A stretch of DNA of 64,000 nucleotides from Sacculina carcini (taxonomy: Eukaryota > Arthropoda > Thecostraca > Sacculinidae): assembly GCA_916048095.2 (NCBI GenBank), contig OU696578.1:3826906-3890905 (forward strand). The letters run 5' to 3'. The notes beneath the pieces are model-generated. The model searched no databases. It worked only from the letters and a program-made list of their open reading frames with translations, and was not told where the DNA came from. Within the stretch, counting starts at the first letter, position 1; every line of letters starts with the position of its first letter. The position numbers and the translations under genes are program-made. Below, piece by piece: positions 1 to 64,000 of the stretch.

Positions 1-464
1 GCCGAGGTCGTAGCTACGGATGCCTGAGGTCAATAATGAGACGAATCTTGTGACGGTGGAAGACCTGCATAGTCCACTTCATTTTGTTGACAGAACATTG
101 GCTCTGAGTAGAATGGTGGATCCGAATGTGACCAGAGAAGAAACGGAGGAGTGTTTAGAAAGGTGTTTGTTCTGTGAGCTGGTGGACCCAGCACCAGTGA
201 GGCACTCTCCTGGCGAAATTCGTCTTAAAAATAATTGAAAGAAGGGGTCGCTTGTCGGTGGCCGCCACTTTGTATAAGGGCCAGTGCTATCTGGCTATTG
301 TGAATTACGGCTCATGTCGAGTTGCGATATGTGAAAACGTACACTCCGAGAACGCTGACGACGTTGCGAGGACCCTGAACGACGTGTTTCTCCATAAAGG
401 ATTTCCAATGAACGTTAGCTGGACATCAGTGCCGCGTTCCGATCGTTTATGGTGGCAGAACTGA
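1..464 (+). pseudogene. Retroelement integrase fragment, frameshifted
   Basis: Two consecutive reading frames (20-238, then 252-464) together resemble the start of a Ty3/gypsy-type integrase. The first has a histidine-rich stretch followed by a CxxC pair (CLFCELVDPAPVRHSPGE), as in an HHCC zinc-binding domain. The second has YKGQCYLAIVNYGSCRVAI and HKGFPMNV, as at the start of the catalytic core. Its usual first catalytic Asp (VDYGS in relatives) is Asn here (VNYGS). The reading frame changes near 240, and the match stops before the second Asp. The second frame opens on TTG, so it is not a real start. It is cut by the window edge and is a separate insertion from the element at 1766-4861. The retroelement call is inference from motifs. 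Confidence 0.55.
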
Positions 465-1765
465 GTGACAAGTGGGGTGTCTTCAGAATGTATCGGACAT
501 CTTATTGACCAGCGAGAAACGAGATCCTAGAAAGTCAACATCGCACTGTAAATGGAATAAACAAACAAAACAAACAAACATGTATTTGATATAGCGCCAA
601 GTAGAGCAGAGGCGCGTAAAAGAGATAATCTGGTGCGAACAATATAAAGGAGTGTTAGCTCATAGATGGAAAATAAATGAGCCAGCAAAAATTACACACA
701 TGATAAAAAAAGAAAAAGTAGTATAAAACAGCAAAAGAAATATCTTACACAGTAACATACATCACATCACACATCACATCATACATTAACACTGGTAACC
801 AATAAAAAGTAATAGAGAGAGAACAAGAGTTAGTGCTGTCGGAATGGTGGAGTTAGAGGTGTGGGCAATTATAGCAAAAAAATTGCAGAGCAGAAAAGAA
901 TGAGGAGTATGATTTTTGCTTCAGGACATGAGGAGGAAGTTGATTGTAAAGACGGGGAGCAGAAAATTAGAATGACTTGGCTGACCAGCTTGACTCATGA
1001 AGAGCAGGAGGAGAAACAAGAGGTACAAGGCGGCGACTGGAAGGTCACTCGCTGCACTCTAGGAGGGTGAGTAAGAACGAAGGAGGAGAAGGCGAGTGAA
1101 GAAGTTTATATACAAGACAGCAAAGCTTATGATGGATCCTCGAACGGACTGGCAGCCAGCCTATATGCCGAATGTGTACAGAGGTAGGTGTCCTAGGTGG
1201 AAGACGCAAAACGAATCGACAGGAGAGGTTAATGATTGACTGAAGGTAGCGAAGAGATTTTTGAGGTAGGTGAAAAAATAGATAATTGCAACATCAAATT
1301 AAACATAAGAACCTTTCCGCTGATATTATCAAATCAATTGATTTCCCTGTATAATATGACTTCAACTTTGGCGTACAAGCATCTTACTTGTGAATATAGC
1401 ACGCGAAATACACTGAACCGTTGACTGTTCACAATTTAGAACAGATCAGATGTTCACGGGTAGAATTTACATACGAGGATTCCCGGATAGAATAAATAAT
1501 CCAAAAAAAATCATGCTCTGAGAACCACTGGCCACCCATATCCATCGTCAATTCAGTGAAGCGATTCACTGAGCAAATCATGCATCAACCTAACAATTGC
1601 CTGAAAAAATCCATTCTATGTTGCGGCGATGTTCACAAGTATATCGGCAAATTGACGAGATTCGACACGATAGGGTTGATATTGGTGGCAAGTGTAATGT
1701 GCAGCTTGGTTCTGTATAGTAGGTCCTGATCAGATAGAGCCTGAAAATATGGGAGCTCCAGAATC
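465..1765. other. No gene seen; low-complexity noncoding DNA
   Basis: Short ORFs here show no recognisable domain. The stretch includes A-rich low complexity near 555-590 and a CATCACA-type simple repeat near 755-787. The last 200 bases before 1766 may be scrambled retroelement DNA, because recognisable RT coding begins at once afterwards. Confidence 0.5.
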
Positions 1766-2345
1766 AGCGCAAATAGTTGGTCAAGGTTGGTGCGTAACGG
1801 AGTAATTGCACCCACAACAGAAGCGACAGAATGGTGCGCGCAGATCGTCGTGGCGCCAAAAAAGCAGAGTCTGAAGATTCGGCTATGTGTGGATTTATCC
1901 CATCTGAACAAATACGTTGTCCGTGAGCGCTATCAGAGTGAGACACCCGCAGAAGCAGTGGCGTCGATATCACAGGCTGAAGCAGGTTGGTTCACGACAT
2001 TTGACGCTCTCAAGGGGTATCACCAATGCCCTCTTGATGAGCAGAGTCAGCTGCTGACGACATTCTTGACACCGTACGGTAGGTATCGCTTCCTGCCCCT
2101 CTGCCTCCTCTGCCCCGTATGTAATAAATAGTATTTCGGAACACTATAACCGCCGAATGACTGAGTGTTTTTCAGGGCTGGAGAGATTCGCTCGGGTTGT
2201 CGATGACGTCATCGTATATGACCAGTCACTGGAGGAGCATCTCAAGCACGTGGCCGAGTTCTTGCAACGGTGCTCGGACGCCGGCTCAGCCGTGATAAAT
2301 TCCGTGCAGCACAGACAACCGCCCAGTTTGCTGGCTATGAGGTAG
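1766..2345 (+). pseudogene. Reverse transcriptase domain of the gypsy element, frameshifted
   Basis: The frame running to 2131 contains RT finger and palm motifs: NGVIAPTTEATEWCAQIVV, then IRLCVDLSHLN, then FTTFDALKGYHQCPLDE with the first catalytic Asp. It leaves frame after TPYGRYRFL. Homology resumes in another frame at about 2140 with HYNRRMTECFSGLERF and the catalytic pair in RVVDDVIVYD. A second shift near 2270 joins the next frame (LSRDKFRAAQTTAQFAGYEV). The usual YxDD is VVDD here, a variant known in some gypsy lineages. The expected upstream gag-protease part is absent. It is non-functional as it stands. Confidence 0.85.
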
Positions 2346-4453
2346 ATAAAAACGGCTACCAGCTGGACACTACGCTGAACGAGGCCATCTCTTGCTTCCC
2401 GACACCGACAAGCATCACCAAGCTAAGGTCATTTTTTGGATTGGCCAATCAGCTGGCATCGTTCTCCGACGAAATAGCGCCACTGTTGACACCGCTGCGC
2501 CCGCTACTCAAGACGAGTAACGAGTCTCGGTGGGACTCTTCTCATGACTCGTGCTTTCAGCGCGCTCGGAAAGAACTCTCGACTGTAAGTACATTGACGT
2601 TCTATCACCCTTCAAAATCAACGAGATTGACGACAGATGCCAGCAGACTCAAAGGTTTAGGCTTTATATTGAGCCAAAAACAGGACGACGACACCTGGAG
2701 AGTGGTACAGGCCGGCTCCCGCTTTCTAAGCGATGCAGAGTCCCGTTACGCCGTCATCGAATTAGAGGCATTGGCGGTGGCGTGGGCGATGCAGAAATTC
2801 AGACAGTCTCTCCTGGGCTGCAAAACGTTCAAAGTTGTGGTAGATCACCGCCCGCTGCTGGCTATTCTAGGTACCAGACGGCTGGATGAGATCGAAAACC
2901 CACGTCTTCAGCGCTTACGGTTGAAGACTATGGAATTCAACTTCAACGTCACTTGGTGCAAAGGCTCCGAAAATCACGCTGCAGATGCGCTATCGCGATC
3001 ACCGTTACACAGGCCGAAACCAGACGATGAAATAGCGGAAGACGCTTCATCGCCATCTGTTTGCACCATGTTCAGCTCGAGTGCTAATGAGCAAGAGCTG
3101 AACATCAGATTAAAAGACATGAAGTCAGCAGTTGAGGCGGACCATGAGCTTCAGACGCTCACACACTACATTCGTGCGGGCTTTCCATCCACCAAGAACG
3201 ATTTGCCTGACGCAGTGCGGCCATATTGGCCGAAACATAACAACCTAACAATTGAAGACGGCCTCATATTGTGCGGTTGTCGCCTGGTCATACCCCACAG
3301 CATGCGCAAAAACATATTGACGTTGCTGCACGAACGACATCAAGGACAGGAGCGCACTAAAGCCAGAGCCAGAATGGTGGTGTACCGGCCTGGTATGGAG
3401 CGCGACATAGACGCTGTCACCAGATTGTGTGAGCCGTGCCAGCGCACACTTCCATCCCAGCAAAAAGAGACGTATCGCGCGCATGCCACACCCGAAAGAC
3501 CATTTCAGATTATCTCCGCCGACCTATTCCAGCACGGAGGACACCACTTTTTGGTGACAGTGGACCATTTATCGGGGTGGCCTACTGTTACTGAACTGGG
3601 TTGAGACACGTCATCACGCAGGTTAGTGTCAGCCATGCAAACATTGTTCTGTTTCGCAGGTGCTCCTGACATACTGTACAGCGACGGGGGACCTCAGCTG
3701 ACATCGGCGACGTTACAGGTCTTCCTCCGCCAGTGGGGGTTGGAGCATAGAAAATCTTCACCTGGGTATGCACAGTCGAACGGTCACGCCAAAGCAGCTG
3801 TGAAAAGCGTCAAGAAACTGGTGTCCAGATGCTGGTGTACACGCTCCCGTTCGCTGGTTCAGGACAAATGGACGCGCGGTATCCTCCAGTACCGGAACAC
3901 ACCTACAGCCAACGGGCTGTCGCCAGCTCAGGTGGTGTTCGGTCACGCCGTGCAGGACGCCGTACCGGCTCACCGACGCGCCTTCGCCCGCAAGTGGCAA
4001 GATGCGGCCGACATCGCTGACCGGGTACCGGCACGTACTGTGGATCGCTACAACGAGGCAGCTCGTGATCTGCAGGAGCTGAGGGTCGGCAGCCAGGTCG
4101 CAGTACAGGACCAGTCAACACGGCACGGTACGGAATCGGTACGGTCGCGGTACGGAATCGTTGTCGCCGTGAACCCGAATCGTCAGTACCTGGTACGAAT
4201 GGCCAGTGGTCGGGTACTGTGCCGCAACCGACGATTTATTCGACGGCGTTACGCACACGCCGTCAAAGACATGACGGAGACGCCGCAGATTGTACCGACA
4301 CGACCCGCCGAAGTCGCCGCCAGCTCGGACGAGCAGGCGGAACTAGTCGTATCACCAGCGGCGGAACCGAAAATCGTCGTTCCGCCGGTCGCACCATACC
4401 GCCGCTCAGCACGTGCCCGCCGAGCCCCTAAGCGTCTCATCGAGACCATCTAA
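2270..4453 (+). pseudogene. RT connection, RNase H and integrase of the gypsy element, one stop codon
   Basis: A single frame runs through the RT thumb/connection (TKLRSFFGLANQLASF), RNase H and integrase. RNase H shows LTTDASRLKG, IELEALAVAWAMQKF, VVDHRPLLAIL and NHAADALSR, so all four acidic positions are present. The integrase zinc finger is HERHQGQ...LCEPCQ. The core shows ISADLFQHGGHHF (first Asp) and LYSDGGPQLTS (second Asp). A TGA at 3602-3604 interrupts the core between these Asp residues, and the same frame continues to 4453. The motif SNGHAKAAVKSVKKL has Lys where the catalytic Glu is expected. The C-terminus has a GPF/Y-like region and a basic, Arg-rich tail, with no obvious chromodomain. 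Confidence 0.9.
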
Positions 4454-4463
4454 TTTTCGTCTC

Positions 4464-4480
4464 AAAAAGAGGAAGGGAGA
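4464..4480 (+). promoter_or_regulatory. Polypurine tract of the gypsy element
   Basis: An A/G run, interrupted only by a few other bases upstream, ends in GGAAGGGAGA directly before the LTR start TGTTGTGATG. This is the expected position of the plus-strand primer of an LTR retrotransposon. Confidence 0.7.
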
Positions 4481-4645
4481 TGTTGTGATGTGGATTGGCA
4501 TCACTATATGCCGTTGTGTGTGGGGCACTTGTGGCGAGTGTGGGACAAGGAAGTTGGGGTTGGATGTTCAAGGACGTAACGTGGTCTTGGGTTTTTCTTG
4601 TAGTATTGTGATTGTTCTGCTCGTTATTCAAATATACTTATTGTA
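4481..4645 (+). repeat. 3' LTR of the gypsy element, truncated at its end
   Basis: It starts TGTTGTGATGTGG and matches the reverse complement of 4679-4861 with scattered substitutions. Its homology ends near ATACTTATTGT, so the last 20 or so bases of the LTR (ending TTTCAAACA in the inverted copy) are missing. It then joins DNA that reads, on the other strand, as leader sequence beyond the primer-binding site of the inverted copy. Confidence 0.8.
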
Positions 4646-4660
4646 CTTATTGTGCTACGG

Positions 4661-4678
4661 ATCCTGTCGGCTGCGCCA
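4661..4678 (-). promoter_or_regulatory. Primer-binding site of the inverted gypsy copy
   Basis: On the minus strand TGGCGCAGCCGACAGGAT follows directly after the LTR terminus ...TTTCAAACA. TGG directly after the LTR CA is the expected complement of a tRNA 3' CCA end. The adjacent minus-strand LTR is therefore a 5' LTR. Confidence 0.7.
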
Positions 4679-4861
4679 TGTTTGAAAGCCACTTATAACA
4701 ATAAGTATATTTGAATAACGAGCAGAACAATCACAATACTACAAGAAAAACCCAAGACCACGTTACGTCCTTGAACAACCAAACACAACCTTCTTGTCCC
4801 ACACTCGCCACAAGTGCCCCACACACAACGGCATACAGTGATGCCAATCCACATCACAACA
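4679..4861 (-). repeat. Inverted full-length 5' LTR (183 bp) of the gypsy family
   Basis: On the minus strand it runs from TGTTGTGATG to TTTCAAACA, with TG...CA ends. It is the inverted partner of 4481-4645, with several substitutions around 4780-4795. To its right (4862 on) is non-element sequence. To its left, in minus-strand sense, is the PBS. Confidence 0.8.
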
Positions 4862-5529
4862 AAGGTCAAATCAAGCAATATCATGATAGTCAATATTCAG
4901 ATGAAAGCAACTGGCGATCGGTACCACTGAGTCAACAGCAAATAAGAGTGACCTCATAAGGATAACGTTATGATATACACGGCGACCAATCATGGCTACT
5001 GGAATTGACATTTCTGTGTTTGAACACGGCAAATACACACACTGCAATGAATTGGGTTTCGAATTCAATTTGTGTGGCTGAGCTCAATAAATTGCATCGA
5101 GCGTATCCACAATAATATTAAAGTCTTAAAGAACATTGAAATGTCAGCAGCTGCGTCAACAACACACGGACTAACTGAAAGGTCATGCGTTAAATGCACA
5201 AATCAAAGCCACACATATAGCACAGACTGCAATTGTGCATACTCAATGACCAAAACAAATTAGTCGATAAAAAACTCAGAGTTTCAAACTGTTTGCACTG
5301 TGCACTATTTCGGTATTTACCGTGCAAGATAATCAATCAGAGTAGCCAACACTTGTCTATTGTGCTCGATTAGGTTTCACCATATTGTATCTAACATATA
5401 TAGTTTAAAATTTAGCATATATATCTTTGAGCCCCCATAGTTTTTAGGTTTCAAATGCTTGAAATTACTTGACGATAAATATATGCCGTAGGTCCCAGTG
5501 TGGCTTCACTATGTATAATGTGCGAGATT
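4862..5529. other. No gene seen
   Basis: AT-rich noncoding DNA. The ORFs at 4871-5068 and 5072-5263 have no recognisable domain and no second copy in the window. Confidence 0.4.
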
Positions 5530-5531
5530 GT

Positions 5532-5576
<45 letters not shown>

Positions 5577-5760
5577 CACAGTTGTACTCACAGTTGTAGT
5601 TTACAGGAAATGAGCAGGGCTCAGACTGTCCTGTCTCCATACCCACATTTATCTAACCTATGCTTGAACTGTGCTATACTGTTTGATTGAACTATTTCTT
5701 TACCCAAATGTGTGTATGTGTGTGTGTGTGTGTGAGTGTGTTTGTGTGTGTGTGTGTGTT
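5530..5760. repeat. GT microsatellites
   Basis: A long uninterrupted GT run lies at about 5534-5573, followed by two copies of a TACTCACAGTTG block at 5573-5597 and an imperfect GT run at about 5708-5760. A third GT run (about 5900-5922) sits inside module C. The apparent VCVCVC and HTHTHT reading frames here are microsatellite translations, not proteins. Confidence 0.9.
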
Positions 5761-5859
5761 TGAGAGCTTGTCCCGTGCGGATGTGTTTTCGTGGTGTTCG
5801 TGGGTTTTCGTGGTGCTTGTACGATTTGGTGGTGTGCTGCTGATAGTGATCAATGTTTC

Positions 5860-6760
5860 CGTAGCTAGGTGCTATTTTGTCCCTGACCCGACCCTTCGTG
5901 TGCGTGTGTGTGTGTGTGTGTGAACACCGACCGGTGCCTCTGCACGGGGGTCGAGTGTTTGTTTGTGCATCTGCATGGTTTGACCAGCCCAGGAGGACAA
6001 TTGTGCTGGAAAGCACACCACCCACAAGAAACCTCAGTTGGAAAGCACACCAACAAGTCGTGCTCGAGGAAGGATGCCCGGAAGTGCATCAACTGTGCGC
6101 GTGTGCACAATTTTTTCTATCCAGAACTTTACTAAACTCCAATAAACCCGCCCTTAAACAGGCTGTGTTCTTAGTCTTGTAGCCTCCTCAATCTCAAACA
6201 ATGGGCTGCCTGGTAAGTGGTAAATAATACGAAATACATTATTGTGCCAATAATATATGTAGTGTGTATGTATGGGTAAACGCTGTATTTGTGTGTGTGT
6301 GAAATTGTGTGTCACAATTTCACAATTTCTTTCGAGTTATTTCACAATGTATATGGGTTTCAAATTCAGCTGAAAAGTAATGAATATTGTTGAAATTGAA
6401 CATGCCTGGTTATTGGCAAATATGCCAGCTGAAAATTGCCACTTCAAGTTCATTACAAGCATATTCAATTTTCATAGTTTGATGGAAACACCTCGACAAT
6501 TGATATCAACAAATGTTCCATCGGTAATGAATAATTGTAGAGTCAAGGAAGCACATAGTTCTCCACAACAGAGCTGGAATATAAAATTATCAATAATTTC
6601 AAATTTAATGCTAAACAACTTTATTAATTTAATGTGTAAACATTATGTGTGTGCTCCAATTGGTGCGGATTCCAATTGGTGCGGATTGTGCTCGGCTTAA
6701 CGCAACAGTTTGTCGATAATGAGACACGTTTCCATCCCGAAATGAACTAGCCAGCGCTCG
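5860..6760 (+). repeat. Module C, copy 3 (partial)
   Basis: The block beginning GCTAGGTGCTATTTTGT and containing GAAAGCACACCACCCACAAG recurs at 43085-43420. The block from ATGGGCTGCC to the poly-A-rich end near 6650 recurs at 27215-27745 and 43420-43900. The terminal block near 6717-6756 (GAGACACGTTTCC ... GAACTAGCCAGCGCT) recurs at 29060-29098 and 45893-45926. The part with the conserved ORFs of the other copies is missing here, so this is an internally deleted copy. It carries the short Cys-rich frame KSCSRKDARKCINCARVHN, also present in the 43-kb copy. Confidence 0.8.
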
Positions 6761-6785
6761 ATTCTTTGTAAAGATCTAGCCCATA

Positions 6786-7890
6786 TTGGTGTATCTTCAT
6801 CAGCTCTATCTCTTCTCACTTCCTATTTTACAAATCGTTCATATACAGTTTGCTGCAACTCCGAGTTTTCCTCTCCTCTTCCATTGGATTCCGGTGTCTC
6901 AAGGTTCTTTTCTCGGCCCTATTTTGTTTAATCTGTATATTTCATCCCTCTGTCCTATACTCCGGTCTTACCCCATATCGTTTCATATATATACAGACGA
7001 TATACAGATTTACTTCCCCTTTTCTTCCTCAAAAATTGGTCTAATTTCTCAACTTCTATCACACATCGCTGCCTGGGCGTCCTCAAGAAATCTCCTTTTG
7101 AATCCTGAAAAAACTTTATATTTCTTATTTCACCCTCCCAGTATTGCTCCTCGTTCTGTCAACTTGCCTCTTTCATCTCATATTCGTAATCTGGGTGTTG
7201 TTATTGATCCATCTCTAACATTCTCTCAACATCTTCCAAGAATTACCCGCCTCTGTCGTTTCACCTTGCGCATATTCTACCCGATCCGCTCTCATATTGA
7301 TATTGCGTCTACTCTCCTCTTAGTGAACTCATTTTTTTTTTTCGTCTCGACTATTGTAATTTCCTATTATTTCATCTTGCTAAGAAGTCCATTCGCTCTC
7401 TTCAATCTATCTTCAATCTTTCTCGTTCTTCGTTCTTCGTTCTTCGCCTTCCTCCTAAGACACGCACCTCCGCTCATATCCGAGAACTCGGCTGGCTGCC
7501 AGCTCTTTCAAGGAAACAATATAAGCTGTGTTGTATTGTATATAAACTCCTCCACTTATCTTCTCCTCCCTCGTACCTGCTTTCAGTTCTAACCTTCTCT
7601 GATCGTCCTTTCACCCGCCGTCCTGCACCTCTTGTTTGTCCTCCCCCCGACCACTTATAAAATTGGTCTGCGAAGTCTTTCTATTTTTCTGCCCCCCGAT
7701 TATACAACTCTCTTCCTCCTCATATCATTCGTCATAAATCATATTCTTCCTTTTCCTCTGCGCTGCATAAGTACCTGTCTTCTCTTCCGTCGCCGCTTAC
7801 ACTTCCTTATAGTGGCCGCTTCCTTCCTTATAGTCTCCTTATCGTCGCCGCTTACACTTCCTTGCACTGACACTACCTTTGTATATATAT
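6786..7890 (+). pseudogene. LINE reverse transcriptase fragment (CR1/L2/jockey-like)
   Basis: RT palm motifs are readable: VSQGSFLGPILFNLYISSL (relative of SGVPQGS), then FHIYTDDIQIYF with both catalytic Asp, then LNPEKTLYFLF and a thumb-like region (LSSHIRNLGVVIDPSLTFS, ITRLCRFTLRIFYPIRSHID). The frame degrades after about 7330, and the homologous C-terminal part continues in other frames to about 7790. It is the same family as 24884-26506, which has the matching SSLCPILRSYP segment. There is no TTG tail, because the copy is cut at about 7890 by the repeat array starting TATATATACTAGCATTA. Confidence 0.85.
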
Positions 7891-10800
7891 ACTAGCATTA
7901 AGACCCGCCCGTTGTGCGGAACAATTCATAAAAATATTGCAAATTAAAAATAAATAAGGCAAACTCATGAAGACCTTAATCAATTAAAAAGTCTAAATTT
8001 CATTATTTTTAATTTTATTTTGACAAAATATTTTCACTCAACCCGCCTCATATTTAAACCCGCCCGACGTGAGGAATAATTCAGAGCTCGAACACCATCC
8101 GTTCTGGTTCTTGAAGTCAAATCCATTAGTTTTGTATATGAATTCATTCTATACGGTGAAATTGAACGTTTTATTGCTGCCCGCGGGACATTTATAATTC
8201 ATAAAAATGAGCCATCGCTTCGTTTGCGTTTCAAGCCCCTGATCATTGAACCAGCGAACCATGAACCAGCGCAATTATGTCACCTCATATTTGAGCATAC
8301 ATACACAGACAGACAGATAATTTCTTCTTTATGTATATACTAGCATTAAGACCCGCCCGTTGTGCGGAACAATTCATAAAAATATTGCAAATTAAAAATA
8401 AATAAGGCAAACTCATGAAGACCTTAATCAATTAAAAAGTCTAAATTTCATTATTTTTAATTTTATTTTGACAAAATATTTTCACTCAACCCGCCTCATA
8501 TTTAAACCCGCCCGACGTGAGGAATAATTCAGAGCTCGAACACCATCCGTTCTGGTTCTTGAAGTCAAATCCATTAGTTTTGTATATGAATTCATTCTAT
8601 ACGGTGAAATTGAACGTTTTATTGCTGCCCGCGGGACATTTTTAATTCATAAAAATGAGCCATCGCTTCGTTTGCGTTTCAAGCCCCTGATCATTGAACC
8701 AGCGAACCATGAACCAGCGCAATTATGTCACCTCATATTTGAGCATACATACACAGACAGACAGATAATTTCTTCTTTATGTATATATATAGCATTAAAA
8801 CCCGCCCGTTGTGCGGAGCAATTCATAACATGAAATTCATATTCAATTCATAAAAAAATATGAAAAAATAAAAATGAAATAGGGTACACTCATAAAAATA
8901 TTAATCAATTGAAAATTATAAGTTTAATTATTTTTATTTCGACAAAATATTTCCCCTCAGTCTGCCTGAGTCATTTTTAAACCCGCCCGTCGTGCTGAAT
9001 AATTCAGAACTCGAACACGATCCGTTCTGAATCTTGAAGTCAAATCCATTGGTTTTGTGTATGGATTAATTCTACAGGGTAAATTGAACGTTCTATTGTC
9101 TATAGTTGCTGCCCGCGGAGCATTTTTATTTTTAAAAAAATACTTTTTTTAAATGAACCATTTGAAAAAAATGAACTAAAAATGGAAACACTTTTTTTTA
9201 AAGCCGCCCGTCGTGCGGAACAATTCATACAATAAAATTCATATTTGAAGTCAAATCCATTGGTTTTGTGTATGGATTAATTCTACAGGGAAAATTGAAC
9301 GTTCTATTGTCTATAGTTGCTGCCCGCAGAACATTTTTATTCGTAAAAAAATTACCTTTTTTTAAATGAACCATTTGAAAAAATGATCTAAAAAAACATT
9401 TTTTTTAAACCCACCCGTCGTGCGGAACAATTCATACAATAAAATTCATATCAAATCCATAAAATATAATGAATACAAATTGAAAACCAAAAAATGTAAC
9501 CTATAAATATCTTAACCAATAGAAAAGTCTAAATGTGAATATTTTTGTTCTTATTTTGACAAATATTATTTCTCAACCCGCCTGATATATAAATCTGCCC
9601 GTCGTGTGGTATAATTCAGAACACAAACACGAAACAAACAATGAAAGATGATGAAATCTTTTCATCAGAATGTTTCCAAACTACATATATTACTTAACAT
9701 CATTCCCCAATATCATTTGCTTAAGTACTATTTCACTTTTTCCGCTATAATATTTATTGATAAAATTTATAGATTTTCCGCTATCATTAAAACCCAATAT
9801 AACCTGAGTCAAACCTACCCAACCCAACCCAATCATCCAATCTTGACCGCTCTCAGCCTAGTCTGAGGTGATTTAACTTATTAGTTTGTGATCACAAAAT
9901 ATACTGATGCGATCATAATTTGTAATCAGAAGACTGAGATTATCTACCCCAGGGGTCCCAAACACGCGGCCCACCAATACTTTTCTCTCAACCCGCCAAT
10001 ATAGTATCGGGACCAAACTGTAAGGCAGCTAAATTCACATTTGTTGCATATTGCGATATAATTATACACCATTATCATATTATCTCATAATTCCCGGTTA
10101 ATGCTTCCACTAATGCATCATATTCATACAGTTGTTATTTTTTGGATTACACCGATATTAGAGCCCTTGATATTACAGCCGATATTGTATTATGCAATCT
10201 ATATTCTGCTACGTATTATTCCTAGTACATATATCATCAGATAGCAAAAAATATTTAAAGGTTCACATCATTCTCCAAAATCATTTGCTTAAGAGCTATC
10301 CTACTTTTATCGCTAGAATATTTACTGCTAGCAAAGTATCATATACCTCGCTATCATTTAAACCCACTCTTTATAGATACATTCAATTCGCCCGTCGTGC
10401 GGAACAGTATATAAAATATAATTAATATTAAATTCATAAAAAATTAGTGCAAATTTAAAAAGAAAAACAAACCCACAGGAAAGTTTTAGCTAATATAAAA
10501 GTCTAAATGTAAAATTTATGTTTCAATTTAGAAAACATGTTTTTCCACAACCCGCCTCATATTTAAAGCTGCCCGTCGTGCGGAATATTTCAGAACTCAA
10601 ACACGAAACAAACAGAAAGAAAATTGATGAAAAACGACCAATAGAAAAGTCAAATTTGTAAATGCTTGTTTTAATTATTGACGATGTTTTTCCCTCAACA
10701 CTACTCAAATTCACACCCGTCCTTCGTGTGTAGTAATTCAGAGGTGTAACACTATCAAAACAATGAAACATCTCTATAATTCCAGATTAATGCTTCCTCT

Positions 10801-11149
10801 AAAACAGCATATGCATATACTTGGCATTGCATGATATTACAACCCGTATCCTTATGCAACTTGAAATTAAACCAATTAAATTACACAGTAAAATTCAGTA
10901 GCTTACTTTGTTCCAAGTAGCATTTTACCCGCCCGTCGTGCGGAACATTTGATGTGTAAATATTGAGGACAATAAAGACTTTCTATTCAGTATAGTGTAG
11001 CATTAATTAAACTGTACGCAATAAAACCACACCATCCATGCTTGGAGCTGATATGATGCATTCTTAATTGTGATTGGGCTTCGGTGAAATTTAATCGGTG
11101 TATATTCCTGTGTAATCGCAAGTGCGCAAAATAGCTGACAAATTGGCAA

Positions 11150-12010
11150 TATGTCTTTTTGACTTTACACCGCCGTAACTTACTTCAGATATACTTCGTA
11201 AAATTACAAATGATACCGTATTGTAGAAAACAAAATTTCCAGCACAATGGTATAATTTATTTTTATGTGTAACAAATAGTTACTGAGAAATAGTAGAAAA
11301 ATGAATTAATTTTAGTCGCCCGGTGTTCAAGTGTAATTTTGGATGTATTTGGGAATTTTTCCAATTTTACGTTTTTGGTATCATTTGTGGGTATAAATTA
11401 GAATATTTCTTGTAGAACACAAACTTCTCTACACAATAGTATAATTTTTATAGCTGTAACTCTGCTGGTTTATGAGGAATAGATAGGGGAATATTGACCA
11501 AAATATTCGCGTTTTTCAGTGCTAATTTTGCATTTTTGACTTTGTCATTTTGACTTCACACCGCCGTAACATTTTTTTAATACACTTTGGAAAATTAAAC
11601 ATTATACCGTGCTGTAGAAAACAAAATTCCCAGCATGATGGTATTATTTATTTAGATGTGTGATTATTAGTTTTTGAGAAATAGAGAAAAAAGTATAGAA
11701 AATCGGACGCGTGGAGTTTAAATAAAATTTTGAATGTAGATTGATTGTTTTCCATTTAACATGTTTTATATTTAATTTTTGGGTATAAATTATAATTTGT
11801 TGAGTAGAAGAGAAAGTTTTCTACACAGTGGTAAAATTTTTATAGTTGTACCATTGCTGTTTTAGGAGGAGTAGTCTTCAGAAAATTGACCAAAATTTTC
11901 GCATTTTTGTAGGGTTCATTTTGTCTTTTCACCGCTATAACTTTTTTTTATTTCATTTTTGAAATTTAAAATTTAATCTAAAGTGTAGACAAGAAAATTT
12001 CAAACGTGAT
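11150..12010 (+). repeat. Degenerate tandem satellite of about 370-390 bp inside repeat copy 1
   Basis: The marker ACACCGCCGTAACTT recurs at about 11168 and 11557, and in degraded form at about 11929. Each is followed by AATTATACCGT...GTAGAA...ATGGTATAATTTAT and then ACACAAAATTCTCTACACA-type text. Spacing is about 390 and 370 bp. Units differ widely from one another but keep this order of short motifs. Confidence 0.8.
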
Positions 12011-12084
12011 GGTATATATTGTTAGCGGTTAAGCTAAGTGGTGGCCGAATAATAGCTGATAGAAAATGGACCAAGGAGGGTCGA

Positions 12085-12095
12085 ACAGACACACA

Positions 12096-12129
<34 letters not shown>
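12085..12129 (+). repeat. CA microsatellite at the 3' end of repeat copy 1
   Basis: A CA run follows GGGTCGAACAGACAC. The same position holds a CA run at 16926-16960 in copy 2 and a GT run at about 34057-34078 in the inverted copy, so the microsatellite is part of the repeat. Confidence 0.9.
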
Positions 12130-12132
<3 letters not shown>

Positions 12133-12145
12133 GACCTCTTTTATA

Positions 12146-15100
12146 TATATACTAGCATTAAAACCCGCCCGTTGTGCGGAAGAATTCATAAAAATATTGC
12201 AAATTAAAAATAAATAAGGCAAACTCATAAAAACCTTAATCAATTAAGAAGTCTAAATTTCATTATTTTTAATTTACATTTTGACAAAATATTTTCACTC
12301 AGCCCGCCTCTTATTTAAACCCGGCCGACGTGCGGAATAATTCAGAACTCGAACACCATCCGTTCTGGTTCTTGAAGTCAAATCCATTAGTTTTGTATAT
12401 GAATTCATTCTACACGGTGAAATTGAACGTTTTATTGCTGCCCGCGGGACATTTTTATTTCATAAAAATGAGCCATCGCTTCGTTTGCGTTTGAAGCCCC
12501 TGATCATTGAACCAGCGAACCATGAACCAGCGCAATTATGTCACCTCATATTCAAGCATACATACACAGACAGACAGATAATTTCTTCTTTATGTATATA
12601 TATAGCATTAAAACCGCATTAAAACCCGCCCGTTGTGCGGAACAATTCATAAAAATATTGCAAATTAAAAATAAATAAGGCAAACTCATGAAGACCTTAA
12701 TCAATTAAAAAGTCTAAATTTCATTATTTTTAATTTTATTTTGACAAAATATTTTCACTCAACCCGCCTCATATTTAAACCCGCCCGACGTGAGGAAAAA
12801 TTCAGAACTCGAACACCATCCGTTCTGGTTCTTGAAGTCAAATCCATTAGTTTTGTATATGAATTCATTCTATACGGTGAAATTGAACGTTTTATTGCTG
12901 CCCGCGGGACATTTTTATTTCATAAAAATGAACCATCGCTTCGTTTGCGTTTGAAGCCCCTGATAATTGAACCAGCGAACCATGAGCCAGCGCAATTATG
13001 TCACCTCATATTCAAGCATACATACACAGACAGACAGATAATTTCTTCTTTATGTATATATATAGCATTAAAACCCGCCCGTTGTGCGGAGCAATTCATA
13101 ACATGAAATTCATATTCAATTCATAAAAAATATGGAAAAATAAAAATGAAATAGGGTACACTCATAAAAATATTAATCAATTGAAAATTATAAGTTTAAT
13201 TATTTTTATTTCGACAAAATATTTCCCCTCAGTCCGCCTGAGTCATTTTTAAACCCGCCCGTCGTGCTGAATAATTCAGAACTCGAACACGATCCGTTCT
13301 GCATCTTGAAGTCAAATCCATTGGTTTTGTGTATGGATTAATTCTACAGGGTAAATTGAACGTTCTATTGTCTATAATTGCTGCCCGCGGAACATTTTTA
13401 TTTTAAAAAAAAAAACCTTTTTTAAATGAACCATTTGAAAAAATGAACTAAAAAATGGAAACACCTTTTTTAAACCCGCCCGTCGTGGGGAACAATTCAT
13501 ACAATAAAATTCATATAAGAAGTCAAATCCATTGGTTTTGTGTATGGATTAATTCTACAGGGAAAATTGAACGTTCTATTGTCTATAGTTGCTGCCCGCG
13601 GATCATTTTTATTTTTGAAAAAAAATACCTTTTTTTAAATGAACCATTTGAAAAAATGATCTAAAAACACTTTTTTAAACCCACCCGTCGTGCGGAACAA
13701 TTCATACAATAAAATTCATATCAAATCCATAAAATATAATGAATACAAATTGAAAAGCAAAAAATGTAACCTATAAATATCTTAACCAATAGAAAAGTCT
13801 AAATGTGAATATTTTTGTTCTTATTTTAACAAATATTATCCCTCAACCCGCCTGATATATAAATCTGCCCGTCGTGTGGTATAATTCAGAACACAAACAC
13901 GAAACAAACAATGAAAGATGATGAAATCTTATCATCAGAATGTTTCCAAACTATATTTATTACTTAACATCATTCCCCAATATCATTTCCTTAAGTACTA
14001 TTTCACTTTTACCGCTATAATATTGATTGTTAAAATTTATATATTTTCCGCTATCATTAAAACCCAATATAACCTGAGTCAAACCTACCCAACCCAACCC
14101 AACCATTCAATCTTGACCGCTCTCAGCCTAGTCTGAGGTGATTTAACTTATTAGTTTGTGATCACAAAATATACTGATGCGATCATAATTTGTAATCAGA
14201 AGACTGAGATTATCTACCCCAGGGGTCCCAAACACGCGGCCCACCAATACTTTTCTCTCAACCCGCCAATATAGTATCGGGACCAAACTGTAAGGTAGCT
14301 AAATTCACATTTGTTGCATAATGCGATATAATTATACACCATTATCATATTATCTCATAATTCCCGGTTAATGCTTCCACTAATGCATCATATTCATACA
14401 GTTGTTATTTTTTGGATTACACCGATAATACAGCCCTTGATATTACAGCCGATATTATATTATGCAATCTATATTCTGCTACGTATTATTCCTAATACAT
14501 ATATCCTCAGATCGCAAAATATATTTAAAGGTTCACATCATTCTCCAAAATCATTTGCTTAAGAGCTATTCTACTTTTATCGCTAGAATATTTACTGCTA
14601 GCAAAATATCATATACCTCGCTATCATTTAAACCCACTCTTTATAGATACATTTAATTCGCCCGTCGTGCGGAACAGTTCATAAAATATAATTAATATTC
14701 AATTCATAAAAAAATTAGTGCAAATTGAAAAAGAAAAACAAACCCACAGGAAAGTTATAGCTAATATAAAAGTCTAAATGTGAAATTTATGTTTCAATTT
14801 AGAAAACATGTTTTTCCACAACACTATCAAAACAATGCAACCTTCTGTCATCTCTATAATTCCAGGTTAATGCTTCCGCTAAAACAGCATTGTAGTAAGT
14901 GATGTAAATTGGCATTACATGATATTGCAACCCATATCCTTATGCAACTTATGCTTATGCAACTTGAAATTAAACCAATTAAATTACACAGTTAAATTCA
15001 GTAGTTTACTTTGTTCCCAATAGCATTTTACCCGCCCGTCGTGCGGAACGTTATTGAGGACAATAAAGCCTTTATATTCAGTAGAGTGTAGCATTAATTA

Positions 15101-16985
15101 AACTGTACGCAATAAAACCACACCATCCATGCTTGGAGATAATATGATGCATTCTTAATTGTGATTGGGCTTCAGTGAAATTTAATCGGTGTATATTCCT
15201 GTGTAATCGCAAGTACGCATAATAGCTGTCAAATTGGCAATATGTCCTTTTGACTTTACACCGCCGTAACTTCCTTCAGATACCCTTTGGAAAATTACAA
15301 ATTATACCGTATTGTAGAAGAAAAGATTTCTAGAACGATGGTATAATTTATTTTTATGTGTAACAAATAGTTACTGAGAAATAGTAGAAAAATGAATTAA
15401 TTTTAGTCGCCCGGTGTTCAAGTGTAATTTTGGATGTATTTGAGAATTTTGCCAATTTTACACGTTTTTTGTATCATTTGTGGGTATAAATTATAGCTTA
15501 TCTTGTAGAACACAAAATTCTCTACACAGTAGTATATTCCTGTGTAATCGCAAGTGCGTAAATTGTGATTGGACTTCAGTGAAATTTAATCAGTGTATAT
15601 TCATGTGTAATCGCAAGTACGCATAATAGCTGTCAAATTGGCAACATGACATTTTGAACTTACACCGTCGTAACTTCGTTCAGATACACTTTGGAAAATT
15701 AATAATTATACCGTACTGTAGGAAACAAAATTTCTAGCACGATGGTATAATTAATTTTAAGGTGTGACAAACAGTTGCTGAGAAATGGGTATAAAAATGA
15801 ATAAATTGTAGTCACCCGGTGTTCAAGTGTAATTTTGGATGTATTTGAGAATTTTGCCAATTTTACACGTTTTTTGTATCATTTGTGGGTATAAATTACA
15901 CCTTTTCTTGTAGAACACAAAATTCTCTACACAGTAGTATATTCCTGTGTAATCGCAAGTGCGCAAAATAGCTGTCAAATTGGCAATATGTCCTTTTGAC
16001 TTTACACCGCCGTAACTTCCTTCAGATACACTTTGGAAAATTAAAAATTATACCGCATTTTAAAAAATACAATTTCCAGCACGATGATATAATTTATTTT
16101 AATGTGTGACAAATAGTTCCTGGGAAATAGGTAGAAAAATGAATTAATTTAGGCGCCCGGTGATCAAGTGTAATTTTGGATGTATTTGACAATTTTGCCA
16201 ATTTTACACATTTTTTGTATCATTTGTGGGTATAAATTATAACTTTTCTTGTAGAACACAAAATTATCTACACAATAGTATAATTTTTATAGCTGTACCA
16301 TTGCTGGTTTATGAGGAATAGATAGGGGAATATTTACCAAAACATTCACGGTTTCCAGTGCTAATTTTGCCTTTTTGACTTTGTCATTTTGACTTCACAC
16401 CGCCGTAACTTTTTTTTAATACACTTTGGAAAATTAAAAATTATACCGTGTTGTAGCAAACAAAATTCCCAGCATGATGGTATTATTTATTTAGTTGTGT
16501 GATAATTAGGTTTTGATACATAGAGAAAAAAGTATAGAAAATCGGACGCGTGGAGTATAAATATAATTTTGAATATAGATTGAGATTTTGTCATGTTTAC
16601 ATCTTTTATGTTCTATTTTTGGATATGAATTATAACCTATCTTGTAGAACAGAAAATTCTCTACACAGTGGTATAATCTGTTTGGCTGTACCATTTCTGG
16701 TTTATGAGGAGTAGATGGCAGAGCACTGACCACAATTTTCGCATTTTTCAGGGTTCATTTTGTGTTTTCACCGCTATAACTTTTTTTGATTTTATTTTTG
16801 AAATTTAAAATTTAATCTAAAGTGTAGACAAGAAAATTTCCAACGTGATGGTATAAATTGTTAGCGGGTAGGCTGAGTGGTGGCCGAATAATAGCTGATA
16901 GAAAATGGACCAAGGAGGGTCGAACACACACACAGACACACACACACACACACACACAGAGGATCTCTTTTATATATATAGATAT
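12146..16985 (+). repeat. Higher-order repeat, copy 2
   Basis: It has the same order as 7886-12145: two short units (about 12146-12600 and 12613-13062), then a long unit (about 13062-16985) with the GC-rich core near 13074, 13252, 13476, 13680, 13865, 14660 and 15030, then the satellite, a CA run and GAGGATCTCTTTTATATATA. The long unit is about 550 bp longer than in copy 1, mainly because the satellite has more units. Frames 13918-14136 and 14371-14656 match those of copy 1. Confidence 0.9.
15240..16860 (+). repeat. Expanded degenerate satellite (about 350-400 bp units) in repeat copy 2
   Basis: The marker ACACCGCCGTAAC (or a near match) appears at about 15260, 15660, 16003, 16397 and, degraded, 16768, giving about five units against three in copy 1. 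The sub-block TGTAATCGCAAGTGCG is itself repeated (15205, 15545, 15605, 15950). The array has expanded and reshuffled since the two higher-order copies separated. Confidence 0.8.
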
Positions 16986-17483
16986 AGATATATATCCCCA
17001 TATTATCGCCATGTATATACTCTTACATATAAAACTGCACTTTGTGTTTTGTTTTCCTGTTGTGTTTTGTATTCCGCTCACAGCCCCTGATCTTATGTTT
17101 GTGGTAATCGTGCTTGTATGACGTGCTTGTGTGACGTGCGCCAGTGTTCATATTTGTCTGTTCATGACTTTGTGGTTGTTTTTTTTTCAGCATAAAATAA
17201 TCCGGTGCTTACCTTTCCTGGTATATTTTTGTCCTTGTTAGCTCTTGTTTTCTTCTTTCTGAGCTCCCGTTTTGATATAATTATTATCTTGTATCTCTAT
17301 ATTATTATTTATTTTATTGAACAAAACGAACAAAGTGACACAGGAAGAGCGCAAGCGCTATAAACTGCATCATGCAGCCCCTGCGCACTTTGAGCGTGGA
17401 GAATAAGAGAAAGGGAAAGAGAAAAAATACACAAAGACAATATGACACACACAATCATGACAGATCAATACATAACCCATCCA

Positions 17484-17521
<38 letters not shown>

Positions 17522-17970
17522 ACACACACACAGACATACAATTGATATAATACATAAGAAAATGACTAGATCAAAAGAAATTGCACAATATGCTGCACGA
17601 GAACTGACGTACAACAATTATGACTAGATTAATTTGCAGCAAACACACACACACACACACACACATGCATACAATTGATATGATACATACAAAAATGACT
17701 AGATCAAAAGAAATTGCACTATATGCTGCACGAGAAGTGCCGAACAACAATTTGACTAGATTAATTCGCAAGAAACACACACACACACACACACACGCAC
17801 ACTAACATAAACGCACTCGCACAAACACACATACACGATAGTCGCCCACACACATACACACACATCACAAAACGATCCATAAATAATATAAATAAATAAA
17901 TACATATGTCAATCTCAAAATAAATCTCAAGTAAATGAATGAATAAATAATTTAGGTGGAACTAAACTCG
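16986..17970. other. Noncoding; tandem duplication with CA microsatellites
   Basis: No gene is seen. A unit of about 130 bp (containing ATGACTAGATCAAAAGAAATTGCAC...GCTGCACGAGAA, then a CA run) is present twice, at about 17560-17665 and 17693-17797. CA runs lie at 17484-17518, 17642-17665 and 17775-17797. The right part (to 17970) is probably the 3' UTR of the minus-strand LINE that follows. Confidence 0.7.
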
Positions 17971-19596
17971 TCAATTTCTCAACACTTTGTTGGCAGCACT
18001 TTTGAATGATCGTACTGTGCTGGCCCTGCACACACCCTCATCCAATCGATTGCACAACCGCACAGAGCTGGCAAAGAAAAAACGCTTAAACTGATTCGTT
18101 CTGCATTTTGGCTCTTGTAGGCAGAGCGAATGTGAATTTACTGCCAGTCGAGTGACCTTAGCAAAGTGTCGCTGATGAGACACAACACCGTGTAGAGGGT
18201 GTCTTTCGTTGGTCAATATCTTGAACAGCATACAAACGTTGGAGATGTCCCTACGATGACCAAGATTCCAGCATGCATCTCCACCACAGAGGAAGCTGGC
18301 AGAGGAGCCAACTCTGTCAATGATCCAGAGATGCGAATCAGCAGCTGACGACCAAACAGGAGCACAGTACTCGAGAACAGGAAGAACGAAGCAGCGCAAA
18401 CACGAGGCAGATATCGAACGATCATTGAGTACAAGATATGCGTTTCGAAGAATTCCAAGTATCTGAGAAGCGGAAACCACAAGACGACGAACCTGTTTCT
18501 CAAAAGTCAGCCTTGAATCGAATCGAACTACAAGGATATCGACTGTGTTACATTCTTCCACTGCGCAGCCATTAACCAGCAAAGGATCGAGCGTTGGATT
18601 CAATGTGCGAGACCGAGAAACACACAAAAACTTCGACTTTTCTGAGTTAAGCTCCATATTCCAAGTGTCACACCATATGAATATTCTGCGCAGGTCTTCG
18701 TTCAGTGACCAACTCACATTGGGTCGCCGCTCTGGATTGTGAACGGTAGCCACCATAGTTTCATCATCCGCGTAAGCAAAAACAGGATGCGAAGTTAGGC
18801 TGAGCAGATCTGATGTGTAGACATTGAACAAGAGAGGACACAATACACTCCCTTGGGGAACACCCGAGTGAACATCATGCCATTCACTGTGCCTACCATC
18901 AACACATACTTTGTGCTTGCGACCTTGAAGGAATTGGGTCATAACTGATAGGACTCTTCCTCCGACCCTGAGAGACTTTATCTTTCGGATCAAGCCATCG
19001 TGATTGACTCTATCGAACGCGGCTGAAAAGTCTAGCTGGACTATCACAACTTCCTGTCCTCGATCTAGGGCCTGTTGCACAATATGAGTGATGGAGAGCA
19101 GGGCGTCCGTGGTGCCGAGATTTTTGCGATATGCGAATTGATTAGGCGGCAGCAAACTGTGTTTTTCAAGGTATTGAGCGAGAGGACGACACTCCACATG
19201 TTCGAAAACTTTGGATAGCAGAGGTGTTATTGAAATAGGCCGGTATGGACTGGGATCGGATGATGAAGGACCTTTTGGAATTGGAGTGATATTGGCGACT
19301 CGGCAGCACGATGGAAAATGGCCGCGCCTAATTAGTCGTCTAAAAACGGCACAACATTTTGAAGCCAATGCTACAGCAGTCTTCTTCAGAAATAAGGGAA
19401 ACATACCCAGAGGATCAGTGCCACCATTGAAGTCAAGAGATTCAAGCAGACTTTTCACTTCCTTAGATCTGAAAGCTACTCCCGTCAATGCAGGTTTATC
19501 ATATACAGTGTCATCAGTAGATAAAGGACGACGATAGAGTTTGCTGTCGAAATGACGCATGAGCAAATCTGCTTTCTCAGTCGGACTTGACACCAC
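17971..19596 (-). pseudogene. LINE reverse transcriptase domain
   Basis: About 540 residues contain the ordered non-LTR RT motifs: ANITPIPKGPSSSDPSPYRP, ISITPLLSKVFE, QFAYRKNLGTTDALLSI, VQLDFSAAFDRVNHDGL (first catalytic Asp), SGVPQGSVLCPLLFNVY and FAYADDETMVATV (catalytic Asp pair). These are followed by MELNSEKSKFLCVSRS and a thumb/C-terminal region (LEYCAPVWSSAADSHLWIID) typical of this LINE group. The catalytic residues are intact. It shares a frame with the endonuclease and is separated from it by one TGA, so the initiator-like codon at 19596 is not a real start. Confidence 0.92.
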
Positions 19597-19632
19597 CTTC
19601 CCCGTTGCAGAGAGGAGAGGCGGGAGAGTCGT

Positions 19633-20733
19633 TCACACACCGTGAATGATGGACTTGAGAGTGGACAACCATTTGTGAGGGTCAGACGTCGACGACAACA
19701 ATTCTTTGGCAGAACTGTGTCTCTGCCGTTCGGCCTGCCGGTAAGTCGCCGCACAAGAAGCCCTGGCCGTCACATACTCATTCCAAGCTTCGAAAGTCCT
19801 GGACCTGGACCAATGATGGTAAGCTGCCTGTTTCATTTGACGGGCAGAATGCAAATCGGCATTGAACCAGGACTTATCATTGGAACGGAAGGAAAGTTTC
19901 TTAACGGGCACCCGACGAGATATGATCGGTGACAGTTGGTCGTTCAATGACGATACAGGGTCGTCGCTACTCAAAATCGGACCTAGACAAATGTTACGTA
20001 CATCGTTCATTACATTGTCCCAGTAAACACGTGACTTCATGAACACCTCTTTTCTGATCGTGTGCACGGGCACAGACTGCCGAAGATTGAGCTGAATGCT
20101 CAGAGCAGAGTGATCAGAAGAGCCAAGTGGAGCGAGGATGGTCACTTTGACGACATCAGGTACATCAGTGAAAACCAGATCGAGACAGTTGCCGGATGAA
20201 TGAGTCGGACTGGTAACCAACTGATCACAACCGGAGATATTGGCAAAATCCAATGCAGCACGATGATGTGAATCAGTCGGGCTCCTAGAAAACCATTCGC
20301 TATGATGTTCGTTGAAATCACCGGCAAAGACAAAGGCCGCTTTACGGTCGTTGTCCTGGATCACAGACATTGCACGAATGAAGCAATCATATATGGAATC
20401 GTCCGAGTCCGGGTTGCGGTAGTAGCCAAATATATAATAATTGGTCAACCTTGAACATACACGAATGACAAGACCTTCATGACAGTCACATTCGAACTTA
20501 ATGTACCGGTGAGCAGAAAAGCCATTGCGTACGTAAAGCGACATGCCGCGTCTGCGTTTGGAGGCATCACGGTAGATAAGCGCAGGCTCTGAAAATCCAG
20601 AAATCAACAATTCAGATTTGTGACGAAGACTGGACACAATGGTTTCAGAGCAATTGATGATGTCATGCGACTGGGCAACGAGCGAATTGTCCTGGAGGTT
20701 TTTCGCAAGGCCGCGAACGTTTGCGCATGACAC
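19633..20733 (-). pseudogene. LINE apurinic-type endonuclease domain
   Basis: Endonuclease/exonuclease/phosphatase motifs appear in order: CANVRGLAKNLQD (catalytic Asn), IINCSETIVSS (Glu), YIFGYYRNP, FVFAGDFNEHHSEW (Asp and Asn), NCLDLVFTD and LAPLGSSDHSALSI (Asp-His pair). The catalytic set looks complete. The frame opens with GTG, and the real protein began upstream, beyond the TAG at 20749. The domain ends at TGA 19633-19635, after which the same frame becomes the RT part. Confidence 0.92.
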
Positions 20734-20757
20734 CCTACATGACCGCCGCTAAAACAC

Positions 20758-20784
20758 AGGCCCGGGATTTGTCTCGATGTCGCC
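20758..20784 (-). other. 2A-like ribosome-skipping motif GDIETNPGP
   Basis: The minus-strand frame of the LINE reads LLLLCGDIETNPGPVF and then a TAG. GDIETNPGP matches the D-x-E-x-N-P-G-P consensus of 2A peptides, which are established in some APE-type LINEs near the N-terminus. Here it lies about 10 residues before the endonuclease. Whether it is active cannot be told from sequence. Confidence 0.75.
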
Positions 20785-21199
20785 GCAGAGGAGTAATAAG
20801 CCAAAACAGTACAATCCAACGTTAAGACAAAATCGTATCCAAGGACATGCCGAGGTCAATAAATCCATAGAAAACAGTCCGAAAAATGTGAATGAATCCA
20901 TGAAACCATGAAACGATGTTTGAGTTGGCGGAACAAAAGGTCATTATTGGAGGTGCCGCCACACCAGGTATGGCAATTAGTTTGTGGAAACGTGAGTACG
21001 CGCAGAAACACGGACCCTGACAGTTACGATGACAAATATGGCCGCTGCCACCATCCATCTCGTCACCCTGCCTACACAGCTTGAGATTGCGGCAAGAAAA
21101 GAAGGAAAGAGAGGAAGAGTCTAACGTGCAGTCCGTTAAACAGATAAGAATGGGAACATCGCTGGAAGACTGGGACACACAGCTATGGCAACGAAATTC
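20785..21199 (-). other. Probable 5' part of the LINE, degraded
   Basis: Minus-strand frames contain Cys-rich text (RCHSCVSQSS, LICLTDC, ICHRNCQGPCFC) compatible with a broken zinc-finger ORF upstream of the endonuclease, but no frame stays open throughout. Confidence 0.4.
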
Positions 21200-21492
21200 A
21201 TTTTCCATCCTCGAGCTAAATGGCCGTTGGCTTTAGTTAAAAACTCATCCGCCCTTTGACAGGTTTTGTATTTCGTCCTGCAGGGTGTTTAGCCACCCTC
21301 CGCACTGATAGGAGCCAGTGGGGGAGCCGGTTTAGTCGCCGACAACCCCACCACCCATCAGTCGCCTCTTACGACACGCTGGGGTGCGGTGGAGGTATTC
21401 TGATCCCCCTCCACAGATATATCATGTTTATCGCGCCTTTGTTGATTAGTGCGCTATATCAAATACACGCTTGTTGTTGTTGTTGTTGTTGA
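21200..21492 (+). repeat. LINE-type 3' end with TTG tail
   Basis: A GC-richer block (AGGGTGTTTAGCCACCCTCC ... CGCCTCTTACGACACGCTGG) leads to GTGCGCTATATCAAATACACG and then a TTG run. The same terminal phrase, GTGCGCTAT...AATACATG then TTG, ends the LINE at 63600-63650 and, more weakly, 26990-27036. The part at 21205-21345 also matches 26760-26885 in inverted orientation. It is a dead-on-arrival 3' fragment. Confidence 0.75.
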
Positions 21493-21570
21493 TATATCAG
21501 TATAACGCTACACTATTTAATGCTTCAATAGCTACAATAATATATGCTATAATAGCTCATGATCAATGTG

Positions 21571-22560
21571 TATTATTGTATTTGAATGTAAGCACACAAA
21601 CATGAACAAGAAAGCACAATACCACACGATCACACCTCAACACAATGCATTAAGTATTATTGTCTCTGCCGTGCAACACACTACACCATTGCACAAACAC
21701 CACACTCTCACTATACCAGTAACCCACTGCCCAACATGCACGAGCGACCGTTGACTCCGGGCGGATACCACGCGCGCATGCACTCACTCATAGCTCGCGC
21801 TTGTGCGACGCAACTACCTCCGCGCGCGCATACAACAACGTACACAAAATCGAACTGTCACGTCCACACACAAATACATATCATGCACGCACACGCAATA
21901 ATATATACCGTATTTGCCGGTGTACACGTATAAGTCGTGTATAAGTCGACCTTTTTCGATCAAAAATCGACCGAAAAAAATCGACCTCGACTTATACGCC
22001 GAGTCATAAAATTTAAATTCGTATTCATCGCTTCAAATGTGATGGTAACCAAGGCCGTTTCTCATGCATCTCATTGTACGTGGGTGTGCGTCCGTCTGGC
22101 TCATCAAACAGCGAGAAGCTGAATCATTATAAAGCGTCCGTCGCATTAACACGCATCCTCAGCAACAATTTCAAATATTTTTACCTCAATAACGGACATC
22201 GAAAGCCAGGCAGCGACGATGACTGCTAGGTGGAAGTACTGGGCATTGAGCGAATGTACGAGTCATCGCCTAAACGCCTAAATGGCGTATATATCGCTCG
22301 CTACAAACTCGATAATTTGAACACATTACGTCAAACACACACATTTCGTCCATGTGTGTGTTTCGCATATTTCTGATTGAATTTTAAAGTTTAATATAAT
22401 GAAACAATTGAGCTCGACATATACATAGGATATATCATAATATCGCAAATTTCGGTCGAATTTGAGGGGGTTGACTTATACAACGAGTCGACTTATACAC
22501 CGGCAAATACGGTAATAAAAAATACCATGCAATATACACACAATAAAAACAACAATACAA
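21571..22560 (+). repeat. Module A, copy 1, split by a MITE
   Basis: The sequence from TGTATTTGAATGTAAGCACAC through GCACGAGCGACCGTTGACTCC to GCACGCACACGCAATAATATATA matches 49671-50003. After the MITE (21908-22513), ATACCATGCAATATACA matches 50019-50037. The short GC-rich patch with CTACCTCCGCGCGCGCATAC is conserved in both. Confidence 0.85.
21908..22513. mobile_element. pogo/Tc1-mariner-like MITE, 606 bp, TA target duplication
   Basis: The ends are inverted copies of CCGTATTTGCCGGTGTA, followed inside by TAAGTCGACC-type text repeated near each end. TA flanks both sides (21906-21907 and 22514-22515). It has no transposase ORF. The other copy of module A (about 50003) lacks this DNA and shows the uninterrupted site, which confirms the boundaries. 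Pogo-like assignment rests on the TIR style and TA duplication. Confidence 0.9.
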
Positions 22561-22679
22561 TCGACAATAAACACAATACAATCACATTGTGTGTGAGACG
22601 AAATGTATTATTCAATGTGTGTTCTTGTATTGTGACAATACAATTATCATTAAAGACCGGATGTTCAGGCAATAAAAAT

Positions 22680-23342
22680 GGCAAAATAGGCAGGCAAAAA
22701 GCACGATAAAACAGCAAATCAAGCGTGCCCTGCTATATCAAGCGTGATAATTTCATGTCCAATGCGGCAAGGTATGGATATATTTTAGACACAAATGGTT
22801 GTAATTACACACACACACACGTGTACACACACACACACACACACACACGTGTACACACACGTACACACACAGAACTCACACACATAACAATATAGATATA
22901 CATATAGCGCCAGTTATAGTCATAGGCGGCGAGGTTAACATGGCCCCAATTGGAACAAATTCTATTTGAGAAAACATTTATTTGCGCTCCCATAGTCTCT
23001 CTTTGCCGTCTTAATCCAGCTGGCAGCATACCAGCCTAACCTAACCTGGTCGGATTATGTAGAGAATGAGAGCGGCCGTGAGGCTTGTCTCAGATAGTCC
23101 GTGTCTCAAATGGGGTAGTCTCCAGGCGAGGTTATAAGAGCACTGACACTCAAGCATATGTGGCACAATTAATACATTATAAGTATATAGAAAATGTAAT
23201 ATTGTTGAGAACTTTACTACGTCTTATTTTGAATGGCTTAAATATATTTTCGTAGTCCGTATGCAGTCAGTGGGCATCGTATTTGAGACTCCTGATGTAA
23301 ACGTATGTATTTGCACAAGTCTGCGATGTATTGCTGTATAAT

Positions 23343-23381
<39 letters not shown>

Positions 23382-23785
23382 CGGTGTGACTCTGTTGTTT
23401 GAATCAATTGGTTTTGGAGTCACTAGGTTGTTGTTTACTCGTGAGTGTCATGTGACAAAATGCAATTGGTTTCTAGCTCTCTGATTGGTCGTACTGTCCA
23501 TCTCGCCACTGATTGGTCACAACATTTGCTACCGCGGAAAATTAACACATAATTGCAGAAAGTATTGTTTATTAATGCTTCAGATGGAATCAACATTTAA
23601 ACGTCAATACTTTCTAAATACCGTGTTACAATGTGGCAACTTCACTCATTCATTCTCAATTAAGCTGGTTACGAATCAACGTCTGCTGACTCATAGCGAT
23701 TGATATTGAGGATTTGGGCTGTAACACAAGTAGGTGGCAGCTAGTGGTACGCCAGATGTTGCACGTGACTTATGTTGTTCACATG
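22680..23785 (+). repeat. Module B, copy 1
   Basis: It begins near AAAATAGGCAGGCAAAAAGC and ends near TTGTTCACATG; the counterpart is 45960-46845. Shared landmarks are a CA/ACGTGTAC microsatellite (22806-22872), GAGACTCCTGA, a GT run (about 23343-23375), four ATTGG boxes and a CAGAAAGTATTG...CAATACTTTCT inverted pair. Copy 1 has about 250 bp extra around 22930-23150. No convincing protein is encoded. Confidence 0.85.
23406..23516. promoter_or_regulatory. Cluster of four inverted CCAAT (ATTGG) boxes in module B
   Basis: ATTGGT occurs near 23408, 23465, 23484 and 23511 within about 110 bp, and at the same four positions in the second copy (about 46463-46569). Clustered CCAAT boxes are typical NF-Y-bound promoter elements. 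No clear gene follows in either copy, so this is a candidate only. Confidence 0.4.
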
Positions 23786-24883
23786 TCTCTACATGGCAAA
23801 AAAATGAATGGGTCACTTGAACACATGATGATATGGCAAATAAAATGAAAAAGTTGACATTCCGCTCGCCCCCGGCCAACTTTTTACTGTTATTTGAGTT
23901 ACACACACACTCACATAGGACTAAGCTCAAATTAGATCACTCTCCAGAAGTTAGATACATTTTATGCAAACACTGGTCAACACAAGAACTACTTTCAAGT
24001 ACACATAGGTGTGTTTTTCACTTGTAAGAACTCGTGTAAACTTCACAAACGCTCGATAAATGGACAAACATTGATTTGCTGATCAAATGTGTTATTGGCT
24101 TACAGATTTTCTCCGCTAGAAATTAGCACCAGTCTCAGGTGAGATTCAATTCAGATTGCTTAATTTTTTATCTGAAAAGTTAACAATATTTACACTCATT
24201 ATTTAATATATCTTATTAATATAGTTGGCTATGTGTTATTTTGCAATATGCAAAAACATATAATCATTTGTTAACTCGAATATCTGATATCTGATATCTG
24301 TTTCATCTGTTGACACAAGACATTGTTTATTATTATTCTACTTTATATTTATTATAATAATCATGATATTAATGATAATCACATTATCGTGTTTACATAG
24401 ACAATATGCTTATTTATCTGTCTGTGGTATCTGCCATCTCCCGCTGCAAGGTTAAAAATCGTTTATCTGATGGGATGATATCATCAATAATCCTGCCATC
24501 TGTGATTATCTTGGTGCAATGTAATAAGTTGTTTTTCATGTCCGTGTGCTTGTACTCTCCTTAGCATGGTTCTTATATTGGTTTATATTTGCCTTTGATT
24601 TTCAAGCCAGGTGTGAAATGAATGTTTCCTATGTGTAGGCGCAAGTTCTGTATGTATGTATATTTTCAGTGTAAGTGGTCAGACTGTGTGTGTTTGTATT
24701 GAAAATTGTCTAATAGGTGATAACTAAATTGCAGTGTATTTACCTATATTTACCATTATTATATTTACCATTAATTTGCAATATGCGGTACATTTGGTTT
24801 ATGTCAGTCGTCTAGGTTGCACTGCGAATGTTAGGACAATGAATCTTTCCGGGAGCAGCATTTCCGAATTGAGTTGACTGAGG
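23786..24883. other. No gene seen
   Basis: AT-rich noncoding DNA. A short GATATCT-type reiteration lies near 24285-24300. No coding frame or repeat partner was found. Confidence 0.4.
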
Positions 24884-26506
24884 ATGACTCTGAAATCTAT
24901 TTCTGGTCACTCTTCTAAGTCATCCTGCTCAATATCTGCCAGTGAAATCGCCTCATTTTTCTCTTGTAAAATTGCATCCTTGCAATCCAAATTACCCACT
25001 AGCACCTTTCCTCTCCAATTTCCTCCTTGCCTTAGCACTGTTTCTTCATTTTTCTTGATTGTTCCGTCTACCACAGCACGTTTTCTTACCAAACTTCAGA
25101 TGTCTAAACGTCCCACTGACCCCATACAATTTTCTGCTCTCTCTGACGCTCTTATACTCCTTACTCCACTTTTCACATATATGGTTAACTCTTGTTTCCT
25201 TCACGGTTTATTCTTAGCTTCCAAACATGCCACTATACTGCCGATTCTCAAAAAAATCCAATCTTGATCCCTCTCTTCCATGCAACTATCGTCCAATTTC
25301 TCTTCTATCTCTGTCCTCCAAGCTTTTCGAATCTGCCATCCTTGTTCAATTACGGTCTATCATCTTGCCTGTTCTCGATCCTTGCCAATCTGGTTTTGTA
25401 TCTCAGCACTCTACCGAAACGCTTCTTCTCTGCCTCGCCAATGATCTATTCTCTAATCTTTCGTTTGGAAATTCCGTGCTTCTGATTTCCTTAGATTTTT
25501 CTGCTGCCTTCGATCTAGTCGACCACGAAATCTTATGTTGTGATCTTGCTCATCTAGGCCTCACATCTACTGCACTTTCTCTCCTTACCTCATATCTAAA
25601 TGATCGGTCCTATGCTGTTCGCAGTAATGCGGCTTTATCGTGCGACTTGCCTCTCACCTCTGGGGTTCCACAAGGCTCATTTATTGATCCTTTACTTTTG
25701 AACTTATACGTATCATCCCTTTGTCCTATTCTCCGCAGCTATCCAGCTTCATTTCACGTATACGCTTCGACATCCAAATTTATTTTCCTCTTTCTCCTCA
25801 TTCTTCAAATTTGGTCTCTTTGCTGCTCACCCAGATTTCTTTTTGAACTGCTTCACGTGAACTTGTTTTCAACCCTGACAAAACAGAATATCTAGTCTTT
25901 CACCCTCCTCGAATTTCTCCTCACTCCATCAACCTTCCGCTAGCCAACCAAATGCGCAATTTGGGTGTCTTGTTCGATCCCAACCTTTCTTTCTCGAAGC
26001 ATTTTTCTCAGCTTACCCGCTCGTGCCGCTTTTTACTCCGACAATTTTACCCTATTCGTTCGTCGAATGATGTCTCATCCGCTATTCTTCTGGTGAACTC
26101 CTATATCTTTTCTAAGATCGACTATTGCAACTCGCTCTTCTTCCATCTTACCTTGAAATCTACCCGCCAGCTCCAAGCAGCGATCAATCTTGCTTGTCGG
26201 TTTGTACTGATGCTTCCTCCGCGAACCCCTACTTCGGTGCATATCCGGCAGCTCGGTTGGTTACCTGCCCTTTCTCGTATCCGCTATAAGGTATGTTGTC
26301 TGGTCTTCAAACTTATCCACTCTCCCTCTTCTCCTTCATATCCCCGTTCCCTATTGACTCTCAATAATCGCACTTCTTATCGCATTCCTGTGCCATTAGT
26401 CTGTCCTCCTGCTCTTAATCAATCATCTTGGTCATCCAAATATTTTTATTTCTCTGCTCCTCGTATCTATAACTCGCTTCTTCTCCTTTTCGGCTCATCT
26501 TCATAA
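24884..26506 (+). pseudogene. LINE reverse transcriptase, frameshifted, catalytic Asp pair lost
   Basis: The three frames used in turn are 24884-25267, 25227-25895 and 25952-26506. Motifs include NYRPISLLSLSSKLFE, ISLDFSAAFDLVDHEIL and TSGVPQGSFIDPLLLNLYV. The fifth RT motif reads FHVYASTSKF at about 25757, where relatives have YADD (the copy at 6786 has YTDD), so both catalytic Asp are gone. The C-terminal frame holds MRNLGVLFDPNLSFSKHFSQ and FSKIDYCNSLFFHL, typical of this family, which is the same as at 6786 and 62557. It ends with the 3' tail near 27036. Confidence 0.9.
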
Positions 26507-27036
26507 ATACCTGCTCACTCGTTCTCTTGATGACTGAATGTATGATTTGTCTTTGGTTATATGCGTGTTGTTTGTGCTGATCGTCCTATGTTGTACCCTC
26601 GTTGTTCTTGCTTGATATTTGTCTTTTTACTCACTGTGAATTATCTGTTTTCGTTGCTGCGTCCCGTTTTTGCATCTCTTGCATTCGTCGTTGTCTGGTC
26701 AGGCTTCGCCCTGCTACTGGTTACCGTGTAATTCCAGTACAACCAGATTCATGGTCGAGTCGTCGGCGACTAAACCGGCTCCCCCACTGTTCTGCAGTGA
26801 GGAGTGTGGCTAGACACCCGACAGGAAAAAACAAAACCTGTTTCAAGGGCGGATGAGCTATCTGATAGCCAACGGCCATCTAGCATGTTCCAGTTTGCAA
26901 ACGTGTTTTCATTTTTTTATTTGGCCCTACTCCCTGCTCGCTGTGATGTTCCTGTCGGTTGTCTTTTTCGCGCCTGTGTTAGTGTAATTATGTGCGCTAT
27001 ATTATATATATGTTGTTGCTGTTGTTGCTCCTATTA
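26507..27036 (+). repeat. 3' UTR and TTG-rich tail of the LINE, with an inverted repeat block
   Basis: The tail reads GTGCGCTATATTATATATATG followed by TTG/CTG units and then AT-rich DNA. Within it, 26760-26885 is the inverted counterpart of 21205-21345 (shared GGGGGAGCCGGTTTAGTCGC on the minus strand). Confidence 0.7.
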
Positions 27037-27316
27037 TTAATTTTGTCCAAATTTGTTTAGATTCTATTGGTTTATCGTGTTTTATGTGGTAATTGTTTTT
27101 GTTCAGAACTTTACTAAATTACAATACCCCATGTTCTTACTCATGTTCTGTTCTTACTCAGGCTGTTTTCTTACTTAGGCTGTGTAGGCTGTCATGTAGC
27201 CTCCTCACTCTCGATCAATGGGCTGCCGGGGAAGTGGTAAATAATACGAAATACATTCTTGTGCCTAGTATATATGTAGTGTGCATGTATGCGTTAACGC
27301 TGTATGTGTGTATGTG

Positions 27317-27319
27317 TAC

Positions 27320-27403
<84 letters not shown>
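27317..27403. repeat. GT microsatellite
   Basis: A GT run of more than 80 bases with one GTTTGTG interruption. Matching long VCVCV and HTHTH frames on the two strands are artefacts of it. Confidence 0.95.
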
Positions 27404-27407
<4 letters not shown>

Positions 27408-28685
27408 TTGTGTGTGAAAATCTCACAGTTTTTTCGTGTAATTTCACAATGTATATGTGTTTCAATTTGGGCTGAAAAATCATTAATATTTTTGAAATTG
27501 AACAGGCCTATATATTGGCAAATATGCCAGCTGAAAATTGCCACTTCAAATTCATTACAAGCATATTCAATTTTCACAGTTTGATGGAAACACCTCGACA
27601 ATTGATATCAGCAAATGTTACATCGGTAATGAATATTTGTAGAGTCAAGCAAGCACATGGTTCCCCACAACAGAGCTGGAAAAAAAATTATCAATAATAT
27701 CAAATTTAATTCAAAACAAGTTTAATAATTTAATGTGTAAACATTATGCGTGTACTCCAATTGTGCCCACAACTAATCTAGAAACATGGCAATGCACACA
27801 ATTTTCAATGTTTTGATCATTAGGTTAATTAGGTTGATTGACAGTGACGTAGCTAGGCTATCTGGCACTCTTCCATGCATACTTGCGGGTTACTTATACG
27901 CAAGAGACTATGCGCTCCAACACGACTATAGACTATATACTATATAGTACTATAACTATATATGAATTATTGCTGTAGATAATAGCTAAAGAGACGAGCC
28001 CCTTATAATAGTGCATGCTTCCAGTCACCTAATCTGATATCATTATTTTCAATTGATCTTGCCTTCATTCAGTTATATAAGATTATAACAGCAAATATTG
28101 TATATTATACTGTATATTAAGAAATGCTGATCAAATATAACCATAGTTTAACGTTCTCAGCTGTTCTTGAGTCGCCTCATAAAACGTTCTTCCCGGGGCG
28201 CACCACCCCTCCCGCACCTCCACACTACATCACTGGTAATAGATTTAGTTTACAATTAGAATAATTAAATTGAATTAAACACTGCGCGAAACCCAGCTTG
28301 AATTTTGCTAATTAAACTCGTATTTCTCAAACATTATATTTTTGACGCTTCTGGTACATGGGACGGTGACTGCTCTATTTCCACCGCATGGTGGAAAAAA
28401 TTCCCGCAATTTTCCCATGCCATTGGATTTGCCGGTAAACATTATTATAAATAACAATTACAATACTTTCAAATCATCTTTACATTTATATTTACCGACA
28501 GAAATAGCGAATTAACCACTGACACTGCGTAAAGACATTTGAAGACAAATCAGTGGCGTCAATTGCAATCCAAAAACAAATTGCAATAAATATTGCAAGG
28601 AGTGTTGTTCTGCAAAAGACTGTACAACGCACAGCAAAAATTGTTCAGTTGGAGTCCAACGGCGGACGGCGAAGCACACACAAAA

Positions 28686-28976
28686 ATGCACCGAGTGGGA
28701 AACACGGACTTCGACCGCGGATCCGTGGGCTGGACAATACTGTTTGTTCTACTACTGGGACACCTTGCACAATGCTCCCAACTGAAAATCGGATACCACG
28801 ATCTGTTTCCATTTGGTCTCAATGAACTGATTTTACCGAACAACTTACAAAGATTGAGGGAAATCTCGAGCATCTACCACATCATCGTATCTAATGGAAT
28901 CGTTAATCAACTGACATCCGAAATCACCAACGTTTCATCAATCAGCCGAAATCACACCTCATCAATATACCCATAG
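28686..28976 (+). CDS. Unrecognised conserved ORF of module C, copy 1 (96 aa)
   Basis: An ATG-started frame of 96 residues beginning MHRVGNTDFDRGSVG, with a hydrophobic stretch (WTILFVLLLGHLAQC), then IGYHDLFPFGLNELILPNN and LQRLREISSIYHIIVSNGIV. Its counterpart at 44377 has the same plan, one extra codon in the hydrophobic region and mostly conservative replacements, which suggests it was once under protein-level constraint. The last residues diverge because copy 1 joins a different downstream sequence. I do not recognise the family. It may be the N-terminal part of a longer gene whose remaining exon or fragment is at 45251-45926. Being repeated, it probably belongs to a mobile or virus-derived element. 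Confidence 0.4.
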   Translation: MHRVGNTDFDRGSVGWTILFVLLLGHLAQCSQLKIGYHDLFPFGLNELILPNNLQRLREISSIYHIIVSNGIVNQLTSEITNVSSISRNHTSSIYP

Positions 28977-29098
28977 AATCTACGCTAAAGCAGCAGCATT
29001 ATTACTATCAAGGATTGATTCGGCATGTGCTCGACTTAACGCGACAGTTTGTTGCCAATAATGAGACACGTTTCCCTCCTGAAATGAACTAGCCAGCG

Positions 29099-29876
29099 CT
29101 GATATATCAGTATAAGTCTAAAATATTTCATGTTTCATTAGCTACGGGATATGCTACAATATTTCATACTTGAAATGTATTATCGTATTTTCAAAGGATA
29201 TCCGAGCGTACAGAGTACTCCAAGGGAAACTTCGCTCGACGAGTAATTTCGTGTCATAAATCCGTTAGCCGACGAAGCTAACTAAGGAAGCTAAAACGTC
29301 CACACATAAATTACCATTAATACGACATAATATTGACGACATATCGTTAAATGCACAAATGTACAGGTGACTGTAAGCCGCTGCTGTATTTAAGTATCAA
29401 GCACGCTAACACAATTGCTCTCTCATCACATCGTTATAAATGCTGAGCACATCTCAGAATCATCTGAGATACGTTCCACGTATATATTGCAATTTCCTAT
29501 ATCATTTGCTCATTTTTAAATACGAGCTTATCAATACAAGTATACTCAATCACTGAGCGTGTCACAGTGCTTTGAAAGGATGCATATCTATCACAGGCAG
29601 TATCTTCAGACAATGGCAAGCACGCTCACAATAAACATACATTTGGAAAGTTCCATTCCGCTGGATGCGATTATGATGATAGCAATTGGTGGACAATTGA
29701 TAACAAAGCAGCGTACCGGACTGCCAGACCATACGACCCCTACGTCAATAAAACACGATGAAAAATCAAAATGATAAACAAACATATCATCTCATGATTG
29801 GCAGAAAAAAGTATTGTTAAATAGAATGACTTAAAATAGGTATATTATAAATGATCGTAAAAATTGAAGAAAAACA
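29099..29876. other. No gene seen
   Basis: AT-rich DNA. The first 70 bases resemble 21492-21570 (GATATATCAGTATAA... and a TAGCTAC...ATATGCTA block). The short frame at 29559-29774 has no recognisable domain. Confidence 0.4.
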
Positions 29877-30140
29877 TCATGATTGAGTGGGTGTGAAAAC
29901 AACGCTAAATCGCAATAATTCAATGAAAGCAAATAACCCACAGTCAAAAACGAAACACGTTTTCTGTTCAACAATTTCGTCAATAGAATAATTTCGACCG
30001 AACAATCGGCGTCGGCTTAATTCATGATTAGAACACTCCATCAAGACGTGTAGCACGGAGAGAGATGTGTTACATGCACTGCACACAGGCTGTGGTTGTT
30101 CATGAAGTATGTGGTTGTGAGTGCCGTGTATGTGTGACCG
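29877..30140 (-). pseudogene. LINE C-terminal fragment with Cys/His motif
   Basis: The minus-strand frame reads PVCSACNTSLSVLHVLMECSNHELSRRRLFG and ends at 29877. CxxC...HVLMEC is the characteristic CCHC-like motif after the RT/RNase H part of jockey-type and related LINEs. It is truncated upstream and isolated from the other LINE copies. Confidence 0.7.
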
Positions 30141-30512
30141 ACACGAAGCCGATGCATGATATTTTTATTATAACTACTATTATTAATTAGAGACAAACCA
30201 GCAACATGGGAAAAGTGTAAGCACTATTACCACCATTTGGTGGCTCTCTGTACTGGAAGTGCCCAACAGATGTAGAGCCAAACGAGAAGACAGTTCGAAA
30301 GTAAAAGTTCTAGTCAGTAAGATGAACGCTAATGAGGAAAAAAATAAACGATTAATAAGATATAATTATCATACCAAAAGGCTAAATAAATGTGCATATA
30401 TTCTAACTCTACAATTATTTACTTTTCAAACTCTCTCTCTGTATCTTCAAGACACTTACAGTTAGTGATGCCAATTTTATTTTATTTTGTTTCAAAGTTT
30501 TTTTGTTGCGTT

Positions 30513-30975
30513 TCTTTGCATAAAAACATGTTTTTTTAGTTTTGTTTTGTTTTTTTAGAATTAGCCCAAATTGTCATCGGATGTTGGATTTTAGTACATA
30601 GAAATGAGTTTAATTGACATTTTGTACATCTTTACGTGTCTTATTTCAAAGATTATTTGTTAATAGTATAAAAAACAAAAGTATTAATCAATAAATACCT
30701 CAGGAGACTGTTTGAAAGTGTATCCGGGTCCGGGTCCGGAAAGTGTATCCGGGTCTTTGCATAAAAACATGTTTTTTTAGTTTTGTTTTGTTTTTTTAGA
30801 ATTAGCCCAAATTGTCATCGGATGTTGGATTTTAGTACATAGAAATGAGTTTAATTGACATTTTGTACATCTTTACGTGTCTTATTTCAAAGATTATTTG
30901 TTAATAGTATAAAAAACAAAAGTATTAATCAATAAATACCTCAGGAGACTGTTTGAAAGTGTATCCGGGTCCGGA
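30513..30975. repeat. Perfect tandem duplication with a 241-bp period
   Basis: The segment starting TCTTTGCATAAAAACATG at 30513 is repeated starting at 30754. By eye the first about 220 bases of both copies are identical, up to GTATCCGGGTCCGG. Short GGGTCCGG reiterations sit at the junction (30724-30755), a likely cause of slippage or unequal exchange. There is no ORF in it. Confidence 0.9.
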
Positions 30976-32150
30976 TTTTTTATTGAGAAAACTCATGTTT
31001 TATTGATGGTTTTAATGATGTGGATATTTGAAATAATTTGTCAGCAGAACAAAACAAATTCGATGAGTAATCATGTGTTCTTCTTATAAAAAAACATGAT
31101 TTTATGAATGAAAATGCAATGCTGTTTTTCAAATTGGTTTTAAATTCGTTATATTAATGTACAGATTCAGAATATGCTGACAGCAGAACAAGACAAGTTA
31201 ATTGGTTGGTCAAGTGTTTTTTGACAAACGTTTATTTAAACTAACGCTTTTTTAATGAAACAATGTTTTCTAAAATATTATCTATGTAAAATACATTGGA
31301 TTGATGTACGTTGAAATACTTTTGTATAGTAAGTAACCTGCTGGTACGTTTAAGCGGCTGGTTAAACCAATTGATTTAAACTGTTTTTTTAAACCATGTT
31401 TTTTTGAAAAGAATTTTTTTCAAACAGTTTTCGTAGATGTAGAGATTTAGAAAACAATTGGCGGCAGATCAAGGAAAGTTTAACCAAATTAATTGTTTTT
31501 TATTTATAAACTGTTTTTAGAACCGGTTTTATAGATGATGGTTTCTTTGATGTAGTCATTTGTGCTCAAATACCTTTTTGTACATTAAATAAATTTCCTC
31601 AGTCTTTTTTTCCTATACGAAAATATTTCCCGTTTTTCTGGTCAGGATTGTCACTCTGATTAATGCGACCCGCTTTTATTCGTAGTCTCATTAGGGACAC
31701 TAAGTTTGTGTGCATATTTGTCATATTTGTGTAAATATTTGCAGTGTTTGTACTTTTATATTTGCAAATAATTGATCTGCTGAATGAAATGATGAAACTT
31801 ATTATAATCAACGTAGTTAATTTCTGGTAGGAAAAAGGTAATATGTTAAAAATAATGAAAAATTATGCCACCTGTTGTTTTATTAAAAACAGTTTCAGAT
31901 TTTATCAGAAACAACGGTACTCAAACCCCGCTTTCTAACATAATGATTAACTCAATAATCGAATGCAAAACTCTACTGTACATAGAAGTGCCGCACAATA
32001 CCGTGCAAACAATGGTATTAGGGCTTTCAGACACATTATAAAAATTATATTGCGCATATTTAATGATAATTCAATTTGATAGTGTCACTAATAGCATGAA
32101 TAATTCATGTGTTGATAAAAAATCATTCATTTAACATCCCAAATATATAT
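30976..32150. other. AT-rich noncoding DNA containing dispersed repeat D
   Basis: From about 31687 to 31905 (CTCATTAGGGACACTAAG ... GCCACCTGTTGTTTTATT ... CAGTTTCAGATTTTA) the sequence matches 59787-59990 in the same orientation. Nothing else is recognised. Confidence 0.7.
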
Positions 32151-32154
32151 ATTT

Positions 32155-34040
32155 ACTAGCATTAAAACCCGCCCGTTGTGCGGAGCAATTCATAACATGA
32201 AATAAAATATTCAATTCATAAAAAATAGGGAAAATTTAAAATGAAATAGGGTACTCTCATAAAAATTTACATTAAAAATTAATAATTCAAAGTTTAATTA
32301 TTTTTATTTCGACAAAATATTTCCCCTCAGTCCGCCTTGGTCATTTTTATACCCGCCCGTCGTGCTGAATAATTCAGAACTCGAACACGATCCGTTCTGG
32401 ATCTTGAAGCCAAATCCATTGGTTTTGTGCATGGATTAATTCTACAGGGGAAATTGAACGTTCTATTGTCTATAGCTGCTGCCCGCGGAGCATTTATGTT
32501 TAGAAAGAAATTACCTTTTTTTAAATGAACCATTTGAAAAATGAACTAAAAAATGGAAACACTTTTTTTAAACCCGCCCGTCGTGCGGAACAATTCATAC
32601 AATGAAATTCATAATAAATGCATAAAATATAATGAATGCAAATTGAAAAGCAAGAAATGAAACCTATAAATATCTTAACCAATAGAAAAGTCTGAATGTG
32701 AATAGTTTTGTTTATTATGACATATATTATCCCTCAACCCGCTTTATATATAAATCTGCCCGTCGTTTGGTATAATTCAGAACACAAACACGAAACAAAC
32801 AATGAAAGATGATGAAATCTTTTCATCAGAATGTTTCCAAACTATATTTATTACTTAACATGATTCCACAACATTATTTGCTCAAGCACTATCTTACTTT
32901 TACCGCTCAAATATTTATTGCTAAAATTTATATATTTTCCGCTATCATTAAAACCCAATATAACCTGAGTCAAACCTACCCAACCCAACCCAACCATTCA
33001 ATCTTGACCGCACTCAGCCTAGTCTGAGGTGATTCAACTCATTAGTTTGTGATCACAAAATAGACTGATTCGATCATAATTTGTAATCAGCAGACTGAGA
33101 TTATCTAACCCAGGGGTTCCAAACACGCGGTCCACCAATACTTTTCTCTCAACCCGCCAATATAATATCGGAACCAAACTGTAAGGCAGCTAAACTCACA
33201 TTTGTCGCATAATACGATATATTTAAACACCAATTAAGTCACATTTACATTAGTGAGTCTGGATCTTGAAGTCAAGCCCGTGAGTTTTGTATATGGATTC
33301 ATTCCACACGGTAAAATTGAATGTTTGCACACAACCGTCGTGCGGAACAATTAATAAAACAAAAGTAATACATATTTAAATGCAAACAGCCAGTCTAATA
33401 GAAAACTCTAAATTGTAAAATCTATACCAATAGGAAATTCCTGTTCTGAATTTGCATATTCTTATTCTAATAATTGACGGCATATTATTCAGTCAACCCG
33501 CCTCATACTTAAGCCCGCCTGTCGTCAGGGATAATTTCGAAATGTAAACACAAAATAACAATACAATTTTTTAGTATATGTATGAACTTTTTTCTATAAT
33601 ATTATCTCATAATTCCCGGTTAATGCTTCCACTAATGCATCATATTCATACAGTTGTTAATTTTTGGATTACACCGATATTACAGCCCTTGATATTACAG
33701 CCGATATTATATTATGCAATCTATATTCTGCCACGTATTATTCCTAATACATATATCATCAGATCGCAAAATATATTTGAAGGTTCACATCATTCTCCGC
33801 CATCATTTGCTCAAGAGCTATTCTACATTTATCGCTAGAATATTTACTGCTAGCAAAATATCATATAACTCTCTATCATTTAAACCCACTCTTTATAGAT
33901 ACATTTAAGCCCGCCCGTCGTGCGGAACAGTTCATAAAATATAATTAATATTCAATTCATAAAAAATTAGTGCAAAGTGAAAAAGAAAAACAAACCCATA
34001 GAAAAGATTTAGCCAATATAAAAGTCTAAGTGTGAAATAT
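32155..34040 (+). repeat. Higher-order repeat family, copy 3, 5' half (direct)
   Basis: It starts ACTAGCATTAAAACCCGCCCGTTG and follows the long unit of copies 1 and 2, including the core near 32168, 32350, 32574, 32760 and 33910. The two short frames recur at 32809-33027 and 33578-33908. It lacks the two short 450-bp units and stops just after CATAAAAAATTAGTGCAAA, where an inverted copy begins. Confidence 0.85.
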
Positions 34041-37000
34041 ATATAAAAGAGATCCTCTGTGTGTGTGTGTGTGTGTCTGTCCAACCCTCCTTGGTCCTTT
34101 TTCTATCAGCTACTACTCGGCCACCACTTAGCGTATCTGCTAACAATGTATACCATTACGTTCAAAATGTTCTTGTCTACACGATATGTTAAATTTCAAA
34201 TTTTAAAAATTAAAATAATAAATTTATAGCGGTGAAAAGAACAAATGAATAGAACAAAATGAACCCTGAATATTGCGAAAATTTAGGTCAATATTCTAGC
34301 ATCTACTCGTCATAAACAGCAAAGGTACACCATTACATTACAGATTATACCACTGTGTAGAAAAATTTTCGTTCTACAAGATAAATTATAATTTATATCC
34401 AAAAATTATACTTAAAATATGTAAAATGGAAAAAAATTCAATCTACATTCAAAATTCCATATAAACTCCGGGCGTCCGATGTTCTATACTTTTTTCTCTA
34501 TTTCTCAAAAACTAAATATCACACATCTAAATTAATAATACCATAATGCTGGAAATTTTGTCTTCAACAGCACGGTAAAATTTTTAAGTTTCCAGAGTGT
34601 ACTAAAAAAGTTACGGCGGTGTGAAGTCAAAATGACAAAATCAAAAAGGCAAAACTAACACATAAAACGCGAATATTTTGGTCAATATTCCGCTATCTAT
34701 TTCACATAAACCAGCAAAAGTACGACTATATAAGTTATACTATTGTGTAGATAAGTTTGTGTTCTACAAGAAAAGTAATAAATAAATTATACCCAACAAT
34801 TATACACAAAATGTGTAAAATTGGCAAAATTCTCAAATACATCCAAAATTACACTTGAGCACCGGGTGACTAAAATTAATTAATGTTTCTACCTATTTCT
34901 CTGGAACTGTTTGTCACATATTAAAATAAATTATACCATAGTGCTAGAAATTTTGTGTTCTACAGTACGGTATAACTGTTAATTTTCCAAAGTGTATCTG
35001 AAGGAAGTTACGGCGGAGTAAAGTAAATATGTCATGTTGCCAATTTGACAGCTAATATGCGCACTTGCGATTACACATGAATATACACTGATTTAATTTC
35101 ACTGAAGTCCAATCACAATTTACGCACTTGCTATTAGACAGGAATATGCTACTGTGTAGAGAATATTGTGTTCTACAAGATAAGCTATAATTTATACCCA
35201 AAAATGATACAAAAAACGTGTAAAATTGGCAAAATTCTCAAATACGTCCAAAATTACACTTGAACACCGGGCGACTAAAATTAATTCATTTTTCTACTAT
35301 TTTTTCAGTAACTATTTGTTATACATAAAAATTAATTATACCATCATGCTGGGAATTTTGTTTTGTACAATACGGTATAATTTGTAATTATCCAAAGTAT
35401 ATCTGAAGGAAGTTACGGCGGTGTAAAGTCAAAAAGACATATTGCCAATTTGACAGCTATTATGCGCACTTGCGATTACACAGGAATATACTATTGTGTA
35501 GATAATTTTGTGTTCTACAAGATAAGTTAAAATTTATACCCACAAATGATACAAAAAACGTGTAAAATGGGCAAAATTCTCAAATACCTCCAAAATTACA
35601 TTTGAACACCGGGCGACTAGAATTTATTCATTTCGCTACTATTTCAGAGTAACTATTTGTTATACATAAAAATAAATTATACAATCGTGCTAGAAATCTT
35701 TTTTTCTACAATACGGTATAATTAGTAATTTTCCAAAGTATATCTGAAGGAAGTTACGGATGTGTAAAGTCAAAAGGATATATTGCCAATTTGACAGCTA
35801 TTATGCGCACTGGCGATTACACAGGAATATACACCGATTAAATTTCACTGAAGCCCAATCACAATAAAGAATGCATCATATTAGCTCCAAGCATGGATGG
35901 TGTGGTTTTATTGGGTACAGTTTAATTAATTAACTATACTGAATAGAAAGGCCGTCCTCAATATTTACACATTAATTGTTCCGCCAGACGGGCGGGAAAA
36001 AATACTACTGGGAAAAAAGTTAACTACTGAATTTCACTGTATAATTTAATTGGTTTAATTTCAAGTTACATAAGCTTAAGCTGCATAAGGATATGGGTTG
36101 TAATATCATGCAATGCCAACTATATGAATATGCTGTTTTAGCGGACGCATAAATCTGGAATTATAGAGATGACAGGTTTCATTGTTTTATAGTGTTACAC
36201 CTCTGAATTACTGCACGCGAAGAATGGGTGTGAACTTGAGCAGTGTTGAGGAAAAAAACTTCGTCAATAATTAAATCAAGAATTTACAAATATATATTTT
36301 TCTATTAGATAAGCTTTTTGATTTTTGATTCATTATATTCTATTTATAGTTCCGCACGACGGGCGGGTTTAAATACGAGGAAGTTCGAGGGAAAATATTT
36401 TGCCACATCTAAAATAAAAACATTCACATTTAGACTTTTCTATTGGTTAAGACTTTTTATGGGTTTACTTTTTCTTTTTTAATTTCTGATCATTTTTTAT
36501 TAATTCAATATTCATTTTACTTTATTTATTGCTCTGCACAAAGGGCGGGCTTAAATGCTAGATGGTGATGTTGAGTTATAAATATATTTTGAAAACATTA
36601 TGATGAAAAAATTAGTCATTTTTCATTGTTTTGTGTCAGAGTTCTGAATTATTCAGCCCGACGGGCAGGTTTAAATAGGATTTTTTTGGGTTTACTCTTT
36701 TCTTTATTAATTCATATTTATTTTCTCTTATGAATTGAATACAAATTTAATAGTATGAACTGTTTCGCACGACGGGCGGGTTTACATGCTAGAATTTTCA
36801 TTGTTTTGTACGTGTTAGTCTTCTGAATTATTCCGCACGACGGGTAGGTTTAAATATGAGGTGAATTAAGGGATAATATTTTGTCAAATTTATAATTTAA
36901 ATATTCACATTTAGAGTTTTTATTGGTGAAAGTATTTATAGGTTAAATTTTTTGCTTTTATAATTTTATACAGTTTATTCTATGGATTGAATATGCATTT

Positions 37001-38022
37001 TATTTTATGAATTGTTGAGCACGACGGGCGGGTTTCAATATGAGGCGGGTTAAAGAAAAATATGTTGTCAAAATAATAATAAAAATAACTAAATTTAGAC
37101 TTTTCAATTGAGTGAGATATTAATGAGTATATCTGTTTTCTTTTTTAATTTGCTATATGTTTATGAATTAAATATTAATTTCATTTTATGAATTGCTCCG
37201 CACAACTGGCGGGATTCAATGCTAGACGGTGATGTTAAGTTATAAAAATATTTTGGAAACATAATGATGAAAAAGTGTAATCATTTTTCATTGTTTCGTG
37301 TCTGAGTTATGAATTTTCAGCACGAAGGGCATGTATAAATATGAGGCGGTTTAGGTAAACTTTTTTGTGAAAATAAATGTGAAAATATAGAAATTTAGAC
37401 TTTTTTATGGGTTTACTCCACTCTTTTTTAATTCATTTTCCTTTTCTCTGATGAATTGAATACAAATTTAATAGTATGAGCTGTTTCGCAAGACGGGCGG
37501 GTATACATGCTAGAATTTTAATTGTTTGTTACGTGTTTGTGTTCTGAATTATTCCGCACAATGGGAGGGTTTATATATGAGGCGGGTTGAGGGAAAATAT
37601 TATGTCAAAATAAAAATATATATATTCACACTTGAACTTTTCTATTGAGTAAGACACTTAAGAGTTTCCATTTTCTTTTTTAATTTGGAATATTTTTTCA
37701 TGAATGTGAATTTTTATAAATATTAATTCCATTTTATGAATTCCTCCGAACAACGGGCGGGTTTTAATGCTAGAACTTTCATTGTTTGTTACGTCTTTGT
37801 GTTCTGAATTATTACGCACGACGGGCAGGTGCAAATACGAGGCGGATTGAGGGATAATATTTTGTCAAAGTAAAAATTAAAATATTCACATTTAGAGTTT
37901 TTATTGGTGAACGTATTTACAGGTTGAACTTTTTGCTTTTTAATATGTATTAAGTTTATTCTATGGATTGAATATGAATTTTACTTTATGAATTGTTCCG
38001 CACGACGGGCGGGCTCAAATAT
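34041..38022 (-). repeat. Higher-order repeat family, inverted copy abutting copy 3
   Basis: In minus-strand sense it ends with ...GAGGATCTCTTTTATATATA (34038-34055), so the 3' end of the inverted copy lies at the centre of the foldback. The CA run (34057-34078), the satellite (about 34180-35870, markers GTTACGGCGGTGT) and many inverted cores (about 35985, 36355, 36655, 36770, 36838, 37020, 37490, 37818 and 37998) follow. This copy is more divergent and has more core units than copies 1-2. Confidence 0.85.
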
Positions 38023-38049
38023 ATACATATATATATATATATATATATG

Positions 38050-38784
38050 TGTGTTCTCATTCAGACAAACGAGATTAAACTGGATTGCCGCTTTGCTGTT
38101 TTCAATCTTCTTCTTTGTCGTCTCGATCGCTCGTGCGAGTTTTTGATTATCGCTGTTGAGCTTGTGCAGTAATTCGCCGATGTGTAACGTTTCGGAGCAG
38201 CCGGTCTCCATCCTCAGACAATGTGGTCAACTAAATGCCGTTTGTTTGTTGTCGAGTGTGTGTTTATATAACACATCGGGTCCAGCTCACTGCTTGATGG
38301 GGGTCTTTGGGAGGGGAGAACACCATTTTCCTCCAATTGCACGTTGATTCTTGGGCGCATTGTGCAAATCAACGTGCAATTGGAGGAAAATGGTGTTCTC
38401 CCCACCCAAAGACCCCCATCAAGCAGTGAGCTGGACGCGCCCATGCGCGAGGTGCCACAAACGGCGGTGCGCAGTAACGTGAGCCATAGGCGTCTTCGAC
38501 CATAGGTGCGAATTTCGCACACCGCGCGCATACACGAGGCGTGAAAATAACACATATAATTGACGACCTATATAAACACACACTCGACAACAAACAAACG
38601 GCATTTAGTTGACCACATTGTCTGAGGATGGAGACCGGCTGCTCCGAAACGTTACACATCGGCGAATTACTGCACAAGCTCAACAGCGATCATCAAAAAC
38701 TCGCACGAGCGATCGAGACGACAAAGAAGAAGATTGAAAACAGCAAAGCGGCAATCCAGTTTAATCTCGTTTGTCTGAATGAGA

Positions 38785-38790
<6 letters not shown>
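38050..38790. repeat. Long inverted repeat with a roughly 120-bp arm-specific insert
   Basis: The left arm (about 38050-38348) and right arm (about 38369-38790) are near-identical inverted copies around a 20-bp spacer (38349-38368). The right arm holds an additional segment of about 120 bp (about 38437-38560, from CGCGCCCATGCGCGAGGTG to TAATTGACGAC). TA runs (38023-38047 and 38791-38834) border both sides. Each arm contains CTGAGGATGG...CTCCGAAACG, reminiscent of hammerhead-ribozyme or Penelope-associated sequence. Frames starting METGCSETLHIGELL in both arms are predicted coiled coil but unproven. Confidence 0.85.
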
Positions 38791-38834
<44 letters not shown>

Positions 38835-38837
<3 letters not shown>

Positions 38838-38918
38838 ACATCAAGAGGAACTATCAAGACTTCACGATCAGCCGAACGAAGATCAATATCACAACATATT
38901 ATTATCACCATCGTTACA
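38835..38918 (+). repeat. Truncated 5' LTR (last 84 bp)
   Basis: ACATCAAGAGGAACTATCAAG through ATCGTTACA matches the end of the 3' LTR at 42641-42724 with few differences. It is truncated on the left at the TA run. Confidence 0.85.
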
Positions 38919-38920
38919 TT

Positions 38921-38938
38921 TGGTGCCGTGACCCGGAT
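38921..38938 (+). promoter_or_regulatory. Primer-binding site TGGTGCCGTGACCCGGAT
   Basis: It lies two bases after the LTR end (...TTACA TT). It begins TGG as expected for pairing with a tRNA CCA end, and the sequence type is common in BEL/Pao elements. Confidence 0.75.
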
Positions 38939-39317
38939 AGCTACTGATTGAAGCCATGACAACCCGTACGACTACGAATTGCTGCAGTGACCAGACAACT
39001 ACAGAATTATTGCTGAATAGCATCATCGTGTCGAATGTTCGGTCGATCACACCGGTGGCTCAATGAACTGTGAGGTGAGTTTTATCTCAATTTTCCTTAA
39101 GCCTTGTCAGCATCCAGAGCCTTACTCAGAATAAAATTAGGAAATATAAGAAATATATTTGGATGAAATATGGAGCAAATATAGATCAGGAAATATCAGT
39201 GATATTAAGTATGAAAAAATGAACTAAAACCACCACTGAATATGGCCAGTATGTGGTTCAGAAAGCAAAACCCAGAACAAATTTTGCTGCTAATGTTAAA
39301 AATCAATATGTTATGTA

Positions 39318-39566
39318 AATATAGGAGGACCTCCAATCAATATTTTAGTAGATGCTGGGTGTGATGTATGAATAATGTCGAAATATTGCGTGAAGAAACT
39401 AAGTTGCATGTCTTGTAGGATGCGTTTGACTAGTATAAAGGGGACAAGACTAAACAATATTGCACTTATTAAATGGTCGGTGTCTTTTGTGAATTTTGAC
39501 ACTAAATATTCTATTAGAGGACACGAAATTAAAGGACAGTTGGATATTAGGCTGGGATCTGTATAA
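39318..39566 (+). pseudogene. Retroelement aspartic protease remnant
   Basis: GGPPINILVDAGCDV resembles the LVDTGCDV active-site loop of retroelement proteases, with Thr replaced by Ala. A TGA follows at 39369-39371, after which the same frame continues MSKYCVKKLSCMSC and then KGTRLNNIALIKWSVSF. Upstream frames are broken. Confidence 0.55.
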
Positions 39567-40960
39567 TTATTTGTATAATTATTATGGTGTACAATTGGAC
39601 TTTGATATTTTTATTACAGATTACATTTGATATTTTGGTATTATATTATTTATGTTTTGGTTGTCAAAACATGTACTATATACGACTGAGAAATATGAGA
39701 AGACAATCACTGACAAATACTTTTTTTAATCAGGAAGAGATGTTGAAATATTTGAAATGAAATGTAAAACTATCTGTCAAGAGTGACAGATATTTAAGAA
39801 CATACATTTAAAGTATGTATAGCAACGCATATAAGATGCATTGGAACGTCAGGGCACGATACGCCGCAGATGTCTAAATATATAAATGAATGATGGCTAA
39901 ATAACTAAATGACTGATGACTATATGACTAAATGACCAGATTAAGTAGATGTTGGCGTAGACACTGTGTATCTCATACCAGAAAATGAAAGTGTAAGGTG
40001 TTATATAATACGAAACGGATATCGAGGAAAGTTCCATACTGATGGATGACTGATGACTGATACTGTCTGATGGACTACACTGATGGATATATGAATGCGC
40101 TAAATATTGAGCAACAAAATAATGTACGAGGCACACATGGTGTCAAAAGAGAAGAGGCTTGTGTCAACCGTCTAACGGTGAAAATACATAAGACTTTTAG
40201 TTGAAAGCATTTTACATGCTACTTAATAAACAAGCGGAGCTATTGAAGCAATTCCTTTGTTTACTAAGTCGGTTAGTTGAAACTGGAGGCATACACAGAA
40301 GTATGCTACGACATCAATTAACAACCAGTAAAGTAGATTGTAATTATCATGGAGAATATACGCAGAAGTATGTGTGCACTAAAAGTTACAAAAGACGAAA
40401 CATTACTCTGTAAGTGTGTAAAATATATTCTTAAAACTAGATAAATATATGACCACTTGATAATAAAGTGAAATTGGGTTTAATTATAAATACAATAATA
40501 TTTCATAATGATAAATATATATCGGCTCTGGATATTGCTCCTATTAATTGTTTCCTATTAATTGCTTCCTATTGATTGTTTCCTATTAATTGTCTATATT
40601 TTCTCTTATGAATGCGGCCCAGTTTTCCTACCTTGTTGTTAATTAGTTTTGTATTTCCAAGTAGACATTGCATGCGTTTTTCATTCAATTTCCTGTCTCA
40701 ATCCTGCTACCACACCGTCACAGAACAATGAGTCACTGGTGAGAATTGTCCGTTTTTCGGTCTGAAGAGGCGAGATCGAGTCAACAGTTTGCTGGAACCC
40801 CTGATCAACCGTGTGCTGAACTGACAGTCTACTAACAACGACAACGAAAACAATTAGCGGACTGAGATAAGTCAATGCCGAAATCATCATCAACACGAGC
40901 CGAGACAACACCAGCGGTTCACCAATCAGCCTGAAAGACAACTGCGATAAAGATGGGGAC

Positions 40961-41200
40961 GAGTAACCATGGAAGACAGTCGGATATTAATCAACGCTAT
41001 TGACAACGAAGTGCTGCAGGTGTTTGCGCAAAACGACGACAGCAGCTGAATGACTGGTGAAGCAGCGCGTGGACTACGAGTCGACACAGTATACCCCGCC
41101 GGTGTACGACCTCTGCCTGATGTGGTTCAAGATCAACACCACCTGCTTGGATCGAGCCGTGGACGCGTTCGTGGTCGGCGACAAATGGTTTTATTAACAC
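40961..41200 (+). pseudogene. Coding scrap of the LTR element interior
   Basis: The frame beginning MEDSRILINAIDNEVLQVFA stops at about 41047. In another frame VDYESTQYTPPVYDLC, then LMWFKINTTCLDRAVDAF, then VVGDKWFY and a stop at about 41197 look protein-like. I do not recognise the domain. The position just before the 3' LTR suits the end of pol or an extra ORF. Confidence 0.35.
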
Positions 41201-41500
41201 GATATATCGCCCATTTTATATGTATAATGTGTTGAGCTATTTACATTTAATTGTGCCAATTTTTGTAGTCAGACAACCGTAACCTTATGTCCATAAACGT
41301 GTGTCATTTACAACTAAGTTGGTTTCTCATGTATATTTGTGAGATATAGACTCGTGTTGTTCTAGATCTTAAGTTACTGTGTTAGTTGCGATTAATGTAT
41401 GCGATAGACATAGACATGCGCTAATCTAGAATATTGTTTCATTGTATAATTGTGTTTAAGTACTTTGATATACACACTTGAATATTTAGGTGAAAGGGGT

Positions 41501-42724
41501 TGTAATGACTAGTTAGGGCTATAGCTAATAATTTTTAATGAAAATGTAAAGATAACTGGTGTGAATAATTTTAAAACCTCACTTTTAATCAAGCTGTCGA
41601 GTATTTTGGGCTAATACTGAACCCTGGAGCTGTCAGTTATTGATGATGCAGGAATACCATAAAAATATTGGGATGAGGCAAACATTGAAAAAGGACAGTT
41701 AATGTGCCAGAATACACCATAATTGGCTGGTGACACAGGACGTTCCTGTGTTTTATGTACGGCCCTGTCGACTCGATTTGACAGTTGATTATTACAGACG
41801 CACAATGCTGTATGCACTTACTCATGGAGTATGTGTGTATGGTGAAAAATGGCGCTGTATAATCACTGATCAGAATTATGCCTCAGTCCTACCCTGATGT
41901 GGAAACTCGGCGAATAATGACTGGCAGTTTGCTATAATTGCAACTATCACGATTCAGTAGAGCCGTTGGCTTTGATGTCCGTGATTGTGTCTAGTGTTCA
42001 CATTCGTTTAAAAGACCTCGCAGCTGTGATATAACAAAGTTATAATCAGACCAGTTTTCTATCTGTCAGTTTACTCAGTATTCTTTCTCTCTCTTTCTCA
42101 GTTTACGTTCGCGTTCTTTCGCGGCTTGCTTGTGCAGCTGTCGTTAGGCTAATTTATGTGTTAGAGCGACGCCCGTATCACACGGCGCCTGGTATGTTTA
42201 GCAACGTGTGGAGTATGGGTGATAGTAATTAATGACCCTTTTTGTACGTCTGACTGGGCTGATCATCTCGAGGCAACACGCCTGTGTACTGTCAGATCGC
42301 GTTTAGAAATAGCTTGTGTCCCGGTTGTGTAGTTCAAGCAGTTTGGCCAGCTGGCAATTGCTTGCGAAATATGGTGCCAACGACGTGTGTTCGTAGGTAT
42401 ATAACCCGGGGTTTACTGAGAATAGGGGGCTTGGAAGCTTGGCATGGGGGGTACTTTAGCTGTGCTTGTTGGTGGGTCAGTTGGTTTGGTTGGACTGTCG
42501 ACGTGCGAGGTAGGACTCACCACTCACTCAGGCAAGCCGTAATTAATTCATTAGACTTGAGAATAACTTTAACGTAGATTGACTGATTGCTGAAAATATA
42601 CAATTCAACTTCGACTGGGTGATCATTACTTGTTATCGCGGCCACAATATCAAGAGGAACTATCAAGACTTCACGATCAGCCGAACGAAGATCAATATCA
42701 CAACATATTATTACAACCGTTACA
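41501..42724 (+). repeat. 3' LTR, 1,224 bp
   Basis: It has TG...CA ends with the short inverted terminus TGTAA/TTACA. A purine tract lies immediately before it. The right end matches the partial 5' LTR. Short frames inside (such as 42284-42577) are not recognisable proteins. Confidence 0.75.
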
Positions 42725-43080
42725 GTGTGTGAGTATGCTTAAATATGAGGTGACATAATTGTGCGGGCTCACTGGTATGAATCAGAGGCTTCAAACGTAA
42801 ACTAAGCAATGGATCATGTTTATGAAATAAAAATGTCCCGCAGGCAGTAACTAAAGACAATAAAACGTTCAATTTCACCGTGTAAAACGAGTTTATATAC
42901 TAAACTAACTGATTTAACTTCAAGGTCCAGAACGGATCGTATTCGAGCTCTGAATTATTCCGTACGACGGGCGGGTTTCAATATGAGGCGGTTTGAGGGA
43001 TCATATTTTGTCAAAATAAACAGAAAAAAGAAATTTTGAATTTTCATTTGATTAGGATTTATATAGATTTAATTATAAAG
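42725..43080 (-). repeat. Inverted fragment of the short 450-bp repeat unit
   Basis: The reverse complement carries the landmarks of the short units at 7886-8788: TGTCACCTCATATTTAAGCA, GGGACATTTTTATTTCATAA, GTGAAATTGAACGTTTTATTG and CCCGCCCGTCGTACGGAA. The LTR element therefore sits within DNA of this repeat family (inverted copies on both sides). Confidence 0.8.
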
Positions 43081-44376
43081 AATTCTCAGCTAGGTGCTAT
43101 TTTGTGCCTGACTCGACACTTCGTGTGTGTGTGTGTGTGTGTGAACATCGACAAGCGCCCCTGCACGTGGGTCGCGTGTATGTATGCGCATCTGCAGGGC
43201 TCGACCACTCCAGGAGGCCACTTGTACTGGAAAGCACACCACCCACAAGAAGCCTCAGTTGGAGAGCACACCACCAAGTCGTGCTCGAGGAAGGATGCCC
43301 GGAAGTGCATCAACTGTGCGCGTGTGCACAATTTTTTTGTTCAGAACTTTACTAAACTCCAATAAACCCGCCCTTGAACAGGCTGTGTTCTTAGTATTGC
43401 AGCATCCTCACTCTCGATCAATGGGCTGCCGGGGAAGTGGTAAAAAATACGAAATACATTCTTGTGTCTATAATATATGTAGTATGTATGTATGCGTAAA
43501 CGTTGTATGTGTGTGTGTATTTGTGTGTGTGTGAAATTGTGTGTTACAATTTCAAAATCTGTTCGTGTTATTTCACAACGTATAAGGGTTTCAAATTCGG
43601 CTAAAAAGTAATGAATATTGTTGAAATTGAACAGGCCTAGTTATTGGCAAATGTCAGCTGGAAATTACCACCTTTCAAATTTATTACAGGCACATTCAAT
43701 TTTCACAGTTTGATGGAAACACCTCGACAACTGATATCAACAAATGTTCCATCGGTAATGAGTGTTTGAAGAGTCAAGAACGCATATAGCTCCCCACAAC
43801 AGAGCTGGAATGAAAAGTATCAATAATTTCAAAATTTAATTCAACAGAAGTTTAATTATTTAATGTGACATAATGTCTGTATTTAATATAATCTGTAAAC
43901 ATTACGTGTGTGCTCCAATTGTCCCGCAACTTATCTAGAAACATGACAATGCACGCACGTTTCAATGTTTTGATATTTATAAAACTTCTAGCTCTCGTAT
44001 ATATAAAGCATAATGTTTTGGGTGCTTCTGGTACATGGGACGGTGCCTGCATGGCGCTGCACTATTCCCACCGCATAGTGGAAAAACTGCCTGCAATTCT
44101 CCTATGACACTGAGTTTGCCTGTAAATATTTTTGTAAATAACAACTACAATCCTTCCAATTCATCTATACATTTGTATTTAGCGACAGAAATAGTGTAAT
44201 AACCACTGATACAGCGTAAAGACATTTGAATACAAATTAGTGGCGTCAATTGAAATCCAAAAGCAAATTGCAATACATACAAATTGCAAAGAGTGATGTT
44301 CTGCAAAACACTGTACAACACACATCACAAATTGTTCAGTTGCAATCCAACGGCGGAGGGAGAAGCACACACAAAA

Positions 44377-44661
44377 ATGCACCGAGTCGGAAACACGGAG
44401 CTCGACCGCGGATCCGTGGGCTACTGGACAATACTGTTTGTTCCAATACTGGGACATATTTCACAATGCTCCCAAATGATAATCGGATACCACGATATGT
44501 CTCCATTTGGTGTCAATGAGCTGATTTTACCGAACAACTTGCAAAGATTGAGGGTCATCTCGAGCATCTACGACATCATCGTCTGGAGTGGAATCGTTAA
44601 TCAACTGACAGCCGAAATCATCAAGGTAGCAGTAGAACCGATGTTCGCTAGGATATTCTAA
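44377..44661 (+). CDS. Unrecognised conserved ORF of module C, copy 2 (94 aa)
   Basis: This ATG-started frame (MHRVGNTELDRGSVG, YWTILFVPILGHISQC, IGYHDMSPFGVNELILPNN, LQRLRVISSIYDIIVW) is the counterpart of 28686-28976. Against that copy it has one extra codon in frame and many substitutions that keep residue type. After GIVNQLTAEI it reads ATCAAG followed by GTAGCAGTAG, which could be a splice donor, and then stops at 44661. No family is recognised. The hydrophobic segment may be a membrane anchor or signal-like region. Confidence 0.4.
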   Translation: MHRVGNTELDRGSVGYWTILFVPILGHISQCSQMIIGYHDMSPFGVNELILPNNLQRLRVISSIYDIIVWSGIVNQLTAEIIKVAVEPMFARIF

Positions 44662-44952
44662 TATTTTTCCGAGCCTGCAATTGACAGCAGGAAATACGCT
44701 TTGCTTGTCTACAATAAGAAAAAAATCAATGTCACCTCAGAGTATTGGCGGGTAGAATTGTATGCCTCTTTTTCAACAATAGTTTTAAAAGTTCAGATAG
44801 ACTTGTAGTGATTAGCTACACACAAAAAACAGTACTCGCAAACTAGTACGCGCATATATTATGTGTACGACACCGAAACGTGACCAAGGAACAATTGGAC
44901 GAAATGCTATGTGTGCAAGCGGCGTATAACTACATACTCCTAGGTCATTGCT

Positions 44953-45049
44953 GACGTGGACCAATCAGATGCCACGCCAGCGACAGGTCAGACGTGGACC
45001 AATCATAAAGTCGATAGTGGCCCACACAGCACAAGAACATATTTAAATA
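44953..45049 (+). promoter_or_regulatory. Putative promoter: tandem GACGTGGACCAATCA and a TATA-like box
   Basis: The 15-mer GACGTGGACCAATCA is present at 44953-44967, with its near copy at 44991-45005, each containing a CCAAT box. An AT box CATATTTAAATAC lies at about 45038-45050, and the unrecognised ORF begins about 200 bp further on. The layout is promoter-like; function is inferred. Confidence 0.45.
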
Positions 45050-45250
45050 CGACACTAACATTGAATAATGCAAAAGAAAACTAATCGTAATTACAATAAA
45101 TATATAATATAACATTACACCAATTTATACTAAAACAACTCACAGTACTCAAAACACAAAACATAACAATGGACAGCGCAATTGTCGCATAACGCTTATA
45201 TGCGTCGCAACCACTCCAAATGAAACAACGTCACCACAGACTCACTCAGC

Positions 45251-45926
45251 TTGTCTCTCCTTTGCTGTTTCAAATGCGGCGCAATTGTATTGTCCGATGT
45301 GAATGATGAATTGATGATGAGATTCGGCGAGCAGCATCATTTGCTCGTTGTTGGTCTATTGTCCAACCGCCTGCCGCGCAAACTGTTGACCATGACTCAT
45401 CTACTGGAGTTGAATACTCTGTATGACAGCAAATTCGGTGGCACACTGTGCAAACCGTTTATCTCGATGGGATTTGCGCTGCTCAGTTCATCGCTGTACT
45501 CAAAACTTATCAGCTACAAAATCAACAAGCTATGAGAGATTGGACTGGACACAATCACCGCTGAGTTGATCGCTCCAAGATACCCGGTCGAGTTTTATGT
45601 GTATCTCAGCGATGTAGAAATGAACGCACAGCGACTGACAGCAACGTCTGGTGGCATTTCGAACAAACAAGTGTCTCTCCATACAATCCTATCTCTATAC
45701 ACGTCCGAGTTTCTGCATAGCTCTCCGGAAGCTATTATGTCCGAGATGCTAGCGCCCCACGTGCAGACAAAGAGAATGCAGAATTTGTGGATACTAGCGG
45801 CGTTGTTGTATCCAAAGATCACACACCTCATCAATATACCCATAGAATCTACGCTAAAGCCGCAGCATTATTAACGCGACAGTTTGTTGCCAATAATGAC
45901 ACGCGCTTCCCTCCCGAAATGAACTA
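45251..45926 (+). pseudogene. Unrecognised ORF of module C with one in-frame stop
   Basis: A single frame spans 45251-45874, broken only by TGA at 45533-45535. Text includes LMMRFGEQHHLLVVGLLSN, LTMTHLLELNTLYDSKFGG, LIAPRYPVEFYVYLSDVEMN and MQNLWILAALLYPKITHLI. After 45874 the homology with copy 1 continues in another frame to a conserved end, LTRQFVANNETRFPPEMN then stop, also traceable at 29037-29090 and, degraded, at 6695-6750. No ATG starts the frame (the first codon is TTG). The order and density of text suggest one former protein of more than 200 residues. I do not recognise it; a virus-derived origin is only a guess. Confidence 0.45.
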
Positions 45927-45959
45927 GCCAGCGTAATGTCAAATGTCAATGTCATATAA

Positions 45960-46845
45960 TGTCAAAATAGGCAGGCACAAAGGCACGATAAAACAGCAAA
46001 TCAAGAGAGCGCTGCTATATCAAGCTTGATAATTTCATGTCCAATGCGGCAGGATATGGATATATTTTAGACAAATATGGTTGTAATTACACACACACAC
46101 ACAAACACACACGTGTGTACACACACACACGCACACAGAATTCGACGCACCTAACAATATAGATACGAGTATATAGCGCCGGTTAAAGCCATACACTGCA
46201 AACTTATAAGGACACTGACACTAAATCATAATTTTTACTAGTAATACATAATGAGTATTTAGAAAAAATACTATTGTTGAGAAGTTCACTACGTCATATT
46301 TTGAATGGTTTATATATATTTTGATAACCCGCATGCAGTCCGTGGGCCTCGCATTTGAGACTCCTGAAGTAAACATATGTCTTTGCACGAGTCTGCGATG
46401 TATTGCTGTATAATATGTGTGTGCGTGTGTGTTATTTCGGTGTGATTCTGTTGTCTGAATCAATTGGTTTTGGAGTCACTAGGTTGTTGTTTACTCGTGA
46501 GCGTCACGTGACAAAATGCAATTGGTTTCTAGCTCTCTGATTGGTTGTACTGGCCATCTCGCCACTGATTGGTCACAACATTTGTTACCGCGGAAAATTA
46601 ACACATGATTGCAGAAAGTATTGTTTATTAATGTTGCAGATGGAATCAACATTTAAACGTCAATACTTTCTAAATACCGTGTTACAATGTGCGAACTTCA
46701 CTCGTTCATTCTCAATAAAGCTGGTTACGAATCACCGTCCGCTGACTCATAGCGAGTGATGTTGAGGATTTCGGTTGTAACACAAGTAGATGGCAGCTAG
46801 TGGTACGTCAGATGTTGCACGTGACTGATGTTGTTCACATGCATG
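45960..46845 (+). repeat. Module B, copy 2
   Basis: It matches 22680-23785 from AAAATAGGCAGGCAC to TTGTTCACATG, including the CA/ACGTGT microsatellite (46090-46135), the four ATTGG boxes and the AGAAAGTATTG...CAATACTTTCT inverted pair. It is shorter than copy 1. The final bases overlap the stop end of the minus-strand ORF at 46835. Confidence 0.85.
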
Positions 46846-49036
46846 TACCAGAACTTGCCAGACGCTGGTCTATGTGGTCCAACTGCTCTTGACTATATCT
46901 CTGTGGCGGTTCATTACTGGTCGCAGACTGCTGATGCATGTTATATTGTACATTGCCTTGTGGCTGTGTACTCTCCACAGGCTGAGCGTAACAGTTGAAC
47001 TGTTGTTGGCTCATTTCATCAGTCGGAGCAAAGCTTCCCTGGGACTGGTCGCAGTGGGAGAATTGCTGCTGGCTGCTTGTTTGTGGCATTTGATAACTGC
47101 TCACATTTTGCTGCAAGCAGTATGACTGTTCCTGATCGTTTGCTTGTGGCGGAACATCAGCCGCCAGTTTATGAACATAATACTCCGTCACAAGCTGATA
47201 ATTTGCCTCTGGCAATACATAACTTACCAGAGGCTGTACGAAATAAATGAGCTCTTGTTGGACATTTGTCTGAGGAGACTGGGGCGTCCCCAGAGGCTGC
47301 TCCAAGTTGTTATAGCACTGATGTTGGTCACTTGTTTGTGTCTCACAAGGACTTTCCGAGGTAATGTTCAACTGCTGTTCATTTATATGAGGCTGGTCAT
47401 AGCTGGACTTATTCTGCCCATAACAGCGGAGTTGTTGATTATCTGACTGTGCTGTTAAATATTCTTCTAGAGAATACACGTAGCAGTTGAACTGCTGCTG
47501 AAGGCTTGCTGGTGGCATCGCATTTCCCGCCAGAAACTGTGAGTTGTCATAGTTGAGTTGCTGTTCACTTGCATATGACACATCGTAGTTCTTCTGGGTA
47601 TGATCGTAATTGGTAAACTGTTGTTGCTCGTTGGCTCGTAGCGGTCCATGTGTAGGAATTGTTTGTTTAATGTAATTGATCTGTTCTGTGTAAGTTGTTG
47701 ATGCTGGCTCAGAGCTTGCTACACTCTGCTCCTGGAAGTTGAGCTGCTGTTTGCTGTTTGTCTGAGACGGATGATAAGTTCCCGGTGGTTGATTAATACT
47801 GTTGAACTCCTGCTGGATGTTGTTTTGAGGCAGTTCATCATCAATCACAGGTTTTGGTACGTAGCCTGTTTGTTCTGTACCATTTGCCTGTGGCGGTACA
47901 TCTCCCGCCAGCTGGTCCACTTGATAGTTGAATTGTTGATGTTGAATCGTCTGTGGTGGAGCGTAATTATCCAGTGGATAGACATAGCAGCAGAACTGCT
48001 GCTCGTAGTTCGCCAGAGGCGGATCACATCCCGCGAGAGGCTGTGAGTTGTGATAGTTGAGACTTGCATGTGACTGATCGTAGCAAGCTTGGAGCTGATC
48101 TAAGCGGTAATACTGCTGGTGGTCGTTGGTCTGTGGGAGTTCATTGCTTGTAATAGGCTGTTGTGCATAGTTGACCTGCTCCGAGTAATTAGTCATTGGA
48201 TTTTCATAGCTCTCTACACGCTGAGTTTGACTGTTGACCTCTTGAGAGAGGCTTGCGTGATATGTTTGATGAGCCCCCAGATACTGCTGCAAGTGTTTGA
48301 ACTGATCATGACATTGATTTGTCTGCACGTGGGAGTATAACTGTTCTTCATTACCATGCTGAAGAACGGAACTTGCCAGTTGATGCTCGTAGGAGGCTTG
48401 TTCTTGATCTTGAACTGTTTCTGCAGTTTCCAAACTGGTCATTGGTTGAACAAAGTTGGATAACTTTAGTTCACTTGGCTGCTGCTGAGCATAGCTCGCT
48501 TGTGGCTGCTCGAAGTGATTGAACTCCTGTTGGATGTTGTTTTGAGGCAGTTCGGTATTAATTACAGGTTGTGGTACGTAGATGGTCTGATCTGTACCAT
48601 TTGCGTGTGGCGGAGTATATCCCGCCTGAGGCTCCACTTGATAGTTTAGTTGTTGATGATCACTGATCTGTGCAGGAGCGTTGACGTCCAGTGGATATAC
48701 GGTGCAGCAGAACTGCGGCACGTAGCAGACCTGTGGCGGAGGCTGCACGTAATAATCTGTCACCATTTGGTAGTTTGCCTCTGGCAATATATAAGTTGCC
48801 AGAGGTTGTACGTAATAGTACAAGGGTGACTGGATGTTTTCCAATGGTAGGTTGTAATTTACCATTGCCGGTATGTAGTTGAGAGGCGCATAGAATAGAA
48901 GGTAGAAGGTCATGGCTATTGTGGCGATGACAGATGGAACAAAATTGTCGTGAAACAACAAAGCTGTCACTTCAGTCAAATCCACAATACGATTAACTGC
49001 ACAGAGTTCGTTGACCTGCCGTTCGATTAAAAACAT
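46835..49036 (-). CDS. 733-aa Gln/Tyr/Pro-rich repetitive protein, single exon
   Basis: An intact minus-strand frame starts at a true ATG (MFLIERQVNELCAVNRI). Residues about 38-60 (VIATIAMTFYLLFYAPL) are hydrophobic and could be a membrane segment or uncleaved signal. The rest is low-complexity repeats with a loose period, reading as Y-x-QP...SY-x-PQ-x-N-x-QQQ-F/L-N. Longer blocks recur: CCTVYPLDVNAP near the start against CCYVYPLDNYAPP later, and LPQNNIQQEFN twice. It is rich in Gln, Asn, Tyr, Pro and Ser with few charged residues, so probably disordered and perhaps prion-like, structural or secreted. No family is recognised. Such a long uninterrupted frame in a repeat-rich area suggests a real gene, although repeats can keep frames open passively. 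Confidence 0.6.
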   Translation of the reverse strand: MFLIERQVNELCAVNRIVDLTEVTALLFHDNFVPSVIATIAMTFYLLFYAPLNYIPAMVNYNLPLENIQSPLYYYVQPLATYILPEANYQMVTDYYVQPPPQVCYVPQFCCTVYPLDVNAPAQISDHQQLNYQVEPQAGYTPPHANGTDQTIYVPQPVINTELPQNNIQQEFNHFEQPQASYAQQQPSELKLSNFVQPMTSLETAETVQDQEQASYEHQLASSVLQHGNEEQLYSHVQTNQCHDQFKHLQQYLGAHQTYHASLSQEVNSQTQRVESYENPMTNYSEQVNYAQQPITSNELPQTNDHQQYYRLDQLQACYDQSHASLNYHNSQPLAGCDPPLANYEQQFCCYVYPLDNYAPPQTIQHQQFNYQVDQLAGDVPPQANGTEQTGYVPKPVIDDELPQNNIQQEFNSINQPPGTYHPSQTNSKQQLNFQEQSVASSEPASTTYTEQINYIKQTIPTHGPLRANEQQQFTNYDHTQKNYDVSYASEQQLNYDNSQFLAGNAMPPASLQQQFNCYVYSLEEYLTAQSDNQQLRCYGQNKSSYDQPHINEQQLNITSESPCETQTSDQHQCYNNLEQPLGTPQSPQTNVQQELIYFVQPLVSYVLPEANYQLVTEYYVHKLAADVPPQANDQEQSYCLQQNVSSYQMPQTSSQQQFSHCDQSQGSFAPTDEMSQQQFNCYAQPVESTQPQGNVQYNMHQQSATSNEPPQRYSQEQLDHIDQRLASSGTCM

Positions 49037-49670
49037 ACAAATATAACGTGATAGCGCCGTTTACGATCGCCTGAACATATTTAGTATTATTTGTTTTTAT
49101 CGTTCGTTCTTTATTGAAGCTAGTATTGAGATATATCTATACCTGTTGTATGAAATAATGACATTCCATTCTATAGCATTATATCATTGAATATGTCTAG
49201 ATAATTTTTATTTAATACTACTGTTTATTCAGTTTATTTTGCGATTCTTCTGCATAACGTGTATTTGCGTTTTTTGTGTATATTTTATACGGTAAAGTTC
49301 CTTGGTTCTGTATGAGTTGGGCATGGGATCACATTAATTAAAGTAATTCAATAACTTTTTTTTAAATTTATATAAATTTAATTTTTAATTAATTTAATTT
49401 TCGGTGTGTGTGTGCACTAGATCAAATTTTGATTCTGTCAAGCAGACTATTATTTATGTTGTTTTTATTATTAAAAATTCATTGACAAGGTGAAATGAGA
49501 AGATCGTCAATGTTATATTTTTTTTGACTGCACTATCCATATACCTTGACCATCAAGCAACAGTGAGATTTGAGCAATAAAATTATCCAAACAACTGTAT
49601 TATCCAATTACATATTTGTATTATCCAATTACATATTTAAATATTCCTTGTAAACCAAACATTTCGATTA
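49037..49670. other. AT-rich noncoding DNA upstream of the Gln-rich ORF
   Basis: This stretch would hold the promoter of the minus-strand ORF, but I see no clear core promoter. No other gene or repeat partner was found. Confidence 0.4.
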
Positions 49671-50045
49671 CGTTTTTGTATTCGAATGTAAACACGAAAA
49701 ATAAAAAAGAACAAGAAAGCACAATTCCACACGATCACACCGCAACACAATGTACTGAATACTATTCTCTCCACCGATCAACACACTACACCATTGCACA
49801 AACAGCACTCTAACTTCACCAGTAACGCACTGTCCAACATGCACGAGCGACCGTGGACTCCGGGCGGATACCACCCGCGCATGCATGCACTCATCTCTCG
49901 CGCTTGTGTGACGCAGCTACCTCCGCGCGCGCATACAAAAACATACACAAAATCACACTCCCACGTACGCACACAAATACATATGCACGCACACAATTAT
50001 ATATAGTTCAAAATATTATACCATGCAATATACAGATAATATACT
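49671..50045 (+). repeat. Module A, copy 2, with empty MITE site
   Basis: It is the counterpart of 21571-22560. At about 50003, ACACAATTATATATA runs on directly toward ATACCATGCAATATACA (50019), where copy 1 has the 606-bp MITE. It lies 175 bp left of the Polinton-like element. Confidence 0.85.
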
Positions 50046-50281
50046 CACCAATGCAATAGACAAAAAACATAATACATATCCCCCTGATTCTAAGAATCAC
50101 TATGCCCGATTAGAATTATACACAACATAATCATTGAACCGCGCCGGACGCTGACTCTGTCGCTGTGGTCGCGCCTGCTGCTGACCGCTACTCGCCGGAT
50201 CAGTCCCGGCAGTCCTCTCAGTAGAAGAGTTCAACACTTTGTTACATTTGTTTACATTATCCCCCTTGCCCCTCCCCCCTC

Positions 50282-50320
50282 TGACGTCACCCCCCTATGA
50301 CGTCACCCCCTCTGACGTCA
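50282..50320. promoter_or_regulatory. Three CRE-type TGACGTCA sites near the left end
   Basis: Perfect TGACGTCA palindromes lie at 50282-50289, 50298-50305 and 50313-50320, separated by C-rich spacers (15-16 bp period). The right end has two, at 59620-59627 and 59636-59643. CREB/ATF sites near DNA-virus termini can act as enhancers; role here is inferred. Confidence 0.6.
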
Positions 50321-50805
50321 CACTTAACCTAACTTTTTTAACCTAACCTAACTTTTTTTCTTTTTTAACCTAACCTAACTTTTTTTCTTTTTTAACCTAA
50401 CCTAACTTTTTTTTTTAGTTTTTTAACCTAACTTTTTTTTTACCTAACCTAACTTATTTTCTTATTCTATACCTAACCCAACCCAACCTAACCCAACCTA
50501 ACCTAACTTTTATTTTTAATATTTATTCTATACCTAACCCAACCTAACCTAACTTTTATTTTTAATATTTATTCTATACCTAACCCAACCTAACCTAACC
50601 TAACCTAACTTATTTTCTTAATTTCTTTATTCTATACCTAACCCAACCCGACCTAACCTAACCTTTATTTTCTTTATTTCTTTATTCTATACCCAACCCA
50701 ACCTAACCTAACTTTTATTTTTAATATTTATTCTATACCTAACCTAACCCAACCTAACCTAACCTAACCTAACCCGACCTAACTTTTATTTTTAATATTT
50801 ATTTT
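50321..50805. repeat. Telomere-like CCTAA pentamer zone, left arm
   Basis: Runs of CCTAA/CCCAA are broken by T-rich and TATTTTTAATATTTATTCTATA spacers. The unit equals the arthropod telomere repeat TTAGG on the other strand. Its twin is in the right arm, so it belongs to the element rather than to a chromosome end. Confidence 0.85.
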
Positions 50806-50962
50806 AAATATGCATACCTGACGGGTTTCGAACCGGGGTCCTCGCAGAGTTCAGTCACAGCGGGAATATGCTGGTGGAGCTAGACATATTTGTTTGCGCC
50901 GCATTTGTTTGCGTCACGATATATCGGGATCGCCAAGTCGATGTTTGGCAGAGGCGTGAGTA

Positions 50963-51169
50963 GTGTATTATAGCCGAAATGGGTTTATACAAAATGGTTT
51001 GACTAAATCGGTAATTAAAACGCTATTCGACTGTGTCGGAATTGACACAAAAATGACTTGCAACGAAATGATCTTTGTGTATTTTCACTTGATACACAAC
51101 TATGGCAAATATACAAGCGGAAATCATGTAGAATCATATTGGCCATACGATTCAGCGAACACATCGTGA
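50963..51169 (+). CDS. Small hypothetical ORF, left arm (68 aa)
   Basis: The frame ends FVYFHLIHNYGKYTSGNHVES...SANTS and is identical in the other arm (58956-59162) except for one Gly/Arg change. It opens on GTG. The first ATG inside (MTCNEMIFVYF) would leave about 38 residues, so the start is doubtful. No family is recognised. Conservation between arms only reflects recent duplication. Confidence 0.3.
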   Translation: MYYSRNGFIQNGLTKSVIKTLFDCVGIDTKMTCNEMIFVYFHLIHNYGKYTSGNHVESYWPYDSANTS

Positions 51170-51451
51170 ACACAAATGTTTGTTGATTTTTCGATCAATT
51201 TTGATGATGTAAATCATATCGTGTGTCTCATACACAATTTCCAGTTCAGCCGACCATGTATCAGGAACAGAAACACCTTCTTGTAGAGCTTCCGAAAGAC
51301 ACACGTCAAACGATGTGTACTCTTTGTACGATTCGCTGATGATGTGTTTGCTATCTGACGAGCTACCACCAACATAGCGATAGTTATAATTAGGCACCAG
51401 TGTAGCAGGAGAAACACAGCTCATGGTGTTTATACAAAGAAAGATAAACAT
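51152..51451 (-). CDS. Hypothetical virion-element protein, left arm (99 aa)
   Basis: An ATG-started frame, MFIFLCINTMSCVSPATL; a second possible start is Met10. It contains VPNYNYRYVGGSSSDSKHI and a C-terminal IKIDRKINKHLCSRCVR with CxxC. Its twin at 58674-58973 differs by Arg/Gln. It overlaps head-to-tail with the small ORF at 50963-51169. Unknown function; soluble, no membrane segment apart from the short hydrophobic N-terminus. Confidence 0.5.
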   Translation of the reverse strand: MFIFLCINTMSCVSPATLVPNYNYRYVGGSSSDSKHIISESYKEYTSFDVCLSEALQEGVSVPDTWSAELEIVYETHDMIYIIKIDRKINKHLCSRCVR

Positions 51452-51608
51452 TGACTGTAAGAGCGAAATTATCAGACACGGAGTGATGTTGGCGATAATT
51501 ATGACGCATGCTCCGATAAGTAGTGCAATTAGTCTCAGCCGTGATACGCAGTTGAGCTCGAGACGCTTGCGGGTGAGGTTGTGTAGCTTTTATCGGGGAA
51601 TTGTCAAC

Positions 51609-52202
51609 ATGAGTCAGGTGAATACAAACGTTGATACGACCAAGCGGATCCTGCCACTGGAACATCATGCGGTCAAGTTTGTTGCCGATACACCGTTCAT
51701 CTGTGGACACCCACTGGAGCAGAGGATTTGGATTATTTTCGGACGACTGGAAAAACATAGTCAGACGGATTTCGAACACTTACAAAAACAGCTTACTAAT
51801 ATTATGCAGCTGGAGCGATATTTTGACCCCTTTTGGAAAATTCATCGCGGCGCGGTGAGAATGTTCACCAACGAGGAGCGTGCACTACAGATTGTGATCG
51901 ATACAGTTATGAGTCGACCGATGAGAGATGCTGTTCTTGGAGCCGTTGCAGCCGCTGTATCATTTAAAGTGTTGTCGGTGGCGTTGGTGCGAAGTGACGA
52001 GACTCAGATTTACCGGCCGCCCGATGCGACCTGCAACACTATGGAGTGGATGAAGACCATTGTTATGAGCTACTATGAGTCGCGAAAACAGTACTTGACC
52101 GAAACCAAGATTTATCGTGAATTTAAAGCCGACAAAATGAAGATGGTTGTGCACAAAGAGGTTCAAGGTGAACCACAAAGTAAACGGAACAAAATTTGTT
52201 GA
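51609..52202 (+). CDS. Hypothetical protein of the element, left arm, intact (197 aa)
   Basis: The first plausible start is the ATG at 51609 (MSQVNTNVDTTKRILPLEHH); an in-frame extension to 51423 overlaps the opposite-strand ORF and is less likely. A hydrophobic, Ala-rich segment (MRDAVLGAVAAAVSFKVLSV) lies about two thirds along. The C-terminus is basic (VQGEPQSKRNKIC). It is convergent with the 174-aa ORF. No family is recognised. Its right-arm twin is frameshifted, so this is the only intact copy. Confidence 0.6.
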   Translation: MSQVNTNVDTTKRILPLEHHAVKFVADTPFICGHPLEQRIWIIFGRLEKHSQTDFEHLQKQLTNIMQLERYFDPFWKIHRGAVRMFTNEERALQIVIDTVMSRPMRDAVLGAVAAAVSFKVLSVALVRSDETQIYRPPDATCNTMEWMKTIVMSYYESRKQYLTETKIYREFKADKMKMVVHKEVQGEPQSKRNKIC

Positions 52203-52302
52203 ATTATTCTATATGTACGGTTTACCAATACATTTCGTGATGTGTTACAAGAGTTTGATTATTGCGCGCGAACAAAAACACACTTTGTTATCGTTCAATT
52301 TA

Positions 52303-52827
52303 TTAAAATGGTAGCATGCGCGGTGTACACAGATTCATTGCATACAGCAATTTAGCGAAATGTTGACAACGTAAAATACAACAGTTTGTAGGAATGACAT
52401 GAGTATATGGACACGGTGTGATGTTGGGTAGTACATGTATGTCGCGTGCGTTCATTGATAAATAGTCGGGTAGGATGTCTTCGATATTTTCAATATTTAG
52501 TTCAAGTAGGTGGGAAAGTCGACGAGCCTTGTCGATAACTTTGGCGTAGATGTGGTCGGGTTCCAGACTTTGAATGAGGTAACTTGCGTCGCGCAGCTTT
52601 TGTTCATACTTGTGCGTGTTGTAAGGATTGTAATTATATTCCAAGCCGTGTAGGGTCGCCGTCAAAAATAGAAAATGCTTGCGTCGCTCAGCGTTGAGTT
52701 TCAATTGTGGTGGCGGTAGGATGGTGTGCCACAAGTATCCCGAGCACAGGTCATGCACAACCAATTCCTTGACAACAAAAGGCGAATCCTTGTGCTGGAA
52801 ACCGTCACAGTCTACAAGTATGACCAT
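52303..52827 (-). CDS. Hypothetical protein of the element, left arm, intact (174 aa)
   Basis: The start ATG at 52827 overlaps the end of the protease gene by 16 bases. The N-terminus MVILVDCDGFQHKDSPFVVKE has a beta-strand, DxD, then Gly-Phe, loosely like the first motif of DEDD-type exonucleases or an RNase H fold, but I cannot identify the remaining acidic residues with certainty. The middle contains ERRKHFLFLTATLHGLEYN. The end holds cysteines (NITPCPYTHVIPTNCCILRC). The right-arm copy has a stop at codon 33. Nuclease identity is a weak inference. Confidence 0.6.
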   Translation of the reverse strand: MVILVDCDGFQHKDSPFVVKELVVHDLCSGYLWHTILPPPQLKLNAERRKHFLFLTATLHGLEYNYNPYNTHKYEQKLRDASYLIQSLEPDHIYAKVIDKARRLSHLLELNIENIEDILPDYLSMNARDIHVLPNITPCPYTHVIPTNCCILRCQHFAKLLYAMNLCTPRMLPF

Positions 52828-53258
52828 ACCAGCGCTAAAAGCTGATTGTTGATAGCAGGGTCGGTGGATAGGCACGAAACGAAATCTTGCAGATCCCAGC
52901 CGGTGTCAAACAATGCAACAAATAGGGCACAGTACTGTCCACACACGTCCGAGTCCGGCGCCTGAATGACGCGCGTGTTCAGCACACACTGATTATAGTT
53001 TACATGTTTGTTTATAAAATTCACAAACGAGGGATGCCAGACGGGTGAGTTGCCAGACGAGTCGAAATATTGGAGATTTTCACCGTCCCAGGCAAACACG
53101 ACCCAATGCAGACCCGATTGCCAGCGCGGTTGTATATTCACAATAATTGATGTGCGCACACCGCGAGCAAATGTGAAATGTTTTAGCCGGTCGCACGCCC
53201 AAACCCCCCGAAATGTGGCGACTGTGTCGAGCAACCGTTCCAATTCAAGCGCGTTCAT
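52812..53258 (-). CDS. Adenain-type cysteine protease, left-arm copy (148 aa)
   Basis: Same length as the right-arm copy (56866-57312), with one visible Val/Leu change near residue 34. Catalytic set as in adenovirus-type C5 proteases and Polinton proteases: His51 (GLHWVVFAWD), Asp66 (QYFDSSGN), Gln99 (RVIQAPDSD) and Cys106 (DVCGQYCALF). It would mature virion proteins in the assembling capsid. It starts at ATG 53258, overlapping the stop of the truncated capsid-like gene, and reads outward in the arm. Intact. Confidence 0.9.
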   Translation of the reverse strand: MNALELERLLDTVATFRGVWACDRLKHFTFARGVRTSIIVNIQPRWQSGLHWVVFAWDGENLQYFDSSGNSPVWHPSFVNFINKHVNYNQCVLNTRVIQAPDSDVCGQYCALFVALFDTGWDLQDFVSCLSTDPAINNQLLALVWSYL

Positions 53259-53709
53259 AGTTGAAAATCTGTGCTGACACGTCCCGCACTGTCAATTGTG
53301 ATTTCGTTTTCAAACGTGGCGTAGATTAGAACGTTAATTGTCTCGGGTAGAGCGTAAGTGAATGCCAGCTCACACCTCACATTACCTTGTTCACGCGGAT
53401 GCAAATGATCACCACCACACTGATCCGGAGTCAGATCTACAATAAACAAAGTATAACCAGCCTCATAATCATCATGTGTGATATCCAGGCCCTGGTTTTC
53501 CGTATCGAGACCGGTACCGTCAAACAGTGACAGTTACGATCTCATGTATAGACCTTTTGTGAAATCGGGGCGATAGGGGTGCGTGGGGTACGGCTCGCCA
53601 TTTATATAGAACTGAAGACTGTTTAGATGGTAGTGGTGAAAATTACATGGGTTTTTCTGTAGCGATCCGTGGTACGCTTCAGTGCTTACGAGTCCCAGCA
53701 GAATTTGTC
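53255..53709 (-). pseudogene. C-terminal fragment of the capsid-like gene, left arm, with a stop
   Basis: Only the part of the gene inside the inverted arm is present, about the last 150 codons, so it has no 5' end. A TAA at 53534-53536 (minus strand) replaces a Tyr codon of the right copy. The remaining frame from 53449 ends exactly at the start of the left protease gene. Confidence 0.9.
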
Positions 53710-53734
53710 AAATATACTTAGTGTACTGGTCGAT

Positions 53735-55222
53735 ATGAACGAGTTTTATGTAACGCTGCCGAGCGTCGCCAGTAGTCAGACATTCACACGTAACACCACT
53801 GCCAAATTCTCGGTGAATCTCGCTCAGCGTTTATGTCTAGATACACAACAATGGCAAGTGGCCTTACACTCTGTTCTTCTGCCCACCAACTGGCTGACCC
53901 TCAACAAAGATATAATATTTTCAGAGTACAGTCCGAATGCGGGCGATCTCAATAAATCCTCAACAGTGTATGCTGGCAAGTATACTACCGATACGTTCAT
54001 TTCGGCGCTACAAACGCATGTGAATAGCGATCATGTGAAAGTAAAAGTATCACGAGACAATCATTTATGGCTGGAGGCTACAAACATTGTGTTGCACATA
54101 AGCGAACAATTTTCCCGACTATTGCATGTCAACGGATCGATAGCACACTCGTTACGACGATATCGCTATGCACATTATGGTGTGTTTGACGCCAGCGATA
54201 TCACTATGATCATGTCCACACCGTTTCCGTTGGACCCAGCCTCGACGCAATTGTTGACTATCGAAACAGATCTTGTAGCTGCACAAATAGTCAACCGCTC
54301 ACTGCAACCACAACTCCGTCAAATACATGTGTGTGACACCTCTCCGATTCAAGAATTGGTATTTAATCAAATGTATTATAAACCTTTGTCACTTTCCAAT
54401 ATATCTACTGTTCAGGTGAGAATCCTTGTCGAATCCCGTAAAAAATTCCCTTTCACTACCGGCCCGGGTCTAATTTTGACGCTACATTTTCGAAAAATGT
54501 CCAGCCAATGCTTCTATGTGTCGTTGGACAGTTCGAGCTGTCTACACCTTTATCCTGGAAACACTGCATCTCAATTTCGTGTTCAGCTACCGGCACCACT
54601 GAATCTAGATCGTTCGTGGACTGTTAGACTGGTCGAAATCACATTTTCCGCTCGCTGGCTGAATGTAGAAAATCGTATGAATGAATTCGAGATTGATGGT
54701 GAGACATTCCAACTCATCACAGGGCACTACATGTCCAATCAGGCGCTGCTGGAAAATTTCCACTATGTTTGCGGTAGACAAGTGCTCACTCTGGATACTG
54801 GTGGACATGTATGGTGTGGGGACACTGACGTATCAGTAAGCACCAAAATAGCTAGGGCTCTTGGGTTCACCAGCCACGTAGTGTCAGATAGTCGCGTTGT
54901 TATTGAAAAACATACACGCTCGTCGAATGTGATGGATGTAAGTCGACTCAACCCAACATTTTTGTATATCTACATGGACAAGCTACAGGCGCAGATGGTT
55001 GGTGATACTATGGCTCCGGTAATACGTGTTGTCAGTCCGTACACGAACGATATAAAATCACCTCAAATTCATCGAACATTCAATCAAATTCAGTATGTAC
55101 CGCTGGAAGATGAGTTCATCACCGATCTGGGAGTGCATATAAGACAGAGCAATGGGCAATTGGTTCCATTTCACCACGGCCGTTCGTACCTGACACTACA
55201 TTTTATGCAAAAACAACAATGA
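53735..55222 (+). CDS. Virion-type protein with two homologous halves (495 aa)
   Basis: The first ATG after the arm junction (53735) opens 495 residues. The halves are tandem paralogues. Residues 2-60 (NEFYVTLPSVASSQTF...NTTAKFSVNL) match residues about 256-315 (SQCFYVSLDSSSCLHLYPGN...FRVQL), and the ends match too (GLILTLHF at about 250, SYLTLHF at about 489). A Met at 255 sits exactly at the boundary. Proteins starting with this FYVxL-type pattern accompany capsid genes in invertebrate Mavericks, so a minor capsid, penton or fibre role is plausible, but not shown. Its stop overlaps the next gene as ATGA. Confidence 0.75.
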   Translation: MNEFYVTLPSVASSQTFTRNTTAKFSVNLAQRLCLDTQQWQVALHSVLLPTNWLTLNKDIIFSEYSPNAGDLNKSSTVYAGKYTTDTFISALQTHVNSDHVKVKVSRDNHLWLEATNIVLHISEQFSRLLHVNGSIAHSLRRYRYAHYGVFDASDITMIMSTPFPLDPASTQLLTIETDLVAAQIVNRSLQPQLRQIHVCDTSPIQELVFNQMYYKPLSLSNISTVQVRILVESRKKFPFTTGPGLILTLHFRKMSSQCFYVSLDSSSCLHLYPGNTASQFRVQLPAPLNLDRSWTVRLVEITFSARWLNVENRMNEFEIDGETFQLITGHYMSNQALLENFHYVCGRQVLTLDTGGHVWCGDTDVSVSTKIARALGFTSHVVSDSRVVIEKHTRSSNVMDVSRLNPTFLYIYMDKLQAQMVGDTMAPVIRVVSPYTNDIKSPQIHRTFNQIQYVPLEDEFITDLGVHIRQSNGQLVPFHHGRSYLTLHFMQKQQ

Positions 55223-55608
55223 CAAATTCTCAGTTGATATTTCGAGGTCCAATGATACAGCGTGGCAGCGGACTTGGGAGTATTTTCAGAGGCTTAATGA
55301 GAGTGGTGATACCCGCCGTCAAAACTGTCGCCAAACAACCTCTGACAAAACATCTGGCTAAATCCGCCTTGAAGACGGGCGTACGCACACTGCAAGACGT
55401 TCTCGACGGAGAAAATGCAAGTCAAGCCGTCCGCAATCGCTCTCGACACGAAGCTAAACGTCTTCTTCGAACCAGTATAAATAGTTTAAATCGTACGACG
55501 AGTCAATCAGTCTCTCGACGACCGACAAAACGAAAAGGTGTTGGTCAACGACGTCAACAGGAACGCGACATCTTTGACAATGCAAAACGTAGACGAATGC
55601 GCTTGTGA
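55219..55608 (+). CDS. Small basic virion-core-like protein (129 aa)
   Basis: ATG 55219 overlaps the previous stop (ATGA). The N-terminus has a Gly-rich start and an amphipathic helix (GSGLGSIFRGLMRVVIPAV), then Lys/Ala-rich helix text. The C-terminus is strongly basic (RRPTKRKGVGQRRQQ, AKRRRMRL), like a nuclear-targeting or DNA-binding tail. The layout recalls adenovirus-type core or membrane-active minor proteins, and similar small proteins occur next to Maverick capsid genes. Function is inferred from composition and place. It overlaps the start of the next gene by 29 bases. Confidence 0.7.
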   Translation: MTNSQLIFRGPMIQRGSGLGSIFRGLMRVVIPAVKTVAKQPLTKHLAKSALKTGVRTLQDVLDGENASQAVRNRSRHEAKRLLRTSINSLNRTTSQSVSRRPTKRKGVGQRRQQERDIFDNAKRRRMRL

Positions 55609-56869
55609 AATAACCGAGGTATTCTCTCGACCAGTGCTTGAAACCAGTGTGAAATCGTCCAAAACACATGTATATTACCCGGTGAGTCGACTAAGCAGCG
55701 AAGGTCCGCTTGAATTTCACTTACCTGCGCTCGGTAAATCGTCTACGCGTCCATCAAAAACCAAGCTCTATGGCAAAGCAGGTGTTGTCAATCGTGACGG
55801 TAGCGAACTCGTCGACGACGCCAACGTGAGCGTTGTCACCCTGCTACCACATGCTCTCTTCAAACAGATTGACTACCAGATTGGTGATACTATTGTATCG
55901 GATTCCAGCGCACTCTATGGCTATCGTGCCTATCTTGAGACGTTGTTGTCGTATAACCAGAACGCTAAAAACGGTCATTTACGGTCGGGTTTTTGGCGTA
56001 AGGATACTGCTGGGCACTTGCATGATGTTAAACTTTTGAACATTGGTTTTAACGAACGCAAACAATGGGTGGCTGGAAGCAAAGTTTTTGATTTTTGTAT
56101 ACCGCTACAGCTGGATACCAACCATCAATGTCGTATATTGCCCGGTACAGTTTCGGAGAAACTCAAACTGATTCGAAACTCTGATCAGTTTGCTCTACTC
56201 GGTGCCGAGGGAGAATACAAGATTGAAATTGTCTACCTGTGTGTGCATGTCGAGAAAATAACGCTTTCCGACTCGATGTGGGTGAATTTTCACAAACAGT
56301 TGGCGAAAACACCAGCCCGATATCCTATTCCACGAGTTCTACTGAAAACATATACTCTCCCCAAAGGAAACATGAGTGGAACTTTGAATAATATTTTCAC
56401 CTCACAAGTGCCGCGACAAATTCTGCTGGGACTCGTAAGCACTGAATCGTACCACGGATCGCTACAGAAAAACCCATGGAATTTTCACCACTACCATCTA
56501 AACAGTCTTCAGTTCTATATAAATGGCGAGCCGTACCCCACGCACCCCTATCGCCCCGATTTCACAAAAGGTCTATACATGAGATCGTATCTGTCACTGT
56601 TTGACGGTACCGGTCTCGATACGGAAAACCAGGGCCTGGATATCACACATGATGATTATGAGGCTGGTTATACTTTGTTTATTGTAGATCTGACTCCGGA
56701 TCAGTGTGGTGGTGATCATTTGCATCCGCGTGAACAAGGTAATGTGAGGTGTGAGCTGGCATTCACTTACGCTCTACCCGAGACAATTAACGTTCTAATC
56801 TACGCCACGTTTGAAAACGAAATCACAATTGACAGTGCGGGACGTGTCAGCACAGATTTTCAACTATGA
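55580..56869 (+). CDS. F54H12.2-type Maverick major-capsid-like protein (429 aa)
   Basis: Start chosen at ATG 55580 (MQNVDECACEITEVFSRP); the longer frame opens on GTG. Text such as NRDGSELVDDANVSVV, ALFKQIDYQIGDTIVSD, YGYRAYLETLLSYNQNAK and YTLFIVDLTPDQCGG matches the protein widely annotated as F54H12.2-like in invertebrates, which is the Maverick/Polinton capsid component with a double jelly-roll fold by comparative work. The gene is intact here. Its last ~150 codons lie in the right arm. Its stop overlaps the protease start (ATGA at 56866-56869), a virus-like packing. Confidence 0.85.
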   Translation: MQNVDECACEITEVFSRPVLETSVKSSKTHVYYPVSRLSSEGPLEFHLPALGKSSTRPSKTKLYGKAGVVNRDGSELVDDANVSVVTLLPHALFKQIDYQIGDTIVSDSSALYGYRAYLETLLSYNQNAKNGHLRSGFWRKDTAGHLHDVKLLNIGFNERKQWVAGSKVFDFCIPLQLDTNHQCRILPGTVSEKLKLIRNSDQFALLGAEGEYKIEIVYLCVHVEKITLSDSMWVNFHKQLAKTPARYPIPRVLLKTYTLPKGNMSGTLNNIFTSQVPRQILLGLVSTESYHGSLQKNPWNFHHYHLNSLQFYINGEPYPTHPYRPDFTKGLYMRSYLSLFDGTGLDTENQGLDITHDDYEAGYTLFIVDLTPDQCGGDHLHPREQGNVRCELAFTYALPETINVLIYATFENEITIDSAGRVSTDFQL

Positions 56870-57312
56870 ACGCGCTTGAATTGGAACGGTTGCTCGACAC
56901 AGTCGCCACATTTCGGGGGGTTTGGGCGTGCGACCGGCTAAAACATTTCACATTTGCTCGCGGTTTGCGCACATCAATTATTGTGAATATACAACCGCGC
57001 TGGCAATCGGGTCTGCATTGGGTCGTGTTTGCCTGGGACGGTGAAAATCTCCAATATTTCGACTCGTCTGGCAACTCACCCGTCTGGCATCCCTCGTTTG
57101 TGAATTTTATAAACAAACATGTAAACTATAATCAGTGTGTGCTGAACACGCGCGTCATTCAGGCGCCGGACTCGGACGTGTGTGGACAGTACTGTGCCCT
57201 ATTTGTTGCATTGTTTGACACCGGCTGGGATCTGCAAGATTTCGTTTCGTGCCTATCGACCGACCCTGCTATCAACAATCAGCTTTTAGCGCTGGTATGG
57301 TCATACTTGTAG
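56866..57312 (+). CDS. Adenain-type cysteine protease, right-arm copy (148 aa)
   Basis: Twin of 52812-53258 with the full catalytic set (His51, Asp66, Gln99, Cys106). Directly follows the capsid-like gene with an ATGA overlap, the expected order for a late gene block. Length is below adenoviral proteases (about 200 aa) and normal for Polintons. Intact. Confidence 0.9.
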   Translation: MNALELERLLDTVATFRGVWACDRLKHFTFARGLRTSIIVNIQPRWQSGLHWVVFAWDGENLQYFDSSGNSPVWHPSFVNFINKHVNYNQCVLNTRVIQAPDSDVCGQYCALFVALFDTGWDLQDFVSCLSTDPAINNQLLALVWSYL

Positions 57313-57821
57313 ACTGTGACGGTTTCCAGCACAAGGATTCGCCTTTTGTTGTCAAGGAATTGGTTGTGCATGACCTGTGCTCGGGATACTTGTGACACAC
57401 CATCCTACCGCCACCACAATTGAAACTCAACGCTGAGCGACGCAAGCATTTTCTATTTTTGACGGCGACCCTACACGGCTTGGAATATAATTACAATCCT
57501 TACAACACGCACAAGTATGAACAAAAGCTGCGCGACGCAAGTTACCTCATTCAAAGTCTGGAACCCGACCACATCTACGCCAAAGGTATCGACAAGGCTC
57601 GTCGACTTTCCCACCTACTTGAACTAAATATTGAAAATCTCGAAGACTTCCTACCCGACTATTTATCAATGAACGCACGCAACATACATGTACTACCCAA
57701 CATCACACCGTGTCCATATACTCATGTCATTCCTACAAACTGTTGTATTTTACGTTGTCAACATTTCGCTGAATTGCTGTATGCAATGAATCTGTGTACA
57801 CCGCGCATGCTACCATTTTAA
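57297..57821 (+). pseudogene. 174-aa ORF, right-arm copy, stop at codon 33
   Basis: Twin of 52303-52827. A TGG Trp codon is TGA at 57393-57395, shortly after LVVHDLCSGYL. The remainder stays open to 57821, with a few replacements (NIENLEDFL for NIENIEDIL). Confidence 0.9.
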
Positions 57822-57921
57822 TAAATTGAACGATAACAAAGTGTGTTTTTGTTCGCGCGCAATAATCAAACTCTTGTAACACATCACGAAATGTATTGGT
57901 AAACCGTACATATAGAATAAT

Positions 57922-58516
57922 TCAACAAATTTTGTTCCGTTTACTTTGTGGTTCACCTTGAACCTCTTTGTGCACAACCATCTTCATTTTGTCGGCTTTA
58001 AATTCACGATAAATCTTGGTTTCGGTCAAGTACTGTTTTCGCGACTCATAGTAGCTCATAACAATGGTCTTCATCCACTCCATAGTGTTGCAGGTCGCAT
58101 CGGGCGGCCGGTAAATCTGAGTCTCGTCACTTCGCACCAACGCCACCGACAACACTTTAAATGATACAGCGGCTGCAACGGCTCCAAGAACAGCATCTCT
58201 CATCGGTCGACTCATAACTGTATCGATCACAATCTGTAGTGCACGCTCCTCGTTGGTGAACATTCTCACCGCGCCGCGATGAATTTTACCAAAAGGGGTC
58301 AAAATATCGCTCCAGTTGCATAATATTAGTAAGCTGTTTTTGTAAGTGTTCGAAATCCGTCTGACTATGTTTTTCCAGTCGTCCGAAAATAATCCAAATC
58401 CTCTGCTCCAGTGGGTGTCCACAGATGAACGGTGTATCGGCAACAAACTTGACCGCATGATGTTCCAGTGGCAGGATCCGCTTGGTCGTATCAACGTTTG
58501 TATTCACCTGACTCAT
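57922..58516 (-). pseudogene. 197-aa ORF, right-arm copy, one-base insertion
   Basis: Twin of 51609-52202, one base longer. The extra T lies in the run at about 58284-58290, just after ERYFDPFW, and brings a stop at once. The downstream part stays open in the shifted frame. The start equivalent is the ATG at 58516. Confidence 0.9.
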
Positions 58517-58673
58517 GTTGAAAATTCCCCGATAAAAGCTACACAACCTCACCCGCAAGCGTCTCGAGCTCAACTGCGTATCACGGCTGAGACTAATTGC
58601 ACTACTTATCGGAGCATGCGTCATAATTATCGCCAACATCACTCCGTGTCTGATAATTTCGCTCTTACAGTCA

Positions 58674-58973
58674 ATGTTTATCTTTCTTTGTATAAACACC
58701 ATGAGCTGTGTTTCTCCTGCTACACTGGTGCCTAATTATAACTATCGCTATGTTGGTGGTAGTTCGTCAGATAGCAAACACATCATCAGCGAATCGTACA
58801 AAGAGTACACATCGTTTGACGTGTGTCTTTCGGAAGCTCTACAAGAAGGTGTTTCTGTTCCTGATACATGGTCGGCTGAACTGGAAATTGTGTATGAGAC
58901 ACACGATATGATTTACATCATCAAAATTGATCAAAAAATCAACAAACATTTGTGTTCACGATGTGTTCGCTGA
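58674..58973 (+). CDS. Hypothetical virion-element protein, right arm (99 aa)
   Basis: Twin of 51152-51451 with one visible replacement (Gln for Arg in IKIDQKINK). Same two possible ATG starts (58674 or 58701). Confidence 0.5.
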   Translation: MFIFLCINTMSCVSPATLVPNYNYRYVGGSSSDSKHIISESYKEYTSFDVCLSEALQEGVSVPDTWSAELEIVYETHDMIYIIKIDQKINKHLCSRCVR

Positions 58974-59162
58974 ATCGTATGGCCAATATGATTCTACATG
59001 ATTTCCGCTTGTATATTTGCCATAGTTGTGTATCAAGTGAAAATACACAAAGATCATTTCGTTGCAAGTCATTTTTGTGTCAATTCTGACACAGTCGAAT
59101 AGCGTTTTAATTACCGATTTAGTCAAACCATTTTGTATAAACCCATTTCGGCTATAATACAC
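58956..59162 (-). CDS. Small hypothetical ORF, right arm (68 aa)
   Basis: Twin of 50963-51169, opening on GTG; Arg replaces Gly in FDCVRIDTK. Low confidence as a gene. Confidence 0.3.
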   Translation of the reverse strand: MYYSRNGFIQNGLTKSVIKTLFDCVRIDTKMTCNEMIFVYFHLIHNYGKYTSGNHVESYWPYDSANTS

Positions 59163-59309
59163 TACTCACGCCTCTGCCAAACATCGACTTGGCGATCCCG
59201 ATATATCGTGACGCAAACAAATGCGGCGCAAACAAATATGTCTAGTTCCACCAGCATATTCCCGCTGTGACTGAACTCTGCGAGGACCCCGGTTCGAAAC
59301 CCGTCAGGT

Positions 59310-59615
59310 ATGCATATTTAAAATAAATAGAATAAATAAAAGTTAGGTTGGGTTGGGTTAGGTTAGGTTGGGTTGAGTTAGGTATATAATAAATATTAAA
59401 AATAAAAGTTAGGTCGGGTTAGGTTAGGTTAGGTATAGAATAAATATTAAAAATAAAAGTTAGGTCGGGTTGGGTTAGGTTGGGTTAGGTCGGGTTGGGT
59501 TAGGTATACACAAACAAGTTAGGTTAGGTTAAAAAACTAAAAAAAGTTGAGTTAGGTTAAAAAAAAGAAAAAAAAAGTTGAGTTAGGTTAAAAAAAACTA
59601 AAAAAAGTTAGGTTA
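59310..59615. repeat. Telomere-like TTAGG pentamer zone, right arm
   Basis: This is the inverted twin of 50321-50805, about 180 bp shorter, with TTAGG/TTGGG units and A-rich spacers. Length differs between arms although the coding parts are nearly identical, so this zone changes fast. Confidence 0.85.
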
Positions 59616-59619
59616 AGTG

Positions 59620-59643
59620 TGACGTCAGAGGGGGGTGACGTCA
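59620..59643. promoter_or_regulatory. Two CRE-type TGACGTCA sites near the right end
   Basis: Palindromes at 59620-59627 and 59636-59643 with a G-rich spacer; counterpart of the three sites near the left end. Confidence 0.6.
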
Positions 59644-59786
59644 GAGGGGGGAGGGGCAAGGGGGATAATGTACACAAATGTGACAAAGTGTAGTACTCTA
59701 CTACTCTCTCACCGTACACCATGACGGCAGGCTCGCCGTCGTCCTCAACGTCACCGCTCGCCTCGTCCAATGAGATTGAAAGCTCT

Positions 59787-59990
59787 CATTAGGGACACAA
59801 AGGCTGTGTGTATATTTGTAGTCTTTGTGTAAATATTTGCAGTGTTTTTACTTTTATATTTGAAAATAATTGATCTACTAAATGAAATGATGAAGTATAT
59901 TATAATCAACGTAGTTGATTTCCGGTAGGAAAAAGGTAATATGTAAAAAAATTATGCCACCTGTTGTTTTTTTAAAACAGTTTCAGATTT
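59787..59990 (+). repeat. Dispersed repeat D, copy 2
   Basis: CTCATTAGGGACACAAAGG to CAGTTTCAGATTTTAG matches 31687-31905. It begins only about 80 bp right of the Polinton-like element, so the element landed beside an older repeat. Confidence 0.8.
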
Positions 59991-60599
59991 TAGCATAAAA
60001 ACGGTCCTCCTCCACGTAAGCGGAGCCATAAAAAATTAATTTAGACTCATTCGAGTGCCACTCTCCACAGAAATCTTTAGTAAAAGACGAAAGATTTATT
60101 GGCTCTTAAGAGAGGTAATATTGAGGTTGATATAAGGTTGATATACTTGGAGGCTGATAATATTGTTTTGCTTTGGTTTTAACTGTACAGAAGTATACTA
60201 AGTATGATAAATTGAGTATTGTTGGAAACCAGCGAGCAAAAGATAGGTTTCGTGCACTAGAAAAACTGAGTGATTGCGGTGCTATGTTTGACTTCTTGTA
60301 CTGTTCTCAACATCGTAATTTACAAAAAGTGTGTGCACCGTTGTGAATGTTCTTCTGAACAATAATTGTTGTGACAGAAATTCATCTACGATCAATTAGA
60401 GAGAAATTGAAGCGAAAACGTTCCACATTGTCTCGTGTATAGTGGTTTCATGTTTTTGTTGTGACTTTTTTCATGCCTGTGTGGTTTTATAATATATTCA
60501 GTTATTCCATTTGCAATTGTATTTGAAGCTTTGCATGTTGTCGCATGATTTTTCAAGTCAGTTGATCCGGAGTGTCAGTTTTACACCCGCATTAACACA
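59991..60599. other. No gene seen
   Basis: AT-rich noncoding DNA without repeats that I could match inside the window. Confidence 0.4.
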
Positions 60600-60845
60600 T
60601 AGCAACGCGTATCGCCCGTACGAGTCAATGACCGGAACCGATGACGTCATACTTTCGTGAAACGGCCTGTATCTAGGTGGCGTTGGCCTGATGAACGCTA
60701 ATGCCAAACCAATGCCACCTAGACTACCTGTATCTAGGTGGCGTTAGGCCTGTATCTAGGTGGCGTTGTGCCAAACTTTTGCATCAGCAGCCCCCTCGTC
60801 GCTGATTGGTTGACGATCAACATTGTTTGACCAATCAGCGTCGGT
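60600..60845. promoter_or_regulatory. CRE/CCAAT-rich patch with reiterated GTATCTAGGTGGCGTT
   Basis: A GC-richer patch contains a CRE (60642-60649), three direct copies of CCTGTATCTAGGTGGCGTT (60666, 60727, 60749) plus an inverted half (60711-60723), and a perfect inverted pair CGCTGATTGGT / ACCAATCAGCG (60800-60810 and 60830-60840). It looks like a promoter or transposon end; no recognised gene follows. Confidence 0.4.
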
Positions 60846-62388
60846 GATACACATTCACGCTGTTGCTGGCGACAATTTGTTCAAACAAAACGTTGCGGAA
60901 TTGCTGCTCAGATATCGTCCATTTCGGTGTACTGTTTAAGATATGCGTTGGCGGTGTTGTACGTAGTGCGGTGTTTGTTTGTGCTGCATTGAATTGGATA
61001 TCGCTATCGAAATCAGCTTCTGCATCTTTATATGTGTGTGGGAATTTACATCAAAAGTATCATTTCAACTCATTTCAAATTTAATTTCCTTTCATCACTT
61101 TCAGATATAATTTCCATTCAACTCCTATGTATTGAACTTAATGACGTCACTGAATATCCGAGTGGATGGCGATATACAATGTATGGCGCATGAAAGGGAA
61201 GTGTGGTTGGTGATCTTGAGTGTCAAAGCCCGTCAAACTTCATTTGTCATTTTTCATTGTCAACTCAGTCAATTTTCAACTAATCTATTGACAACAAATT
61301 TCAACTTGATTGCTTGATCTAGATCGCTCGTGGTACCTTATTGTCAACTTGTTCGATATTTTCAACATTGGTACGTTACTCCACTTCTGTCTACCACATC
61401 AAGGGTACGGGCGGCAGTGACGACTTCGCCGGTGACCGTCCCGTGAGAGGACGATTTTCACAAACCACCTTTGTTCATTTTTTCAATTATAAGCGCCTCA
61501 TCTCTATGTAAGTTGATATAATTTGTATTGCGAGAGGACGTGTGGAAGTTTATATTGTGAGAGTGTGCAGATTGTATTGCGAGAGTGCGCGTGGAAGTTT
61601 ATATTGTGAGAGTGTGCAGATTGTATTGCGAGAGTGCGTGTGGAAGTTTATACCGTGCGAGTGTGTTGTAATCAGGAGTTAAAATTGAATCTGGAGTACG
61701 TTCAATAAAGTTGTTTCCGTTCATCTGTCATATTCCTTCATGCAATTCTAACATGTGACGGAATCCTACAATTTATTCATTTGAGCTGAGTCAATTAACA
61801 CGCATTTGTGCTGTAATGGATTCATATATATCAACTACACGTGGGTTGCGATTTGTTATTGCTTGCGTACGAGCGGCTTTTGGCCAGTATATTGATCTGT
61901 TGAATTAGTTGGTCCACCAGGGCTGTACCAGTAGTACCGGTCGAATATGATACGATCTTGTCAAGTAGCACCCCTACAGTGGTATGTTTACCTCGTCGAT
62001 TGCGTGGTCGCAAGTAATAATGCAATGTTCTCTTAGGGCAGCGCTTACATACGATGCCCTTTTCATTTCATCATTACAGTTCACTTGCGTACCATCTCAC
62101 ATTGAAGTCTCCAATTACGGTTTTTGGTGTAATTAAGCAGGCGGTATTTGAAGTCTAATTAATTAAACTGGATGCAAATTCTTAGAATTGTTTTCCCTCT
62201 CATCCCTCCTCTAATCTAGCAAAACAGATTAGTTTTTTGAAATTTTATTGTAATGACGAGTTAGGCACTCTCATATAAAGCTGTAACATGAAAACTTAGA
62301 CACATTGTAAAGTACATCAGTACATATCATGTAATTATTATCTCAATTCATTTTGAAGCGTAGGTACAATCTCATATATCTACCAGGC
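60846..62388. other. Noncoding DNA with a short tandem repeat
   Basis: No gene is recognised; the frames at 60863-61084 and 61132-61317 have no domain. About two and a half copies of a 49-50-bp unit (GTGGAAGTTTATATTGTGAG ... GCGAGAGTGCG) lie at about 61548-61655. An AATAAAG signal at 61707 and ACATGTGACGGAATCC near 61752 could be the end of an unrecognised LTR, but no partner is present. Confidence 0.5.
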
Positions 62389-62476
62389 GATCGCCGATAG
62401 GAGCTTGCTCCTATCGGCGATAGGAGCAAGCTCGATAGGAGCAAGCACTGATTATCGCCGATAGGAACTTGCTCCA
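62389..62476. repeat. Perfect 14-bp-arm palindrome plus partial copies
   Basis: TCGCCGATAGGAGC (62391-62404) and its exact reverse complement (62407-62420) are separated by TT. Further copies of CGATAGGAGCAAGC follow to 62475. It forms a strong hairpin on either strand; purpose unknown. Confidence 0.8.
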
Positions 62477-62556
62477 TAACATCTGCATTTGTGTAGATTC
62501 TTAGAGCGTCGATGTTGCAAGTACTGATCATTTCTGGATGACAAACGTGCCAGTAG

Positions 62557-63655
62557 TTGATAATGGTGTCCATATTGATAGATATTACCCATTCAGGTGT
62601 CATTCAGGATGAGTTCATTCTTATTCTTCCTCCTCGCTCACCTCTTATCCTATCATCCACAGTTCGCAGGCTCGGACTTATTTTTGACTCATCTCTCTCT
62701 TCCTCCGACAACATCCTCTCTGTCGCCCGCACTTGTCGTCTTATCTTGAGATCCCTCTATCCTATACGCTCATATCTCGACAGACCTTCCGCAATCAAAC
62801 TTATTCACTCTCATGTATTCTCTAGACTTGACTATTGTAATTCTTTGTACATCCATGCTCCTCGTCGTTCTCTTAAAACCCTACAACGCGTTATTAATCA
62901 ATCTTGTCGTTTTGTCCTTCATCCTGTTCCTTGTCGTCACACTTATCCATTTCTTTTTCAATTTCGCTGGCTCCCTATTATTCCACGTATACACTTTCGC
63001 CTGTGCTGTCTGATATATAAGCTTCTCCACGATCCTCATCAGCCATCTTATCTCCGCTTTCTCCTCACTCCTTCCCGAATTCCTCTTCCCCTTGTATGCC
63101 CTCGTGCTGTAAATCTCGTGCTCGTGCTGAATCTCCTTGGTCCTCAAAATCATTCATTTTTTCCGCCCCTCGCCTTTACAATTTCATCCCAGTTCACATT
63201 ACTTCTTATCTTTCCTACAATTCTTTCCGCTCTAAGCTCTCCAAACACTTTTTTGACCTCTCTTTTGACCCAGTCTCCCACACTCTCACACCTTTTGCAT
63301 CACTATAACATGTTACTTTAGCCTGTTCATAATCGTATTCCTTCTCTCATTTGCATGCTCACTATATCTACGCTATGACTATATTCTCCCGAGCTGTGTT
63401 TGCTGTGTTGTGTTGTCATTATGTTTCAGTCGTGTTGTCTTGTCCGTCCTGTCCGTCTGCTTTGTATGTTTTGCCCATATTTTGTCTCTATATTTATTGT
63501 CATTTATTGCATATTTGTAGTTTACTTCTTTTGCATCTGTCCTGTTATTTGTATTCCGTGTTCCCAACTGTTATAATCGTGTCGCGCCCGAGCCCTTCGG
63601 TGCGCTATAACAAATACATGTTGTTGTTGTTGTTATTGTTGTTGAGTAAGTGAAA
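62557..63655 (+). pseudogene. LINE 3' end (RT C-terminal part) with TTG tail
   Basis: The frame to 63321 contains STVRRLGLIFDSSLSSSDN, ARTCRLILRSLYPIRSYLD, VFSRLDYCNSLYIHAPRRSL and HIHFRLCCLIYKLLHD-like text, the same C-terminal domain as 25952-26506. Catalytic RT motifs are absent because the copy is 5'-truncated. The 3' UTR ends GTGCGCTATAACAAATACATG and a TTG tail at about 63619-63650, the hallmark of this family. Confidence 0.9.
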
Positions 63656-63721
63656 AAGATGTGAAATAGCAAAATGAAGTTGACAAACTGGTCGAGCGAG
63701 TCACAGCGACGGCCATCAAGC

Positions 63722-63870
63722 ATACTTACCTGGTTCAGGGGATATCGTGATCATGAAGGCGGTTCCCCCAGGACGAGGCCTCTCCATTGCACTTCGGTTG
63801 GGTTGACTCATGCGATTACCCCAAATGTGGGTGACTAGGGAGTATAATTATTGTTATGATGAATGGTCCT
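63722..63870 (+). ncRNA. U1 snRNA-like sequence (gene or pseudogene)
   Basis: It begins with ATACTTACCTGG, the 5' splice-site-pairing end of U1. The stem-loop I core GTGATCATGAAGGCGG (U1-70K-type loop) and loop II CCATTGCACTTCGG (U1A-type site) follow, then GCGATTACCCCAAATGTGGG of stem-loop III. The Sm-site position reads GTATAATTATTGTTA, weaker than the usual AATTTGTGG, and the terminal stem-loop is not the usual one, though GGCGACT...AGTCGCC (63873-63912) could form a 3' stem. No upstream proximal element is recognised. Homology is clear; activity is uncertain. Confidence 0.8.
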
Positions 63871-64000
63871 GAAGGCGACTCGAGTGCGCGACGTGCGCGT
63901 GGCGTAGTCGCCTCCTTGACGCATTCGGCACCCGTTGAGGTACTCCACCAGCTATTGTGTGGTGGGCTCCGACTGCACCCTGCCGGCCACGACATGCCGC
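63871..64000. other. GC-rich flank of the U1-like sequence
   Basis: Contains the inverted pair GGCGACT / AGTCGCC around a CG-rich loop. Nothing else is recognised before the window ends. Confidence 0.4.

Follow-up and report, generated by a model that had tools for sequence, protein, structure and literature searches.

The 64,000-nt stretch of Sacculina carcini DNA that was analysed, here called the window, contains at positions 50220-59705 an inverted duplication of 9,486 bp, delineated by self-alignment, in which the capsid/protease end of a Polinton is present twice (Table 1). The sequence-only reading of this stretch had described arms of 3.49 and 3.29 kb around a 2.7-kb unique centre, and the measured lengths agree. 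Its description of the palindrome as near-perfect holds for the inner ~3 kb, where two abutting block pairs (50742-51840 with 58285-59383, and 51827-53709 with 56415-58297) are each 99% complementary and a single gapped alignment of the arms gives 98.3% over 3,080 bp. It does not hold for the ends. The outer 0.3-0.5 kb of the arms consist of AACCT/TTAGG-rich arrays of unequal length, and the terminal 87-bp blocks are 93% alike, with about six differences. Both tips start with AGTAG and are assigned to different subtypes. The host flanks to the left and right of the element are different and unrelated, and the 5-bp target-site duplication CTCTC is perfect.

Table 1. Features of the palindromic element, in window coordinates
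Feature	Position	Strand	Remarks
Left target-site duplication copy CTCTC	50215..50219		5 bp, directly outside left tip
Left arm	50220..53709	-	3,490 bp, inverted protease-end copy; outer end is element tip (AGTAGAAGAG...)
Tandem 15/16-bp units with TGACGTCA, left end	50275..50321		sequence
AACCT-rich subterminal repeats, left end	50333..50806		sequence
270-codon open frame, read towards centre, left arm	51390..52202	+	open frame list
Open frame after protease, left arm	52303..52905	-	open frame list; function not assigned
Adenovirus-type C5 cysteine protease, left-arm copy	52812..53258	-	frame open; family assigned via right-arm copy
Major-capsid-like gene, 3' part (~151 codons), left arm	53255..53709	-	only last 92 codons (53255-53533) open
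Putative fold-back junction	53709..53710		one of 40 scored places (240 candidates) spans the junction; other 39 one-sided
Unique centre (putative loop of the snap-back)	53710..56414		2,705 bp
495-codon open frame before capsid gene	53735..55222	+	open frame list
Basic-protein open frame (stop to stop)	55114..55608	+	open frame list
Major-capsid-like protein (F54H12.2-like family)	55520..56869	+	frame open; homologue search
Right arm	56415..59705	+	3,291 bp; outer end is element tip
Adenovirus-type C5 cysteine protease, right-arm copy	56866..57312	+	frame open; PF00770
TTAGG-rich subterminal repeats, right end	59342..59606		sequence
Tandem 16-bp units with TGACGTCA, right end	59619..59651		sequence
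Right target-site duplication copy CTCTC	59706..59710		5 bp, directly outside right tip

Gene content and the full-length relative

The protease matches PF00770 (E 8.2e-8) and three PDB sequences (E 6e-5 to 1.4e-4), one of which is named adenoviral proteinase (1avp). For the capsid-like protein 194 homologues were found, and the F54H12.2-like name stands on 3 among the 120 listed. In a Pfam comparison the window protein itself gave no match, and one of four scanned homologues (P0035) exceeds the Pfam double-jelly-roll cut-off. The 495-codon frame matches neither Pfam nor PHROG entries, and the basic protein gives no Pfam match above the cut-off. A PHROGs search with three proteins and a tRNA search returned no match. 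The two arms differ in coding state: the right-arm counterpart of the 270-codon frame (57922-58735) is split into two frames, and that of the frame after the protease (57396-57821) is shorter. By profile search and comparison with the full-length relative, the window element contains no PolB, no rve integrase and no A32/FtsK-type ATPase.

This relative, of ~16.1 kb, lies in the same genome at C4:5121131-5137237 and carries an rve integrase (PF00665), an A32-type ATPase (PF04665), PolB (PF03175, E 1.2e-47), a C5 protease and a capsid gene, as well as terminal inverted repeats and a target-site duplication. Against the window, its right end aligns at 97.7% over 5.5 kb, and at 93.2% over 3.4 kb with the left arm. 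For the region that encodes PolB, integrase and ATPase, the terminal repeats alone gave a match to the window. The search for a complete element whose single end equals one arm, which had been proposed together with the idea that one end's genes were kept twice and polymerase, integrase and ATPase were lost, led to this relative, and the comparison supports this idea. The C5 protease in both arms, the AGTAG tips and the CTCTC duplication agree with a Polinton-type identity. The window element is defective and derives from a member of the Polinton/Maverick group, for whose relatives the name adintovirus-type is also in use.

Sister palindromes and target-site duplications

In the assembly we count 12 palindromes including that of the window; the sequence of six was read, and the other six were located through markers. 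The protease end is duplicated in nine of the 12 and the polymerase end in three. The eleven sister copies appear to share the layout of the window element, and the fold-back by-product seems to be common in the genome of Sacculina carcini. At the five other loci with sequence-level palindromes the arms are 99.8% (C26), 99.5% (C20), 99.85% (C24), 99.4% (C16) and 99.8% (C9) identical, and the turning points differ among the sisters. The marker census comprises 69 tip pairs, 46 with a marker and 21 canonical. Markers in both orientations occur in 13 of the 46 marker-bearing pairs, 10 of which are counted as palindromes; for two marker-only cases (C11, C37) the assignment is based on a single marker of 81 bp, which occurs in both orientations, together with tips and duplication. 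Not counted were a 30-kb insertion that is asymmetric (C2:6077257-6107689), a 5.9-kb insertion that is complex (C1:11232836-11238776) and a 22-kb insertion (C4:11574512-11596735) in which 2 kb read at the centre are mostly unlike the element. In the last, the markers are spaced symmetrically and the target site is duplicated over 5 bp. Pairs of inverted markers on C23 and C18 for which no tips were listed were left out of the count as well.

In all 22 tip pairs tested, the 5 bp adjoining the exact tips on the outside are the same at both ends (11 palindromic, one of them of unclear structure, 7 full-length, 2 unclassified and 2 short). Mismatched tip pairings, which served as control, agree in 2 of 462. 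Exact 5-bp duplications are found at all 11 tip-to-tip palindromic insertions and all 7 full-length controls tested, which shows that each product was inserted as a single unit. Judged from these sequences, the tested palindromes would have entered the chromosome as ready-made linear molecules. The length of 5 bp in Sacculina carcini compares with 6 bp given as typical for rve integrases and 5-6 bp for Polinton-like viruses in a 2025 survey (PMC12220804).

Origin of the inverted arms

In the protease region the two arms of the window differ by 13 substitutions in 2,318 bp (0.56%). On a panel of 34 sequences all 13 differences are private to one arm, none has both alleles elsewhere, and three variants are common only to the two arms of the window. 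These arm-private differences and exclusive variants show that the inner arms, in the protease region, derive from one molecule. Among 190 control pairs formed from 20 non-palindromic copies, 9 have zero sites with both alleles elsewhere, 6 of these with at least 5 differences, and a single pair has at least three shared-private variants. Six palindromes were represented on the panel, and none of them shows an arm difference with both alleles in other copies, a result that says little for three of them, as their arms have no difference at all. The C2 palindrome has no variant on the panel that is exclusive to its two arms. A one-molecule origin does not fit the outermost tips of the window element, which diverge far more (93% alike) than the protease region. 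Since the tips are divergent and of different subtypes, either an exchange has affected one or both ends or the simple scheme does not cover everything that happened.

The turning points provide a second line of evidence. C16 turns exactly at an inverted repeat with a 7-bp stem and a 17-nt loop, and C9 at one with a 5-bp stem and a 12-nt loop; both repeats are already present in unrearranged relatives. In C24 the fold-back primer is 4 bp. The null frequencies of such primers are ~0.03-0.12% for C16, 0.5% for C9 and 1.5-1.8% for C24. Loops of 8, 12, 17 and 30 nt occur among the sister copies, and the innermost 18 nt of each C26 arm have no counterpart among the other sequences fetched. The junction of the window element itself is blunt, with 0 bp of microhomology.

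Such a blunt junction, and tips of different subtypes as expected from two parents, would also result if two broken linear genomes had been joined outside the chromosome by head-to-head end joining, with the product then inserted. We consider this improbable. Two parents should leave sites with both alleles elsewhere, which are lacking in 6 of 6 panel palindromes (of 12 counted; 3 without any difference) versus 9 of 190 control pairs, and the three variants exclusive to the window's arms also speak against them. In addition, the short loops would need two independent breaks at nearly one place, and end joining does not account for exact turns at pre-existing inverted repeats. Still less probable is a rearrangement after insertion, through nested or neighbouring insertions or through break-and-fold-back repair in the chromosome. 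Neighbouring and tandem copies do occur, for example as a 10,991-bp repeat on C4, but this process would not yield an element with two exact tips and a matching 5-bp duplication. Inverted markers that neighbour each other within 13 kb moreover stand mostly in outward order (25 minus/plus versus 2 plus/minus, with 8 further pairs in the same orientation); in these counts one element may be represented by several pairs, and some pairs are not palindromes. An assembly or amplification artefact, either a fold-back chimera or an arm duplicated by the assembler, is the least credible explanation: identical arms in the protease region of C26 and C35:3460930 (0 differences of 2,319) and turns at short inverted repeats, which amplification chimeras also use, would suit it, but a chimera would invert the host flank, whereas the flanks differ and the 5-bp duplication lies at the exact tips in 11 of 11 palindromic insertions, and for the window an assembly duplicate is unlikely because of the private arm substitutions, the unrelated flanks and the target-site duplication.

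The window element is very probably the integrated snap-back, or fold-back, genome of a Polinton, as the sequence-only reading had suggested. The tip-to-tip inverted end, the 5-bp duplication, the one-molecule inner arms, the sister copies and two turns at pre-existing inverted repeats support this, and most tests agree with it; the window junction without microhomology and the differing outermost tips do not. The presumed setting is extrachromosomal replication by protein priming and strand displacement. A strand begun at the right tip, nascent or displaced, would stop inside the element near 53710, and its 3' end would fold back onto its own strand at 56415 and copy to the 5' end. A second round of priming at the duplex tip of the hairpin would open it into a linear duplex, palindromic and with a right tip at either end. 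This palindrome could then be inserted like a normal genome by the integrase of a complete copy, which would act in trans because the window copy has none. After insertion it would decay by point mutation, and its outermost ends would have been exchanged or would have diverged.

Beyond the single locus, it is likely that Polinton replication in Sacculina carcini regularly gives rise to fold-back genomes, made from either end and inserted as readily as complete genomes. On this reading, with 10 of 46 tip-complete, marker-bearing insertions counted as palindromes, the chromosomes would keep a datable record of free linear strand-displacement intermediates. Polinton replication has so far been inferred mainly from gene content. 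Palindromes with two tips, single-molecule arms and fold-back primers would be physical remnants of the copying of free linear strands. Should a fifth of complete insertions be defective snap-back genomes, competition with intact copies may arise over integrase and other factors, in parallel to defective viral genomes. Elements recorded with very long terminal repeats may need re-examination. The survey of endogenous Polinton-like viruses retained elements whose inverted repeats measured between 100 bp and 8 kb, and some of those with long repeats could be of the same kind as the window palindrome; in its main text 'palindrom' occurs 0 times (PMC12220804). Among the matches listed for the open-licence literature, judged by title and abstract opening, we found no account of palindromic Polintons.

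The window element shares with Polintons/Mavericks the adenovirus-type protease, the terminal inverted repeats and a target-site duplication in the range of 5-6 bp. In contrast to them, it has no PolB, integrase or ATPase and is the mirror image of one end. The defective snap-back or inverted-duplication genomes of adenoviruses are linear; one end is present twice, in opposite orientation on either side of a centre, and the other end is lacking. By analogy, the window element resembles them in having one end twice, inverted around a centre, and the other end missing. Unlike the adenovirus genomes, the forms in Sacculina carcini are chromosomal insertions with target-site duplications.

The window element and its full-length relative

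In the searched assembly (264 Mb, 43 contigs), the window lies at C10:3826906-3890905. The sequence-only reading described a palindrome with 3.49- and 3.29-kb arms around a 2.7-kb centre, and our measurement agrees: at 50220-59705, an inverted duplication places a 3,490-bp and a 3,291-bp arm on either side of 2,705 bp of unique sequence. Both ends start with AGTAG, CTCTC stands immediately outside each tip (the exact outer end), and the flanking DNA is unlike on the two sides. Genes for a basic protein, a capsid-like protein and a protease of adenovirus type lie on the right side, along with a 495-codon frame. The left arm holds a second copy of the protease and everything beyond it, and of the capsid gene only about the last 151 codons, 92 open. 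The protease matches PF00770 and also three sequences in PDB, of which one is called adenoviral proteinase. For the capsid-like protein there are 194 homologues, and 3 among the 120 matches listed bear an F54H12.2-like name; in a profile scan, one of four homologues exceeds the double-jelly-roll cut-off and the window protein itself stays below it. AACCT/TTAGG units are the insect telomere motif, and such repeats may indicate an insect host; sites similar to CRE/ATF-type TGACGTCA are present in adenovirus end promoters.

Features of the window with their positions
Feature	Position	Strand	Remark
Left arm	50220-53709		
Right arm	56415-59705		
Terminal 87-bp blocks	50220-50306 and 59619-59705		
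Tandem TGACGTCA (CRE/ATF-type) sites	50275-50321 and 59619-59651		Adjoining tips
AACCT/TTAGG-rich terminal repeats	50333-50806 and 59342-59606		About 0.1 kb inside tips; same region in the full-length relative (L037) and in L038
Frames resembling retroelement proteins (reverse transcriptase, integrase)	2222-4453, 17971-20748, 25218-26506, 62557-63321		By eye
741-codon frame, Gln-rich, internal repeats	46835-49060	minus	No Pfam match
49-bp unit, three tandem copies	61523-61669		

A protease search of the assembly gives at least 150 matches (150 of 150 scored; 275 candidates). A genome search for a full-length relative whose single end equals one arm, as had been proposed, leads to C4:5121131-5137237. 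This element of about 16.1 kb, read in part, has terminal inverted repeats at both ends. From left to right, one strand encodes an rve integrase, an A32-type ATPase and a PolB, and the opposite strand then encodes the capsid protein and the protease. Its right end is 97.7% identical to the window over 5.5 kb and 93.2% to the left arm over 3.4 kb. Its left half matches the window in the terminal repeats only, so that the window element, as anticipated, lacks integrase, ATPase and PolB and is a defective Polinton derivative. The Polinton family is large, with at least 150 matches to a PolB piece, among those scored, beside the protease matches. Open frames are common among its protease and PolB genes, suggesting recent activity. 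A second family in the assembly shows about 65-77% protein identity.

Palindromes across the assembly

A 30-base tip motif, with at most one mismatch, occurs 198 times in the assembly; its reversed control never does. Pairing plus and minus tips less than 31 kb apart among 174 listed places yields 69 tip pairs, 46 bearing one or more markers (sequences of the protease, capsid, PolB, ends or centre) and 23 bearing none, some of these for want of readable sequence. The 46 comprise 13 with markers in both orientations, 21 canonical, 10 with the right side only and 2 with PolB only. Ten of the 13 are counted as palindromes, the marker-to-tip distances of their two sides differing by at most 200 bp: eight of the protease end (window, C2, C11, C24, C26, two on C35, C37; C11 and C37 by a single 81-bp marker each) and two of the PolB end (C9, C4:8196071). 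Reading of sequence adds C20 (protease end) and C16 (PolB end), with tips outside the list, for a total of 12, nine and three respectively; these counts are probably lower bounds. The three uncounted pairs are one symmetric with an odd centre, one asymmetric and one complex. At C4:11574512-11607726, inverted copies lie within a 22-kb tip pair whose central sequence mostly does not resemble the element; next comes a copy displaced by exactly 10,991 bp, the whole being either a larger composite or a tandem duplication.

Six palindromes are resolved at sequence level: the window, C26 (arm identity 99.8%), C20 (99.5%), C24 (99.85%), C16 (99.4%) and C9 (99.8%). Turning points are unlike among the palindromes read. 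The window junction is spanned at one of 40 scored places and matched on one side only at 39 (240 candidates), and among 40 scored of 97 candidates, none but the C26 locus itself matches the C26 centre in full. Each of the two is therefore a single event, not one copy of a palindrome that spread.

Arms, tips and turning points

In a 34-sequence alignment of the protease region, 13 of 2,318 sites distinguish the two window arms, each with a variant private to a single arm (the right at 8, the left at 5), and three further variants are common to both arms and absent from the rest of the panel. The control, 190 pairs drawn from 20 non-palindromic copies, has medians of 17 differences and 9.5 sites with both alleles elsewhere in the panel; nine pairs have no such site (six of these with at least 5 differences), and one shares at least three private variants. 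The window's inner arms therefore derive from one molecule. The other five panel palindromes agree with such an origin, none having a site with both arm alleles elsewhere: arm differences and shared private variants are 0 and 1 for C35:3460930, 0 and 1 for C26, 0 (978 bp only) and 36 for C20, 1 and 0 for C2, and 3 (1,668 bp) and 6 for C24.

The two tips of the window element represent different subtypes, and its terminal blocks are 93% alike (about 6 of 87 bases differ), whereas in each of the 10 other palindromic insertions tested the tips share their 15 terminal bases. Either an exchange with another copy replaced one end, for example via the terminal repeats, or the history of this palindrome is more complicated. 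Unlike tips despite single-molecule inner arms are a sign of end exchange. Microhomology was looked for at the window junction and none was found. Because of this junction and the unlike tips, a palindrome made by joining two genomes keeps some weight at the window.

The turning points at C16, C9 and C24 are consistent with a strand folding back and copying itself. At C16, an unrearranged relative has TGGCTTT, 17 nt and AAAGCCA, and the palindrome leaves this sequence right after the last base of AAAGCCA. The reference for C9 has TAATT, 12 nt and AATTA at the turn; at C24 the inverted repeat is 4 bp long, encloses a 722-nt loop and is directly followed by one mismatch. In both cases the comparison is with another palindrome, in its unrearranged part, about 93% identical. 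Fold-back points placed at random in these sequences reach 7 bp or more in about 0.03-0.12% of trials, 5 bp or more in about 0.5% and 4 bp or more in about 1.5-1.8%. These three turns look like the expected trace of a 3' end folding back and priming on its own strand. C20 has a 30-nt loop, read without an unrearranged reference, and C26 an 8-nt loop, the preceding 18 nt on each arm being unmatched at any other fetched locus.

Insertion and probable snap-back origin

Outside the exact tips, 5 bp are identical and the sixth is not in all 22 tip pairs examined (11 of them palindromic, counting the unclear C4:11574512, plus seven full-length, two unclassified and two short); 2 of 462 mismatched pairings agree. 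The tested palindromes therefore entered the genome as whole linear molecules, through a reaction of the kind that inserts intact elements. Exact tips with matching 5 bp are not what a chimeric read, a chromosomal break or a nested insertion would leave.

The snap-back origin suggested by the sequence-only reading is carried by the single-molecule inner arms, the tips and the insertion as a unit, but the window junction and its unlike tips fit it poorly. Sequence evidence establishes that the inner arms stem from a single molecule, that a tip stands at either end, that the whole was inserted in one piece and that palindromes formed from both element ends, with fold-back primers at two or three loci. 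The Polinton would replicate outside the chromosome, primed by a terminal protein; one particular strand, whichever it may be, would fold back, a second priming would open the hairpin, and a complete copy may help in trans.

Adenoviruses offer the comparison for snap-back genomes. Polintons and snap-back genomes are already known; among the open-licence papers listed by a search, no title or abstract opening deals with palindromic or snap-back Polintons, and integrated snap-back Polintons in numbers seem to be new. A 2025 survey (PMC12220804) retained elements whose inverted repeats measure from 100 bp up to 8 kb. The same paper gives 6 bp as the typical target-site duplication for rve integrase (PMC12220804), in contrast to the exactly 5 bp of all 22 tip pairs tested here.
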